NCBI GenBank assembly: GCA_014084085.1
Contig: NPFB01000008.1
Coordinates: forward strand, 388,085-452,084
Reading direction: 5' to 3'
Length of the DNA stretch: 64,000 nt
Source: Hondaea fermentalgiana
Taxonomy: Eukaryota; Sar; Bigyra; Thraustochytrida; Thraustochytriidae
Position numbers and translations under genes: made by a program. Positions 1 to 64,000 of the stretch are shown here, one piece after another. The notes beneath the pieces are model-generated. The model was not told the origin of the DNA. It made no database searches and saw only the letters and a list, made by a program, of their open reading frames with translations. The first letter of the stretch is position 1, and every line of letters starts with the position of its first letter.

Positions 1-52
<52 letters not shown>
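1..52. repeat. AGCA tetranucleotide microsatellite
   Basis: About 13 uninterrupted AGCA units begin at the window edge and stop 33 bases before the start codon of the first surface-protein gene, so the tract probably sits in its promoter or 5' leader. The same repeat recurs just ahead of the BBS4 start codon near 55249-55302. Confidence 0.95.
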
Positions 53-53
<1 letters not shown>

Positions 54-84
54 AATCTTCGGTAAAGAAACAACAACAAAGACA

Positions 85-849
85 ATGGGCCGCAACCTTC
101 TCGTCATTGCTCTCGGAGCCCTCGCGGCGACTAGCGCCGATGCTGCGTGTGAATTTGGAAAAGAGTACAAGGTCGCAAATTGCGAAGCATGGAACTCTCT
201 CTTAAGCACCTTCTCCTCGGGCGCATGGACGGTGTGCCAGGATTCGGTCGACGAGGACCCGTGCAATTCGAACTCATGCGCCAAGACCAACGGGTGGGTC
301 AACTGCAAGGATGGACGCCTCAAGAAGCTCACCATTGCTGAGGACATTGGCATGGCCTACAACACCTCGACTGATCTTGCGAACTTCACGTCCGCCTTTC
401 TTGAGATCGAGACCATGAAGTTCGAGGAGCTCACCATCATGAACCAGACCGCGCTGGGTCTCGACACTTGCCTGGACGAACTCTGCGGCACTGTGACCTG
501 CGACTTCACTTGGTCCGAGTGCACTGATACCTGCACCACCGACGGCATCTGCGAACCCGTCACGCCTTCCCCGACGGACGCACCAACCACCGCGTCGCCC
601 ACGGGCGCCCCCACCACTGCGTCGCCCACCACAGATGCACCTACTCCGGCGCCTACTGACCTCAGCACTTTTGCGCCCACGTCCGCACGTCCGGGATGCA
701 CGAACGCCACCGACCCGGACTGCATTACCGACTCGCCGACGGCCTCGCCCACATCGGCGCCTACCGACAGCCCGACCTCGGGTGCTGGCGCTCTCGGTGC
801 GAGCATTTTGGCTGTGGCCGTCAGCTTTGTCGGCGCCGCGCGTCTGTAA
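85..849 (+). CDS. GPI-anchored-type surface protein, one 12-Cys module plus Thr/Pro stalk
   Basis: This 254-residue protein starts with a clear signal peptide (MGRNLLVIALGALAATSADA). One module of about 135 residues follows with 12 cysteines. Its landmarks are an AW pair near the second Cys, W..C, DPC, V.C, a DTCLDELC segment and a final TDGIC. Next comes a stalk of repeated APT/SPT units with one Cys pair and an N-glycosylation sequon (NAT) near 700. The last 20 residues are hydrophobic and end in AARL with no charged tail, as expected for a GPI signal. The module is acidic (about -15 by hand count). The W..C...DPC...V.C spacing recalls the capping domain of leucine-rich repeat proteins, but no LRRs follow. 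Function is unknown; a cell-surface or extracellular-matrix role is inferred. It is the first of six paralogues reaching 13550. Confidence 0.9.
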   Translation: MGRNLLVIALGALAATSADAACEFGKEYKVANCEAWNSLLSTFSSGAWTVCQDSVDEDPCNSNSCAKTNGWVNCKDGRLKKLTIAEDIGMAYNTSTDLANFTSAFLEIETMKFEELTIMNQTALGLDTCLDELCGTVTCDFTWSECTDTCTTDGICEPVTPSPTDAPTTASPTGAPTTASPTTDAPTPAPTDLSTFAPTSARPGCTNATDPDCITDSPTASPTSAPTDSPTSGAGALGASILAVAVSFVGAARL

Positions 850-1201
850 GCCGTCACATATGACGCCAACTTGCATCTACAAAGACTTTGCGATATCGGA
901 ATGCGGCCGCTTCGCAGCTCACTTCTTCTCAAGGGGCAGTTCACCATCGAGCAGGGAGCATGCCAAGCAAGCAAGCAATTGAACGTGACCGAAGCTGGAG
1001 AGGTCTGAAACATATTGACAGCATCCTCCACGTTTCGAGCCACGTCCCATCCCCGAATTTCTTCAAATGACATAAGCATGAAGTCTTCATCTTGAGCTTA
1101 GCTTTCAACGTTTCATCTCTCCTTTTGTCTTCCGATCATTGAGTTGTCGCTCCCACTTTTGCATGCATGCGCAAAAAGACTCACCAGCTTCTTCATCTTA
1201 G

Positions 1202-1345
1202 CCGATTCGCACACGTTTCTCGACTACTTTTACGCCTGCCAACAGCACATCCTCGACTTTAGCGCACTCGGTGCGAGCATTCTGGTCTGGTCGCGACGGT
1301 CAGCTTTGCAATCATTGCGAGTAAGTTGTGACGAATATACGCATC
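1202..1345 (+). pseudogene. Relic of the 3' end of a GPI-type surface-protein gene
   Basis: This stretch aligns almost colinearly with 728-870 of the intact gene at 85-849. Shared blocks include ccga.tcgc at 1202, cgcctgcc.acagc at 1232, the near-identical ctcggtgcgagcatt at 1267-1281, gtcagctttg near 1299 and the gtaag spanning the stop codon. One frame still reads ALGASIL, as in the intact C-terminal tail. No start codon or cysteine module is recognisable upstream, so only the stalk end and GPI-signal end of an old duplicate survive. Homology was judged by eye. Confidence 0.7.
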
Positions 1346-3000
1346 GAGCTATTCGAGATATTTCATAGCTCGTCGACGCTGAGAAAGTTGAGCCTTTTCA
1401 AACTTGTGAGCGAGTTCATCCCTGAGCTCTCAAGCTTCCAAAAAAGGCGACTTTTTCTCGCGAGAATGGGTTTCATGAACAACAAGGAAGTCTCACAGGT
1501 CATCGGTGCATTATTGAGTTGCTAACTGGCCGGCTTCAACCTTGAGGTGAGCATGGACATGCTCGACCGTTATTTCAAAAAGCATACTCAGGGCTGGACC
1601 GGGACCCAATCTTCGTCGAGTGAAGCTGTTGCTCGAACATTTCAGCGCCGTCAATCCTAGACTGGTTGAAGACCAACTTGTGAAACGAAGGTCGAGTGTT
1701 TCTCGATGGGAAAGACCAACGCCTCAAATCCTTAGAAAGTGTTGAAGTATGAAGAGTCGAATGGATTGCTAGTATGTCCAGGTACACCAGGAATGCCTGG
1801 GTTGTTTCGCTTCTGCTAGGAGCGAATTGGTGTGATGGTGCAGATCGATATTCTTTCCATCCTAAACGTTTGTCTAGAGGATATGGTGTAGAGCTTTAAA
1901 AGTGATTACGAATCTCTTGGCTGTGCTAGTTCATGTTACGAGCGATGTGAGACTTACCTTGATGTATCATGAACTAGTGGCTGTCGGGAGAATGGGCGTA
2001 TAGCGGCGCGGCGGTCTACAAAAGACTGCACATGGGTGCCAAGTTAACTTCATTCCTTTTGTGGCGCTGCTGTCTGTTCACGTCATTTCCATTTCCCAAA
2101 TGAAATCCAACATACGTCGTCGAGCTCATTCTGATTCCGGGAAAGAGGCTGTTGCCAAGAGGCACCGAGTTGCAACAACGAAGCACCAGCATCTGGTGGT
2201 TGATGACGAGCTGATCGGAACACGATCACCAGGAATTCTACGGCGCGAACGGAGCCGCCACAAGCCAGGGAATGCCGCCGAAAGAGTGATGCAGTCGCAG
2301 ATTCGTTGTAGAGAATTATGCTTGCCACGAAACATCCCGGCGAGGAAGACTATTGCGGCGGGGAGGACGTTGCGCAACATCAAGCGGCGAATGGTCTTCT
2401 CGAATTGTGTGACAAAGTGTTCAATTTCCCTGGTTTCATGGGCGGCCGCGGCGTCTTAGCAGGCCGAGGCTACCGTGAAGAGGCGATGTGGTCAATCGTT
2501 ATGAGCAAAGTTGCATGATTTTTATGCATGCAAACGCCGCTTCCGGCCTGTTTTCAGCTCTCGATGACCAGCTGAGATCCATCCGGGGATGGGAAAGGAC
2601 GCACGAAAAGGTCAGACTCGACAAAGCATTACACCACAAATCATTCTCGTTGGGTAAAAGGCCTTTAGGCTAACTCGTTCTGCGAGCGTGCATTATGTGC
2701 GGTGACAATAGCAAACGAGCAAGTGGAATGAGCATAACAAGCAAGGTTCCACTACACATCCATGAGTCAGCTTCTCGTGGCCCTCACTCTTGTCATGATC
2801 AGTGGCACTCCAATAGGTGCTGCACGTCTCACCATGGAATAAATCGATCGATTTCAATAGACAGACTTTGGCGCTGTGCACGGTCTTAACTACAATTGCG
2901 CGCGTTCATTTTGACTTCTGCACCATTCATCGTCGTCATTGCTGCAATCGTGCCTGCTTACCTTCGCCCTCTCAGGAATTTGGGTAAAGCAAAAACATGA

Positions 3001-3170
3001 TTTCATCTTAGTGTCTGATTTTTCTCTCAAACTCTGAAATGATTAGTCTTGGGCAGAAAACCACTCGTCTTGCCCCTCACTGCTTTTTCATCTTAGTGTC
3101 TGATTTTTCTCTCAAACTCTGAAACGATTAGTCTTGGGCAGAAAACCACTCGTCTTGCCCCTCACTGCTT
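3001..3170. repeat. Tandem duplication, 2 x 85 bp
   Basis: Bases 3001-3085 and 3086-3170 are identical except for one T/C difference (3040 against 3125). Near-identity points to a recent duplication. No coding or structural role is visible. Confidence 0.95.
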
Positions 3171-3240
3171 GAAGATGTGCTTCATTGCGGCAAGAATGAA
3201 GCACTCTTGAGCTTGAGGGACAGGTGCAATCCTTTCTCCT

Positions 3241-3257
3241 CCCCCCCCCCCCCCCTC
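3241..3257. repeat. C17 homopolymer
   Basis: A run of 17 C, continued by CT-rich and T-rich sequence. It is one of four long oligo-C tracts in intergenic DNA of this window. Confidence 0.95.
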
Positions 3258-3490
3258 CTCCCCCATTTTTTTTTCTACTGCCGCTTCGGGCTCACGCGCC
3301 GGCGGTTCCATTCGCATTTCGCGTCTTGATCCTCCTTCTTGTGTGTGCACATGGCCTCATTGCACAGCCCGTCAGCTAACGAATCAATGACCATCTATTC
3401 GATGGGGACTTCGCGCTATCCGTTACACCGTCGGTCCGCCGGACGACACCATCGCCAGTCTCAGCTCTACACTTGCAGCGCACCCACAGT

Positions 3491-3523
3491 GACAGTGGCG
3501 CGACAGTGGCGCGACAGTGGCGC
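3491..3523. repeat. 11-bp unit repeated three times
   Basis: The unit gacagtggcgc occurs three times head to tail and then decays. It lies about 210 bases upstream of the start codon at 3735, so it may be in that gene's promoter. Any regulatory role is unproven. Confidence 0.9.
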
Positions 3524-3734
3524 GATAGTGGGCAAGGGTTCTCCGCGCCACGTGCTTCCGCGCAGCGATGGTCTCGAGAAAGTAAGTTTGGCGAGTCCGC
3601 GCCGCGCTTCGCAGAGCCTGCGATAGCTCAAGTCTGCGCCGTCGCCAGACCACGAATCCGCCAGGGACTCGACGCGTATATCTCAGGAACCCCGCCACAG
3701 ACCTGGAGCTCAAGCTCGTCGAGATCAACGCAGC

Positions 3735-4658
3735 ATGTCGCGCGTATTCCTCGCCGTCGCTATACTCGGCACGCTGACACATCAAGGCGAAGCAGCATGC
3801 AGCTTCTCCTTTCCGTATCGGCAGCGCGCTTGTCTGGCGTGGAATGCGCTAGGTGACGCATTTGATCGAAACAACTGGAACGTGTGCTCCACCTTCGTCG
3901 ATGGCAATCCATGCGCGTCAGGCGCCTGTCCACGCGCAAACAATCTCGTCACATGTAGTGGTGATGGCCGCGTGACGGCAATCCAGATCCAAAGTGATAT
4001 CAATATGCAGTACGATGGCGTCAGCGACCTAAGCACGCTCGAGCAAGCCTTTGTGGATATGACTGCTGACCGCCTGACTGAAGTCTCCATTACAAATCAG
4101 GCGAATCTTGACCTCGACCAGTGTTTGGACTCGATGTGCAACGCTGTGACTTGCGACTTTACCAACTCAGGCTGCACCGGTAGCTGCACTGACGATGGAA
4201 TTTGTGTTCCAACACCGGCTCCAACTGCAGCACCAACAGCGAACGAGTGCACGTTTTCGAACCAGATCAAGCGGCGCAACTGTCTCGTCTGGAATGCTCT
4301 TGCTGACGCTTTCCAGTCACAAAACTGGAACGACTGCCAAAATGATCGCAACGTGAACCCATGCGTCAGAACTTCGTGTGCTCGACGGAATAGACTCGTG
4401 CGGTGTCGCAAGGGCATGATCAAAAAGATCCGCATCAGAAAAGAGTTTGGGCTGTCGTACGATGGAACCTCGGATCTCACGGCCTTGACGACCCGAATCA
4501 ACGACATCAAAACTGACAAGCTCAAGGTATTCAAAATTGAGAACAATGCAGGTCTCAACCTAAATGTATGTCTTCCAAGTCTTTGCGACTCGATCAAGTG
4601 CAGCTTTGTGAACTCCCAGTGCACTGGAACGTGCACAACGACAGGCCTATGCGCTTAG
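3735..4658 (+). CDS. Secreted protein with two 12-Cys modules (acidic then basic)
   Basis: The 307-residue protein begins with the signal peptide MSRVFLAVAILGTLTHQGEA. Module 1 (about residues 21-155) and module 2 (about 170-307) each contain 12 cysteines in the same order. A short PTPAPTAAPTA linker separates them. There is no GPI tail: translation stops just after the last module cysteine (TTGLCA). By hand count module 1 has about 6 basic and 17 acidic residues and module 2 about 22 basic and 11 acidic, so the protein is strongly bipolar. Module 2 resembles the second modules of the genes at 7156 and 9208 more than its own first module, which indicates an ancestral two-module gene. Secretion is well supported; function is unknown. 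Confidence 0.9.
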   Translation: MSRVFLAVAILGTLTHQGEAACSFSFPYRQRACLAWNALGDAFDRNNWNVCSTFVDGNPCASGACPRANNLVTCSGDGRVTAIQIQSDINMQYDGVSDLSTLEQAFVDMTADRLTEVSITNQANLDLDQCLDSMCNAVTCDFTNSGCTGSCTDDGICVPTPAPTAAPTANECTFSNQIKRRNCLVWNALADAFQSQNWNDCQNDRNVNPCVRTSCARRNRLVRCRKGMIKKIRIRKEFGLSYDGTSDLTALTTRINDIKTDKLKVFKIENNAGLNLNVCLPSLCDSIKCSFVNSQCTGTCTTTGLCA

Positions 4659-5082
4659 CTCAAGCGTCATTTCGAATTTACGCTTTATCTCTCATCATCA
4701 AGTATAAATGAATGAGCACATTTTTCTTTCCTTCGCTCCAAACTCGACCTTTTTATTCCCTTTCGCGGCGGCTTAACGAGTACTCGAGCTGCTCTTTCTA
4801 TCTTTCGCTGCAACTAAAAGGTTGAAAGTATGGTCACAGCGTCGCACGAGATCTGTCGCTAGCTTTTTAGGGGCGTGGACAAAAAAAGGAATGAGCGCGA
4901 ACATACGTAAAATGCTATTGAGAAAGTCAGCGTGAAAGAGTGAGGCTTTGGCGGAGAGCAAAAACAGGCAAGACAGAAATCTTAATGTGGATGCCGTCGG
5001 ACGTATTCTACCATGCATTGCCATGGTTGATGTAACATGAATGAATGAATGAATGAATTAATGAATGAAAACTTTGTTTGAT
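4659..5082. other. Convergent intergenic spacer with ATGA repeat
   Basis: This 424-bp spacer separates two surface-protein genes that end toward each other. An (AATG)n tract lies at about 5037-5068, next to the stop codon of the minus-strand gene. No gene or RNA was recognised. Confidence 0.7.
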
Positions 5083-5877
5083 TTACCAAAGCGCGCTGAT
5101 AAGCATGGCAGCCGCAGAGAGCAGGCCGATCTCCATGGTTGACGATGCCGAAGGGGCATTCGCAGTAGGAGCGATGGTGGGCGCAAGGGTGCAGTTCGTG
5201 GAGTTGAAGTCGCAGTCAGGGTCCTCGCGGATATCAATGTCCAATGTCGGCGCCTCTGTGGGGCCCATAGTCGGCGCCTCAGTGGGAGACGCGGTAGGCG
5301 AATCCGTCGGCGAAGACGCCTCCGTGGGGAGGGGCGTCGGGGAAGTCTCTTCGGTCGGACCCGAGGTCGGCGCGCTCGTTGGTGTCATGGTTGGCATCAT
5401 CGTCGGGGCGCTCGTCGGGACACATACACCATCAGAGGTGCACGAGCCGGTGCAGCCCGAGTTGGAAAAGTCGCACGTCGTCGAAGCGCAGGCGTCCACG
5501 CACTGATTCAAGTTCAGACCAGCAATGTCCGGCATCGAGATACTGTTGACCGTTCCCAAGTTGGCGATGGCGGTGTTCAGATTCTCAATGTCGTACGACT
5601 GATCAAAGACCCAGCCGTCGCTGGAGCCGACGGTGATGCTCGTAATAGCGTAGCTCGAGCAAGTAATGTAGCCTTCAGCCTTGGGGCAGCCATTGCAGGG
5701 GCCTCCGTCGGTCGCGAAGTCTGCGCATTTGTTCCAGCCAGCTTTCTGAAAGGCATCCATCAACTCATTCCAGAGCTGGCAGCTCTTTTTATGATTCGCA
5801 TTGGACTGTGAGCAAGCGGCGCTTGCGTCCTTGGCGAGAAGAGCCAGAGCGGCCACTACGAGGATGATGCGCGACAT
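5083..5877 (-). CDS. GPI-anchored-type surface protein, one 12-Cys module plus Thr/Pro stalk
   Basis: The 264-residue protein starts with MSRIILVVAALALLAKDASA, a signal peptide. A single 12-Cys module (about residues 21-150, net charge about -8) follows, then a stalk of PT, APT and SPT units. A conserved pre-anchor block contains two Cys and the sequons NST and NCT. The hydrophobic C-terminus ends in ISALW, typical of GPI addition. Its module is nearly the same as the first module of the gene at 7156-8136 (shared MPDIAGLNLNQC and CDFSNSGCTG), so these two genes exchanged or duplicated sequence recently. Role unknown, presumed surface or matrix protein. Confidence 0.9.
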   Translation of the reverse strand: MSRIILVVAALALLAKDASAACSQSNANHKKSCQLWNELMDAFQKAGWNKCADFATDGGPCNGCPKAEGYITCSSYAITSITVGSSDGWVFDQSYDIENLNTAIANLGTVNSISMPDIAGLNLNQCVDACASTTCDFSNSGCTGSCTSDGVCVPTSAPTMMPTMTPTSAPTSGPTEETSPTPLPTEASSPTDSPTASPTEAPTMGPTEAPTLDIDIREDPDCDFNSTNCTLAPTIAPTANAPSASSTMEIGLLSAAAMLISALW

Positions 5878-7155
5878 TTCTACTTGATAGGTTTCCGTTC
5901 AATTCAATCTATGCTCAACTTTACTCGTCAACAAGAAGCAGGTATTCTCGTCTCGTTGAGCAATTGAGGTTTGCTGGCCATTGACGAGGTATGCTTGCCA
6001 ATGGACACCCAAGCGTCTCTTGTCGGCCAGAGGAGTGCATCTCGCGTGTCACTTAGGTGACGCCTGTCGTTTCACGGCCCATGGGGTGTATTTCGTATCC
6101 ATTTGGAGTTCCATGATGGTTTCTTCTCCTTTTGTAATATGTTCTAGAAACAAAAATCAGTCAACGCTCAATCGTAGCATGACCCCCTCGCGCAACCTCT
6201 CTGTACCCTTTCGGCCCTCTTAAACCATTGCGGCCCAGCTCTGTCCCAACGGCTCTACCGAAGCGAAGAAACCGAACATTGGACAGGCCCTCGACGCAAG
6301 CGTCACTCCATCATTCTTGCACTTGATAGTAAACAGACAGAGCATAAATGGTCTGGCTTGCTCGGAACCCACGAGGCGTTACCATTTACCTCTAGGAGCA
6401 ACGCAGCTGGAGTAGTAGCTGTCTGCTTGAGGAAGGAAGACCCCGCGAGACTCGCCATCCAACTCATTTCCTGAGCAGACAGTCTTCGAAGGAAGAGCCA
6501 GAGGTGGGAGGGTCAGAGCTTGAGCTCAACGGAACTGTGCGTGCGTATGTTCGTTGCGAGTTTTGGTGCAATGACTGCGTGGCCCTTGCGGCCGCATGCT
6601 CAGTAGCATCTGCAGATAGATGGACAGACAAACAAACAGACAGACATTGGAAAGCTTAGCTTCTTTGTCAGTAGTATTATGCGCTAAAAAGATGACGGGC
6701 CGAGGCTAGACGACGCTCTGTCCGTCGCTTGGAAAAATTCTCCAAAGTTCAAAGTTAGACATCAAGCATCGTCAAGTTGTTACTTTGTTTCAACGGCTCT
6801 CTGCCTACTACGAAAGGAGGGACATGAAGGAGTTCGTCAGTCATTTGAGACGTTCCGAGCCAAGGGCTCTGATGGTCAAGTGGCATGGCCTTCTGGGACA
6901 TGCAGCAAGCTTCAGGCCCCTGAGGCATAGATAGCTCTGGGTCTTACTGTGAGGCGAGTCGATGAGGGCCAAAAGCCAAGGGCTACGGAAACGGCACAGC
7001 AGCGTGCGAAGCCGAGTGAAGAAACATAGGAAAAGGAAGAGGGAAAAGACAAAAGCTTGTACAGCGGTCCGAAAACAGGTATTCTAACTTGCTCTTTGTC
7101 TTATAGACTATGCATTCTGGCCATACTGGTAGCAGTAGCCTAGGGATGAGAATTT
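5878..7155. other. 1.3 kb intergenic interval, no gene seen
   Basis: Only short ORFs without recognisable domains occur. A CAGACAAACAAACAGACAGACA-like simple repeat lies near 6622-6645. The distal end presumably carries the 3' flank of the gene at 7156 and the proximal end the promoter of the gene at 5083. Confidence 0.6.
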
Positions 7156-8136
7156 TTACTCGAGACAGCGTCCATTGTTCGTGCATTGTCCAGTGCAAGT
7201 CGAGCGCGTGAATCTGCAGCGAAGAGTGTTGCAAATCGTTGGGAGGCACTGATTGAGGTTCAATGAAGCTTGACGACGAATCAGAATGAGACGAAGTCGA
7301 TGGTATCTTTTGAGTTCGAGAAGTGCATCCTGAAGAGGCCCGAGATCGGTACTACCGTCGTATGAAAGCCCATTCTCTTCGATAAAGTTGATGACAGTGA
7401 TGCGGCCGCGGTAGCAGCGAACGAGACCTTCCTTTTTGGGGCATGCTCCATAGGAGCAGGGATCCGTATTGCGGAAATCGCCACACTTGTTCCAGCCATC
7501 CGCCTGAAAGGCGTCCGCGAGAAGATTCCATACCCTGCAGTTGCGGTATCTGTAGCCCGCTTTGTAGTCGCAGTTCATTTCAGTCGGCGGGTTGGTGGGC
7601 GCAGGCGTGGGCGAGTCTGTAGGGGACGACGTGGGCTCAAGCGTTGGGGCAAGGGTCGGGGGTTCAGTCACGCAAACACCATCAGAGGTGCAGGCACCGG
7701 TGCAGCCCGAGTTGGAAAAGTCGCAGGTCGCCGAGCTGCAGACATCCAGGCACTGATTGAGATTGAGGCCTGCGATGTCTGGCATCGAGATACTACTTAC
7801 TGTCCCCATGTTGGCGATGGCTGTGTTTAAATTCTCAATGTCGTACGCCTGGTCGTAAACCCACCCGTCGCCAGATCCGACGTTGATGCTTGTGATAGCG
7901 AAGCTCGAGCAGGTAATGTAGCCCTGAGCCTGGGGGCAATTATTGTTGCAAGGGCCTTCGTCGGTCGCAAAGCTTGCGCATTTGCTCCAGCCAGATTTTT
8001 GAAAGGCGAGCGACAGCTCATTCCAGAGCTCGCAGGCTTTCCTGTGGTTCTCGTTGGTCTGTGAGCAGACGGCGTTCGTATCCGTGATGAGCAACGCCAA
8101 GGCGGTCACCACAAGGATGATGCGCGACATGCTCAC
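7156..8136 (-). CDS. Secreted protein with two 12-Cys modules (acidic then basic)
   Basis: The 326-residue protein has a signal peptide (MSMSRIILVVTALALLITDT, cleaved near NAV). Module 1 (about residues 25-158, net about -9) and module 2 (about 190-326, net about +8) each have 12 Cys and are joined by a TLAPTLEPTSSPT-like linker. Translation ends at GRCLE with no GPI signal. An alternative start at the second Met changes only two residues. Module 1 is very close to that of the GPI-type gene at 5083-5877, while module 2 matches the second modules of the genes at 3735 and 9208 (LSYDG..DL and LNLNQCLP..C). This makes it a chimaera-like partner of the anchored paralogue. Function unknown. Confidence 0.9.
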   Translation of the reverse strand: MSMSRIILVVTALALLITDTNAVCSQTNENHRKACELWNELSLAFQKSGWSKCASFATDEGPCNNNCPQAQGYITCSSFAITSINVGSGDGWVYDQAYDIENLNTAIANMGTVSSISMPDIAGLNLNQCLDVCSSATCDFSNSGCTGACTSDGVCVTEPPTLAPTLEPTSSPTDSPTPAPTNPPTEMNCDYKAGYRYRNCRVWNLLADAFQADGWNKCGDFRNTDPCSYGACPKKEGLVRCYRGRITVINFIEENGLSYDGSTDLGPLQDALLELKRYHRLRLILIRRQASLNLNQCLPTICNTLRCRFTRSTCTGQCTNNGRCLE

Positions 8137-9207
8137 GCGTCGCGGTTGTCGATCGCTTGCCTTTCGAGTCGCTTGTCTGGTTCTCCTTCCCTATCCTCAC
8201 TCTTGTCTTTGTAGTTCCGGGTTTACGGAATAAGCCAATGGATACCTTTCGATCTCATCATGAATGCTTGGTTCACATCTTACCTGTTTCCGCGCCGCGC
8301 CGTAAACATCACCAGGTAATCCAATAGGCGCTGCGCTTTTGATAGCGGCTGACCAAGTGGACGAGCCGGCCGCGCTGTCCGCAATCAAGGACGCGTCCGC
8401 GGCGCCACAGCGCCCGCTACGTTGAACGGATCTCTACCTCATTTTCTCATTTTCTCATTCTCTTATTCTCCCTCTCTTTCTCTCTCTCTCTCTCTGTAAT
8501 CTTCGTGATGGATAGACCCCTCCTTCTCGTGGGCGGCTGATGTCAAGGCTACGGAGACGCTGTGCAGAGATGGATTGCGTGCAACGATTCTACGTCGCTC
8601 GTGCTGACGCAGACGGCGACGCGGAAACCAATCCAAGCTCGTCGCTTGCTCCGGTCGTTCTCTGGACATGCATAATTTTACTTTGGTCTCCTGCTCTCCG
8701 AGGCCGAGCTGAGGTGTTCCAGTCAGTTTGGCCACCCAATGGAGCAAGCATTCTACGGAACAACCGTCAACGAGAGGGAAGCCGCACAACTGTCAACAGA
8801 ATTGAAGCGCAGGCTATCGTCCAGAGCCTCCATTTCAAGTAGGTGAAGGCTCCCTCGAAGGCTTCGAGACCGAGATCAATGGCTGGGTTTCGCAACGGAT
8901 CATTTTGCAGAATTCCAGCAGAACATCAGAGACGATGTTTCACTTGTATGCAAGAATTACACTTGGCGAGCCAGAGATTATCGGAGCACAGGGATCTTGG
9001 TCGGAGATAGGGACAGGTGAGATCGCTCACGCACGTTCACAGCAGCATCGCCGTACAGTACATTTTGCACTGATAGAATGATTGTGAGCTGGCTCGAGGC
9101 AAGGCGACCGCGCGGTATTTCGCTTCAGATCGGTCAACGTAAGTCGGCAAAAGCTCAAGTTTTGTTGCAATAGTAAGGAACACATGATAAAGGGAAAACG
9201 TCTTTCT
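8137..9207. other. 1.1 kb intergenic interval with CT-rich microsatellite
   Basis: A degenerate (CTCATTTT)n tract passes into (CT)n at about 8436-8496. Short ORFs around 8463-8842 lack recognisable features and overlap each other on both strands. No gene supported. Confidence 0.6.
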
Positions 9208-10305
9208 TTAGGCCTGGCAATTGCCGCGTTTGTCAATGTTCGAGAATGTGGATCCCTCAAAGTTGCACTGCAACACCTCGCAGATCCTGGGAAGGCACTG
9301 GTTCAGGTTTAGGTTCTTCTGTTTCTTCAAAATGAACTTGCGCAGTGTCCCGACTTCCTCGAAGGCCTCCTGCAGCGGGGTGAGGTCGCGAACACCGTCG
9401 TAGCTCATGCCAAACTCCCTGGTGACCCGAACCTTGATAAGTCTGCCGCGCTCGTTGCACTTGACAAGGTTACGGTACTCCGCGCAGGACTCCCTTCCGT
9501 CGTGGTGGAGGCTGCACGGGTCTCTGTTGTAGAATCGCTTGCAGGCATTCCACTGCGAGGCGTCGAAGGTATCGGCGAAGGCGTTCCAGGCAGCGCACTG
9601 GTGCCGACGGTGGCGCAAGGCGTACTTTTTGTTGCAGACCGGCGCAGGGGTAGGCGCATAAGTCGGCGGGAAGGTGGGCGCTGCCGTCGTGGGCGCCTCT
9701 GTGGGACTCTGGGTGGGCGGCGTCGGGGCGCCCGTTGTCGGAGCATTAGTGGGCGCTGCCGTTGTGGGCGCTGCCGTCGTGGGGGCGTCCGTTGGCGCGG
9801 CCGTGGTGGGCGCCGGAGTCGCGCATGATCCATCGGCGGAGCACTCGCCATAGCATTGCGAGTTCGAGAAATCGCATGCAATTTGAGAGCACATCTCGGG
9901 CATGCAAATGTCCATGTTCAGAGCAGGCTCATTTCCGATCGTAACTGATTGGAGGTAAGGGTCGTTGGCAACTGCTTCAGCAAAGGCTGAGAGATCATTT
10001 TGAAGCGAGAGGCCAACATTCGAATTCGCGGCAGGGAACTGGATAGACGTGATTCGGAGATCACCCGTACTTCCTTCGCAAGTGAGAAATCCCTTGTTGC
10101 TCTCACAAAAGCCGCAGCCAGTCCCGGACGAAGACGTTCCTGTGCAGACTTTCCAGTTTGAAGACTTCTCCCAATTCGGTCCATCGAAGGCCTCGCGGAA
10201 TGCCAACCACGTTGCGCAGCTGACGTCATTCATTTTGCCGCAGCTAGTGGCCTCCGCTCCACTCAGGAGCATGGCCGAGACGGCCGCAAGGAAAAGAAGA
10301 GGCAT
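9208..10305 (-). CDS. Secreted protein with two Cys-rich modules; second module lacks one Cys pair
   Basis: The 365-residue protein has a signal peptide (MPLLFLAAVSAMLLSGAEAT). Module 1 is a divergent 12-Cys module (net about -10) with an insertion in its first third. A long linker of APTTAAPT repeats precedes module 2 (net about +9), and the protein stops just after the last Cys (RGNCQA) with no GPI signal. Module 2 keeps Cys 1-9 and the final Cys but lacks the two cysteines at positions 10 and 11, where the others read C(T/Y)G.C. Joint loss suggests those two form a disulfide. This is the most divergent copy of the array. Confidence 0.88.
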   Translation of the reverse strand: MPLLFLAAVSAMLLSGAEATSCGKMNDVSCATWLAFREAFDGPNWEKSSNWKVCTGTSSSGTGCGFCESNKGFLTCEGSTGDLRITSIQFPAANSNVGLSLQNDLSAFAEAVANDPYLQSVTIGNEPALNMDICMPEMCSQIACDFSNSQCYGECSADGSCATPAPTTAAPTDAPTTAAPTTAAPTNAPTTGAPTPPTQSPTEAPTTAAPTFPPTYAPTPAPVCNKKYALRHRRHQCAAWNAFADTFDASQWNACKRFYNRDPCSLHHDGRESCAEYRNLVKCNERGRLIKVRVTREFGMSYDGVRDLTPLQEAFEEVGTLRKFILKKQKNLNLNQCLPRICEVLQCNFEGSTFSNIDKRGNCQA

Positions 10306-12644
10306 CTTGCTTGCTTGGCGTCACAACCACGCGCCCCCCTTGTTGACCCTGTCTGGTGACGCTCTGCTTATGCCTGCCTTGCTTTTGCCCACACGCACGC
10401 AGCGTCCAGTTCAGGAATTGCTGCTTCAAGCGGCCAGTTCAGGTATTGCCCGTCAAAGTTCTGTGGCAGGCAACGTTGATCTGCGGACATCATCAGCGGT
10501 TTCTCAGCTCTCCTTCCAAGAGATCGTCCCTCCTCGTCCATTGTCTGACACCCTTTCAGCCCGTCTGCGCCTCAATATGTTCGTTAAAGTATCCGTTTTC
10601 CGAAGCCCGCAGAACCCTACAGGAGGCACGCAGCCCGGCAATTCTCGCCACAGAAAATATTACCGTTTTGAGAAGGACGGATCATTATGATCATGATGAT
10701 TGTCGTCTCCCTGGGAGAGTGAGAGGTAGAGAGATCAACCTGCAGCCAATCGACTGCGTCTCTGAACGATTGCTGCGTCCATCGTAGATGCCTCGAGTGA
10801 GGTCGCTCGGTCCTGGCCCTGGTCAGGCAAGCGCCTGGATCGACGAATAGTAGCCTAGGCAATTTTGCCTTGCAAAGGTAGAGACGCGTCGAATGCCCCC
10901 ATCAGCGATCGGTGGCGGGCCATCAGCGGTCGTTGGCGGGGCTGGTCTATCAGGTTCCGTGTCACGCGACCGCTACTGGCTTACTGTTCTAGGCCTGGAG
11001 GCCTGGACCCCCATTTTTTCCCCCCAAAAAAACCACATCCCATGAAGTTACAAGACGATTCTTCCTTTTTCCAAGAAGGGAGTTTGCGTGGCTTACGTTG
11101 GAATCTGCATCAATCAGGCATGATCTGGCAGTTTCGTTAACTGCGTCAGCGCAAACCGCAACGGATCGTCATCAAGCCGAATGGAAGTGAACGCGGTGAG
11201 GGCCGAGCGCACCCATCCTCGATTGGTCAATATTGATTGACCAAGGCAGACGAAAGTTACTTGCGCTGCTTGCAAAGCTCCTTGCTCAGAGCTGGCAAAA
11301 AAGACATGATTTTCGCGCATTGTTACTTTGGGTCAGACAAGGTTGGCGACAACACCGTCATCGCAGGACTTCAAAGCCATGCAATCTGAAGTGTGATTTT
11401 ATAATAAAAAGCACGCGTACCAACCAGTAAATGCGCAGAGAACAGTGCTGGCCCGGTGCTTCTTTGAGGCTATGGGATAATTTTTGCCAGAGATGTTCGT
11501 AGGAGCAAGACGGCGAAGCTTTGTCGCCGAAAGTCTGTTGCGGCTTCACCAAGTCACGTGCTTGCACATACTTCTGGACCTTTCTTGGGGACCTGTCTCG
11601 TGATCATTCTGGTCAAAATGTACTATATTTTGGAAGTGCTTTTCGTCTCTCAAACCGTTGCGTGCCATCCAGACTTCTACAAATACGGTTGGCTCAATAT
11701 CGGCGCCAACGAGAGCTCGTGTACCTGCTCTATGGGGCGATGCATGATTTTCTTCAGCCTTACGGTACTTGCCCAGGAAAAGAAGCACTTGGGCGCAAAG
11801 AAGCTTCTCCCTTGGAAAAGCCTGAGATGGATCCACCGTAACGGACTCACCAACGCAGAGCCGGACTATATACTTCTTCCCCATTTTCTTGTGTATTAAG
11901 CCTGAACGAAAGTTTCATCAACGCAGCAAGCATGACGCTCCCTCCCTTCTCCTTTTGAAGGTCGTCCCATGTTCCTGGCACTGCGCCTGCTGGCTAGCTG
12001 GATTCCCCCCCCCCCCCCCCCCCCCCCCCACGCTGGCTGCCCACCTAGAGTCTCGCCTGCAAGCAGTAAAGAAGTAAAACCGAGTCGGCCCATTTCTCTG
12101 TTGAAGACTTTGAAGCTCGTTACGCTCACGCGTGAGTTGATGCGCACAAGAAACAGATAGCTCACGCACGCACGTCCTGGCTGTCTGGCCCGGGCGGCCT
12201 TGCTTGGCCCGCATCGTCAGGCGGCGAACGTGGCCGTGTGTCGATGCCACTGTGCCACAGTGAAACGTGCGGCCCAACGGCTATTTGGCCCGCAGAAGGC
12301 CACAGATCAATACACGGCTGATATGTGAAAAAGCTCAGGTCTAACGCGCGCGACAAGGAGGGGCGGAGAAAGGGAGAGATAAAGGAGATAAAGAGACTTC
12401 GAGCGAGCGTGAGCCTGGACCTTCAACGGCCATGTCCCGCGCGACAGTTTCGAGATGGCCAAAGTCGTGCTTGGAGAAGAAGAAACGCGAGAACACGCGG
12501 CACCGACGTCTCCCGCGCAAAGAAAATTTGAGCAAACCCATATTCAAGCAATCCGACTCCAAGACAAATCAATCCTTTGCCAAGGCCCGCAGAACAGCGC
12601 AAGGCTTGCTATTGAATAAAAAGCGACCAATCAATCGATCAACG
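10306..12644. other. 2.3 kb intergenic interval with C27 tract
   Basis: Overlapping short ORFs near 11520-11900 run on both strands and show no recognisable domain, so none is called. A C27 tract lies at 12005-12031. The last 200 bases before 12645 are purine-rich and probably form the 5' leader of the next gene. Confidence 0.6.
12005..12031. repeat. C27 homopolymer
   Basis: Twenty-seven consecutive C make this the longest homopolymer in the window. It could form G-quadruplex or i-motif structures, and its true length is likely to be uncertain in the assembly. Confidence 0.95.
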
Positions 12645-13550
12645 ATGTCGCGCTCTCTTCTTCTCGTTGCCTGCCTCGCCCTTCTCACGAAGAGCGCTTT
12701 TGGGTACGACCTTCCTGCCGAATGCGACATCGATGATATTGATAACGCAAAGTTGAGCTGCGCGTTCTACTACGAGCTTCGCAACGCATTTCAGGGCGAC
12801 AGCTGGTCTGCGTGCAAGAGTATTGATTACAGCAAGAGAATCTGCAACCAATGCCCTGGCAACAAGAACTGGATTACTTGCTCGAGTGGCCTCATTACTT
12901 CCTTCGCGATTACGAGCGAACAGAACTTCGTCCTCGACACGGACTACGACCTCACCAACCTGAACGCAGTCATGACGGCAATGGCGGCTGGAGGATTTGA
13001 AACCTTTACGCTTCAGAACCAGGCGTCTGCCGGTATGACCGAGTGCTTTGATGCGTGCTCTGATGTTACGTGCGACTTTTCCAGCTCAGACTGCTCTGAT
13101 TCATGCACCACGAATGGCGTCTGCCCTACCTCGGCCCCCACTGACGCCGTTGCGACCCCGGCCCCCACTGATGCTGCCGCCACTCCGGCGCCTACCGACG
13201 CTGCCGCCACCCCGGCGCCTACGGATGCCGCCGCGACCCCGGCCCCCACAGAACTTGCAACTCCGGCGCCGACCGCTGCTGACGAGACGCCCGCCCCTAC
13301 GGACGAGGTCGTGACTACCACTCCTGCGCCCACGGCTGCGCCCACGGCCGGCCCCACGACTGCGCCCACGGACGGCCCCACGGCTGCGCCCACGGACCTC
13401 GATGTTGACGATCGCGAGGAGGAGGACCCGTGCTCCAACTCGACTCTCGCCAACTGCACGATGGCACCCACGCCCTCGCCGTCGGGCGCTGGCATGCTCG
13501 AGGTTGGCGTGCTCTCGTTCGTGCTTGCGCTCAGCAAGGCCTTCTGGTAG
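12645..13550 (+). CDS. GPI-anchored-type surface protein, one 12-Cys module plus long Thr/Pro/Ala stalk
   Basis: An in-frame ATG exists at 12432, but the intervening 71 residues are basic and unlike the family. The ATG at 12645 gives a proper signal peptide (MSRSLLLVACLALLTKSAFG) matching the paralogues, so it is chosen (301 residues). One 12-Cys module follows (about -14 net). The stalk has regular APTDAAATP units and then TAAPTAGPT units. A pre-anchor block with two Cys and sequons NST and NCT matches the block in the gene at 5083. The hydrophobic tail ends SKAFW, a GPI-type signal. Role unknown; a surface protein is inferred. Confidence 0.9.
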   Translation: MSRSLLLVACLALLTKSAFGYDLPAECDIDDIDNAKLSCAFYYELRNAFQGDSWSACKSIDYSKRICNQCPGNKNWITCSSGLITSFAITSEQNFVLDTDYDLTNLNAVMTAMAAGGFETFTLQNQASAGMTECFDACSDVTCDFSSSDCSDSCTTNGVCPTSAPTDAVATPAPTDAAATPAPTDAAATPAPTDAAATPAPTELATPAPTAADETPAPTDEVVTTTPAPTAAPTAGPTTAPTDGPTAAPTDLDVDDREEEDPCSNSTLANCTMAPTPSPSGAGMLEVGVLSFVLALSKAFW

Positions 13551-14038
13551 ATGGGAACGATAAACCACGTTATCCAAACTTTAAAACTGATGTTGATGCA
13601 TGCCCCCCTCCCCATCTCTTTCGTTTACAAAATGGCAATCAAAACGGCAATCGTGCTTTCCTTTCAAGTTGCTTTCTACACAGCACAAGCAAGCCCCAAG
13701 CAGAAATTATTCGGATGAGCCCGGTGGGAGGAAATATCGCTCGACGAACAACTACAAGCATCGAACTGTGGAAGCGCTTTGCTCTTGTTTCGTGAAACAA
13801 TGTCGAGCAAATCTTATAGAACACAGTCGTCTGCGATTGTGATAGTATACCTGACGCAGTGAAAGAGATCGATCATAAAGTATCCGTCATCCATCAAAAA
13901 TCTATAAAAGTTGATGCCTCACATGATTGAAATTCTACTTGCTTGCACTGTGGCTGGCTGTTCAACAGCAAGCAGTTTCTCCGCAACGGCGATAAAGACA
14001 ACGGTACCCCTGCGGTCGCGTCGCAGTCGTCCTGCTAA
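13551..14038. other. Convergent spacer between surface-protein gene and CNOT10
   Basis: This 488-bp spacer receives the 3' ends of genes on both sides. It is AT-richer than the flanks. No gene recognised. Confidence 0.6.
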
Positions 14039-16603
14039 TTACCTCGACGTCTTGAGAAGCCTACGCGCTCTGTCCTGCTCGCCGCGGCATAGACAGAGAT
14101 ACACGAGCAAGCGCATGGCGTGCGCAAAATCTGGGACCATGTCGAGCGCCCGCAGGAGGAGTCGCTCGGCCTCTGCGAGGTCGCTCTTGAGAATGCGTAC
14201 GAGTGCAAGGTTAGTGCAGAGTGCAGCGCGCGCGCGTTCGGCGGCAGGGCCGAGCAGAGGGCTGCTGCCCGAAAGATCTTGCTCGCCTCGCGCATTAGCA
14301 AGTTCGACTTCCATCGCTTTGGCAACGTGATCAAGAGCAGGCTTAAAACTGTCGCCCTCCATTGCGCCACTCCGGAGACTCGCCTCCGCGCAGTACGCAT
14401 GTGCGGCTGCGAGGCCTGTGGCGTCCAGGGTCTGTTTGGCATCAGGAGAAGAACCTGCAAGATCCACAACCTCGCGGCTCGAACGATATGCCAGCGCCCA
14501 ATCGCCGACTTGGAGAGCAAGATACGACTGGCATAGAAGCGCGGTCTGTCGCATGGCAAGGACCTGGAAACGAGAAACGTCTCCACTCGAGTCGAGGCCT
14601 GCAACGGACTGCTTGCTGTTGCTGGCGTTACCGCCGTTCTTTACGCCGTTTACATCGGAGGCGCCAGCCGAGGACGACGCTGCAGCGGCCGCAGCAGCAG
14701 CAGCAGCAGCAGCAGCGGCTGCAGCAGCCGCAGCAGCAGAAGAGGCGTCGCCCTCGGAAGCGCCGCCGGCCGCCGACTTTCTCGCCTGCGCCGCAGAGGA
14801 AGAGGGTCCGCTCGGTGGAGAGCCGTCTTCGAGGATGTTGAGCAGGTAAAGTACATGGCACGTTGCGCGAATGCCGCTCTCCAGGCTGACCCCAGAGGCA
14901 AGCAGGCTGTGCGCCCCGGCGACTGTTGCGGGCTCGGCCGGGGCCGGCGCACCGCTGACACGCGCATGCTTGCCGCCCGACTTGGCTGACTTGGACTTGG
15001 TCTTTTTCGTAGAGGCTGAGCTTTTGCCTTCCGGCGCCGGAGACTGAGACGCAGGGCCTTCGCTCGAGGCCTCGTCTGCGCCGAGTCCAGCACCTGAAGT
15101 GAGCAAGATGCGCCGCTCCGCGCCCTCGCCAATAACGCTATGCAAGAGCCCAGCCCGGCCGTCTCGCTCCGAGGTCTGCGCGTGTGCCATGACCACGCAC
15201 TCTGCCACGTGAAGCCACAGACGCGGACGGTGGTAGGCAGCAGGCGCGGCGCGCATGAAACTCTCATATGCAAGCGTGGGTTTACCGCAGTGCAAAAGCT
15301 GCACCGCCAAATTGAAGGCGATTTCGGGGCTGCACTGTTCGGCATCCTGTTTCGCAGCTTCGAGAGCCTTGGCAAAGATGACAGCCGCGCAATGATGGCG
15401 ACCACGCTGGTGCTGAATGCACCCCATATTGTTGAGCGCCACACTTTTGCTCAAGCCTTTCGCGGAGGCCTCCTCGAGATGCTTGGAGCATGTCTCGTAG
15501 TCTTCAGCCAGATAGGCGACGTTGGCACGCAGGCATTCAGCAATGGCAGCCTGGCCAAGCGCGTCCCCATCGGCGCGAGGCTGGACGCCGCTATGGTCTG
15601 TCGAAGAAAGCTTGAGACCCTCCCAAGCTTGAGACTCTGGCGAAGAGACAGCCTTGCCAGTATCCATGCTTCCTTGCGGTAAGAGGGCATCCAAGTTACG
15701 CGCCGAAGCCTTTGTCATTCCTGCGGCACCCGCCTGAATGAGCGTAATCTTTGCCTTGTAGTTGGCAAGTCTGCTCAGCACATCATTAATCTGAGGTTCA
15801 TCCCACGACCGGTGCGCCCCCTCTCCAGCGCGTGATTGCTGCTGCTGCTGCTGCTGGTCCTGCTTGTCGGCGTTCGCGTCACTCTTGGTATCGGCGCCAG
15901 AAGTGTTTGTCTCGGCGCCGCCGCTCGATCCGGCTACAACACCTGTTGAAAGGTTTTTATGGCCATTAAAAGCGTGGGGTTTCTCCAAATAATCAATAAC
16001 ACTTTGCGCTTGCTCGGCGACATGGCCAACCAGTAAGCCACCTTCGCTTGGGCCTGCGCCGCGTGCAATGAGGGTGTACACATCGAGAAGAAGAAAGCAA
16101 ATGCAGAGTGCCAAGCCCTCATCCAGAGCATCAATGTAGCGAAAGAGGTTTTCGAGCAGATCCAACGCCGATCGCCACTGGCGCTTGTTTGCTTGCACCA
16201 CCGCACGGTTGTACATTGCGTACGCTGCGTCAGGCTGGAAGCGCGTCTTGGATGCGATGCCGTCGCCAGTGCTGCTTGCGTTTTCTCCTTGCCGTTGTTC
16301 GCCGCCGGGACCGCTCTCCTTGGACGCGCCCGCGCTGGATTTGGCGTTTTCCTCGTTGAGCAGCCCCGACACCTTGTTGATCTTTTCGAGCAGCTGGCTC
16401 GAGTCTGGATTCTTGGCCGAGGCGAATGCCGCGAGCGCGGCATTGTGCATGACCTTGGCGGTCGCTGACCGCGTGTCGCCATCTCCCGCCGCCTGTTTCT
16501 CCACCTGCTTGCCAAGATTTTCCAGCGTCGAGGAGCACTCCGCAAAGCTCCTCTTGCTCCACTGCTCGCCGGCCTTTTGTGCTAGCTCTGCATGCTGCTG
16601 CTG
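14039..16603 (-). CDS. CNOT10: CCR4-NOT complex subunit 10 (TPR protein), 5' end unresolved
   Basis: The product is a TPR-repeat protein of the CCR4-NOT deadenylase complex, where CNOT10 pairs with CNOT11. Family signals include KVMHNAALAAF near the N-terminus, NNMGCIQHQRGRHHCAAVIF in the centre and closing TPRs (AEAERLLLRALDMVPDFAHAM). The first ATG-, GTG- or TTG-type codon of the frame is a GTG at 16504. The frame stays open upstream and encodes family-like sequence (AQKAGEQWSKRSFAECSSTL) preceded by a poly-Gln/Pro run to about 16650. No ATG lies between there and the upstream in-frame stop near 16795, so the true start is in an unseen exon or is non-AUG. A poly-Ala run near 14690-14740 and poly-Gln runs interrupt the domain. 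The gene is divergent from the RNA-binding protein at 16684. Confidence 0.85.
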   Translation of the reverse strand, partial: QQQHAELAQKAGEQWSKRSFAECSSTLENLGKQVEKQAAGDGDTRSATAKVMHNAALAAFASAKNPDSSQLLEKINKVSGLLNEENAKSSAGASKESGPGGEQRQGENASSTGDGIASKTRFQPDAAYAMYNRAVVQANKRQWRSALDLLENLFRYIDALDEGLALCICFLLLDVYTLIARGAGPSEGGLLVGHVAEQAQSVIDYLEKPHAFNGHKNLSTGVVAGSSGGAETNTSGADTKSDANADKQDQQQQQQQSRAGEGAHRSWDEPQINDVLSRLANYKAKITLIQAGAAGMTKASARNLDALLPQGSMDTGKAVSSPESQAWEGLKLSSTDHSGVQPRADGDALGQAAIAECLRANVAYLAEDYETCSKHLEEASAKGLSKSVALNNMGCIQHQRGRHHCAAVIFAKALEAAKQDAEQCSPEIAFNLAVQLLHCGKPTLAYESFMRAAPAAYHRPRLWLHVAECVVMAHAQTSERDGRAGLLHSVIGEGAERRILLTSGAGLGADEASSEGPASQSPAPEGKSSASTKKTKSKSAKSGGKHARVSGAPAPAEPATVAGAHSLLASGVSLESGIRATCHVLYLLNILEDGSPPSGPSSSAAQARKSAAGGASEGDASSAAAAAAAAAAAAAAAAAAAASSSAGASDVNGVKNGGNASNSKQSVAGLDSSGDVSRFQVLAMRQTALLCQSYLALQVGDWALAYRSSREVVDLAGSSPDAKQTLDATGLAAAHAYCAEASLRSGAMEGDSFKPALDHVAKAMEVELANARGEQDLSGSSPLLGPAAERARAALCTNLALVRILKSDLAEAERLLLRALDMVPDFAHAMRLLVYLCLCRGEQDRARRLLKTSR

Positions 16604-16683
16604 CTGCTGCTGCTGCTGCGACTGCGGCTGCGGCTGCTGCGGCTGCTGCGGCGGGGCCGGACGCGGGGCTGGGGAAGATCGAG

Positions 16684-18108
16684 ATGGGCGACGGCGCCTG
16701 GCGCGAGTTCGCGCTGGCGGAGGACCGCGAGCTGGGCGAAGGGGAGGTGCAGCGCTTGAGCGACAAGGTGTCGGCGAAGCTGCTCGAACTCACGGGCGAA
16801 GATGCGGACCCTACGTTTGTAGAGTACCTCTTTGTGATGTTGAACAATCACATCAAGATGGGCAAGATCGCTGGGGACCTTGCCGAGGTTGCAGAAGGCG
16901 ACTACTCGGAGGCTCTGTGCGAGTGGCTGACGGGCGAGCTCAAAAAGACGCTGCGCATCGGCCCCACGCCCGAGGAAGAACTGGCTCTTATGAAAGAAAA
17001 GATGGCCGCTCTTGAGCGCGAAAAGGAACAGCTCAAGCAAGAGGTCAAACGAAACAACGAATTCATCCCCATGGACCGGTCACGCAAGCGTCCTCTCGAG
17101 TCGGCTGGGCAGGATCCTGATGAAGAAGAGGCAAACATTTCTCCTCTCGCTTCTCTGTACCTGGACTACCTCAAGAGCGGCACCCCCGGAGACTTTGCCG
17201 CGTTTCGTGCCTCCAAGGACCCGTCAGCGCCACAACCCAAGGAGATGGAATCGGCTACGAGTTCGAGCGGGGCCGGCGCTGGGCCGCCTGTGGCTCCCGT
17301 GGGCAGAGGTGCCATGGTTTGGTCTCGTTTCGGAGACGCGGAGAAGCAGCACAACGGAGACAACGACATGGACGAGGAGGGCAACAATGAAGACGACGAT
17401 GGCGATGCCGTGACCTCGAGCATTATCGGATCAGCACCATCGACACCGATTCTTCCGGGAGGTTTTGGCGCGCACGCACAAAGCCGTCAAGACTCTTTTG
17501 CCCAACGAGGCGGATTTGGTGGTGGAGGTGGCCGGGGCGGCCGCGTCTTTGGTAACCGCACCTTCGTCAAGGCCGATGACGGCAGCGGTATGGTTGAAGT
17601 GACCAAGGAGACACAAGGGCACGCACCAACGCCGAAAGGCAACATGACCTTTACTCGTGAGGGTCTTGAAGATCACAGCAATGCCGCCGGTGGAGACCAA
17701 CACGATGATGACGACGCTGTTGATGATGAAGAAAACGCAGCAGGAGCCGGAGCAGGCGAGGACGAAAACGCTGAAAGCAAGCCTGCTTGGGGCGCAGGTG
17801 CTACTCGTGCCAATGCTGAGAGCGGCGGCGTAGCAGGCGATGACGGGGCTGATAGTCAGTATTATCGCGGAGGATTTCGTGGCGGCTACCGTGGCAACAA
17901 CTATCGGGGCGGCTATCGGGGTGGCTATCGAGGCCGAGGAAGCAGCTTTTATCGAGGAGGCGGAGGCGGGAGCGGTGGCGGCTACTTGTCACGGGGCCGA
18001 GGTCGCGGCCGTGGTGGATTCGTTGCCCCTGCAAACAAGCAGTGGGTTCGCACACGTGATCCTGCCAAGGAGCAGAGTCTCTCGCAAAGTTTACCTGCCA
18101 CGCCCTAG
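16684..18108 (+). CDS. PWI-like (Nab2/ZC3H14-type N-domain) and RGG-box RNA-binding protein
   Basis: Translation from the ATG at 16684 gives 474 residues. The frame is open upstream through a GCT repeat, but only a GTG precedes it. Residues about 20-95 form a helical domain with FVEYLFVMLNNH and LCEWLTGELKK, resembling the PWI-like N-terminal fold of Nab2/ZC3H14 and RBM26/27 proteins that act in mRNA export and poly(A) control. A coiled stretch rich in Glu/Lys follows, then acidic low-complexity sequence. The C-terminus is a Tyr-containing RGG box (GGYRGGYRGRG and similar, about residues 395-450), a typical RNA-binding and arginine-methylation segment. No CCCH fingers or RRM were seen, so the exact orthologue is uncertain. 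It is divergent from CNOT10, also an mRNA-metabolism gene. Confidence 0.8.
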   Translation: MGDGAWREFALAEDRELGEGEVQRLSDKVSAKLLELTGEDADPTFVEYLFVMLNNHIKMGKIAGDLAEVAEGDYSEALCEWLTGELKKTLRIGPTPEEELALMKEKMAALEREKEQLKQEVKRNNEFIPMDRSRKRPLESAGQDPDEEEANISPLASLYLDYLKSGTPGDFAAFRASKDPSAPQPKEMESATSSSGAGAGPPVAPVGRGAMVWSRFGDAEKQHNGDNDMDEEGNNEDDDGDAVTSSIIGSAPSTPILPGGFGAHAQSRQDSFAQRGGFGGGGGRGGRVFGNRTFVKADDGSGMVEVTKETQGHAPTPKGNMTFTREGLEDHSNAAGGDQHDDDDAVDDEENAAGAGAGEDENAESKPAWGAGATRANAESGGVAGDDGADSQYYRGGFRGGYRGNNYRGGYRGGYRGRGSSFYRGGGGGSGGGYLSRGRGRGRGGFVAPANKQWVRTRDPAKEQSLSQSLPATP

Positions 18109-18985
18109 GACTGATATTTTCTTACTCGACCCATTGCAAATGAAACAAATGCATGCGCTTAATAACTCCTTATTTTTTTTCTTCAATGACTTTTGACAGC
18201 AGTCGATTCTGTTGTTCTCCGACGAGCTAGCATGAGCTCCGGCTTGACAGTCGTGTATACATAGTTTTTACATTGAGGATCTTTCGCATTGCTAAGAAAG
18301 CGCCCTCGACTGGTTTATTGGCAAAGCACCTCGAGTAGTCTACCAGGGGTGAACGCAGACCCTACATGAAAGGACTTCCTATATAAAAGGACAGGTGTAG
18401 AAGGAGCAGGATTTGTAATGCCAGCCGCGGCCGGGCAGAGGTGTAGAGGGAGCAGGAGCTGTCATGCAGAACGGCTGGCCGGCTCGCTCTTCACGGCCGT
18501 GGGCAGAGTTCTTTTAACCAGTCATTGCGGTTCCAATTGCAGCCTTCAAGCTTTGCCGGGCGGATCGTTGGCTCCACTAACAAACAAGCTCTTTCGCGGC
18601 TTGTCAAGTTGCGCGAGAAATTTGGTTCTGACAAGACAATTTTCTCAGTTCAAAGTAAACGGCTAGCTCTTTCCCGGCTTGCGCGAGAAAGTTAGTTTCA
18701 CAAGACAGTTTTCTCTGCGTAAATGGCCCTTTTTCCTGCTCCGTACGTCCAAATTCAGCCCGCCTCTAAGCAGCTACTTCCTCTGTCCAAGCGATTTTTT
18801 CGAGTGCAACTCCGCAGGTCTTGCGCGCTCCTTCACGAATTTGAAAACCGCCACGGCCAATCATCGAAACCCGCGCAGTCCTGCTCCGAGCCTAACCGCC
18901 ACAGCAAAGGATCATGCACGCGCTTTTCCCGTCGAAAATACACCCAAGAACAGCCTGTGCCGTTAGACGACTCGCGAGGACCCCG

Positions 18986-19005
18986 CCCCCCCCCCCCCCC
19001 CCCCC
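18986..19005. repeat. C20 homopolymer
   Basis: Twenty consecutive C in the intergenic interval upstream of the large membrane-protein gene. Confidence 0.95.
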
Positions 19006-19713
19006 AACGCGCACCCTCGCCACTCACTTTTCAAAGCGCTGCACGCGCTGCACGCGCAGCTACTGCACGCGCTGCACGCTGCCACAGCCAGCGCCGACTA
19101 TTGTCGCGTGCATGCGACAAAGTCGAGTCAAGCCGAGGCAAGTCGGGTCGAGTCGCGAGGCGACCAGCGGGAGAGAAGTTCCCACAGCTGCGAAGGTCTT
19201 CAGCCGGACACAAATTACATCTGTGCTCGGGCCTTACTGTTAGGACCGCGTAGGGGCTTACTAGACGTAGGTGTCGCAGCGTCGAACTCAGACGGACGGC
19301 CATTCACGAGCTGGCTGGCTGGGCCGCTCGCCCGCCCGACCGAACGGGACACGAAGAACGCGACGGTATGCGATCGTCACGGTCTGGCCACGGCCTCGTG
19401 CTGGATTGCCAGCCAGCCACCAGCCACCAGAACTAGCCGCCACAGATGGAGACAGGTTCTCTGCACACGGAGTGTTAGTTGCCCGGGTCTATACTTGGGT
19501 TGCCCAAGTACGAGAACGTGCTGGCGGAAAGCCAGCCGAGCAGCCTGAGCACCAACGGAGAACCCGATGACGCAATCCTCGGAGAGGTAAGGCCAAGGTA
19601 CGCGCGCGCCCATGTCGCGGCCGGCCAGCTGCCAGAGGCCGCTGCAAACATGTGAGAAGACGGAAAGGACAGAGAATCAGGAGGTAACGGGCCAGAGTTT
19701 TCCAGCGCAGCTC

Positions 19714-19759
19714 AGAGCGCCGAGCCGGGTACCCACAGAGCGCCGAGCCGGGTACCCAC
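19714..19759. repeat. Perfect 23-bp tandem duplication
   Basis: The unit at 19714-19736 is repeated exactly at 19737-19759, so the duplication is recent. It is about 250 bp upstream of the next start codon. Confidence 0.95.
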
Positions 19760-20005
19760 TCCTCTTGAAATCCAAAAAAGAAGCGATGAATTCGCCTCTT
19801 AACCACAGCTCGAAGAAGCGAGCAAACCGCGAATTTGAGATCGAAGCGTCGGGCAGACTACAGTCTTGCAGCGCGCGTCTCGACTGGACGAGGTCGAGGT
19901 CGGCCTCGCCCTTCCGGGCAGCACGCTTGAAGTGCTCTCGTGAATAGCTGCATCTGAAACGAACTCACGACTCTCGAGAAGAGGTTAGCCAACACCTCCA
20001 AGGAA

Positions 20006-23000
20006 ATGATTGCTATGATAGCGTTCGTCGCTGTCCATCTCGCGATCATCGTCGCTTCCGCTCAAGGTACAACGCAGGCGGTTGCTGATCGTAGCGCGAG
20101 CATCAACGACTTTCCGGGCTGTACCATCCTTGGCCATCCTCATTGGTCGGAGGACCCCATCAAGGAGATCAACGAAGTGGCTTCCGCTGCTGACTGCCAT
20201 GATCAATGCATGAACCTCTGGAAAAACTCCAGATATCGGGGCATCCGTATGTGGGGAGGAGGTCATGATGATACCGTTCGTCACGCTGGTTGCTATGGTA
20301 AAAACTGCGCTTCATCAAGGACAGGTGACACCGGCAGTTTCCACTCATCGTCGTATGAGCGGTGGAGAGTGCAACCGTGCTATAGGGGTAAGCTGACGAA
20401 ACCCACACTTATTAGTTCCACGGCGAGCGAATACAAATCATTTGCGTCCTACCCACGATATGCTAAGTTCGAATCGGCTGCATACCGCCGTCCGAATAAG
20501 CTCAACGCGTACATGACCAACACTCCATACATTTGCAAGTGGGCTCATGAGTCTCAGGATTACGAGGGGGCAACCGAAGCGTTGGAGCCGTGTCTCGGCT
20601 GGGCCTACAACTCCGCTGCACAGACTTGTGAGCTGTCACGTTTGGCACCTGAGCAAAGTTCATCCGTTTCAACTGAAGCCTCGACGCTCGTTACCGGGAG
20701 CTTGTACTGCAAGAATGACTTTGATCAGGAGGACTTGGCGCGAAAAATCGCGGAAGTGTACGGGTTGCCGGGATGCATGGTTCAGGGCATTGCTTGGACG
20801 AATACAAGCAAATTGGTCAAGCGTATTGAGGACAGTGATGCGGTGATGACCCCTCACGACTGTCGTCTCTATTGTCAGGAAGAAGACGAATGTGTCGTTT
20901 TTAGCTTCACGATCGAGTCTGGGACAGCCAAGTGCAAACTCTACGAGGCCGAGGCTGTGCTTTATCCGATTGACGATGACAACGCGAACCGTTATTCTGG
21001 AATGAAGGACTGCCACACCTGCCTTCCCGGATACTACGTCAGCGATTCAAATCCCGCGGACGGGAAGGACAGCTGCGAACCCTGCCCCAAGGGCTACACC
21101 TGCGACATCGAAGCAACGCCTTGCCCAGGAGGAAAATTTTGCGGAATTGAGGGACTCACAGCGCCACTGGACCCCAGCGAGACCAACAAGTGCGAAGATG
21201 AAGGTCGGAGCGGCACCGGCTGTGAACACCATGTATGCAGGGATTCCCCGCTCGCTGAAGTCCTCAATGAGCTCGATTTTCAACCAACCCCGCTCGACTT
21301 TTTCAATTTCTCCAAGTACGCCCTACCAACCGAGACTGAGCATGATGATGGATGGGCCTTGATTCAGTCCTTGCCGCCTTCAGGTAGTAGCAACTCTGAT
21401 CTCCGCGTTTATTACACTGCTTCCTTCAATTATATGATTCCCCAAGCGGTCGTCAGCGGGTACGTTTTGGAGATTTTCCGGGCAAATAACACTAAAGCAG
21501 AATTTTACTCCTCTGCTGGCCGGGACAATTTCGACTTTAGGGACTGTTCGGTGGCCCAGAACACAAAAGGTGAGGTCGAAGAGCTATTTCTCGATTCCCT
21601 CGCTGCCGAAGCGAGCATTGGCGACGACATCAAAGCATGCTTAAAGCTTACCTGGGCAAATCCGAACAAGCCCTCGACATGGGATCTCGCTTCTCCAGAC
21701 GCAGAAACAACGAAAGAACAAGCAGTGTCGTGCATCAGCACGACGATCCGCTTTCTCGCCCGCGTTAACTTCCTTGTGAACGACGTCAGCGGGATCGCCG
21801 GGGTGGACGAGGTCATCATCACCTACAAAGTTGGGGATAGCGACGAGGAGTTTCAGGTCGTTACCAATGGCCTCGGGCAGAAGACCATCGATTTTTTCGA
21901 TGACCAAACCGACAAGTATTACTCGACAATCACTATTGTCAGCGCGTACAAGAATAGCATTCCAACCGATATCTTGCTTTGCGAGGAAGCAGGAAGCTGC
22001 TCGACGCCAGAAACCTTGCCTGCAACCGTCACAGGAATTAATTTTCTTCAGGAGCATAACATTCGCCTCGTGGACACGATGAGTCGCACTCTTTCTGGCC
22101 AAATCGTACAATCTTTTGACGGGACTCGGTGCAATGTCGCCTACGTTCGTGTGGAGGCCTTTGATGTAAACGCGGACGCGGAAGAAGCCGCCATCGCGGG
22201 GACATACTCGACCGAGAACGGGACGTTTGCGCTGAACGTACCATTGAACACCGTCACCAGGCTTGTGTTCACGTTGGCAGATCATACTTTTGAAAAAGCG
22301 GACGACACAAACGAGGAAATCGAGGAGCTCCTAAGCGCGTCAGGTCTTATGATCGAGGAAGACATTTCTGGGATCATTGTCAGCGATGTGACCACCCGCA
22401 CACTAAGCCTACGTGCCGGTGCTACACAGTGTGGCATTCACGTTGGCGACGTTGAGCTAGCTCTCAAGGTGCAGACGTGTGACGATGTCGAGTTATCGTT
22501 TTCAACGAGCGACGTGAACACGGAGTTTATAGTTCCTGCGGCTGCTTATGAGTTCGACCTCGTTTTTGCTGGCAAAGAGGGGCTCACCGAGTACGACATT
22601 GAAGTCTTGCAGGAGAGTTTCGACTATCAGTTTCCCGATGCAGCAGCTCGAAGCCTAAACATGTCATCGGGCGACCTCAACATTACAGCAGTGCATGAGC
22701 CCGAACCCGAGCTCAAGGTCGCAGTCACATCTGGCGAAGTGCTTGTTGACACAAGCGCTTGCTCTTCAGATTCTCCATTCGATGCAGCGATCGAGGGAGG
22801 GCGATTGGTCACCTTTATCATGACCTCGACACAGTCGTACAAAGACGAGGTCTGCTATGAGGTTCCGCCCGACACGGTGATCGAAGTCATCAGCGAGCTG
22901 TCCCCGGAAAATGACGTCAACTGTGATTCTAAATTGCCCTGCTCGGGACCTTTCTTTATCGCAGAGTTTGACGCAATCAATAGGTCCGTGGCAATCGCGA

Positions 23001-25666
23001 ATCTCATTTCCGGCGAGCCGAAGAATCCAATCGACGGCGACGTGCTGGAAGACTTTGTGCGGCACGTCAGGTTCAGTATCCGGAATGCCAACGTCTGGTC
23101 TACGACTACTACGAGCACTTTTCGTGCGCTTGTTCTGGGTGACAAAACTCTGCGCGAGGCCACTACATTAGCTTTCGCCAGTGAAGACTCCGTTCCTCTT
23201 GAGTATCTCTACTCGCCTCCAGCCGGACTCGGTTCGTTTTCTGTTCTCGAGACTTACGGGTCGTACAAGGTGCAGTCAAGCATGCAAGCAATTGTCGAGA
23301 ACGAAAACGGTGTCGAAGGAGGAATCGCTGTCAATACTAAAGCGAAGATTTTTGGTGCAGAGGTTGAGAGTACTCGTGAAGTGACCGCTGAATACCTTAG
23401 AACAGATGTCGATTCGTACGAGGATGAAGTCACGGTTGAGACCAACGCAAGCTCCTTAACTTTAGAAACATCGACGGAACAAACAGGGAGTGACGCAGAC
23501 ATGGTGTATCTAATGGGCAGCGTGGCGAACATCACGGAGGCTGTGCACGTTTCGTTCAACGAGAGCACGTGCGGCATCACTGCGGATCCAAGTATCACCT
23601 GGGGCAATGAAGTTTCGTCGCTGGTGTACTATTCTCGTGCAGCATGCCAGACCTCCCTCGATCTGATCGACCGGACTATCGAAGTTGAAAAGGACAATCT
23701 TGAGTCCAGAGAGCTTGTCGCTTTGGCCAAGGAGAAACGTAGTCGCTGGCTTGATCTTCTTCAGCACTGGGATCAAGATCGGCTTGCAGCCTTCAGTAAT
23801 CCATTCGACCTCACCGGCTTGGTCGGCGATGCCGAAACCGGAACGGAAGCTGTCAATCGCTTGCAGCTGAGCTCAGGCTCGGTCTCCTTAACTGTGGAGA
23901 AGGCAATTGAAGCGGAAAGCCTCGTCGACTATACTTCCTATTCCAACGCGTGGGGCGTCGGCGTCAGTGTGAGCGAGTCTGCCGGCGGATCGGCTAATTT
24001 TGGAATCGTTTCTTTCGACGTGACGGCCGAGGTGTCCGCTTCTTATTCATTCGTGCAAACCACGTCCAAGGAATGGTTGACTTACGAGGGCGATTCCTCG
24101 TCCTCAAAGGTGACCTCGTACATTGTCCCCGGAAGTAATGGCAATGAAGTCTGTCTCGAAGTCTTTCAATCCCCGTACAGCGGCACATTCGTTTTTCGCG
24201 TGTGCGGTGGCATTACATCCTGTCCTCACATTCCTGGGACGGATGCGCGAGAGGTCATCGCTCTATCATCAGAAGAGCTTCCGGCATCCGAGCTTACAGC
24301 GAATGAGGGAAGCTTTTCGTTTCGCATCGACACATCGTCCATGCCCGTTGCTGACGACTCGATTGATCTCTCCATCTCGCTGGACTCACCGAGTGCCACG
24401 GGAACGATCGCTTACAGCATTGGCGCTTCAAGTCTTCATCAGCCCGTCGACATTTCGATGAGTGCCGGTGAAAGTCAGCTCGTCACCGTCTTTTACGAGC
24501 GACTCGATGAGCGCGTCGTGTCCAGCACAGTCGTCGTTCAGGTTGCCTCTGCCTGTGATGAGGGCATCTCGCGGAGTCTCTCGTTCAGGCTGAACTGGGC
24601 GACGACATGCCCGACAATTGACTGGGACGAGGATCTCGCCGAAGCCACAAGCACCTGGGCATTGACCTCGGCCTCGCCGACGCTTTCCCTCCCGTTCTAT
24701 CGCGGGCCAGCTTCCAACGCTGCGATCACTTCCTCAGTCGCTTTGTGGGCGGCACGCTTTGATGGATCCGCAGCTGTCGGGGACTGGTTCGAGGTAACAG
24801 CCTTCGATCCCGCGAGCCTGCTTACCTTGGCTGAATTTGCAGAAACGAGGGTCGAAGAAGGTCGTTTCCTCTTTGAGCTGCGCGCGACCTGTGCTCTCGA
24901 TGGTCATGGCGCTGGCTCGGCGCGGTCAAGCCGGCGCCTCGGAGTCTACGACACCACAGGGCCGCGTCTCGTCAGCTGGTCTCCCTTGCGGAACGTGCGC
25001 TCTGCAGCAAGTTCATTTCCAATTGCTACCTTTCGATTCAACGAGCCCATTGATTGCGCTCACGACGATCTTCTCGCCGTCGTCACTGATGCCGCAGACG
25101 TCTTGACTGCAAACACAAGCATCGTGTGTTCTGCGCAGCTGTATGACCTTACCGTCGTGTTGGAAGACGTCAACGATGCTGAGACCGCAGCGCTGTGGAG
25201 CAATGCGACCGCTAGAATCGTCCTCCAAGGGATTCACGATTTGTACGGCAACGGAATGGAGGCCGTGGTTGCCGGCGACGGCCGTCGCGTGCTTGCTGCG
25301 GGCAACATGTCCAAAGCCTTTGTCATGCCCGAGCTTCCTGTTGATGCGTTTGAAGAAGGTGCTGAAGGTTCGCTGTCTCGCTGGGCGCAGCAGGATGCAG
25401 CAGACAAGCTTGACTTGGTCCAAACCGTGCTACGTCGTACAGTTCCAAGTGATCAAGCGCAGCCAGGAAGCTTTCAGGACGAGGACACGACGTCTTCTAG
25501 CGCTGGGTCGTCGCAAGCCCTCGCGATTGGACTTGGTGTCACCGGAGCTGTCCTCGTGATCGTGGGTTCTGCTCTTGCAGTTTTGTGGCGGCGGCGTCGG
25601 GCGGCACGGCTGCAAGAGGATAAGGGCGATAGTCGAGAGTGCAAGGTCGTGGCACCCTTGGTGTGA
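20006..25666 (+). CDS. Very large type I membrane protein with PAN-like domains and a GCC2/GCC3-like segment
   Basis: This 1886-residue ORF begins with a hydrophobic signal peptide (MIAMIAFVAVHLAIIVASAQ). Two Cys-rich PAN/apple-like segments follow (about residues 33-125 and 250-335; the second contains CRLYCQEEDECVVFSF). Next is a GCC2/GCC3 or growth-factor-receptor-like Cys cluster (about 335-390). About 1,400 residues of beta-rich sequence come after, with many NxT/NxS sequons and two segments reminiscent of carboxypeptidase-regulatory folds (TLSGQIVQSFDGTRC near 695). One transmembrane helix lies at about 1837-1860, with a short RRRR-started cytoplasmic tail. The topology implies a glycosylated cell-surface protein with a giant ectodomain. 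I do not recognise the central region or a specific family, and no enzymatic motif was seen. Confidence 0.85.
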   Translation: MIAMIAFVAVHLAIIVASAQGTTQAVADRSASINDFPGCTILGHPHWSEDPIKEINEVASAADCHDQCMNLWKNSRYRGIRMWGGGHDDTVRHAGCYGKNCASSRTGDTGSFHSSSYERWRVQPCYRGKLTKPTLISSTASEYKSFASYPRYAKFESAAYRRPNKLNAYMTNTPYICKWAHESQDYEGATEALEPCLGWAYNSAAQTCELSRLAPEQSSSVSTEASTLVTGSLYCKNDFDQEDLARKIAEVYGLPGCMVQGIAWTNTSKLVKRIEDSDAVMTPHDCRLYCQEEDECVVFSFTIESGTAKCKLYEAEAVLYPIDDDNANRYSGMKDCHTCLPGYYVSDSNPADGKDSCEPCPKGYTCDIEATPCPGGKFCGIEGLTAPLDPSETNKCEDEGRSGTGCEHHVCRDSPLAEVLNELDFQPTPLDFFNFSKYALPTETEHDDGWALIQSLPPSGSSNSDLRVYYTASFNYMIPQAVVSGYVLEIFRANNTKAEFYSSAGRDNFDFRDCSVAQNTKGEVEELFLDSLAAEASIGDDIKACLKLTWANPNKPSTWDLASPDAETTKEQAVSCISTTIRFLARVNFLVNDVSGIAGVDEVIITYKVGDSDEEFQVVTNGLGQKTIDFFDDQTDKYYSTITIVSAYKNSIPTDILLCEEAGSCSTPETLPATVTGINFLQEHNIRLVDTMSRTLSGQIVQSFDGTRCNVAYVRVEAFDVNADAEEAAIAGTYSTENGTFALNVPLNTVTRLVFTLADHTFEKADDTNEEIEELLSASGLMIEEDISGIIVSDVTTRTLSLRAGATQCGIHVGDVELALKVQTCDDVELSFSTSDVNTEFIVPAAAYEFDLVFAGKEGLTEYDIEVLQESFDYQFPDAAARSLNMSSGDLNITAVHEPEPELKVAVTSGEVLVDTSACSSDSPFDAAIEGGRLVTFIMTSTQSYKDEVCYEVPPDTVIEVISELSPENDVNCDSKLPCSGPFFIAEFDAINRSVAIANLISGEPKNPIDGDVLEDFVRHVRFSIRNANVWSTTTTSTFRALVLGDKTLREATTLAFASEDSVPLEYLYSPPAGLGSFSVLETYGSYKVQSSMQAIVENENGVEGGIAVNTKAKIFGAEVESTREVTAEYLRTDVDSYEDEVTVETNASSLTLETSTEQTGSDADMVYLMGSVANITEAVHVSFNESTCGITADPSITWGNEVSSLVYYSRAACQTSLDLIDRTIEVEKDNLESRELVALAKEKRSRWLDLLQHWDQDRLAAFSNPFDLTGLVGDAETGTEAVNRLQLSSGSVSLTVEKAIEAESLVDYTSYSNAWGVGVSVSESAGGSANFGIVSFDVTAEVSASYSFVQTTSKEWLTYEGDSSSSKVTSYIVPGSNGNEVCLEVFQSPYSGTFVFRVCGGITSCPHIPGTDAREVIALSSEELPASELTANEGSFSFRIDTSSMPVADDSIDLSISLDSPSATGTIAYSIGASSLHQPVDISMSAGESQLVTVFYERLDERVVSSTVVVQVASACDEGISRSLSFRLNWATTCPTIDWDEDLAEATSTWALTSASPTLSLPFYRGPASNAAITSSVALWAARFDGSAAVGDWFEVTAFDPASLLTLAEFAETRVEEGRFLFELRATCALDGHGAGSARSSRRLGVYDTTGPRLVSWSPLRNVRSAASSFPIATFRFNEPIDCAHDDLLAVVTDAADVLTANTSIVCSAQLYDLTVVLEDVNDAETAALWSNATARIVLQGIHDLYGNGMEAVVAGDGRRVLAAGNMSKAFVMPELPVDAFEEGAEGSLSRWAQQDAADKLDLVQTVLRRTVPSDQAQPGSFQDEDTTSSSAGSSQALAIGLGVTGAVLVIVGSALAVLWRRRRAARLQEDKGDSRECKVVAPLV

Positions 25667-26602
25667 TCGACATTCATTTTCCTTTTCTAACAACAAAATG
25701 ATCAGTTTCATTCTCTTTGTCACGCTGCTGCACTCTCCAAACAAACTTTTCGTGGGAAACTTGCCAAATTTCGATAGGTAGGCCTGGGAGAATCGCTTGT
25801 TGTCCTTTTTGGTCCATCATCATTATTTTATAAAATTCGTAAATCTCCATGAAAGAGAACGTCTCGCCGAGTCGGTCGCCAACGTGTGTTCTTTATCAGA
25901 AATAGCTAACCATCTCTCTTGAGACCAACGATCTCTTTGTCATCTAAAACGGCGCTCTTAAACAGCTATGCCTATCACTTTCTCAAGAACCGCCTTTCCT
26001 TTCCTTTTCCGAGTCCGACTCATCTCTCCTCTCTTTGACCACATTACCGCCTTTAGTCGCACGTATTGCACGTTCTCACCCTCGCCCAGTGCACGCACAC
26101 CCATCGAGAACCCGATGCTGCTGACGTAGGCCGCTGACGCACGCCACTAAAAAGCCGATAGGTCCTCCCTGCCCCCCAGACTGCAGCCAGCGGCCGTGCT
26201 TGGGCCCCCTTCTCCGCGCCATTGCAAAGGGGCCCGGCAGACGTTTCACGGGGCCGGGGAATCCGCCCCGAAAGTACCGGGAGACCGCCGTGGTGACGAC
26301 GAGGGGCCGCGTACCGCTAAGGGGTCCCAGGCGCCAGCTACGGGAAACCGGACCTCGAGAAGACAAGGGTCGCACGGGAGACACAATCTCGCGCAGTACT
26401 AGTAGGACTAGGACAAGGAGGGCGACCACTCGGAGGGCGCGCGCGGGCGGCTACGAATGGCAGCCCGGACGAGGCAGCAGCAGATCCCGAACGTATTCCA
26501 GGACCGGCAGACGGGCAGAGAGGCAGGCACGCGGCCAGCGGGCGGACGGGAGAGGTCGGGGTCTCCGAGGGAACGAACGACAGTCGATCGCACGGGGACA
26601 CC
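25667..26602. other. 0.9 kb intergenic interval upstream of the desaturase
   Basis: The first half is AT-rich and the second half (26170-26600) very GC-rich, consistent with a 3' flank followed by promoter and 5' leader. Short ORFs on both strands look fortuitous. Confidence 0.6.
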
Positions 26603-27922
26603 ATGGGCAAGGGCAGCGAGGGCCGCAGCGCCGTGAACGGGGTGCAGACCAGCGCGAACTCGCAGAGCAACAAGCCAAAGGCGATTTTGATTGAAGGCGT
26701 CCTGTATGATGTGACAAACTTCAGACACCCAGGTGGCTCGATTATTGACTTCTTGACCGAGGGTGAGGCCGGCGTGGACGCCACGCAGGCGTACCGCGAG
26801 TTCCATCAACGGTCCGGCAAGGCCGACAAGTATCTCAAGTCCCTTCCCAAACTGGATGTTAGCAAGGTCAAGTCGCGGTTCTCGTCCAAGGAGCAGGCGC
26901 GGCGAGATGCCATGACGAAAGACTATGCAGAATTCCGCGAGCAACTCATCAAGGAGGGCTACTTTGACCCCTCGCTCCCGCACATGACGTACCGCGTGGT
27001 CGAGATTGTCGTTCTTTTCGTGCTTTCCTTTTGGCTGATGGGTCAGTCTTCACCCCTCGCGCTCGCTCTCGGCATTGTCGTCAGCGGCATCTCTCAGGGT
27101 CGCTGCGGCTGGGTAATGCATGAGATGGGCCATGGGTCGTTCACTGGTGTCATTTGGCTTGACGACCGGTTGTGCGAGTTCTTTTACGGCGTTGGTTGTG
27201 GCATGAGCGGTCATTACTGGAAGAACCAGCACAGCAAACACCACGCGGCGCCGAACCGGCTCGAGCACGATGTAGATCTCAACACCTTGCCATTGGTGGC
27301 CTTCAACGAGCGGGTCGTGCGCAAGGTCCGACCGGGCACGCTGCTTGCGCTCTGGCTTCGTGTCCAGGCATACCTTTTTGCGCCAGTTTCGTGCCTTTTG
27401 ATTGGTCTCGGATGGACGCTGTACTTGCACCCCCGGTACATGATGCGCACGAAGCGCTGGATGGAGTTCGTCTGGATCGCTGTGCGCTACGTGGCGTGGT
27501 TCGGCGTCATGGGTGCGCTTGGATACACGCCGGGGCAGTCGTTGGGCATGTACTTGTGCGCCTTTGGTCTCGGCTGCATTTACATTTTCCTGCAGTTCGC
27601 CGTAAGTCACACCCATTTGCCCGTGAGCAACCCGGAGGATCAGCTGCATTGGCTCGAGTACGCGGCGGACCACACTGTGAACATCAGCACCAAGTCGTGG
27701 TTTGTCACGTGGTGGATGTCGAACCTCAACTTCCAGATCGAGCACCACCTTTTCCCCACGGCGCCCCAGTTCCGTTTCAAGGAGATCAGCCCGCGCGTCG
27801 AGGCCCTCTTCAAGCGCCACGGGCTCCCTTATTACGACATGCCCTACACGAGCGCCGTCTCCACCACCTTTGCCAACCTCTACTCCGTCGGCCATTCCGT
27901 CGGCGACGCCAAGCGCGACTAG
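26603..27922 (+). CDS. FAD5: Front-end fatty acid desaturase with N-terminal cytochrome b5, delta-5 type
   Basis: The 439-residue enzyme has the front-end desaturase layout. A fused cytochrome b5 domain carries the heme motif HPGG (residues 42-45) and a second heme His near 68. Three histidine boxes bind the di-iron centre: HEMGH (173-177), HSKHH (210-214) and QIEHH (378-382), the last with the Gln typical of front-end enzymes. Four or so membrane helices lie between the boxes. Length, the MGKGSEGRSA start and long stretches match what I remember of the Thraustochytrium delta-5 desaturase, which converts 20:3n-6 to arachidonate and 20:4n-3 to EPA in the ER. Regiospecificity is therefore by similarity; delta-4 or delta-6 activity is less likely. 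No intron is needed. Confidence 0.95.
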   Translation: MGKGSEGRSAVNGVQTSANSQSNKPKAILIEGVLYDVTNFRHPGGSIIDFLTEGEAGVDATQAYREFHQRSGKADKYLKSLPKLDVSKVKSRFSSKEQARRDAMTKDYAEFREQLIKEGYFDPSLPHMTYRVVEIVVLFVLSFWLMGQSSPLALALGIVVSGISQGRCGWVMHEMGHGSFTGVIWLDDRLCEFFYGVGCGMSGHYWKNQHSKHHAAPNRLEHDVDLNTLPLVAFNERVVRKVRPGTLLALWLRVQAYLFAPVSCLLIGLGWTLYLHPRYMMRTKRWMEFVWIAVRYVAWFGVMGALGYTPGQSLGMYLCAFGLGCIYIFLQFAVSHTHLPVSNPEDQLHWLEYAADHTVNISTKSWFVTWWMSNLNFQIEHHLFPTAPQFRFKEISPRVEALFKRHGLPYYDMPYTSAVSTTFANLYSVGHSVGDAKRD

Positions 27923-28696
27923 CCTCCTTTCCTAGACCTTCCCTAATTTGCCACCCACCCCATGTTATGTCTTCCTCGCGCCCTCCTTGTCTGCCTGCCT
28001 GCCTGCCTGCCTGCAGCTGCATCCTCGCGCTCGCCGTCCTCCCCCAGCGGGACCGCGCTCTCCTGCAGTGGTCCAGCTCCTCCTCCCCGCCTCCCCGCCT
28101 CCTCCGTCTCCGGCCTTCCGCCGAGCTCCCTGCATCGACGTCCTCGTCCTCCTCGTCCTCCTCCTCGTCCTCCTCCTCGTCCTCCTCCTCGTCCTCCTCC
28201 GCGGTCTGCATCAATCCCGGCGCCTGGTCCCTGCAATCGCGGCGCCCGCATTGCACTCGCAGCCGCTCACCTCTGTCGCGCCCTGCAATGCTGCCTGCGA
28301 ATGCACTGCACTGCACTGCACTGCACCGCTGCTCTGCATCGCCCGCGATCGCCGCCTTGCATCGCCTGCATCGCCTGCATCGCGTCGCGTCGCAGCCCCG
28401 CGCCGCCTGCAGCCGCAGCAGTCCCGCATCGCGCGCCGGCCTCGCGCACGCCGCCTGGGCGCAGCGGAGCAGCAGCGGAGCAGCGGCGGAGCAGCGGCGC
28501 GAGGCGGACTGGGTCCCGGCGGAGAGGACAGAGGCGGGCGGACTCATCGCGGCGCCTCGTCTCGGACGCGGCGGCGCCGCGGCGTGCTGCAGAGCGCCAA
28601 CGCGCGACGGGCGGGCGGGCAGAGCGGAGCGGAGCGGAGCGGAGCGGAGCAGCGCGGGCGGAGGGGCGAGCGACAGCGCGGAGCGGGCGGGGCAGG
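27923..28696. other. Low-complexity leader region between desaturase and carnitine acyltransferase
   Basis: Contains a (CTGC)n tract (27991-28014), a TCC/TCG-rich tract (about 28138-28200), (CTGCA)n repeats (about 28295-28325) and GGAGC repeats (about 28620-28650). The carnitine acyltransferase frame runs open through this repeat DNA, but the low-complexity translation is not credible as protein. Confidence 0.75.
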
Positions 28697-30580
28697 ATGT
28701 CCAAGGTGGTCGGGTACGAGAAGGCGCTGTTCAGGGACCATGGCGCGGACTTCGCGGAGTCCAAGGACATGGAGCCCGCGTCGCAGACGCTGTACGCCAA
28801 GCAGGGCGAGGTGGACCCGCTGCCGCTGCCGGAGCTGGAGCACACCTTTGAGCTCTTCCTGCAGAGCGTCAAGCCCCATGTGACCGAGGCCGAGTACCGC
28901 GAGACGGAGCGCAAGGTCCGCGAATTCGCCAAGGAGGGCGGCCTCGCGCAAGAGCTCCAAAAGCGCCTCCAGGCCCTCGCCGAGGAGCGCAAAGGCAGCT
29001 CTTGGTTCATCAAAATGTGGAACGAGGCAGCCTATCTCGGCTACCGCGACAGCGTCGTGTGGAACGTCACCTACTACCTGCAGTTCAAGGACGAGCTCGC
29101 CAGCGGCATGGCCTCGCAGACGCGCCGCGCCGCGCGCTTCGTGTACCACGCCCTCGCCTTTCGCGACGAGCTCGTCAGCGGCAGACTGACACCCGACATG
29201 GGCAAGAAGAAGGCATGGTCCAACTCCCAGTACAAGTACATGTTCAACGCCTCGCGCATGCCCGGCGAGGACGGCATGGACTTTGTGCGCACCTACGCCC
29301 CCGATGTCTACAACCACATTGTTGTGATGCGCAAGAACCGCTTTTACACCTTTGACGTCCAGGGCCTCAGCGTCGATGACTTGCACTACCAGCTGGAGCG
29401 TGTCAAGCGCATGGCGGACCGCGAGGGCACGGACTACTACCCGGTTGGCGTGCTCACGGCCGAGGACCGCGACAAGTGGGCCGCCAAGCGACTCCTATTG
29501 ACAGAGCTCGGCGCCGAGGCCGACGGCCGTCTCAACGCTGCCAGCCTTGAGCGTATCGAGTCCTCGATCCTCTGCGTCAACCTTGAAGACTGGAGCCCGA
29601 CCACGCGCGAGGAGACTGGCCTGTCCCTTCTTGCAGGCAACGGCCGCAACCGCTTCTGGGACAAGTCGATGCAGTTCGTCTTTTTCGAGAACGGTAAGGG
29701 TGGCTACGTCGGCGAGCACGCCATGATGGACGGCATGACCACAACGCGTCTCGTTAACTACTGCCTTGACAAGGTCTTTGCCGACCCACCAGAGGTCGTG
29801 AGCGGCGCCAACTTTTCCAACTCGCTCCTGCCCGAGCCGGAGCCCGTGCTCTTCCAGCTCTCGCAGAGCGCAAAGGCCGCCATCCAGGAGGCCGAGGCCA
29901 CCTTTGATGCCATGCTCGCGAGCAAGGAGCTCTCTGTGTGCATGTTTCATGGATACGGCAAGAACAAGATCAAGACCTTTAAGACCTCGCCGGATGCCTT
30001 TGCGCAGGTGGCCATCCAGTATGCCTACTACAAGACCTTTGGATGCTGCCGAGGTACCTACGAGTCCACGCAGACGCGCACATACATGCACGGCCGCACC
30101 GAGGTGACCCGATCCGTCACGAACGAGTCGGTTGCCTTTTGCCAGGCCATGACCTCTGGAGGCGTCCCTGCGAAGCGCTGCCTTGAGCTTTTGCGATCTG
30201 CCACCTCTGCGCACTCGGCGTACACGAAGAAGGCTAGCGCCGGCACGGGTTGCGATCGTCATCTTCTCGGACTGAAGATGATGATGCGCGACGGTGAGAG
30301 CGCCGAGCTTTACTCGGACGCGGGCTACGCGCGCTCTTCCACCTGGGCATTGTCGACCTCGGGTCTTGGCGGTGAGCTCATGGACGGCTGGGGCTTTGGC
30401 GAGGTTGTTCCTCATGGTCTTGGCATTGGCTACTCTGTGCAGAACGACAAGCTCCGCTTCACTGTATCCTCTCGTCACCCCGAGCAGAAGTGGGCCACGC
30501 GTTTCACTGCGAACATGGAAGCCGCTCTTCAGGAGATGCAAGCTGTAGTCGCCATGGGTGAGAGTGAGGGCAAGCTTTAG
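28697..30580 (+). CDS. CRAT: Carnitine O-acyltransferase, acetyltransferase-like
   Basis: The ATG at 28697 (MSKVVGYEKALFRDHG) gives 627 residues, the usual family size; the frame is open for 245 codons upstream but that sequence is repetitive. Family features are the YRDSVVWNVTYYLQF segment, the catalytic His in VGEHAMMDGMT (residue about 341) and the downstream signature Y.KT.G...TYESTQTR with HGRTEVTRS (about 465), which contacts CoA and carnitine. The reaction moves acyl groups between CoA and carnitine, which shuttles acetyl or acyl units between peroxisome, mitochondrion and cytosol. Acetyl rather than long-chain preference is likely but not proven. There is no canonical PTS1 (it ends EGKL) and no obvious presequence. 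Confidence 0.88.
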   Translation: MSKVVGYEKALFRDHGADFAESKDMEPASQTLYAKQGEVDPLPLPELEHTFELFLQSVKPHVTEAEYRETERKVREFAKEGGLAQELQKRLQALAEERKGSSWFIKMWNEAAYLGYRDSVVWNVTYYLQFKDELASGMASQTRRAARFVYHALAFRDELVSGRLTPDMGKKKAWSNSQYKYMFNASRMPGEDGMDFVRTYAPDVYNHIVVMRKNRFYTFDVQGLSVDDLHYQLERVKRMADREGTDYYPVGVLTAEDRDKWAAKRLLLTELGAEADGRLNAASLERIESSILCVNLEDWSPTTREETGLSLLAGNGRNRFWDKSMQFVFFENGKGGYVGEHAMMDGMTTTRLVNYCLDKVFADPPEVVSGANFSNSLLPEPEPVLFQLSQSAKAAIQEAEATFDAMLASKELSVCMFHGYGKNKIKTFKTSPDAFAQVAIQYAYYKTFGCCRGTYESTQTRTYMHGRTEVTRSVTNESVAFCQAMTSGGVPAKRCLELLRSATSAHSAYTKKASAGTGCDRHLLGLKMMMRDGESAELYSDAGYARSSTWALSTSGLGGELMDGWGFGEVVPHGLGIGYSVQNDKLRFTVSSRHPEQKWATRFTANMEAALQEMQAVVAMGESEGKL

Positions 30581-30888
30581 AAATGTATTCCCCTTTTCCA
30601 TTTTTTTTTCTATTCTTTTCTTTTCTTTCCTCTCCTCTTCTTCTTCTTCTTCCGCATCAATGAACCCAAACAGTTTTTATCATTAGAAAGAATTCATAAC
30701 CTTGTGAAACGATGGAATAATCTTGCTAATGAATAGGCTAGGGCCTATCATGTAGAAAATTGCTGTGACTTGGAACTGCGAATCGTCAATTTCGCAGCAA
30801 CTGGTCGAGAAAAGCAAAAACCTCAGGATGGAAAGAGGCCCCGAGTCGAGTGGGCCGCGTGAACGTGTGATCCATGTCAATGATTTAT
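30581..30888. other. Convergent spacer, T-rich 3' flanks
   Basis: This 308-bp spacer starts with a T-rich and CT-rich run (30596-30655) after the carnitine acyltransferase stop. It also holds the 3' end of the MICAL-like gene. No gene. Confidence 0.7.
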
Positions 30889-32673
30889 TTACTTTTTGGT
30901 GAATCTACGAAAAACAGTGGGAGGTAGATCATAGCCTAGAATCCTTCCGCTCTGTTTTTTGGCCGTGTCCACGACTGTCCAAGTGTACCGCGTTGCTGGA
31001 TCAGCAGACCATGCTGACCAGTTTTGAATGACCATCGTCGGTTTGGTCCAAGCATACATGTTCATGCAGAGGTACGAAAAGGCGCGAGAGACATAACCTT
31101 CGTAAAGTCCCGCGGTGCGGAAGCGAAGGCATGCATAGGCCGCATCGATGGCGCCGTGGAACCCGCGATTGCTACCGAGACCCTGGGGCCAAAAAGGCTC
31201 AAGGAGTGCATCCCCGACCGGCATGACCAGCGCCGCGTTCTTGGGAATCTCGTCCTCGGAACCAAGCTCGTCGAGGATAAGAGGTTCGTTGCTCGAATCG
31301 GTCATGAGAATCTTGGATGGCGACATTGCACGGGCGCGCGTACTAAAGTCGAAAAGTTGAATGGGGTTCCACGCACAAAATGGTGTTTCCTCCGGAATGC
31401 CCACAGCAGTAGCCATGATTCTGGCGAAATCCTGCAGGGCGGTAAAATCAACGTTTTCGGCTCGCAAAAGGTCCTGACCGGCACTCGCGCCTTCACGGAG
31501 GACACCATGGTCGAGCAGAGAGCTGGTCTTCCACAAGGTCGCGACAATGTAGTGCGTCGTACCTTTAAGATACTCGATATTCTCAATAAAGATGCCAGAC
31601 TCCTTCAGGCGTTCTTTCACAGCATTTTGCTTGGGCGAAATGCCAAGGGCAAAGCTCTCCAAAGCCGCCTCGTCAGGCTTGCTTGGGTCATAATCCATGT
31701 TGATGACAATGCCGATTGCGCGACTGAAACGATCGACCGACTTTTGAAAGCCGAGCTTGCGGAGCGACTGGCTCCATTCACCCTCTGCCACAATGAGTGA
31801 GTCAAAGGAAACTTCTTTCTCCTCGGCTGTAGCGACGCCCTTGAGGAACGTGGGGTCAAGCTGCGGGTTATCAACCATGTTGCATCGAAAGGTTGCCTCG
31901 TAATCAGCAGTCTTTTTCGGTTTAAAGGAGAGCGCGTCTGCGACTCGTCCTGAGAGACGGCGCAGGGCACCTTCTGTGCGAGCGGGCGCAGATGATGTGG
32001 CTATGGCAGCCCACGTTTCAAGTTCCGCGTCGAAGCGAAGCGCGCGGAGCGATGTCGCATAACGGACTTGGACTCCAAAGAGGAGCGCGGTCTTGAGGAG
32101 ACAGAGTTGAATCTCGCGAGTTCCCATGTGCAAGGGACTGCCGTGAACTTGGAGTTTCGGGTAAAACAATTTGGCGCCGAGCGAGACCATATCGTCCATC
32201 GTAGCCTGCCAGAACATGAGAATATTAACGCGAGAGAACCGTTCGCGTTTCTCGAGGACGACCACTTCGTGGCCAAGCAGAGCATTTTCAAGCGCAGAGC
32301 GCAAACCAACGGGGCCCGCACCGCTTACGACAATGCGCATGGGTCGATTTGCGTGAGCGTTCGCTTGAACATCATCTTCGACATCTTCATCGGGGTCTTC
32401 TGATACGTCAAGCGACGGATACGAGGCCCCGTCATCGGCAACGAGCGCTCGGCGCTTGTCGAGTTCCTTGTCAAGGACATCGAAGATGCGCCGAAGCTTG
32501 AATTTGCGAACGCTAGATCGGGTGGTCTTCCGGAGGCGTGCGTAAACCTCGAGTCCGCAATCTCCCTCTGGATCGACACCTGCAATGGCTGCAAAGGCCG
32601 CAAAGCTAGACAGAACTTGGTCAACCTCGTTGGCCTCGAGGAAGGCCGTCAGCAGGTCGTCGGCGGAGCTCAT
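30889..32673 (-). CDS. MICAL-like FAD-dependent monooxygenase (catalytic domain only)
   Basis: The frame extends to a GTG at 32877, but the first ATG is at 32673 and starts MSSADDLLTAFLEANEVDQV, which aligns with the start of MICAL catalytic domains. The 594-residue protein has the FAD dinucleotide motif SGAGPVGLRSALE (GxGxxG at about 118-123), the following EKRERFSRVN and the second flavin motif MPVGDALLEPFWPQGLGSNR near residue 485. MICAL enzymes use NADPH and FAD to oxidise actin methionines and disassemble filaments. No calponin-homology, LIM or coiled-coil domain follows, and the last part (TKPTMVIQNWSAW) is unlike animal MICALs, so actin as substrate is inference. Coronin lies next door on the same strand, but with 1 kb between them. 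Confidence 0.82.
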   Translation of the reverse strand: MSSADDLLTAFLEANEVDQVLSSFAAFAAIAGVDPEGDCGLEVYARLRKTTRSSVRKFKLRRIFDVLDKELDKRRALVADDGASYPSLDVSEDPDEDVEDDVQANAHANRPMRIVVSGAGPVGLRSALENALLGHEVVVLEKRERFSRVNILMFWQATMDDMVSLGAKLFYPKLQVHGSPLHMGTREIQLCLLKTALLFGVQVRYATSLRALRFDAELETWAAIATSSAPARTEGALRRLSGRVADALSFKPKKTADYEATFRCNMVDNPQLDPTFLKGVATAEEKEVSFDSLIVAEGEWSQSLRKLGFQKSVDRFSRAIGIVINMDYDPSKPDEAALESFALGISPKQNAVKERLKESGIFIENIEYLKGTTHYIVATLWKTSSLLDHGVLREGASAGQDLLRAENVDFTALQDFARIMATAVGIPEETPFCAWNPIQLFDFSTRARAMSPSKILMTDSSNEPLILDELGSEDEIPKNAALVMPVGDALLEPFWPQGLGSNRGFHGAIDAAYACLRFRTAGLYEGYVSRAFSYLCMNMYAWTKPTMVIQNWSAWSADPATRYTWTVVDTAKKQSGRILGYDLPPTVFRRFTKK

Positions 32674-33688
32674 CCTCTTACTGCTTGCTCTACTTTTCGC
32701 TTGCTCCGCTTGCTTGGCTTGCTTAACTTGGACTACGCTGCGTCTTTTCGAAGGCCTTTCTGGTTTGCCAGACCACCCTCGACGCGCGCGCCGCAGCCGA
32801 CCAGCCGACAAGGGCGCAAGCTCACTTGTTGCCAAGGTGGGCTTTTTGCGACAATCGCGTCTTTCCGCCTGTCGCACTTGCGCGTGTGCACACTCTGCCT
32901 GGCGGCAGAACCCTCACAGAACCTTCCGGAAAAACTTTATTACTACACAGTCTGGTGTCTGTGTGGCATCGCTGCCAAGTAAACGAACGCACCGACAGCT
33001 GCAGCTGCATCTGCAGCTGGCGGGTGGATCCATGCAGTAAGGTATAGTCCTAGTCAAATTCGTGCGATCATGTCAAGAATGGCAGGCCAATCGTAATGAC
33101 TTACTGTGGCTTTGATTGCCTCGCGCAACACCGCAAGAAGCTCAAATCGCGTCGCAGTGGGAAAGTATACCATCCAAGAAGGAAATGAGGAATTCGACCC
33201 ACCGAGGAGAGAGAGAGAGAGCAATGGTGAGGCCCTCCTTCTCCTGAATTCTTTCATCGGCACGGTTCGGCTGGACAACTGGCTGACTGATCAACCAAAT
33301 CAATCAACTGGCTTTGCTGGTCGTCTTGACGGACATCTATTCTGACATGGCTGGCGGGACGAATGAGAACACTGGCAAAGGAAAAAGGCAAGAAAAAATA
33401 TCAAGCAAAAAACAACGAGAACGAAAGATACCATGCACACAAATAAAGGAGATGGAAAGCGAAGTCCACGGACGGCTATGTGTTCATCGTGCTGACCGTC
33501 GGAGAAAAAGTAAGTAAAGGGGAAGGAAGGGGAATTGATGATACCCCAATCCCTGATGAGTAAGGGACGGGATGAGGATATGGGCTGGCGGGCGGGCGGG
33601 AGGGCACGTAGACCCGGGCAAAAAGAAATCGACAACCTCAATCGACGCCTTCTCTGCTAGCTTTCTGAGTGGTCGCTCGCTCGCTCGC
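32674..33688. other. 1.0 kb intergenic interval
   Basis: Holds the presumed promoter of the MICAL-like gene and the 3' flank of coronin. A short GAGAGA run occurs near 33206-33220. No gene was recognised; ORFs here are short and uncharacteristic. Confidence 0.6.
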
Positions 33689-35340
33689 TTAAGGCTCCGG
33701 GACGTCAATGCCCTTGGACTCCAGCAGAGAGGTGAGCTTCTCGACGTAGGCGTTAAGTTTATCAACCTCAGCCTGAAGGGCCTGGGGGCTCTGCTGCTTC
33801 TTGAGAGCGTGCGAGGCGGCAGCCCGAGATGGGGCATCCGAGCGCTTGGACGGGTCCATGGACATAAGAACGGGCTTCTTGTTCTTGCCAGCGAAGAACT
33901 CGTCGGCGGACATGGCCGGCTTGCCGGCGTAGCAGTCCGGGTAGAGATCCTCCTGGAAGAGGTCCGACTTACGCGGGCAAATGAAGGAAAGGGGCTCGAC
34001 CGTGTTGGAGGTGAGCTTGAAGAGGCGAGTAAGCTCGACCTTTTCGGTGTTGACCGCGCGCTTGGGCATGATGGCGAGACCGCGGCAAGGAGAGGCAGCA
34101 CGGTAGGTCTCGATGTTAAAGGACCAGGGCGCGTCGTTGACAATCTCGTAGTAGCGAATGTTACCGTCACCCTTGCCACCCAGGTAGAGGAGGTTGCTAC
34201 CTTCATCAAAGAAGGGCATGATGACACCGGCAGCCTGGTCAATGTCGGTGGTAGAGAGAGGAGTAGAGATCTTACGAGGGTCCCAGATCTTGAACTGACG
34301 CTTGCTCTGGCGGGTGAAGCCGACCGAGCAGAGCGTGCCGTGCTCGCCAAGGAAGGTGAGCTTGCTGGTCTTGGTGCCGTTGTGGGCCTCGACAGAGCCA
34401 GTCACCTCACCGGAGCGAGGGTCGATGAGGCGCATCTGCTTGTCCTTGCTGCTCGTGGCGAGCATCGAGCCGTCGTAGCTCCAGACAACGTCCTGGAGGA
34501 GCTCCTCATGGGGGATATCTACCTTGGACGCGCCGTTCTGCACGTCCCAGACCTTGACCATGTGGTCGGCTGAACCGGAGGCAAGAACGTGCTCGGCAGT
34601 GGGGTGGAAGCGGACGACGACAACCTTGCGCTGGTGCTCGTGCATGTCGACAAGAGGCTCCGACATGGTTTCGGTGAGGCCTTCCTCGGGAATGCCCCAG
34701 ACCTTGATGGTGCAGTCATCGCCACCGGTAGCGATGAGCTGTTCATGGCACGGGTTGAAGTCAAAGTCGAGAACGGCACCGCGATGACCATCAAGCACGG
34801 CGGGCTGGGCGGGCAGACGGCCGGGCTGGTCGAGGTTGTGGACGGCGAGCGAGCCATTACCAGTGGCCACAGGGACCGCAAAGTACTTGGTGTTGACTTT
34901 GATGTAGTTGTGGTCGCCGGTGGCCGTGCTCAGGCGGATGTTGCTGTAGTGTTCTTCCGGCTTGGAGGGCTGTTCATAAGGAATAGATACCGAGCAGGTC
35001 AGTCAGTCAGTCAGTCAGTCATTCAATCAGTCAGTCGATCCGTCAGGTCATCTTGTCTTGCACGACGTGCGTGCGTGCGTGCGTGCTCGGGCGTGTGCAA
35101 ACTTTCGGCCCAGCGAGGGAAACGTCATATCCCCCGCTGGGCAGCCGAGCGGGCGAAGCCGAGCCAAGGGGAGCCGCACTCCTTTTTCTTTCTTCTTCTT
35201 TTTGCTAAGATGCGCGGGCCGCCACGAGACGAGGCGGAGCGCGGAGACGCAGCGCGGGGTGCGGCTTTTGCCTTTCTGTATGTTTCACGTACCTGGCAGT
35301 ACACATGGCGGACCTTGGACGCGCGGACGAAGCGGCTCAT
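33689..35340 (-). CDS. Coronin, two exons
   Basis: Exon 2 (33689-34969) encodes most of a coronin: WD repeats forming the beta-propeller (GGDDCTIKVW, ASGSADHMVKVWDV), the coronin-specific extension (ELTRLFKLTSNTVEPLSFICPRKSD) and a C-terminal heptad-like coiled coil (LQAEVDKLNAYVEKLTSLLE) for oligomerisation. The start is on a separate exon 1 (35293-35340, MSRFVRASKVRHVYCQ), matching the conserved coronin N-terminus. The donor is CAG|GTACGT and the acceptor AACAG|CCC; both are in phase 0, so the protein reads ...HVYCQ-PSKPEEHYSNIRL... and totals 442 residues. Coronin binds F-actin and regulates Arp2/3 and cofilin. Family identity is very secure; the splice junction is inferred from sequence. 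Confidence 0.93.
34970..35292 (-). other. Coronin intron, 323 bp
   Basis: Bounded by GTACGT at the 5' end (35292 downward) and CAG at the 3' end (34972-34970). Inside are a (CAGT)n tract (about 34997-35035) and a (GTGC)n tract (about 35068-35086). Removing it joins two conserved coronin segments in phase 0. Confidence 0.88.
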
Positions 35341-36969
35341 CTTGTCAAGCTAGAGTGAGTCCTGGATGTCCAAGAGGAGCAGCACGTGGGGGTGAGCGTG
35401 CGAACGCACGACGTTTACAACGCTGCGCGCGAGAGGGGGAGGGCGAGGGCGAGGGCGGGGAAGCGGGTTGGGAGGGCGCGGCTGTCGCGAAGGAGCGAGC
35501 AAGCGTGAGGCGACTCTGCTTCGCCGAGCGGGTCGCTTCGGAGGGGCCTGTCTTGGCTGGCGATGTTGGTCTGGATTTGAATTTTATTCTCCCTTCTTTT
35601 GTCCTGTTATCCCTCCCTCACTCGCTCTTTCCCTCTCTCACGCACCCGCCTACGCCTATAATTCACTTGCGCACACCGAGCTTCGACTTGCAAGCTGCGA
35701 TATACACTTGCCCCGTACTGGATAGTGCACTTGCGGCGGTCCATCGCCGGCGTCCCCACGTGCCTGGACTCGCCAACTTGCGGACGCCGATACTTCACTC
35801 TGGCTCGATCCTCATAAGTCCAGTACACTCTGGCACAAGTGGAGAATGCCGAGTGCACCCCGCGTACAAGAGGAAGGAGACGCGAGGAAAAACACGCGCA
35901 CACGGTCGTAGCGTAAGCCTTAGATGGTCCTATCAGGTGCCCTTTTTACCACCGTCGAATTGTGCAAACCCCGCAGCCCCCTTTGAAATTATTGCCCGCG
36001 CTACGAATTTAATTTCCCGCAGCTTCTCCTTTGCCACTATATGGTCTAGACGTAGTGGAGACGACTGCAGACCTTTAGTGTAGGAGTGGTATGCGCATGA
36101 AGTACACCGCTGCAACATCCAAAACGAAGTGGGATCCTCACTACAACATTTCACATCTCATCTAGTCCAGTCGCGTAGGTTGCGCAGAAGAGAGACGAAA
36201 TACGTGGGGACGCGCGTGCCGCCTCTAAGCTCCCCTGCAGAGTCCAAGGCACACACCTCCTTAACCCCAACATCCCCACCTTAATCCCAATTCATTTCCA
36301 CCATACTGATTAAGGTCTACTTTCTCCCTCGTTCGCCGCGCTTTTCTGGTCTTTCAGTCTCCTTCTCCCGTGGATATGTTGCAAAAGCTTTCAGGTAGGT
36401 CTCTTATCCCTTCCTTATAGGTCCCTTTTGCTCTTTTCGAAGCCCCCCCGAGATCTTCCGCAATCGTGGCGGCGCTCTCTGTTCTTTGCAGGTGCCTTCT
36501 TGCCGTGCCGTGCCGCGTCGTCCCGACCAAGACCCTTCGCGACGGCTCGCGCATCGCCTCGATTCAATTCGCGTCGGTCCGCTTCGTAGCGCTTCGCGCC
36601 CGGGCCGGGCGCGATCGCGAGGCGGTCCGAGTCGCGGACGCAGGTCCGGAGGGGCCCCCTCCCCCGGTTCAAGCACTATATAGCTGATAGTACGACTGTT
36701 GTTTGCGGCGAGACTTTGCGCTCCGGGAGAAGCGCCTCTACAACGAGCGATCCCTGTTTGCGCAAGTTCCTGGCAGCCACGTCGCGTGAGAAGGCCCCCA
36801 GCGCGCTGCCGGGCCGCACGCAGATCCGGAACCCTGCGCAGCGAGACGAAGCCACGGCGCGCCACGCCACGCCACGCCACGCCACGCCAAGTCAAGTCAA
36901 GTCATCTCAACTCGAGTCAAGTCAAGCGAAGGGAGATCGAGGAGGTGGCGGAAGTACTGTGTTTCTACG
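35341..36969. other. 1.6 kb intergenic interval, divergent promoter region
   Basis: Separates coronin (minus) from the P450 (plus). It holds a GAGGGC repeat near 35434-35460, a (CACGC)n tract near 36860-36888, (AAGTC)n units near 36888-36930 and a possible TATA box at 36678. No gene supported. Confidence 0.6.
36678..36683 (+). promoter_or_regulatory. Possible TATA box of the P450 gene
   Basis: TATATA in the context cactatatagctg stands out in GC-rich DNA, about 290 bases before the P450 start codon. It would imply a leader of roughly 260 nt. This is a sequence-only guess. Confidence 0.35.
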
Positions 36970-38721
36970 ATGGGCCAGATACTGACGGCGCTGAGGCCGG
37001 CAAAGGGTGCCCTGCTGGTCAGGGTGCTCAAGGCGTACCTGGTCTTCGCCGTCGCGCACATGATGGCGAAAACGGCGCGGTTCTTGCTCGCGCAGAGAAA
37101 ATTCAAACGTGCCACCAAGCACATTCCCGGCGGCGAGACAGATTGGACCGGCAAGAACCTCGTTGCCAACGTGAACAGATTCCAGGAGCACAGTCGCGAC
37201 CTCGTTGCCCCGCACATCGATTCGCATCTCGTCAAGTGGGAAATTCCGGGCTTTGAAATCGTCTTTAACTCGCCCGAGGCCGTCAAATTCATGCTCAAGG
37301 ATAGATTTGATGTGAGCACCAAGCCGGACCCCGGCGAGGACGAGCTCTTCGTCTTGCTTACCCGTTTCATCGGAGCCTCCATCTTCACGCTGCGTCACGG
37401 CGAAATGAATTCCGAGGAGCACGACCGCTGGTACCGTCAGCGCAAAGCGGCGGCGCTCATCTTTACCAAGTCCAAGTTCTCCAACATGATGTTCGACGTC
37501 TTTGTGCGCAAAGCTCAGTCCATGATTGACGTATTGACTCAGGTTGCGAAACGTAACGCTGCAGCTGGCAATCCCACAGACAAGAACAAGGGCGCAGAGC
37601 CCGTTGAGATGCAGGAAAAGTTCTTTGCCTTCACCTTTGACTCGATTCAGCAAATCTTCTTTGGCGACGACGTCGACACCGTGAGCGGGCGTGACTCGGA
37701 TGCTGCCGCCGTCGCCTTTGACGGTGCTCATCGCGCCATGACGCGCTACCACTTGACGACTGTTCCGCACATTTCACTGCTGCAGTGCATGCCCTTTCCC
37801 ATTGGACCTCTCTGGTATAACATGAACTGGACCAGTCTCGGCATTCGCGCCTTCAAGGCCATTCACCCGCTGCACCAAACGTTTGAGAGCCATGTCGAGG
37901 ATTTGCACCGCATCACGCGCGAAAAGATTCAGCGCCTTCGTCGTGACCCCAAGCTTGCCCAGCGCGACGATCTCATTGCAAACTTTATCAACCACGACGC
38001 AAGCTTTCGCAAGAGCAAGCGATCTGGACCCACGGCGGGCAACGGACCGAGCGCGGAAGCAATCGGCTGGACAGATGACGAGCTCCTCGCTATTGTATTG
38101 AACTTTATCATTGCCGGACGCGACACGAGCGCCTGCACTCTCACGTGGCTCTTTTACGAGCTTGCCATCAATCCGGAGATCCAGGCCAATCTGCAGCGCG
38201 AGCTCGACGAAAACCTCGAGGGCCGCACGCCTACATACGAGGAGGTCGTGCACGGCCTCCCGTACCTGAATGGCTGTCTCTTTGAGGCGCTGCGCCTTCA
38301 CCCGCCAGTTCCGCAGGACGTCAAGGTCGCTTCCAAAGACATGGAATTTATTGATGGCACCCTCCTCCCAGCGGGTGTTCGCATGCTTTATTTACCGTAT
38401 GTTATGGGTCGCGACGAAAATAGGTACTCTGACGCGCTTTCCTTCAAACCTGAACGCTGGATTCCCTTCACCGAGCCGGATCCCTTTGCCTTTCCCGTGT
38501 TCCAAGCGGCCTACCGCAGCTGCTTGGGTCGGGACATGGCCAAATTCGAGGTCAAGCTCCTCACCGCCATGCTCTTGCAAAAGCTCTCTTTCCGCCTCGA
38601 GGCTAACGAGGACCCCAACGTGATTTGCCCTTCTCTAGCCATCACCATGAGTCTGTGCAACTCTCCGGACCAGTCCACACATGAGCTTTGGCTTGTTCCG
38701 CAACTGCGCGAAGATATATAA
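36970..38721 (+). CDS. Cytochrome P450, CYP86/CYP94-like (fatty acid omega-hydroxylase type)
   Basis: The 583-residue protein has an N-terminal hydrophobic anchor (about 13-39) for the ER. It has the I-helix oxygen-activation motif GRDTSA (383-388), the K-helix E439-A-L-R442, the PERF-like FKPERWI and the heme loop FQAAYRSCLGRDMA with the axial Cys at 518. Organisation and the heme loop resemble plant and oomycete CYP86/CYP94 enzymes that hydroxylate fatty acids at the terminal carbon using NADPH-P450 reductase. In that group the loop normally reads FQAGPR.CLG; here Gly-Pro is replaced by Ala-Tyr, which is unusual but keeps Arg, Cys and Gly. Substrate is inferred from family likeness only. 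Confidence 0.88.
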   Translation: MGQILTALRPAKGALLVRVLKAYLVFAVAHMMAKTARFLLAQRKFKRATKHIPGGETDWTGKNLVANVNRFQEHSRDLVAPHIDSHLVKWEIPGFEIVFNSPEAVKFMLKDRFDVSTKPDPGEDELFVLLTRFIGASIFTLRHGEMNSEEHDRWYRQRKAAALIFTKSKFSNMMFDVFVRKAQSMIDVLTQVAKRNAAAGNPTDKNKGAEPVEMQEKFFAFTFDSIQQIFFGDDVDTVSGRDSDAAAVAFDGAHRAMTRYHLTTVPHISLLQCMPFPIGPLWYNMNWTSLGIRAFKAIHPLHQTFESHVEDLHRITREKIQRLRRDPKLAQRDDLIANFINHDASFRKSKRSGPTAGNGPSAEAIGWTDDELLAIVLNFIIAGRDTSACTLTWLFYELAINPEIQANLQRELDENLEGRTPTYEEVVHGLPYLNGCLFEALRLHPPVPQDVKVASKDMEFIDGTLLPAGVRMLYLPYVMGRDENRYSDALSFKPERWIPFTEPDPFAFPVFQAAYRSCLGRDMAKFEVKLLTAMLLQKLSFRLEANEDPNVICPSLAITMSLCNSPDQSTHELWLVPQLREDI

Positions 38722-40828
38722 TTTGGAAAAGCAGAAGAAGAAACAAAAAGAAATGGCTGCGTCAAGAAAAGAAAGCCCGAAATCGCTGCCGCAACATCAA
38801 AAAGAAAGAATATTATTTTCCCTTCTTTTTTGACAAAGCACTTGACAAAAGAAGCACCCCAGAAACGTTTTCAACTGCTGTTGTATCTGCAGACTTTCGA
38901 TCAAAAGGTGCTGCGCCCCTTCCCTCCTCCCCGCTTTCCAAACTTGAACGTGACGTGCCGGCTGAGGTTAATGATTCTATCAATCTTTTTTGTCCAACGA
39001 GAAGCGAAGGGTAAAAAGAGAAGCGGTGGGGACCGTGACTTATCGTGAAGGATATACCAAAGTCCGCACCGAGCTGCCGATGATGATCATGATCATTATG
39101 TCAGGAGCTGATCTGGGCGCCAGCAACGCAAGTGACAGTGAGCGAGCACTGCTTTTTTTCTTCCCCAACCAAAGCGAAAGTGGGCTAGTAATCCTATCAG
39201 GACACAACAAGCGACGAACCATCTATCGGCTGGGCCGGTCAGACGCTGCTCGAGTCGCCGCGTATCGATCGATCGTCTAACACTTTTTTCTGCGTTTCAT
39301 TTCCATTTCTCTGGCTGATAACAAGAAAGTGAGAAATTTTGGCCCCATCACACCAACCAACAGGCTGCAACTCGAAACTGTCGTGCTTTGCGTTCTCCAG
39401 ATCTGTCGCGAACCTCTCGCTCGTCAACGCATCCATTCTCCAGCACAGTGAGCCCCCCCCCCCCCNNNNNNNNNNNNNNNNNNNNNNNNNNNNNNNNNNN
39501 NNNNNNNNNNNNNNNNNNNNNNNNNNNNNNNNNNNNNNNNNNNNNNNNNNNNNNNNNNNNNNNNNGCGCCGCCGCCGCTCCCGCCGCTGCTGCGCGCACG
39601 CGGCCCCGCCCTCGCGCCGCGCCGCCCGCGCGGCTTCGGTCTCGGTCTCGATCTCTCTCTGCGTCGCTCTCCTGCTTCGCGCCGGGCCCGCCGCCCGCCA
39701 CTGCGCCAAACCGCCCCGCAAGTCGCCTATCCGCGCATAGCCCACTTGCCGCGCCGCCAAAGCCCACTTGCCGGCCTGCCCGCCTGCCTCGCCGCGCAGA
39801 CCCGCCGCAAGTCGCCTTTGCGCCCGCGCAAGTGGGTTATAGCCGCTGCCCACTGTAGCGCGGCGCTGCGCCACACCACAAACCGCCTCGCTTCCTCCCT
39901 CCCTCACATGTCAATCCGCTGGCCATAGGCCTCGATGATGTATTTATTTCATAGTGGGCCGAGCCGGGCCCCGCTCTCGAGCCGCGCTCTGCGATGGACG
40001 CTGGCAGCAGTTTGGAGGCAGAGACGGGAGGAGGGAGGAAGGGAGGGCCGAGGTGCGGCCCGCGTGTCTTCGAGCAACCTGCCTGAAGATATATACCCGT
40101 CAAAGTTCTCCTCTTTTCGCCGCCGTCCACACACCAAGAGGACCTCGAGGCCAAACGACCGGCCCCCCCCTCCTGAGGTCTGCCCTGCCCCCCAACTGTC
40201 ACTTTAACGCCATTTTACCATTTTTGAATTTCCCCCCAAAACCGCCCAGGGGGCTCCGTAGGCAACGCTGGGTGGAGAAAGAAATATCCAAATGAGAGTT
40301 ACGTGCATGCACCCAGCGGCGAGGTGGGGAGAGGTACAGACTCGCAGAGTGCCCTTAAAGTCTAACCGTGGCGCACGTGGCCTGCTCGGTGAGCAAGAAG
40401 AGGGGGTGAGCAAGTAAGTGCGCTTCCGCGAGCGTGCGGCGCTGCGCATCAGAAGGCCAAGAAGATAGATCGATCAATTCGATGCAGCAAAGCGATATCC
40501 CTCCCTTCCTCCCTCTTTTTCATTCGGACGCTTGACGGTCCTCGGCAGAACACGGCCTTGGCCTTTGCGCACGCCAGGAAGACCTTCGCGCGGCGCAGTT
40601 TGTTCGGGAGCGGACGAGAAGAAGACAAAAGAAGAAGTCGAAGCCTGTTGCTCACGCACGCACGCACGCGCGTACGCACGCATCCGGATTCTTTCGTTCA
40701 AGTCCGAAGGCCTGGGACTCGAGAATCTAACCACCATATACACATACACACGAACCATTGTGCGTGAGCAGTGATTGCGTGGCAACTTTCAACTGAGATT
40801 GATTCCTTTGGCGCGTCAGCATTCCGTC
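38722..40828. other. 2.1 kb intergenic interval interrupted by an assembly gap
   Basis: Contains a C13 tract leading into 100 N (39466-39565). GC-rich DNA follows the gap, where translation gives only Arg/Ala/Pro-rich frames. No gene is supported, but a small one could be lost in the gap. Confidence 0.6.
39466..39565. other. Assembly gap, 100 N
   Basis: Exactly 100 N follow a C13 run, the conventional placeholder for a gap of unknown size. The poly-C tract and GC-rich right flank probably caused it. Confidence 0.98.
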
Positions 40829-42760
40829 ATGCCACGTACACGGCGCACAGCGCGCCGCGAGGCTCTCGCCGCATCATCACCATCCACAACGAAAGATGGC
40901 CTTCAGACAAGCAGCTCTGTCCGCATCACTAAGCAAGTGACCATTGTTGAGACCAAGACTTCGGGTACCACGACGACGGTGGCGGCGGCCAAGACGCAAT
41001 CAACATTGACGAAATCTTCGAAAAGCACCACCAAGGCCCCCGCGCGGGGCACGTTGAGAAAGTCTCGCGTGGCAAGTGTTGCCAGCGGCGTTGCCACAGC
41101 CTTCAAGAGTCCGCGTAAGACCAAGCCTTCGCGTCGTCAGGCCAAGCCTGAAGCCGCATCGAAAGCAACAGTGACCGAAAGTGGCCCGTCTTCTCCTCGA
41201 AAGAATGCCCAGACGAGAACTGTCGCTGCACCGGCCACACCAGAACGCAAGCCGGCAAGCACTTCCTCATCTTCTGCTTCGAAAACATTTTCATCCCCTG
41301 AACAATACCGTGTTCGAAAGAGTCTCACAGGCGCAGGGACGCCCCTCCACGCTTCGCCCATCACGCCCGGCCGCAAGAAGAACCTCACGGCCTCGCTTCG
41401 CAAGAGCACGTTGCCGCAATCGTCTGCGAAAAAGTCGGCAGTGAAAACGCGCCTCGCAGCGCCTGGACCTCAACCGACCGCAAGTTCAAGCACCGATGAG
41501 TACCAGGAACTGGACCGCAAGATCCATCTCAAGATGCTTTACTCTTTGATTCGACGAAAGACGGGCGCTCTTGGAGGCGGTGGCGCAGGTGGAGCCATTT
41601 ACGGTGAGGTCACCCAGGAGAGCTTCCAGCGAGTCGTGGACGTGCTCGTAGCACAGTGCGGGCTCAACACGGAGTCCGTCTTCCTTGACATTGGAGCAGG
41701 TCTCGGCAAGCCCAACTTTCACGTGGCCATCTCCCCTGGCGTCAAGCAATCGCTCGGTGTCGAGCTGATCGGTGGTCGCTGGTGGCAGTCCGTGTATCTT
41801 CTGGATCAATGTCTGAGCGAACGCACGTTGAGGCCGTACGCGAGCAAGGTCTTCTTTGCGCATGCTAACGTGACAGACATGAAGGAGTTCGAGCCGACTA
41901 CGCATGTATACAGCTTCAATCGCGGCTTCCCACCCGAGGCGATGGAGGCCGTGGCACGCGCTTTTCATGCTAGTTCCACCGCGGAATTTTTCATCTGCTT
42001 TGACAAGCCCAAGGTCCTCGAGGGCTATGGCTTTCGCATCGAGCTTGTCGACTTCGTTCCGACCAAAATGGCGGGCTCCGGGGAACAGCATCGCTGCTAC
42101 GTATACCGCCGTACGGACCGTCGCCACCTTCGTGGCAAACAAGAAACGTCAACGTCTGCATCGACGGCGGCAGACTCGTCTGCTGCGGCGACATCGTCGT
42201 CACCAGCAAGCCATCTGCAGGCGCTTGCAAATGCGCCAGCCTTGGTAAACAAGGGCACCAAGCCGCGTGGCAAGGCACCTCGCTCACCCGCGCTGTTTGC
42301 TTTGGCCCGCACACCGATTCGTACGCGCGCGTACAACAAGCTGAAAAAGACCCCGAGGAGAGCTTCCTCTGAAAGTAGCGGGAGCAGTAGCAGCGGGGGC
42401 AGTGTGAGCGCCAGCAGCGACGAGGACGAGGAGGAAGCGGGCGCTGGATTGACCGCAAAGGCTCTCAACTTTGACAACGTTGACGACGATCAAGGAAGCG
42501 AGGACGTAAACACCCTCGGGAACAAGGTTGAGTCGAAGATGACACTGAATGCAGCCAGATCGGACGTCTTCACTCTCGTGCCGCCGCCCAAGGACATTGA
42601 TTATGCACCGCACGTGCCACATTCTGACTCGTACATGCAGGGTTTGGAACTCATGTCGTCAAGCGTTCTTTTATACCAAAGCTGGGTCCGTGATCAGATC
42701 GGGCTCCATCGTAGCGATCGCGCATCGCGGAGCTCCTCGCGGAGACTGGGCCAAAGGTGA
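40829..42760 (+). CDS. DOT1: DOT1-like histone methyltransferase domain protein
   Basis: The frame opens at a TTG (40775); the first ATG, 40829, gives 643 residues. Residues 1-220 are a basic, Ser/Thr/Lys-rich disordered tail likely to bind nucleic acid or chromatin. The methyltransferase core (about 225-435) has YGEVTQESFQRVVDVL, the SAM-binding loop VFLDIGAGLGKPN (Asp 287), LGVELIGGRW and THVYSFNRGFPPEAM, in the order and spacing of DOT1 (PF08123-type) enzymes that methylate histone H3 on the Lys79 equivalent. Related core sequences occur in protists. The C-terminal third is Ser/Glu-rich and disordered. Membership of the class I methyltransferase fold is secure; the histone substrate is inferred. 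Confidence 0.75.
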   Translation: MPRTRRTARREALAASSPSTTKDGLQTSSSVRITKQVTIVETKTSGTTTTVAAAKTQSTLTKSSKSTTKAPARGTLRKSRVASVASGVATAFKSPRKTKPSRRQAKPEAASKATVTESGPSSPRKNAQTRTVAAPATPERKPASTSSSSASKTFSSPEQYRVRKSLTGAGTPLHASPITPGRKKNLTASLRKSTLPQSSAKKSAVKTRLAAPGPQPTASSSTDEYQELDRKIHLKMLYSLIRRKTGALGGGGAGGAIYGEVTQESFQRVVDVLVAQCGLNTESVFLDIGAGLGKPNFHVAISPGVKQSLGVELIGGRWWQSVYLLDQCLSERTLRPYASKVFFAHANVTDMKEFEPTTHVYSFNRGFPPEAMEAVARAFHASSTAEFFICFDKPKVLEGYGFRIELVDFVPTKMAGSGEQHRCYVYRRTDRRHLRGKQETSTSASTAADSSAAATSSSPASHLQALANAPALVNKGTKPRGKAPRSPALFALARTPIRTRAYNKLKKTPRRASSESSGSSSSGGSVSASSDEDEEEAGAGLTAKALNFDNVDDDQGSEDVNTLGNKVESKMTLNAARSDVFTLVPPPKDIDYAPHVPHSDSYMQGLELMSSSVLLYQSWVRDQIGLHRSDRASRSSSRRLGQR

Positions 42761-43117
42761 CAGAGCCTGCACAAATACACAAATCGTCTCCTCCTTGTCT
42801 ATTATATTCCGCCGAAGCGAGTGATCCATCCTTCTTTTCTTTCCAGACATGCCTTTTTGTCTCGTATTCTCTTGTCCTGTCTCATTTTGCGACGATCCGT
42901 TCTGATGAATACATCTTCTTTCTTTTGATAAATGGCGCACGGTGTGAAAAATATCGTTTCTCTCAAGAAAAATGAAGATGACCGCGGTCTGAAATCAAAA
43001 TAATGAAAGAAATGACTACGATAGGTTTTCGCGAGGCAACGTTTGATTTAGACCGTGTACGCTCTGTGTTGGGTCCTTTTTGGTATTGAGAAACGCACGA
43101 CAGCCCGTCTGATGAAT
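42761..43117. other. Convergent spacer, AT-rich
   Basis: A 357-bp spacer holding the 3' flanks of the DOT1-like and Nudix genes. No gene seen. Confidence 0.7.
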
Positions 43118-44218
43118 TTACAGGGCGCTAGCCTTGGGATGTGCCGCAAGCCAAGATTCATGCGTAGGCTCCTCCTCGAGGTTACACTCCCACTTGTAGC
43201 CTCCGCTGCCAAAGGGAATGCTGCAGTGAATGCGACGCACATCGCTGGCATCGCCCGGGTAGTCAGGATGCTTGGCATCGCCCGGGTAAACAAGCGTAAG
43301 GCGATCGTCGACTTTCGAAGGAATGGCATGCGGCTGGATAGGAAGGCGCGGCTTGCGCTTGGCTGCAGACTCAATGAGGTCGTTCACTCGGGCAAACTCG
43401 CTCAATGCGGAGAGAACGTAGAATTGTGGAGGCAGCAAGGCCATCTTGCCTGCAGCGTGCCGGTCAAGCGCCTCACGCGGTGAGGCCCAAGTGTACCGCA
43501 CGGTTTCGCCACCGTCGAGAGAGATTTCTGCATTATCGACCACGGCGACAAAGAAATTTGCATGAAAGCGATGCTTTTCGATGACTGGCGTGATGAAGGT
43601 GATCCAATAGTGCAGAGCGGAAAGCGCGGGCGCCTGGCGGTATTTTTCCAGCATCGGTTTGAATTGGGCTGCATCGTCATGAACGCGTTTTTGCCATTCC
43701 TTGGTCTCCTCCTTTGAAATGACAACAGCTTGCGCGTGGCCAGGCTTGTTGTCTTGCGCTGTGAGTAGAACGCCAGCTTCTTCAAAAAGCTCACGAATCC
43801 CGGTGAGCTTGGCGGCGTCCACCTTGTCTTGGCCTCCATAGGCGGAGGCGACGCCTGCATCGCCATCCTCTGCGACACCGCCCGGAAACACGTACATGGA
43901 CGAGAAGGCTTTCATCTTGGAGGATCTTTGCGCGAGCAGGACCTCAAAGTCATTCTCTGCAGCTGCCTTGGCGCCCTTGGTGACCCCCGCGCGCTCCGCA
44001 GAGCTCTTGACGCCTGCCGACGGTGCCTGCTTTCTGCGCAGGAGTACCACGGACGCCGAAAGTCTCGGCGCCGCTTGCGTCGTTGCCTTGCTCGTCATCT
44101 TGATCCCGCGTCTCGCACTGGCGTCGCGCTGCGTGTTTGCTGCGCTGCCGCTGCCGCTGCCGCGAGCGCGGATCGTCCTGTCCGCCGCCCGCGCCATGGA
44201 TCGGCATGACCCCATCAT
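43118..44218 (-). CDS. Nudix hydrolase, NUDT19-like (CoA diphosphatase type)
   Basis: The 366-residue protein starts with two consecutive Met (ATGATG). The Nudix domain begins near residue 51 (PRLSASVVLLRR). The Nudix box is split: FPGG (111-114) is separated by about 26 residues from GIRELFEEAGVLL (140-152), instead of the usual compact GX5EX7REUXEEXGU. Such an insertion, with AALLPPQFYVL-like sequence downstream (MALLPPQFYVLSAL), is what I recall for NUDT19, a peroxisomal CoA diphosphatase that splits CoA or acyl-CoA to 4'-phosphopantetheine and 3',5'-ADP. The C-terminus KASAL is not a canonical PTS1. The basic N-terminus could be a mitochondrial presequence. Substrate is inferred. Confidence 0.82.
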   Translation of the reverse strand: MMGSCRSMARAADRTIRARGSGSGSAANTQRDASARRGIKMTSKATTQAAPRLSASVVLLRRKQAPSAGVKSSAERAGVTKGAKAAAENDFEVLLAQRSSKMKAFSSMYVFPGGVAEDGDAGVASAYGGQDKVDAAKLTGIRELFEEAGVLLTAQDNKPGHAQAVVISKEETKEWQKRVHDDAAQFKPMLEKYRQAPALSALHYWITFITPVIEKHRFHANFFVAVVDNAEISLDGGETVRYTWASPREALDRHAAGKMALLPPQFYVLSALSEFARVNDLIESAAKRKPRLPIQPHAIPSKVDDRLTLVYPGDAKHPDYPGDASDVRRIHCSIPFGSGGYKWECNLEEEPTHESWLAAHPKASAL

Positions 44219-44651
44219 CGTCCCATCGTGGTGGCGATCTGATCTTCAATGAATGGGGTTTTGTATGAGGACCGGGAGGACCGTATGGGTATAGTAGGCC
44301 CTGGCCTTTACCTTTGAGCCGTTCTGTAGTGGCCGGGATTACTCGCAAGCAGCAACAGACGCAAGAATTGAGAAGAAGAAATGAAGGAACGAATGTATGG
44401 ATGAACGAATGAATAGTCAAATGCGGTTGATCGTAATCCGAAAAGCGGGTCTTCTTTGTTGGTACTACAGAAAATCTTTCCGAAGCGATAGGGGAATAAT
44501 AAGGGAACACGGGGAACCCCGTTCGCGCAGTGCCTCAGCAGCAGCAGCAGCATCGCCCACGCGCATGCAAGACCAGACACTTTGCAGTCCGCAGCCTTGA
44601 TGCCGCCTACGTCGCTATCGCTGCAGCTGCTCTTCTTGCGAACGTTCGAGG
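44219..44651. other. Divergent spacer between Nudix and transposase genes
   Basis: 433 bp with a small palindrome (cggggaaccccg near 44511) and (GCA)n before 44560. I looked for a terminal inverted repeat paired with the right flank (46995-47300) and did not find a convincing one. Confidence 0.55.
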
Positions 44652-46994
44652 ATGAGGGCCGAAGAATACGGTATTAGTAGTAGCAGCTGCAGCTGCAAAG
44701 GCTACTGCAGCTCCACGCACGGCATCAACGAGCAGCTGCAGGAGCAGAACCAGCAGAACCTGCAGCAGGGTGAGCGAAATCATGAAAAGCAACATCGTGC
44801 GGCGAGGATACCGTCACAGTCGTCGTCTCTGAGAAGTTCCGCTGCTGCAGCTCCTGTTGCAGATGCTGCTGCTGCTGCTGCTGCTGCTGGTACTGGGTCT
44901 GAAAATGGCAACGACAAGGCCTTTCAGAATTCACAATACGATAACCTTTATATGCAGTTCTCGAAGGCGTTTATAAAGCAAGATCTTGTCGCGTTTCGAG
45001 GCCTCCTCGAAGATACTATACGCGAGCTCATGGATGCCCATCGTGAAAAAGCAGCTGCAGCTGCAGCTACAGGTACAGATGCAGATGCAGATGGTAGAAG
45101 TCACTCTGAAGCCACTGCCGAGCAAAAGCAGCAGCTGCAGCAGGCTCAGAAGATCTCGACACTCAAAAAAGAGCTTTCTAACGCCAAGCAAACAGTTGAA
45201 AGTCTTCGCGGACGCAAGCAGCAGCTGCAGCAGCAGCTGCAGCAGCAGCTGCAGCAGCGGGAGCAGCAGCTGCAGCAGCGGGAGCAGCAGCTGCAGCAGC
45301 GGGAGCAGCAGCTGCAGCAGCGGGAGCAGCAGCTGCAGCAGCGGAACCAGCAGCTGCAGCAGCGGGAGCAGCAGCTCCAGCAGCGAGACCAGCAGCTCCA
45401 GCAGCTGCGGCAACAACTGCAGCAGCAGCAGCACGAGCTGCAGCAGCACGATTCACCTACTTTGGACGGACAGCAGCTGCAGAGTGTGGAAGCTACAAGT
45501 AGCAGCTGCAGCGGAATGGAGCACAACACGGTTTCAACAGCTTCGACCACCATGTCTTCGAGATCGAGCACGGCCGAGAGCGAGGGCCGGTCCAAAAAGC
45601 GCAAGACGTACAGCGAGAGCGACAAGACATACATCATCCGTGCCGACGAGAACGATGGCCGACAGGCGGCCATGGTCTTAGCTGACCAAATTGGTATGCC
45701 GAGGAAAACTGCGAGAAATCTCCTGGTGCGCTACAAGAATAAGGGAGACTCTGTCGTTCATGACAAGCGGTTTGATACCGGTGTTCCCGCGCGCAACACA
45801 AAGCGAGAACCGTGGCATGTCGAAGTCATATGCGATTGGCTTCGTTGGGATGCGGCAATAACATTGAAAGCACTTTCGGAAATGCTCAACGTTGAAACTG
45901 GACGCCGTATTCTATGCGAAGAGCACGATAAGAAGTGTGCGACTTGCTTGCATCTTTTAGCAGAAGAAGAGCGCATGCCTGGCCACCCACTGAATGTACA
46001 TGATCGCATGAGGGATGCTTGCGATGAAGCGGAAAAAACCTTTGCTAAAAAGTTCATCCACGACGAACGAACAATCCGCAGTTGGCTATATGATAAGCCC
46101 GTCTGTTATTCGCGGAAGGTTGTCGTGGAACAGAAGTCTTCCGCAAACACTGCGGAAAACATGCGCAAGCGCCTCGAATACGCAAAAGTACTTGATGGAT
46201 TTATCCGATCCGCCAATGACTACTTTCTCCTCTTTATGGATGAAATGCCTTTCTACTCGACCATGTCATGTACTAAGGGGCGTTCGCGGAAGGGAGAGCG
46301 GGCCGTCGTTCTTATACCTCCTGAAAGCAGCATGACAAATCGATTGCAGGCTGCCATGACAGTGAACCCTGAACATGGTCTTATTTACGGACAGACGTTT
46401 GCTCCTGTCAGGCGCTCGCGGAAATTGTCGGCGCAGTACGGCAGAGATGAATTCAAAAAGTACCTCTATGGCCTTTTCAAAACTCTCATGTATGAGGAAA
46501 ATCGCAGAATCAACGTCAAGTACGCGGAGGCAATCAGGAACAAGCACATCAAGTTGATTTGGGACAACGCACCAGATCATGGGTCTCGGATCAAGGCGGC
46601 GGACACGGAACATGGTATTCCCGAAAGCGTCAAGCCTGAAAACTTTGATGAATTTGTGTCCTTCGCGCAAGAGCGCGGGGCGACCGTGCAGATTGTTTTT
46701 GCCGCGCCAATCTCACCCCATTTGAACTTGTGCGAGTTCTATACTCGCGCGCTCCGAATTTATGCAAACGCAGAACGAACTGAATCTGAAGCGCGAACGG
46801 CACTTCTGCAAGCGCGGGCCCGCGGTCAAGTTATCGAAAACAGAGTTTCAATGCTCGAAGAAATCGTCCGGGGGGGTATGGAAAAGCTGAAGTACGAACG
46901 CGGACCTTTGAATGGGTCGATATACACGTTGAAAAACATTATGCAAAAAGTCATGGAGAATGATGGGTATTTAGACTGGCATTGGATCAGTTAA
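44652..46994 (+). CDS. Tc1/mariner-superfamily-like transposase with Gln-rich coiled coil
   Basis: An intact 780-residue ORF. Residues 1-300 are low complexity. At about 190-264 there are perfect heptads of QQLQQRE encoded by a 21-bp minisatellite, predicting a long coiled coil. A helix-turn-helix region (about 320-400) follows, with MPRKTARNLLVRYK. The catalytic core shows a DDE triad: Asp530 in LLFMDEMPF, Asp638 in IWDNAPDH and Glu695 in PISPHLNLCEFY, the signature order of IS630/Tc1/mariner enzymes. Between helix-turn-helix and core is a CEEHDKKCATC cysteine/histidine insertion that could bind zinc. The D-E spacing is 56 residues, well above the 34-41 common in known families. AATAAA lies 6 bases after the stop. 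No stops or frameshifts, so possibly recently active or domesticated. Confidence 0.85.
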   Translation: MRAEEYGISSSSCSCKGYCSSTHGINEQLQEQNQQNLQQGERNHEKQHRAARIPSQSSSLRSSAAAAPVADAAAAAAAAGTGSENGNDKAFQNSQYDNLYMQFSKAFIKQDLVAFRGLLEDTIRELMDAHREKAAAAAATGTDADADGRSHSEATAEQKQQLQQAQKISTLKKELSNAKQTVESLRGRKQQLQQQLQQQLQQREQQLQQREQQLQQREQQLQQREQQLQQRNQQLQQREQQLQQRDQQLQQLRQQLQQQQHELQQHDSPTLDGQQLQSVEATSSSCSGMEHNTVSTASTTMSSRSSTAESEGRSKKRKTYSESDKTYIIRADENDGRQAAMVLADQIGMPRKTARNLLVRYKNKGDSVVHDKRFDTGVPARNTKREPWHVEVICDWLRWDAAITLKALSEMLNVETGRRILCEEHDKKCATCLHLLAEEERMPGHPLNVHDRMRDACDEAEKTFAKKFIHDERTIRSWLYDKPVCYSRKVVVEQKSSANTAENMRKRLEYAKVLDGFIRSANDYFLLFMDEMPFYSTMSCTKGRSRKGERAVVLIPPESSMTNRLQAAMTVNPEHGLIYGQTFAPVRRSRKLSAQYGRDEFKKYLYGLFKTLMYEENRRINVKYAEAIRNKHIKLIWDNAPDHGSRIKAADTEHGIPESVKPENFDEFVSFAQERGATVQIVFAAPISPHLNLCEFYTRALRIYANAERTESEARTALLQARARGQVIENRVSMLEEIVRGGMEKLKYERGPLNGSIYTLKNIMQKVMENDGYLDWHWIS
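45218..45443 (+). repeat. 21-bp coding minisatellite (QQLQQRE heptads)
   Basis: Units of cagcagctgcagcagcgggag are repeated about eight times with few changes inside the transposase ORF. Because 21 is a multiple of 3, copy-number changes add or remove exact coiled-coil heptads without breaking the frame. Confidence 0.92.
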
Positions 46995-48061
46995 TTTTCA
47001 ATAAAAAAGCAAAGAGAGGTTTTATTGGTGTTGGAAAACCCTGCGGGGTGAATTATGGATTCAATTACTACGCCCCGCAGAATTGGGTTCTGCAGAAGAC
47101 CTTAAAAAATAATGTAGTGTCCCTCACGAAAACCACCCGAAATTTCGGCACATCCTCTATTTTACGACCCCTGTTGTTGCAGCAGCAGCTGCAGCTCATG
47201 CTGTGCGAGCTCCACGTCTTACGAGCGCAGCCGCGGATGCCGTCTTGTGGCAGCCAGGCCTGGGACTCCCGGCACCACATTCCTGACAGTGAGTATAGGT
47301 GCTAGGGAGGGACGGCTTGGTTCTCGTCTTGTGCGTAGTACCTTCTTGTGAAGGTATTTCGCACACAGGCGGCAGCAAATGTTTGTTTGAGTGGTCATGC
47401 CAATCATGATGATGATGATGAGCGAATCTGGTTCAGATTGATGATGATGATGTTGATGGTTTCGACCATCTCTCCGTCGGCAGTGCACTCTTTATTACCG
47501 TCATCTGGATTTGCGGACAGCTGAGCGACGTTATGTGAAAGTGTCATGCCCCGTGTGCGAGATCGACACAGCCTGCTATAAGAGAACAAGCTAGCTGCTG
47601 CCTACAGCTGCGAGTGGGCAGTGTCCACCCGCCCCAAAACGCTGCACTTGACATGTCACGAGCTGCGTTGCGTTTTCCCCCTTCCTCCTCTTCGCACCCT
47701 TCGCACGTCGCAGCAGCCCGCTTCGAGCATGCTGCGCTGCGACCACGACGACGAAGCGCACGCGTGCTGCGTTTTGCAGAAAGCGCAGCGCGACAGCGAC
47801 TGCGACTGGCAGGTGCCCTGCTCTCTGGTCATGTCGGCAGCGTATACACTACAGCCGCATCATAAACAACGCAACGCGACGGCAGAGGGGGTGTGCGCCG
47901 CCGTGCGCGGATACCGGACCCCGCGCTTTGCACGCGCCGCGCACTCACTCGCTCGCTCACTCACTCACTCCCCCTCCGCCTGCTGCGCACGCCGCCCCGA
48001 TCGGAGGCGCGCGCCGCAACCGCAGCGACCGGCCGCAGCCGCTGCACTGACAGGCCGCCGC

Positions 48062-48095
<34 letters not shown>

Positions 48096-48512
48096 GGACG
48101 GCGAGCCTCGAGGTCCGCTCCGCCGTGCTCCATTTTCCCTTTCTTTCTTTTCTTTCTTTTCTTTCACTTTCTTTTATTTTCCCTTTTTGCCCTTTCCCGC
48201 TCTCCTGGAGGCCTTTTCCCACTTTGCTGCCCGCGATAGTCTACTTTGCCGGGGCGGTTTCCGCTGTTGCGAGTCCTTTTTCCTCGCGAGCAAGTCGCGG
48301 TGCGCGCGCGGCGCGTGCAGCGAGGAGGAGAAAGTGGAGCAGAGGCAGCGCAAGTTGTGCACGCGAAAATGCAGCGGCAGGACGCGGCGGCAGACCGTGA
48401 ACAAGGCGCGCGAGAGGAGCAGCGGCAGCGGCGAGCGGAGCGGCAGCGGCGGAGAGGAGCGGAGCGGGGCGGAGAGGAGAGGAGGGGAGCAGCAGGCGCG
48501 GCGGAGGAGAGG
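46995..48512. other. 1.5 kb intergenic interval with hairpin and microsatellites
   Basis: Includes AATAAA (47000-47005), an 8-bp inverted repeat, (GAT)n tracts (about 47405-47420 and 47440-47458), a (GCG)n tract (48061-48096), (TTTC)n runs (about 48138-48180) and GGAGCGG repeats up to the next start codon. No gene supported. Confidence 0.65.
47041..47080. repeat. Inverted repeat, possible hairpin, 3' of the transposase
   Basis: CTGCGGGG at 47041-47048 pairs with CCCCGCAG at 47073-47080 around a 24-nt AT-rich loop. It lies 46 bases after the transposase stop and could mark a 3'-end structure or an element end. Confidence 0.55.
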
Positions 48513-50078
48513 ATGTCGTCCGTGCGCGATCGCATCGCGCGGCTGGAGGCGACGGCGACGCCGCTGACGCCGGAGGCGCAAGAGCGCAAGCTCCGGGAGG
48601 AGCGCGATAAGCAGCGGCAGGCGGTGAAGATCGCCAAGGCGCGCGCGGCGAGGTACAACATGACTCTGCGCGCGCTGTCGATCAAGTCCGTGCGCGAGCA
48701 GACGGAGGCGCAGCGCAAGGACCGCGCCGCCGTGCGCGAGGCCCAAGAGCGCGCCAAGAAGTACAACATGACGAGCCGCGCGCTGGCGCTCGTGGCCACC
48801 AAGAACCAGCGCAACGTCGCCCGCGCCTTTGACTCCTCCGTGAGCCCCGAGACGGCCAAGCAGATCATCCGGGCGGTCGCTACTCACCAGGCCAGCACCG
48901 CGGCCGCCGTCAACGACCCCAACGCCACGGAGAAGCAACAGCTCGCGGCGGCCGCCAAGGCCCTCAAGGTCTCCGAGCTCGTCGAGCAGGTCATCGAGGA
49001 GGAGGATGACGAGGAGGAGGAGGAGGAGGAAGAAGAAGTCCAAGAGGCCGAAGAAGATGAAGAAGAAGAAGAAGAGGCTGCCGTCGAGGAGGACGAGCAG
49101 ACCGCCGAGGCGGAAGCCCACGAAGAAGAGGTAGAAGTTGTGGAGGAGGAGGAAGAGGAGGAGGAGACCGAAGATGAAGAAGAAGAAGACGAAATTGAGG
49201 AGGAGGAGGAAGAGGCGGGCGTGACCGAGGTCGAGGAAGAGGACGACGACGAGGAGGACGGCTTCGTGGACGAGGATCTGGCCGATGCCGTCATGAGCAA
49301 AGATGACGATGCCGTCAACCGGGCCATCCTCAAGCAGTTCCTCGAGACGCACGCCCCGCACCGAGTTGACGAAGTGGATGCGCTGATGGCGGAGTACGCA
49401 GGAAGGGATATTTCAGAGCTCTTTGATGAGCTCAATGAAACATATCCAGACCCGGCTGAGGCCCAGGTCGAAGGTGAGCAAAGGGCGCTTCAGGAAGCAA
49501 TGAATGGCAAAATTGACGCGGATGACGCAGATGAAGATAACGAGGCCGAACAAGACGATGAGGAGGAACTCAGCACCGTCGAACAGGCGCGCCGCGACGC
49601 CGAGGCCGCCGAGCGCCGTGAAAAGGCCAAGATCGCCGCCATGACTGAGGCCGAGCGCGAAGCCTATTTTGAAGAGAAGGAGCTCGAGCGCGAGCACTCC
49701 GAGCACAAGGACGCCATGCTCCGTCGCCAGCTCGATCTCTACTCCAAGGGCGGCTCCAAGGAGAACCCCGTGCTTGCACGGATGCGTGGCGCCACCACGA
49801 CCAAGCGCGCCATCAGCAAGCGCATCAGCAAGCGCCTCAGCGTTGCTGAAGATGCCGAAGACGAGGCTGCCGTCGACTCGGACGGATTCATCCTCGGCGC
49901 ATCTTCCGCCTCGTCTCACCCGCGTTCCAGCGCCCGTCTCAACCGTGGATCTGTTGGCGGTGGTGCAAAGTGGGCCGTCAATGTGCAGCCTCAGCTCTTG
50001 CGCGAGCGCATGAAGCGCGCTGGCGTCGCCGATGAGGACATTGACAACCTCATGTCTGAGGAGTCCGACATGCTGTAG
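48513..50078 (+). CDS. Acidic coiled-coil protein of unknown function
   Basis: The frame is open from 48246, but the ATG at 48513 (MSSVRDRIARLEATATPLTP) is the first one; it gives 521 residues. The N-terminal 110 residues contain two copies of an A..YNMT.RAL motif 36 residues apart within charged helix. Residues about 165-250 are almost wholly Glu/Asp. A compact segment follows (FLETHAPHRVDEVDALMAEY with AGRDISELF) that resembles short conserved modules I have seen in other protist proteins but cannot name. The C-terminal half is charged coiled coil with basic KRAISKRISKRLS and ends DNLMSEESDML. No enzyme motif, signal peptide or membrane helix. A cytoskeletal or nuclear role is possible but not supported. 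Confidence 0.8.
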   Translation: MSSVRDRIARLEATATPLTPEAQERKLREERDKQRQAVKIAKARAARYNMTLRALSIKSVREQTEAQRKDRAAVREAQERAKKYNMTSRALALVATKNQRNVARAFDSSVSPETAKQIIRAVATHQASTAAAVNDPNATEKQQLAAAAKALKVSELVEQVIEEEDDEEEEEEEEEVQEAEEDEEEEEEAAVEEDEQTAEAEAHEEEVEVVEEEEEEEETEDEEEEDEIEEEEEEAGVTEVEEEDDDEEDGFVDEDLADAVMSKDDDAVNRAILKQFLETHAPHRVDEVDALMAEYAGRDISELFDELNETYPDPAEAQVEGEQRALQEAMNGKIDADDADEDNEAEQDDEEELSTVEQARRDAEAAERREKAKIAAMTEAEREAYFEEKELEREHSEHKDAMLRRQLDLYSKGGSKENPVLARMRGATTTKRAISKRISKRLSVAEDAEDEAAVDSDGFILGASSASSHPRSSARLNRGSVGGGAKWAVNVQPQLLRERMKRAGVADEDIDNLMSEESDML

Positions 50079-50806
50079 ATTGCCCATCCAACCGACGACT
50101 TTTCTTTCTCTCGTTCGTCCGATCGATCGATCGATCGATCGATTGATTGATTGATTGATTGGTTGAACAGAAAAGAGAGAAGAGAGTAAGAGAGAGTAAG
50201 AGAGAGTAAGAGAGGGACAAAGAGAGGGTTCATTTCCATTTCTCCTCATTTGTTTCATCGCTCGCTCGCTCGCCGGAGCCCCCCCTTCCCCACCCTTCTG
50301 CTGTTTGGTGTGGGACCAGGGCTTGGCTTTTAACTTAAACTACATCCCAATACCTTCCCCACCTACCCACCGTGTCCCAGTCCAGTTCCACTCAATCCGA
50401 TCTGCCCTCGCACCATTTTTTCTTTTAGAGTCCTTCTTTTGCGACTCTGACGCCAGGCCAAAACCGACAATACCCAACTGGCCAATGGACGCCAGCGCAT
50501 CCCAACTTACCAAGCCGATCGATGCCCGTACGACGATGAGCCCTTACAGGCGAACGTCTTTTTCTCTTTTATAGAAAGGAAAACAAGAAGGAACAATTTG
50601 TTTGCCACGTGTTATTCATTTCGCTCTTCTCTTCTGCTCGTGGGAAACTAAGCTTGCTTTGTCTTCACTGTCAGCTCACAGCTTTGCTCACACGTCGCTT
50701 CTTAACGCAGCTCATCGCCCCTCTTTCTCAAAAATTGAGCCCTAGCAAGCGAATACAAAAAAGAAGAATTTGTTTGCCACGTGTTATTCATTTCGCTCTT
50801 TGCTGA
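50079..50806. other. Convergent spacer with GATC/GATT repeats and a 34-bp direct repeat
   Basis: Holds (GATC)n passing into (GATT)n at about 50121-50162, three agagagtaag units near 50176-50210 and a direct repeat (50595-50628 and 50767-50800). No gene seen. Confidence 0.7.
50595..50800. repeat. 34-bp direct repeat beside the deoxyhypusine synthase stop
   Basis: aatttgtttgccacgtgtta and the following 14 bases occur at 50595-50628 and again at 50767-50800, 172 bp apart. The second copy lies within 10 bases of the stop codon, so the 3' untranslated region of the minus-strand gene contains both. Confidence 0.92.
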
Positions 50807-51913
50807 CTACTTCTGGGTCTCCTCATCCTGCTTCGCCTTGAGGGCCTTCTGCTCATGGTAGTACTTGGCAAAAGTCTGGGCCACAATGAGAGGAAAGACA
50901 AGCGTAACCTCGCAGTAAAGCTTGACAGGAGTGGCCTCGCGACGAATCTTACCCCACGAGATCGCTTCGTCAGGGCGCGCACCGGAGTCGCTTCCGTCAA
51001 ACTCGCTCGCCGTATTGATGAAAACGGAAAAGTCAGCGCCGTTGCGCATCAAATTGGCGTTGCACACGTGGTGCTTGACCAGGCCGCCGCCAAGAATAAC
51101 CATGCCCGTCTTGGGCGCCTTGCAGGCCAGATCATTGACGGCACGAATGTCGCCTACAATATCAAGTACAAAGTCCTCGTTCTTGTACGAACGAAAGTAC
51201 AACATATCGCCAATGCTACCGTCAGTAATAGCCGGGCAAAAGACAGGAATGTCGTTCTTGTACGCCCAGTAGTACACAGACTCTGGGTTGTCGATCTCCT
51301 TGCCGAGGCGGTGGATCATCTTGCTCGGAGTCCAGGTAATCCCATCCTCCTTTTGCTCCTTGTACATGACATCCAGGATCGGAGTCAGCCAGTCGTCGAA
51401 CTTGCGGTAGTTGTCATTGGGCACAAGCAGGTTTCCGATGCGGTTCAGGCCCTTTTCGCGAAGCTGCTTGCCCGGCAAGTCGAATGCGCCGAGATAGGTG
51501 GGCGCCAGGCACTTGATAAAGTCCTCCTCGATACCACCCGCCGTGGTCACAATGCAGTCCACAAGCTTGTGCTCCACCAGGAATCGAAGCACTTCACGGA
51601 TTCCGGACGAGATCAGGTTCGAGGTGTACGAGAGGAAGATCGTGCACTTGGTGTTGGCGCGCTCCTCCGGGTCTGTGATGTTGTCATCCTCCTTGACCGG
51701 TTCGTCGCTCAGACGCCACTTGAGCATCTTATTGATCTCTTCCACGGCGAGGCCCAGGTTCGTGCTCTGGAAACCGACGCGCTTGTACGCGTTGAGAACC
51801 TCCTCCAGGTTCACTCCATCGTTAAAGTCGTACCCCTTGACGGTCTCCGTGTCCGGGGTCTCCTCGGACACCACGAGGACGGCCTCTTGGGCGACTTTGG
51901 GCACCTCCGACAT
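50807..51913 (-). CDS. DHPS: Deoxyhypusine synthase
   Basis: The ATG at 51913 gives 368 residues, the standard size; an upstream GTG at 51925 is not needed. The enzyme transfers the aminobutyl group of spermidine to one lysine of eIF5A, using NAD, in the cytosol. Recognised motifs are [43 protein letters not shown], the NAD-contacting [18 protein letters not shown] and the catalytic lysine in SWGKI (Lys322). All are intact. The gene is divergent from mitochondrial bL28, about 730 bp away. Confidence 0.97.
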
Positions 51914-52645
51914 GGTCTCGACCACGCAAAATCAAGCAGTCCCTTTTCCTTATCCGTGCGAGGCCTGCTCGAGCCCCTTCTCCTGCTCCCGCCCCAACTC
52001 TTAACCCTGCTCTCCCACTCTCGCGCGCTCGATCCCGTTCTGCATACGAATTCTGCGCGCGTGCTTCTTCCTCTCTGTCTCTCTCTCTCTCTCTCAGTCA
52101 GCCTGGCAGCTCTCGCTCGCAGCCACTCGAGCTGCAGCTTGCCGGTTCTCCGCACACCCGGGTCCCCGCGCGCTCCGAGGACCCCTCCACTGTGGCCCAC
52201 TGCGGGGCTAAAAGCTAGTCTATACGCGGCTCCGCAAGTCAGCCAAGCAGCGCTGCGGGGGAGCGAATACAGTCGGGCAAACGCACTTTGGCTTGCGGGC
52301 GGCCGGGGCCGAGAAAGGTTGACTTGCAGGACGGCGTGGAATGGCATGAAAGAGGCAGGGCAAGTGGAGAATGGGCGCGGGCAAGTGGAGAATGGCCGCC
52401 TGCAAGAGCGGCCTCTTTTGCGTGGCTTAGAAGGCGAGACAGGCAGAAAGGCAGGAAAGGCAGGAAAGGCAGACAGACAGAGAGACAGACAGACTCCTTG
52501 CGCAGCGACGACCCGACCCGGAGCGAGGGCGCGCGGCGCGCGGCGACGGGCCAGAGCAAAGGCCGCACAAGGACCGCGCAGCGCAGAGGCCGTTCTCGCG
52601 GCGTTCACGCCAGCGACCCGGTCTTGCGCGGGGCGAAAAAGGAGG
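51914..52645. other. Divergent promoter region, deoxyhypusine synthase and bL28m
   Basis: 732 bp with (CT)n near 52075-52096, two AAGTGGAGAATGG units (about 52360-52395) and AGGCAGAAAGGCAGG-type repeats (about 52437-52495). Presumed to serve both genes. No ORF here is credible. Confidence 0.65.
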
Positions 52646-53080
52646 ATGGCGTCTCGCGCGGGCCAGCTCGCCAACCTCGTGGCGAGGGGCAACAAGTCCG
52701 GCGCGCGGCCCGGACGCGCGCAGCGCGGAATTTATGCGGGCAGGACGATTCAGTTTGGCAACAAGGTTAGCCATGCCAAGAACCGCTCCCGGCGTCGGTG
52801 GGACCCTAATGTCCAAAATCACACGTACAAGAGCGAGATCCTCGACGAGACCTTTAAGCTGCGCGTGACTACGCACGCCATGCGTTGCATTAAACAGGCC
52901 GGTGGGTTTGATGAATTCCTTCTCAACAAGCCGCACCTCATGCAGGACTCAAGGCTTGCCCTTGATCTTCGCGATCGCGTCCTTGAGGCCGTAAAGAACG
53001 GTGCCTCCGCCAAAGCCCCTGCTGCAGCAGATGCTGCTGCTGCTGCGGCATCATCGAGCAGTACCAAGACTGAAGCATGA
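52646..53080 (+). CDS. MRPL28: Mitochondrial ribosomal protein bL28m
   Basis: The ATG at 52646 gives 144 residues. The bL28 signature is clear: GRTIQFGNKVSHAKNRSRRR followed by WDPNVQ, then LRVTTHAMRCIKQAGGFDEFL. It is a large-subunit protein of the bacterial-type ribosome. The basic, Arg/Ala-rich N-terminus (MASRAGQLANLVARG) fits a mitochondrial location. The C-terminus is an Ala-rich tail coded partly by GCT/GCA repeats. A shorter product starting at an internal Met is not supported. Confidence 0.92.
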   Translation: MASRAGQLANLVARGNKSGARPGRAQRGIYAGRTIQFGNKVSHAKNRSRRRWDPNVQNHTYKSEILDETFKLRVTTHAMRCIKQAGGFDEFLLNKPHLMQDSRLALDLRDRVLEAVKNGASAKAPAAADAAAAAASSSSTKTEA

Positions 53081-53611
53081 GCAAGGAGGGCGCTTTGATT
53101 TCTCCGCGTGCAGCTTCTCTTCACGGCGGAGAATGTGAAAGAGCGACAGGGGATCTCTTGTGCGCGCAAGGGATCTGCTCTGAAATTGGCCTGCCTAACC
53201 CTACCCTACCATGAGCTCGAGGGCGCAGCTGCTTGGTAAGGAGCCGGGCCATCCTGCATAGTTTATCTACTCACCAACCCATTCACCAACCCACCTACCC
53301 CCCCCATCAACCCCCTCACTCACCTGCTCCCTTATCCCTATCAACAGAAAAAAGCATCACCTCCAACAAATCATAAATTTTGCTTTTTTTGTCCTGACAG
53401 TCAGTCCAAAGGTCCACGACTCTAGTTTTTTTTTCAACTCAAAAGGCTAAATTCACTCAGAGTGGAAAGAGAAATAACGAGAGATTGGGCGAACTTTTCA
53501 ATTCACTTGAAGCATCTTTGACACCTGCGTGTGAAGCTCGGCGCACGTTTCCATGAGCGCTCGACGCTCATCTGAGGTCATGCGTGAGCAAAAAATTGCG
53601 GACAAACTTTT
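53081..53611. other. Convergent spacer containing a duplicated BBS4 3' end
   Basis: 531 bp between bL28m and BBS4. The part from 53492 is a second copy of the terminal BBS4 coding sequence. The rest holds C-rich (53286-53325) and T-rich runs and no gene. Confidence 0.75.
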
Positions 53612-53719
53612 TCAATTCACTTGAAGCATCTTTGACACCTGCGTGTGAAGCTCGGCGCACGTTTCCATGAGCGCTCGACGCTCATCTGAGGTCATGCGTG
53701 AGCAAAGAATTGTGTACGA
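53492..53719 (-). repeat. Tandem 114-bp duplication of the last BBS4 codons
   Basis: Bases 53609-53708, the last part of the BBS4 coding sequence and its stop, are repeated at 53495-53594 with about one mismatch and one length change in a T run. The outer copy is downstream of the functional stop, so it is a non-coding fragment. Near-identity means a recent event. Confidence 0.93.
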
Positions 53720-55240
53720 TTGGAACTGTGCCCGCGCGCGCTCGCGCTCACCAATATTGTGCAATGTAGACGCAAAATTCAAATGACACACTGGATCATC
53801 AGGATCGAGCTGCAGAGCCTTTTCATATGCAGCCACAGCACTTTCTGCGTCCTCCAGACGAGAGAGCACAATCGCCAAATACATGTACGAGGCCGCAAAT
53901 GAGGGCTTAAGATTGATCGATGTGCTCAAATAGTGAAAGGCTGAGGCATACTGTGTGGTGTGCATGAAGACGAGCCCGAGATTATGCGCTGTAATCCATT
54001 GAAACGGGTCCAGGTACAACGAGCGCTTGAGACATGCAATTGCTGCGACGTGACGCGCCTTGCCGAAAAAGCACATGCCAATATTGTTCCATAGCTGCGC
54101 AGAGTTGGGCGTCTTCACAGCCGCTACACGGTACTTGACCAGAGCCACGTCCATATCACTATGATCCTGAATTACCGAACCGGCAGCCAGAATTGTCTTG
54201 GGATTACGCGGATCGCGCGTCAATGAATTGCCAAGGTACTCGAATGCCTTAAAATTTTCTCCGTCTCGCAAATACAAGAGACCGACGGTGGTGAGAAGCT
54301 CCGGGTTGTCTGGTGAGAACTCCAGCGCCTCCAAATACACCTCGATCGCCCGTTTCAGGTCTCCGGTCGCGGTGTAAATCTTGCCCATTTCTACAAAGGT
54401 TGAATCATGGCGTTGAATACTGTTGGCAGTTTGAAAAGCCTCCAAGGCTTTTTCGTATTCTTTGAGGAACATGAAACACAGCCCCTTATTGTGCTGGATC
54501 TCCCAGTCTTCGCGCCGTGCGCACAACATGGCCTCGTCTAAGACGTCGATCGACGCGCTATGCTTTCCCAAGAGAAAGAGGCACTTTCCCACCTGCTTTA
54601 AGTTTGCGTGATTGCTCGGGTTGAGTAGCGTCGCGGCTTGGAAAAGCTCTAATGCTTCTTGGACCTTGCCCTGCCCGCGTAAAATCAGCCCCTTGACATA
54701 GAGAGGGTATTCGCACATACCATCGCAGGACTTTAATTGCGTTTCAATTAGCCGGAGACACTCCTTGTAATCGCCTCGGGCATGGAGCAAGTGTATCAAC
54801 CAGTTCACGCGCTCGCGCCCTTGACTTCGTCCGCTTTGACAGGGTTTTACTGACCGACTACTTTTCGAACTGATGGACGAACGCCCTGTTCTCCCATTTT
54901 CTTCCACCATTGTATTCTCGCGTTCATCACAGACACCTTCATTCTTTCCTTCGTGTTGATTGGAATCACAAGCATCCATGGAGTTTGCTGACGCCTCGGG
55001 CTCGATCGTCGATGCCGATGCACGAGCTTCGCCATTCGGCAATGTCGATGAAGACGACGACGACGACGAAGAAGAAGAAGAAGAGGTAGATCGAGCTGCA
55101 CGTTTGCTCGTACGTGATGACTTACGACGTAACATGGAGGTCAGCTTGCCCACGCCGCCGCTGGTACTGGTGCCGTCATCCATTCGACTCGAGCTTTTCG
55201 ACTCAGCTGGCGCTGCTGCTGTTTCAACCTTTGCCTCCAT
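53612..55240 (-). CDS. BBS4: BBSome subunit BBS4 (TPR protein)
   Basis: The ATG at 55240 (MEAKVETAAAP) gives 542 residues. The frame remains open to a GTG at 55492, but that part includes the AGCA microsatellite translated as LLAC repeats, so it is rejected. Residues 1-145 are a Ser-rich disordered extension absent from animal BBS4. From RVNWLIHLLHARGDYKECLR (near 146) onward a continuous TPR superhelix matches BBS4 very closely: NLKQVGKCLFLLGKHSASI, ELLTTVGLLYLRDGENFKAF, LWNNIGMCFFGKARHVAAIA and NLGLVFMHTTQYASAFHYLS. BBS4 is part of the BBSome, which traffics membrane cargo in cilia, consistent with flagellate zoospores. It is divergent from RRF. Confidence 0.96.
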   Translation of the reverse strand: MEAKVETAAAPAESKSSSRMDDGTSTSGGVGKLTSMLRRKSSRTSKRAARSTSSSSSSSSSSSSSTLPNGEARASASTIEPEASANSMDACDSNQHEGKNEGVCDERENTMVEENGRTGRSSISSKSSRSVKPCQSGRSQGRERVNWLIHLLHARGDYKECLRLIETQLKSCDGMCEYPLYVKGLILRGQGKVQEALELFQAATLLNPSNHANLKQVGKCLFLLGKHSASIDVLDEAMLCARREDWEIQHNKGLCFMFLKEYEKALEAFQTANSIQRHDSTFVEMGKIYTATGDLKRAIEVYLEALEFSPDNPELLTTVGLLYLRDGENFKAFEYLGNSLTRDPRNPKTILAAGSVIQDHSDMDVALVKYRVAAVKTPNSAQLWNNIGMCFFGKARHVAAIACLKRSLYLDPFQWITAHNLGLVFMHTTQYASAFHYLSTSINLKPSFAASYMYLAIVLSRLEDAESAVAAYEKALQLDPDDPVCHLNFASTLHNIGERERARAQFQSYTILCSRMTSDERRALMETCAELHTQVSKMLQVN

Positions 55241-55248
55241 GATTCCTG

Positions 55249-55303
<55 letters not shown>

Positions 55304-55977
55304 GAGCGAGCGAGCGAGCGACTGACCTTGCACGTATCCAAGCAAGCGCGCGTCTGATCGCCAGCTCGCCCGCCTGCTCCCTTGCACGCAAACGCCCAGT
55401 AGCTTCACGCCTCTGCGCCAGCTGTTAAATGAAGCAGACTCTTTTTGCTTTTTTGCAATTATCGCACGGCGTGCTCGAATTTCCAGGCTCACAACGTCGC
55501 TTGCCGATCAATTCGCATTGTATCATCTATGACATAGTATACATTGTTGTGTTATTTTGAAGAGGTTCTTGTCATTCGTAACGGCAACATCTCTCTCTCT
55601 CTCTCTGAGTTTTCCAGGCACCAACTCCAGACGAATAACTAGAGTGGCGCGCAAAGATTGACAGTGACATACCACGCACGCTCTTGCAGGGCATGGGGGG
55701 AGGAACATGGATTGGCTTGGTTGGTCCCATGCGGTGAACTGCGTACAGCCGCCATGTGCTAAAAAGGATGGCCTGCGAGACCAAACACCACGAATGTAGA
55801 GATCGCGGCGAGGCTCCACAAAAGTCGTAGGAGCAGCGCGGCCGCTAAAGCGCTGCAGCGCGCGGACGCCGCGAGCGAGCGCACCAAACGGAGACCGAGA
55901 TCACGAGCGTCCTCCTACCCTGCGAGCGCTAACCCCAGGAAGGCGGTGCGCGGAAGACCACCAAGGCCAAACAGAAA
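55241..55977. other. Divergent promoter region, BBS4 and RRF, with AGCA/GCGA repeat
   Basis: The (AGCA)n tract at about 55249-55302 passes into (GCGA)n to 55320 and begins within about 10 bases of the BBS4 start codon, so it is in the BBS4 leader. A (CT)n tract lies at 55590-55606. No gene. Confidence 0.75.
55249..55320. repeat. AGCA/GCGA tetranucleotide microsatellite in the BBS4 leader
   Basis: About 13 AGCA units followed by about 4 GCGA units. Read on the BBS4 strand it is (TGCT)n ending just before the ATG. Confidence 0.95.
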
Positions 55978-56853
55978 ATGCTTGCCGGAGCAGCGCGAAC
56001 GCGCGCGGCGGGACGCCTGGGATGCGTCGTGATGGCGCCCTCAAGGAGCCTGAGCGTGGCGGCAGCGTCGACGACGCTGAGGACGAGGCCACGCTGCGCC
56101 ACGCTGGGTCTTGTCGAGCCCGCGTGGACCGTGGCCAGTGAGGCTGCCATGCGGCCTCTGTGCCAGGCAGACTGGGCCCGCGGTCTGGCCAAGAAGAAGG
56201 GCAACAAAAAGAAGAAGAACGTCACCGCCCCAGAAAGCTCCCCCGAAGCCATGGACGGCGTCGAGGCAGAGCATGGCATCTCGGCGGACCCCGAGGCCAC
56301 AGAATTTGAGCTCGAGCCGTACCGTGAGCATATGGAGCGCGTGACCTCTGGATTCCAGCACGAGCTGGCCAAGCTTCGCACGGGAAGACCCGACGCAGGT
56401 ATGCTGGATCATTTGATGGTCGAGGCATATGGCGCGTCGAGTCCGCTCAATTCCGTGGCACAGGGCTCAATTCGCTCCTCCAAGCTGCTCGTTGTCAACG
56501 TCTTTGATCAGTCGCTAGTTGGAGCTGTGGCCAAGGCTATTGAGACGGCCAACATGAACTTGAACCCTTCGGTTGAGGGCGCTCAGGTGAACGTGCCGCT
56601 GCCCAAGCTGACCAAGGAGAGTCGCGAGGCCACGGCGCGCCTTGCCCACGACCTCTATGAGAAGACCAAGGGTGCTGTCAATGGTGTGCGCCACGATGCC
56701 ATGAAAAAGCTTACCAACATGAAGAAGAACAAGGATCTCAGCGAGGACCAGCATTTCGCCGAGACACAGGCGGTCGAGGAGCTCACCGACGAGTTCAAGA
56801 AGCGTATCGCCGAGATGTCTGAAACGCGCCAAAAGGAAATCATGGAGAACTGA
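55978..56853 (+). CDS. MRRF: Mitochondrial ribosome recycling factor
   Basis: The 291-residue protein has an Arg/Ala-rich, acid-poor N-terminus (MLAGAARTRAAGRLGCVVMA) typical of a mitochondrial presequence and a Lys-rich patch near residue 72. The RRF domain (about 110-291) shows ELAKLRTGRPDAGMLDHLMV, the proline-loop equivalent SSPLNSVAQGSIRSSKLLVV, NLNPSVEGAQVNVPLPKLTKE and a final long helix DEFKKRIAEMSETRQKEIM. RRF splits post-termination ribosomes with EF-G. A bacterial-type factor beside bL28m suggests two unrelated mitoribosome genes nearby, not an operon. Confidence 0.95.
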   Translation: MLAGAARTRAAGRLGCVVMAPSRSLSVAAASTTLRTRPRCATLGLVEPAWTVASEAAMRPLCQADWARGLAKKKGNKKKKNVTAPESSPEAMDGVEAEHGISADPEATEFELEPYREHMERVTSGFQHELAKLRTGRPDAGMLDHLMVEAYGASSPLNSVAQGSIRSSKLLVVNVFDQSLVGAVAKAIETANMNLNPSVEGAQVNVPLPKLTKESREATARLAHDLYEKTKGAVNGVRHDAMKKLTNMKKNKDLSEDQHFAETQAVEELTDEFKKRIAEMSETRQKEIMEN

Positions 56854-57378
56854 AGCAAAGGGCGTCGAGAACATCAATTCTCCACTTTGCCCTAGCGCAG
56901 GTGGTGGGGTGGGTGGGGAGGGGGGTTAGCCAGCAGCGCTGCATATTATTCTTTCTTTCTTTATTCGAGAGTCATTTTATATGATTTTTGCCTTCTACCT
57001 TGACAAAACACTGATGTTGATGCGCATGATGGTTGTGACGTATCACATAACGAACACTATGCATCTCAGGGCGACTCTGTTCCGCAACAAAACAACATGA
57101 CAAGAATTCAGCTTTCAAGTCACCGACCAGTTCTGACGACTCGTTACTCATTCCATGGAGCGAGCGAGACAAATCATTGGCAATTCTGACCCATTACATA
57201 CTTTGTGCGTCACATATCTAAAGTCTACCCAGCGAGGAGGAGTGTATTTCTGACTTACTCGTCTTTCTCTTTATAAGAAAAGGAACGAACCAGACTCCCC
57301 GCCCGCCACACATGCAGCAGCACATCATCTCATCATTCACTAACGTAGCGATGTTTCAGCAGCAGCAAAAAAACAAGC
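56854..57378. other. Convergent spacer between RRF and formin
   Basis: 525 bp; a GGTGGGG-rich run (about 56902-56925) and (TTCT)n near 56950. No gene. Confidence 0.7.
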
Positions 57379-60300
57379 CTAGCCTGAGCGCGAACCCTGT
57401 TGACGATTGTTGCGCCGCTCCTTGCGCGCCGCCGCATCACGCACCTTCTTCACCGTTGACCCGAATTCGGAGGTAAAGGCCAAAAGCTGCTGAAAGAGGT
57501 CCTCCGGGGGCATCGCCTTGGCGCTCTCACCCACATACTGACACAGCTTCTCGTAGGCCTCCTCCATGTCCTTGAAATCACGCGAAACCTCGTCAGACTT
57601 GGGCCGCGACTGCCGCAAAAAGGGCTCCGCAGCACGCAAAAAGTCATCGTCATCTCCAGCCTTGGTCGCAGCATTGCACCCATGCTCAACGGCAGCAAGT
57701 CCCGAGCCAAGGCGCGCGACGTCCCCTGACAAGGTCTGCATGTTGCATCGGGTGGCTTCGGCAAGATCAGGAAAGTCATCCGCAATTTCAAGAACGTGCG
57801 GGTCTTTCGCGATCAAATGCTCCACAATATACTGCAGCAGAGTTGTGTTTTGCGCAGATTTGGTCTGGCTCAGTTTCACGAGCGAGGCGAGGCGAACACC
57901 CTGGGCCTCGCCCTTCTCCGTTCCCTTGTTGAGCTCGTTACCGACCTTGAGGATAATACTCAGCAGGCGAGCAAAGCGCGTGGACTCACGCACTCGATTG
58001 CTCGTCGTCCGCACGAGCTCGATGCGCCGCACAGCGTCGCGAGCCATTTCGTCGAACTCTGACATGACTGTCAGCGCGCGAATGCGCTGCGAAAGGCGGG
58101 GAACACTGCCGATCGCATCGACAAAGCGCTCCGCAGGCCCAAGGAGAGAACGATCCCCGCCCCCGTCCACAAAGCTTTGCACAGCCTCGGTCTCATCGCC
58201 CTGGGGAAGGAACTCTTGCAACGACGCCAAAGCATTTGGTCCAAATTTGCTCAGGTCCATTGCTCGCAGCGCGGCACCCACCTCGTACAGCTCTCGCCCG
58301 CCCTTCATGAGCGTTTTGGCAAAAATGCTCATGTTTTGTCGTCGTTTGGGGTCTGCGAGGAGCACCATCTCCTTGGGTTTCTTTGCCTTGTCGGCGCTCT
58401 CGTTGTCGGCTCCAAGCTTTTTCGGAGCGGCCTTGTTGGAAAACTCCGACTTGAGGTCGCCAAAGACTTCTGCAATCTCGATGTCACTGCTGTCGACGCC
58501 ACTGTCCCAAATGGTTCCTTCCGTGTCTTCCAGGACGTCCCAATGCACGCGTTTCGTGTCTGACTTGGGACCCGTGACTTTCTTCTTTTTCACTGTGGCG
58601 GCCACTTTCGTCGTCACCTTGGTGGTAGTGGTGGTTTTGCTCGAATTTTGGTCGCCTGCGGAAGCTGCAGCGTCCTTGCGCGCCTTTTCTGCAGCGCGTT
58701 TCTTTTCGGCCTCGCGCTTGTCCAAAAGCATGGGGAGAAGACCAAAGGCACAAAAGGTTTCGACATCATGAGCCTGCCAAAGTTCTTCACCAGTCAATTC
58801 GACCACTTTGGCGCGTCGGTCACCCGCAACGCCACCTCGCAGTGTTGACACACCTGCGCTTTGCTGCGCGCCTGAAGAGCCGGCCGTGGATACAGTTGCT
58901 GGGAGAGCTCCCGAACCATAGCTTCCAGCTCCGGGAAGGGTACCGACCGGTCCATAACTGGCCATTTCTTCGCCACTACTGTACTCGTGGCCAAAGCCTT
59001 GACTTCCTTGAGCTCTGGAGCGATGATCGGGACCTCCTGCTCCATATGTGCCGCCACGTTGGCTTTCCTGGGCGCTAGACGTCCCGAAGCCAGATCCGGT
59101 ACCATTACCCATGCCGTCGCCGAAACTATTGCCCGTGTTGAAGCCAGAACCACTGCCAAAGTCAGAACTCGAACCATTGCCAGAACCAGGACCATTACCA
59201 GAACCAGAACCAGTACCGGTACCAGCACCAGTACCAGCACCGGCACCAGCACCAGCACCAGCACCACCAACGCCACGACCCATGCCTGAACCATCTTTGG
59301 AACCAGCACCAGGAAGATCTGACGGATACCCAGCGGAATCATTTCCATTGCCGTGTTGAAATCTGTAATTGTCAAAAAAGGAGAAGATGCTGCTTCCCGA
59401 GGCTGGGACCTGTGGACGGTCGTCAAAGTCCGACAAGCCTGTGTGTGCTGGCTTTATCAAGGAGCTTGAGGAGGAAGAAGACTCTGTCAGAGTTGACTGT
59501 GGCTGAGCGCTAGCATTCGCATCTGCGTCACGTGTCCGTCGGGTCGTCGTGAAATCAAAACGATTAACCACCGCGGGCGACGTGTCTTGTCCATTGCCAC
59601 CTCCTTCTCCTCCTTTTCCTCCCTTGTGTTGCCCATACGTGTATGCTCCGTGACCCGAGGAGCGTTGTTCTTTAAGCTCCTTTTGTTTCGATTGCATTGT
59701 GGACATCCATGTCGGCCGGGGTTCCCTTGCTCCGGTCTCAATACCTTTGGCATGGGTGGTGTCATCAGGATGCGGAGGAGGTAATGGCGAGGTGGCTTTG
59801 ACCTCGATGAGATCGTGATCGCCTGCTTCCTCACTCTCCTCCGCACCCAAGTCGAAGCCACCCTGTGAACCTTCGAAATTATTGCTGCTAGCAAATTCAA
59901 TGGGAGACCTTGGCAGCATGTTGCGTTCGACTTGCAGAGTCGAACGAGGAGAATGGCCTCTTCGGCGAAAGATGCTACGCGAAGCGCCAGGAAAGGCATC
60001 GCGACGCGCCCTCGAAGCGTCCCTTGATTCATGCACATCCGCATTACGCAAAAGCAAGTCCTGCTCCTCGAGACTTTCCAGCAAATGGTGTACCTCGCGA
60101 GGAAAGCGTGGCGCAAAACGTGACTGCAATTCCTTGGCCGAAATGCTGCCATGCGAATTAACCGTTTGCATGACGCGCGATTGAAAGCTCATTGATGGCG
60201 CATCATGTACCTGATGCATGCGATCAAGAGTGCGCTGCACCAGGAAGCGGTCGTATCGCCGCGATTCATCGGCGAAGGAAGAACCACCTGAAGTACTGGA

Positions 60301-62263
60301 GACCAATGTTGGCTGGTCAAAAGTGCGGGCATACGTCGACGGCAGAGCCTCTGCATGGGAAGAGGAGAGCCCGTCTTCGATGGTGCCGGCCTCACTGTCG
60401 GCAAGTTCGCCCCTCGCGCGTGCAGTGCGCACCGTGTCGAGGAGATTGAGCGCCTCAGCGGTGTCAGGATGATTTTTGCCCACGGTCGCGCGGCGTGCAG
60501 CGTATGAGCGTTCGCACAACTCATGGGCGGCGCCCAGGTTCCCAAGCTGATATTCAGTGAAGCCGAGACTCAATTCGACCTCGGCAACTTCGAGAGATTG
60601 CGGACCAAAAATGAGCTCTCGCACCTGCCTGGCAAGAGCGAATTCCCGACGCGCTTCGGCTGGTTTACCGTGCAAGCGCAATAAAAGACCAAGATTGTAC
60701 CGACTGTCGGCTGTGAATCGATGATTCGTGCCCAATTGCTCGATGCGAATGGAGAGGGCTCGTTGGCAAAAATCGATGGCCTCCGCATATTGACCGCGGT
60801 GCGTGTAGAACGCGGAAATGACGTTGTAGCAGTCACTTGTAGCAATGTGATTCGGCCCAAAGAGGTTTTCGGTCTTTCGCATGTATTCTGCGTAGCGGAC
60901 TCTCGCCTCTTCATACTCCTTTGCGATCATGTATAATTCCGCAAGCATCGAGTACAAGGCCACGTTTGTCGTTTCGTCCTCGTAAGGTTCTGACCTGACG
61001 AGTTTTTCACACTGTCGAAGGTAGAATCGCGCTTCTGCAAAGTCGTCCAACTTAAAGTACGCCCTTGTCAGCACCATGCATTCTGTGTTTGTGCAGCGAT
61101 ATAGAATAAAATGAAAAGAAAGAGGAAGCACTTGGTCAGTAATCGAGTGCGTTACGCCTGTTGTCGTGCCTGTCTGCTCGTTGCGGGGAATTCAGAGAAT
61201 AAATATACAAGAGGAAAAACAACAACAAAGCAAGCAGTTGTGTGTGTGCTCAGATCGTCTGTCTGCCCAGTGATCCGGGCACTGGAATGTCGCTGCATCA
61301 GGGCTCACAAGGACGCAAGTGACGTTTGCTTCCAAATCTCACGCAGCCAAGCGATCGTTTCCAACCAGCCATAAGCGCAAGATCTTGAATGGATGGCACA
61401 CGCATTTGCATGGTTGTCCCTGTGTTGCTCTCAGGACACCGAAACAATGTGAGATCCGATGCAAGCACCTCCAATTAGTCCCCTCTTCGTAGATTGAGCA
61501 TGAGTCGCCAACTCCCCTTGACCTAAACCGGTGCCCCCCGCTACACTTTTCATGCTTTAAGATCACCTCGCATGGGAAGGAATCCCGAGGGGTCTAGTCC
61601 GAGAAATGTGACGCAAAGAAGGGATTTGAGCAACCGTTGGGAGCGCGTGCGCAGCCTCGGTGTATTAGGTTAGGGGGACACAGAGAAATTCTCTGCGCCG
61701 GATTGCGTTGAGGCTGGACTAGGCCATGGAATGAGCGCTCATGTATGAGGGCAAATGGAAGGGAGAAGAGGGGAAGGTAGGGCTTGCGATAAGATCCACG
61801 GACGTCTCGGCGACGGTCAACATCATTGCACGATTTCTGGATGAACGTGGCTTCCCTACGCAACGAGCGACTCCAAGCAGGACCCCGAGAGGGTTCAAGG
61901 GTTGACATGACAAGCAATGTGTTCAAATGCAAACGTACCAGGAAGAGCTTCGCTCGTGGACCCAAGTCCTTGTGTCTCCATGATCCGGACGCTTTCGAGC
62001 GCCTTGGTGATCGCTGAGCGCGCATTGCCTTGCGCAAGGCATTTTACGCTTTCGGCGCGAAGCGAGTCGCGCTTCTCGAGAGGGGTGGTCAGGTCGCCAG
62101 ACAGCCAAAGCTTGCCCTGCGAGATTCCTGCGTGGCTACGGCGGCCTTTGCGCTCGGACGCTGCCGTGGTCGCGTACAGAAACTGGCTTGGCAACCTCGT
62201 GGCCTCGGCGCTGCTGGCGGCGTGCGAAGCCGCCAGCTCACGGCCTCGGCTTCCCTGGCGCAT
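57379..62263 (-). CDS. TPR-formin (kinesin-light-chain-like TPRs plus FH2), two exons
   Basis: Exon 2 (57379-61082) ends in an FH2 domain (about residues 945-1325). Marks are KRVHWDVL with TIWD at the lasso, QNMSIFAKTLMKGG and the core ILKVGNELNKG with GVRLASLVKLSQTKS. FH2 dimers nucleate and elongate actin filaments. The same exon starts in mid-TPR with no ATG. I place exon 1 at 61939-62263 (ATG at 62263, MRQGSRGRELAASH). It ends RIMETQGLGSTSEALP plus one base at G|GTACG, and joins CACAG|AATGC to give Glu-Cys-Met-Val in phase. The protein is then about 1342 residues: TPRs about 70-330, a possible winged-helix-like segment, a long disordered linker with a Gly/Ser/Thr/Asn run, then FH2. No poly-Pro FH1 is visible. 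More upstream exons are possible. Confidence 0.88.
59100..59290 (-). repeat. Gly/Ser/Thr/Asn-coding minisatellite in the formin linker
   Basis: Imperfect 6-bp units (read on the plus strand accagcacc/accagaacc) encode alternating Gly-Ala, Gly-Thr, Gly-Ser and Gly-Asn. This gives a flexible linker where other formins carry a Pro-rich FH1. Confidence 0.85.
61083..61938 (-). other. Formin intron, 856 bp (inferred)
   Basis: Starts with GTACGT (61938 downward) and ends with a pyrimidine/A-mixed tract and CACAG (61087-61083). Its removal joins two halves of a TPR helix in phase 1. Small ORFs inside are not credible. The intron length is unusual for this window, so an extra exon inside cannot be excluded. 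Confidence 0.75.
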
Positions 62264-63155
62264 GCTCTTCGCTTTCTCCGCAGCCTGCACCTGCGTGTGC
62301 CTGCAGCCCGGCCTCCAGTCGCCCGTTTCCCGCGGCGCTGTTTACGCCCGCTCGCCCGCTTGCTTGCACGCGCCCGCGCACGCGCACGTGCAGGCCGTGC
62401 GTGCTTGGTCAATCTGTATCCTCGCCGCCGATGCGCGATGGCGCCGCCGCTCGCGCCGCGCGACCGCCTGCCTGCGCGCGCGCGCCCGTTCTCCGCGCGG
62501 CCGGTCCCGGCTCGCCGCCTGCGCGCGCTCGCGCCGCCTCCGCCGGGCGCGCCGCCTGCGCTGGCTGGCGTCTGCGTGCTCGAGGTCTGCGGCGCCTCTC
62601 CTTGTTCTCCTTCTCCTCTCTCTGCGCTGGAGCGCTTATTACGCGCAGAAAGACAGTCGCAGACAGACAGACAGACACAGACACAGAGACACTCACTGCG
62701 GAAGCACTCACAAGGGAAGGAAAGGGAAGGGAAGGAAAGGAAAGGAAAGGAAAGGGCAGAAAGAGAAAGAAATGCTTTAGATCCGTTGACTGACTGGCGC
62801 TGGGCGCCGCGAGCCGTGCGGACGGACTCCTGGCGGCCGAGCGGGACTGGCAGCGAGGAGGAAAGGATGAGCGCGCCTCGCCGAGAAGAGATGAGATGAG
62901 ATGAAGTGAGGTTGTGCTTGGGCGGGTCGAGCGAGCGAGAGCCGGTCGCGGGAGTCGTGGGCCATTGTTCTTCTTTCTTTTGGGTTTCCGAGCCAAAGTG
63001 TTATTTGGTTCTTGTCAAAGTGCAAATCGTTCGTGGCGGGGGCCAGCGGGAAGGGATGCACCACATGGACAAAGTACGTACAGGCGACGCGATGTGTTAG
63101 ATAGTATTCACGGCTTTTCGCGATGGAATTGTCGCATACGATGACAGTGCGTATT
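62264..63155. other. 0.9 kb intergenic interval upstream of the formin
   Basis: GC-rich Arg/Ala-coding DNA in all frames (62290-62620), then (AGAC)n near 62655-62690 and AAAGG repeats (62713-62755). Presumed promoter of the formin and 3' flank of the dioxygenase. No gene supported. Confidence 0.6.
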
Positions 63156-64000
63156 CTAAAGTTCGTCGCGATGGAAAGCGCGGTGCACCTTGCCATCCAG
63201 AAAGGTCTTGAACTGATGGGCTTTGTCGCAAGAAAACCACATGGAAAAGGCATAGCGCGTCCCCCGGGTGACGGGCGTGAAGCGATGAGGGTTTTCTTGA
63301 CCTGAAGAAAAGGTGATGAAGCGACCACGTCGAGGCCGAACGACCGTGGGATTGCCCTCATCGAGGAAAACGAACTCGCCACCATCAAAATCTTCGCCAT
63401 GCGTTGTGAGATAGACAAGACCGCTCATGTCATAATGCGGCGTGTTGTCCTTGTCGACGTGTGGATGCCAGTACTCGTCATGGAGCTCGAGTGGCGTCCA
63501 CGACTCGTTACCAACGATGCGTGCTACAAAGGTGGGAGCGGTGAAGTAGAGCGTTTCGAGATTATTGACCTCCATGATCCGTTCTCTAATGCGATCAAAC
63601 ATTCGCGCGTACACCTTGTACTCCTCGCTCGTGAACGAGACAGGGGAATCGCCGCCGTAAATGGTTTGCACGCCCATACCGTCCTTCATGAAGCCGCCAT
63701 TCACGTCAAGAATGGTTGGACCGCCCGTGTCTCCTCGGCTGCTGGCCATCCCCTTTTCGACCATGCGCAGGAGGATATCGATTTCTTCGTCCGAGATGAA
63801 GGCGTCCTCAACATGGCGCCAGGTTTCGGGAACGTGGCAGCCCTCGACGAGGCGCTCTCCGTTCGGCAGGGGTGCTCGCTGCACGGCTTCACGCCATGGC
63901 GTCTCGAGCACGTCCGCCGTCACAAGGCGGCCTCCGGCGTTGCTGCTCCCCGTCGCAAGGCTCGAGAGCGTGACGGCAAGGGCCACGACGGCGAGGGCCG
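63156..64000 (-). CDS. ER-type 2-oxoglutarate/Fe(II) dioxygenase (prolyl-4-hydroxylase fold), 5' end beyond window
   Basis: The frame is open to the window edge. The first start-like codon inside is a GTG at 63986, and upstream codons continue a hydrophobic stretch (ALAVVALAVTLSSLATG), so the real ATG lies outside. The double-stranded beta-helix has all iron and cosubstrate ligands: HPHVD (HxD) after HDEYW, YLTTHGEDFDGGEFVFLDEG, the distal His in SGQENPHRFTP and the 2-oxoglutarate-binding Arg in GTRYAFSMWFSCD. This resembles PKHD-type hydroxylases such as OGFOD3. The C-terminus is HRDEL, a plausible KDEL-type retention signal, which with the signal peptide puts the enzyme in the ER lumen. Substrate is unknown. 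Confidence 0.88.
   Translation of the reverse strand, partial: ALAVVALAVTLSSLATGSSNAGGRLVTADVLETPWREAVQRAPLPNGERLVEGCHVPETWRHVEDAFISDEEIDILLRMVEKGMASSRGDTGGPTILDVNGGFMKDGMGVQTIYGGDSPVSFTSEEYKVYARMFDRIRERIMEVNNLETLYFTAPTFVARIVGNESWTPLELHDEYWHPHVDKDNTPHYDMSGLVYLTTHGEDFDGGEFVFLDEGNPTVVRPRRGRFITFSSGQENPHRFTPVTRGTRYAFSMWFSCDKAHQFKTFLDGKVHRAFHRDEL

What the first reader, a model, noticed from the sequence alone, without database searches (positions are those of the whole stretch)
85..13550. Tandem array of six genes built from an unnamed 12-cysteine module, with anchored and soluble forms intermixed
I count nine copies of one roughly 135-residue module in six genes. Single-module genes carry a Thr/Pro stalk and GPI-type tail (85, 5083, 12645). 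Two-module genes end right after the last Cys (3735, 7156, 9208). Each anchored gene lies next to a two-module gene. This looks like a lineage-specific surface system with a receptor/partner or scaffold/linker division of labour. The genes and motifs are seen in the sequence; function is inference.
Basis: partly seen in the sequence, partly recalled or inferred. Interest (0 to 1): 0.9.

Follow-up and report, generated by a model that had tools for sequence, protein, structure and literature searches.

The report
Mini leucine-rich-repeat surface protein array
A marine protist carries six neighbouring genes for predicted surface and secreted proteins built from a tiny, cysteine-laced version of the leucine-rich-repeat fold, and the soluble ones add a second, strongly positively charged unit that may glue them to negatively charged wall sugars.

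Summary

New: the modules fall into two charge classes. All six first modules are acidic (net -8 to -14); all three second modules are basic (+9 to +12), with extra K/R on the predicted concave sheet. Best reading: soluble proteins use the cationic module to grip polyanions, most likely sulfated wall polysaccharide, and so fix the first module there; anchored proteins show it at the membrane. Secretion and binding are untested.

The parts
85..849 (+). g1: anchored gene, 254 aa; signal peptide 85-147, module g1a 148-552 (net -14), Thr/Pro stalk 553-777, pre-anchor Cys pair 697-723, GPI-type tail 778-846
   Evidence: AlphaFold2 model of g1a, pLDDT 93.1, pTM 0.88. Signal peptide and tail by hydropathy only
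3735..4658 (+). g2: soluble two-module gene, 307 aa; module g2a 3798-4205 (net -11), linker 4206-4247, module g2b 4248-4652 (net +12)
   Evidence: public model FCC1311_009752 differs at the 5' end
5083..5877 (-). g3: anchored gene, 264 aa; module g3a 5422-5814 (net -8), stalk 5158-5421, pre-anchor Cys pair with sequons 5191-5214, GPI-type tail 5086-5157
7156..8130 (-). g4: soluble two-module gene, 324 aa from the ATG at 8130 (one search lists an upstream GTG at 8136); module g4a 7672-8067 (net -9), linker 7573-7671, module g4b 7165-7572 (net +9)
   Evidence: AlphaFold2 model of g4b, pLDDT 93.3, pTM 0.86. Shares ATG to last Cys of module a with g3 (77-82% DNA identity)
9208..10305 (-). g5: soluble two-module gene, 365 aa; module g5a 9823-10242 (net -10), linker 9637-9822, module g5b 9217-9636 (net +9, lacks Cys 125 and 129)
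12645..13550 (+). g6: anchored gene, 301 aa; module g6a 12723-13124 (net -12), stalk 13125-13475, pre-anchor Cys pair with sequons 13431-13457, GPI-type tail 13476-13547
   Evidence: one search lists an in-frame upstream ATG at 12432, and the signal-peptide-like stretch starts at 12645

Best explanation
The array encodes a lineage-restricted family of predicted cell-surface and secreted proteins whose unit is a minimal, disulfide-rich leucine-rich-repeat solenoid: an N-cap helix and hairpin, two LxxLxL turns, and a last turn in which cysteines occupy hydrophobic-ladder positions. Anchored members hold one acidic module (sheet net -1 to -3) on a Thr/Pro stalk with a small Cys loop, N-glycan sequons and a GPI-type tail. 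Soluble members join such a module by a linker to a second module whose sheet is strongly cationic (+7 to +9). The most likely mechanism is that the cationic face docks on a polyanion, most probably the sulfated polysaccharide of the thraustochytrid wall and scales, so the soluble protein fixes the first module's specificity in the wall while the anchored proteins present it at the membrane. Shown: genes, modules, charge split, tail and sequon pattern. Predicted by model: the fold and the sheet position. Inferred: secretion, GPI attachment, disulfides, ligand and bridging.
Confidence: 0.5

Rival explanations
1. Acid-base self-assembly: the cationic second module docks on the acidic modules themselves, so soluble proteins chain head to tail (b of one on a of the next) and the chains end on the anchored proteins. 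The surface coat is built from the array's own products.
For: Opposite net charge of the two classes in 9 of 9 modules; the first modules' acid lies largely on the helix side (convex set -3 to -7), offering a partner surface; an anchored and a soluble gene share closely related first modules (g3a/g4a 80%); PRK3's cationic patch is proposed to bind negative proteins (PMC5809528, passages).
Against: The sheet face of the first modules is nearly neutral (-1 to -3). Seawater ionic strength weakens simple charge pairing (general knowledge). No complex prediction was run.
Confidence: 0.2
2. Recognition family: anchored modules are receptors for food, substrate or microbes, soluble two-module proteins are shed decoys or opsonin-like binders, and the charge split only reflects different ligands.
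For: LRR concave faces generally interact with proteins or ligands (PMC5809528, passages); strong divergence (23-45% identity in 35 of 36 pairs) in one compact array.
Against: dN/dS for the one unsaturated pair is about 0.13 (0.11/0.84), that is purifying, with no sign of diversifying selection; only this pair could be tested.
Confidence: 0.2
3. The module is a separate cysteine-rich fold and the LRR resemblance is a shared helix-strand arrangement of no evolutionary meaning.
For: No sequence match in the libraries tried beyond weak ones; Foldseek E >= 0.77; missing Asn ladder; no LRRNT_2 match found in this genome, 3 candidates scored, and no N-cap motif in 20 of its LRR_8 loci.
Confidence: 0.12

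Closest known systems
Plant LRR receptor ectodomains and co-receptors (SERK, PRK3, BRI1, FLS2) and PGIP
   Same: N-cap region and first parallel strands superpose on the models; PRK3 has a cap disulfide C53-C62, the same spacing as module Cys 44-53, and a cationic concave patch (PMC5809528, passages)
   Different: About 135 residues with three parallel strands where PRK3 has six repeats; Cys in ladder positions; no kinase; no sequence-profile match; Asn ladder missing
Second short solenoid of TMK-type receptors (4hq1, 7brc)
   Same: A compact LRR unit late in the chain; the module aligns over residues 1-133 or 1-134. That 4hq1 is of TMK type and that this stretch is its second solenoid is recalled
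   Different: Part of a large receptor kinase ectodomain; 13-18% identity
LRR-extensins with RALF peptides (plant wall)
   Same: An LRR domain with a Pro-rich wall part; LRX-RALF complexes interact with pectin in a charge-dependent way (PMC12759080, abstract and passages). Works-like comparison only
   Different: The cationic part there is a separate peptide (recalled); here it is a second LRR-like module in the same chain, and the stalked members end in a GPI-type tail
Platelet GPIb-beta (recalled; the paper search found none)
   Same: Very short capped LRR unit
   Different: Animal cap types, transmembrane anchor, no charge-paired second module

Membership tests
N-capped extracellular LRR proteins (plant type) | N-cap helix and hairpin followed by parallel LRR strands | tested here: met
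   On predicted models only, two of nine modules: with VIA-align rows
N-capped extracellular LRR proteins (plant type) | LxxLxL core in the repeats | tested here: met
   9 of 9 modules at turns 1 and 2; turn 3 lacks the first hydrophobic residue in 8 of 9 and reads CxF in 9 of 9
N-capped extracellular LRR proteins (plant type) | Conserved Asn at repeat position 9 | tested here: not met
   Turn 1: N in 0 of 9, turn 2: N in 1 of 9 (read); turn 3: S in 9 of 9
N-capped extracellular LRR proteins (plant type) | Recognised by LRR or LRRNT profiles | tested here: not met
   9 modules against Pfam-A at E <= 10: only DUF4946, 1 of 9, E 0.058
LRR-extensin / RALF system | LRR domain plus extensin domain, RALF binding | not testable with these tools
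   No binding test possible; the stalk is Thr/Pro-rich and was not compared with extensins
GPI-anchored proteins | Signal peptide, small-residue cleavage site and terminal hydrophobic tail | tested here: inconclusive
   Sequence and hydropathy fit in g1, g3, g6; no GPI predictor run

The most novel reading that the evidence does not exclude
A charge-coded modular surface system: one mini-LRR unit was duplicated and its concave face made strongly cationic, giving soluble a-b linkers that cross-link GPI-anchored a modules and sulfated wall polymer, or polymerise head to tail, as a genetically encoded coat specific to one thraustochytrid lineage.
Probability: 0.25. Interest if true: 0.75.

Novelty: new variant of a known kind. 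Interest (0 to 1): 0.5.

Why it matters
To my knowledge little is known of the proteins that build the non-cellulosic wall and surface coat of labyrinthulomycetes; in the held library no paper has both 'thraustochytrid' and 'GPI-anchored'. If right, this gives candidate genes, a fold and a direct binding test. It would also show how far an LRR can shrink, with cysteines in place of part of the Leu ladder, while escaping the sequence profiles used here.

Tried and rejected
Known family by sequence: Pfam, NCBIfam and PDB sequence searches gave only weak matches (in Pfam DUF4946 E 0.0099 and UL11 E 0.72 on g2, and the PT disordered repeat on the stalks or linker of g3, g4 and g6; in NCBIfam four families on one member each, best ICDH_alpha E 0.012), taken as chance or low complexity.

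Relatives elsewhere: three protein searches found only Hondaea proteins. One search returned 4 of the other 5 array proteins beside the annotated model of g2; g1 was not returned, so sensitivity is limited. Further copies in the genome: g2 at E <= 0.001 gave 8 matches, g6a and g5a at E <= 10 gave 9 each, all in the array; the tool scores only its best candidates.

Genome LRR proteins as a bridge: LRR_8 gives 138 matches; the 20 loci returned were scanned for an N-cap motif of my own, narrow making, and none had one. LRRNT_2 gave none.

Shared upstream elements: no 8-10-mer in 4 or more of 6 upstream stretches (500 bases each, but only 84 for g1). Viral structure library with g4b: no match at E <= 0.001. 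Ice binding (row 6w78) was considered and dropped: one row among many LRRs. Further genes in the spacers: stop-free stretches of up to 151 codons were listed but not searched, so spliced genes there are not excluded.

Papers: Hondaea fermentalgiana, 32 papers, 25 listed; two looked into by passages; wall and scales, 7; labyrinthulomycete with leucine-rich repeat, 1, passages, domain counts only; 0; 1, listing only; 7; one looked into by passages; 13, 8 listed; one by passages; 0.

Full report
What is there. The window lies in Hondaea fermentalgiana: the g2 query returned that species' annotated protein at 100% identity over 76% of its length. Six single-exon genes span 85-13550, on strands + + - - - +. 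They hold nine modules of 131-140 residues. Eight have 12 Cys; the last module of the 9208 gene has 10. Sixteen columns are invariant, ten of them Cys. Three searches of the 36-Mb assembly found these modules and no other place: 8 matches at E <= 0.001 with g2 and 9 matches each at E <= 10 with g6a and g5a. A run of 1170 N touches the window's left edge, so copies may be missing.

Two gene forms. g1, g3 and g6 have one module, a Thr/Pro stalk, a small pre-anchor Cys pair with N-glycan sequons and a hydrophobic tail. g2, g4 and g5 have two modules and stop one or two residues after the last Cys. Sequons number 4, 2 and 2 in the anchored genes and 0 in each soluble gene. The rule that each anchored gene adjoins a two-module gene is met by 10 of 20 orders, so it says nothing.

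Age and shuffling. Of 36 module pairs, dS is out of range in 16 and at least 1.24 in 19. g3a and g4a are the exception (80% identical, dN 0.11, dS 0.84). Their likeness runs from the ATG to the last Cys of the module; the best local match in the 301 bases upstream is 13 bases, and downstream only a loose 51-column match in Thr/Pro-coding DNA. So an anchored and a soluble gene share a first module of more recent common origin, by duplication or conversion (not told apart). The three second modules fall on one side of a branch (80/92, in 76% of bootstrap trees), which suggests, without strong support, one origin.

Charge split. First modules are acidic, 6 of 6 (net -8 to -14, pI 4.05-4.10). Second modules are basic, 3 of 3 (+9 to +12, pI 9.1-9.4). 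On 27 columns of the predicted sheet the second modules have net +9, +7 and +8, the first -1 to -3. The difference is enriched there (p 0.0016, and only the true position among 135 circular shifts; on strict DSSP strands p 0.027, 5 of 135). The wider set was chosen by me after seeing the models. An Asp stands at position 119 of the third strand in 6 of 6 first modules and 0 of 3 second modules.

Mechanism. LRR concave faces generally bind partners, and PRK3 has a cationic one, for which its authors propose negatively charged proteins (PMC5809528, passages). Thraustochytrid walls are sulfated polysaccharide (PMC11642839, passages). In plants, LRX-RALF complexes interact with pectin by charge (PMC12759080, abstract and passages). 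I therefore favour the cationic second module as a polyanion grip that fixes soluble proteins in the wall, with the first module as the shared specificity unit. Docking on the acidic modules is the main rival. All of this step is inference.

Verdict. The module is not without a recognisable fold: it is, by prediction, a reduced, Cys-laddered LRR. The unreported charge split is the most useful new lead. On checking, counts were mended (16 invariant columns, the Z gap, tree support); the odds did not need to change.

Noticed in passing
20006-25666 (+): 1886-aa ORF with a signal-peptide-like start, a PAN domain match (PAN_1 E 5.8e-5) and a hydrophobic stretch near the C-terminus: another candidate surface protein about 6.5 kb from the array. 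A protein resembling the apple-domain adhesin MIC4 is among published ectoplasmic-net candidates of Aurantiochytrium (PMC12221091, passages).
   Followed up: partly
44652-46994 (+): 780-aa ORF with a weak DDE_3 match (E 0.00041, below cut-off): perhaps a DNA transposase..
   Followed up: no
2318-2473 (+): Encodes about the first 52 residues of the public model FCC1311_009752, joined there to the body of g2 across about 1.5 kb; looks like a wrong gene model..
   Followed up: partly
3001-3170 (+): Tandem 85-bp duplication, 99% identical, in the g1-g2 spacer..
   Followed up: no
39466-39565: 100-base run of N inside the window, perhaps an assembly gap..
   Followed up: no
57379-61131 (-): 1250-aa ORF with TPR repeats followed by a formin FH2 domain (E 3.1e-73), an unusual pairing to my knowledge..
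   Followed up: no
40775-42760 (+): ORF with a DOT1 histone methylation match (E 7.7e-7)..
   Followed up: no
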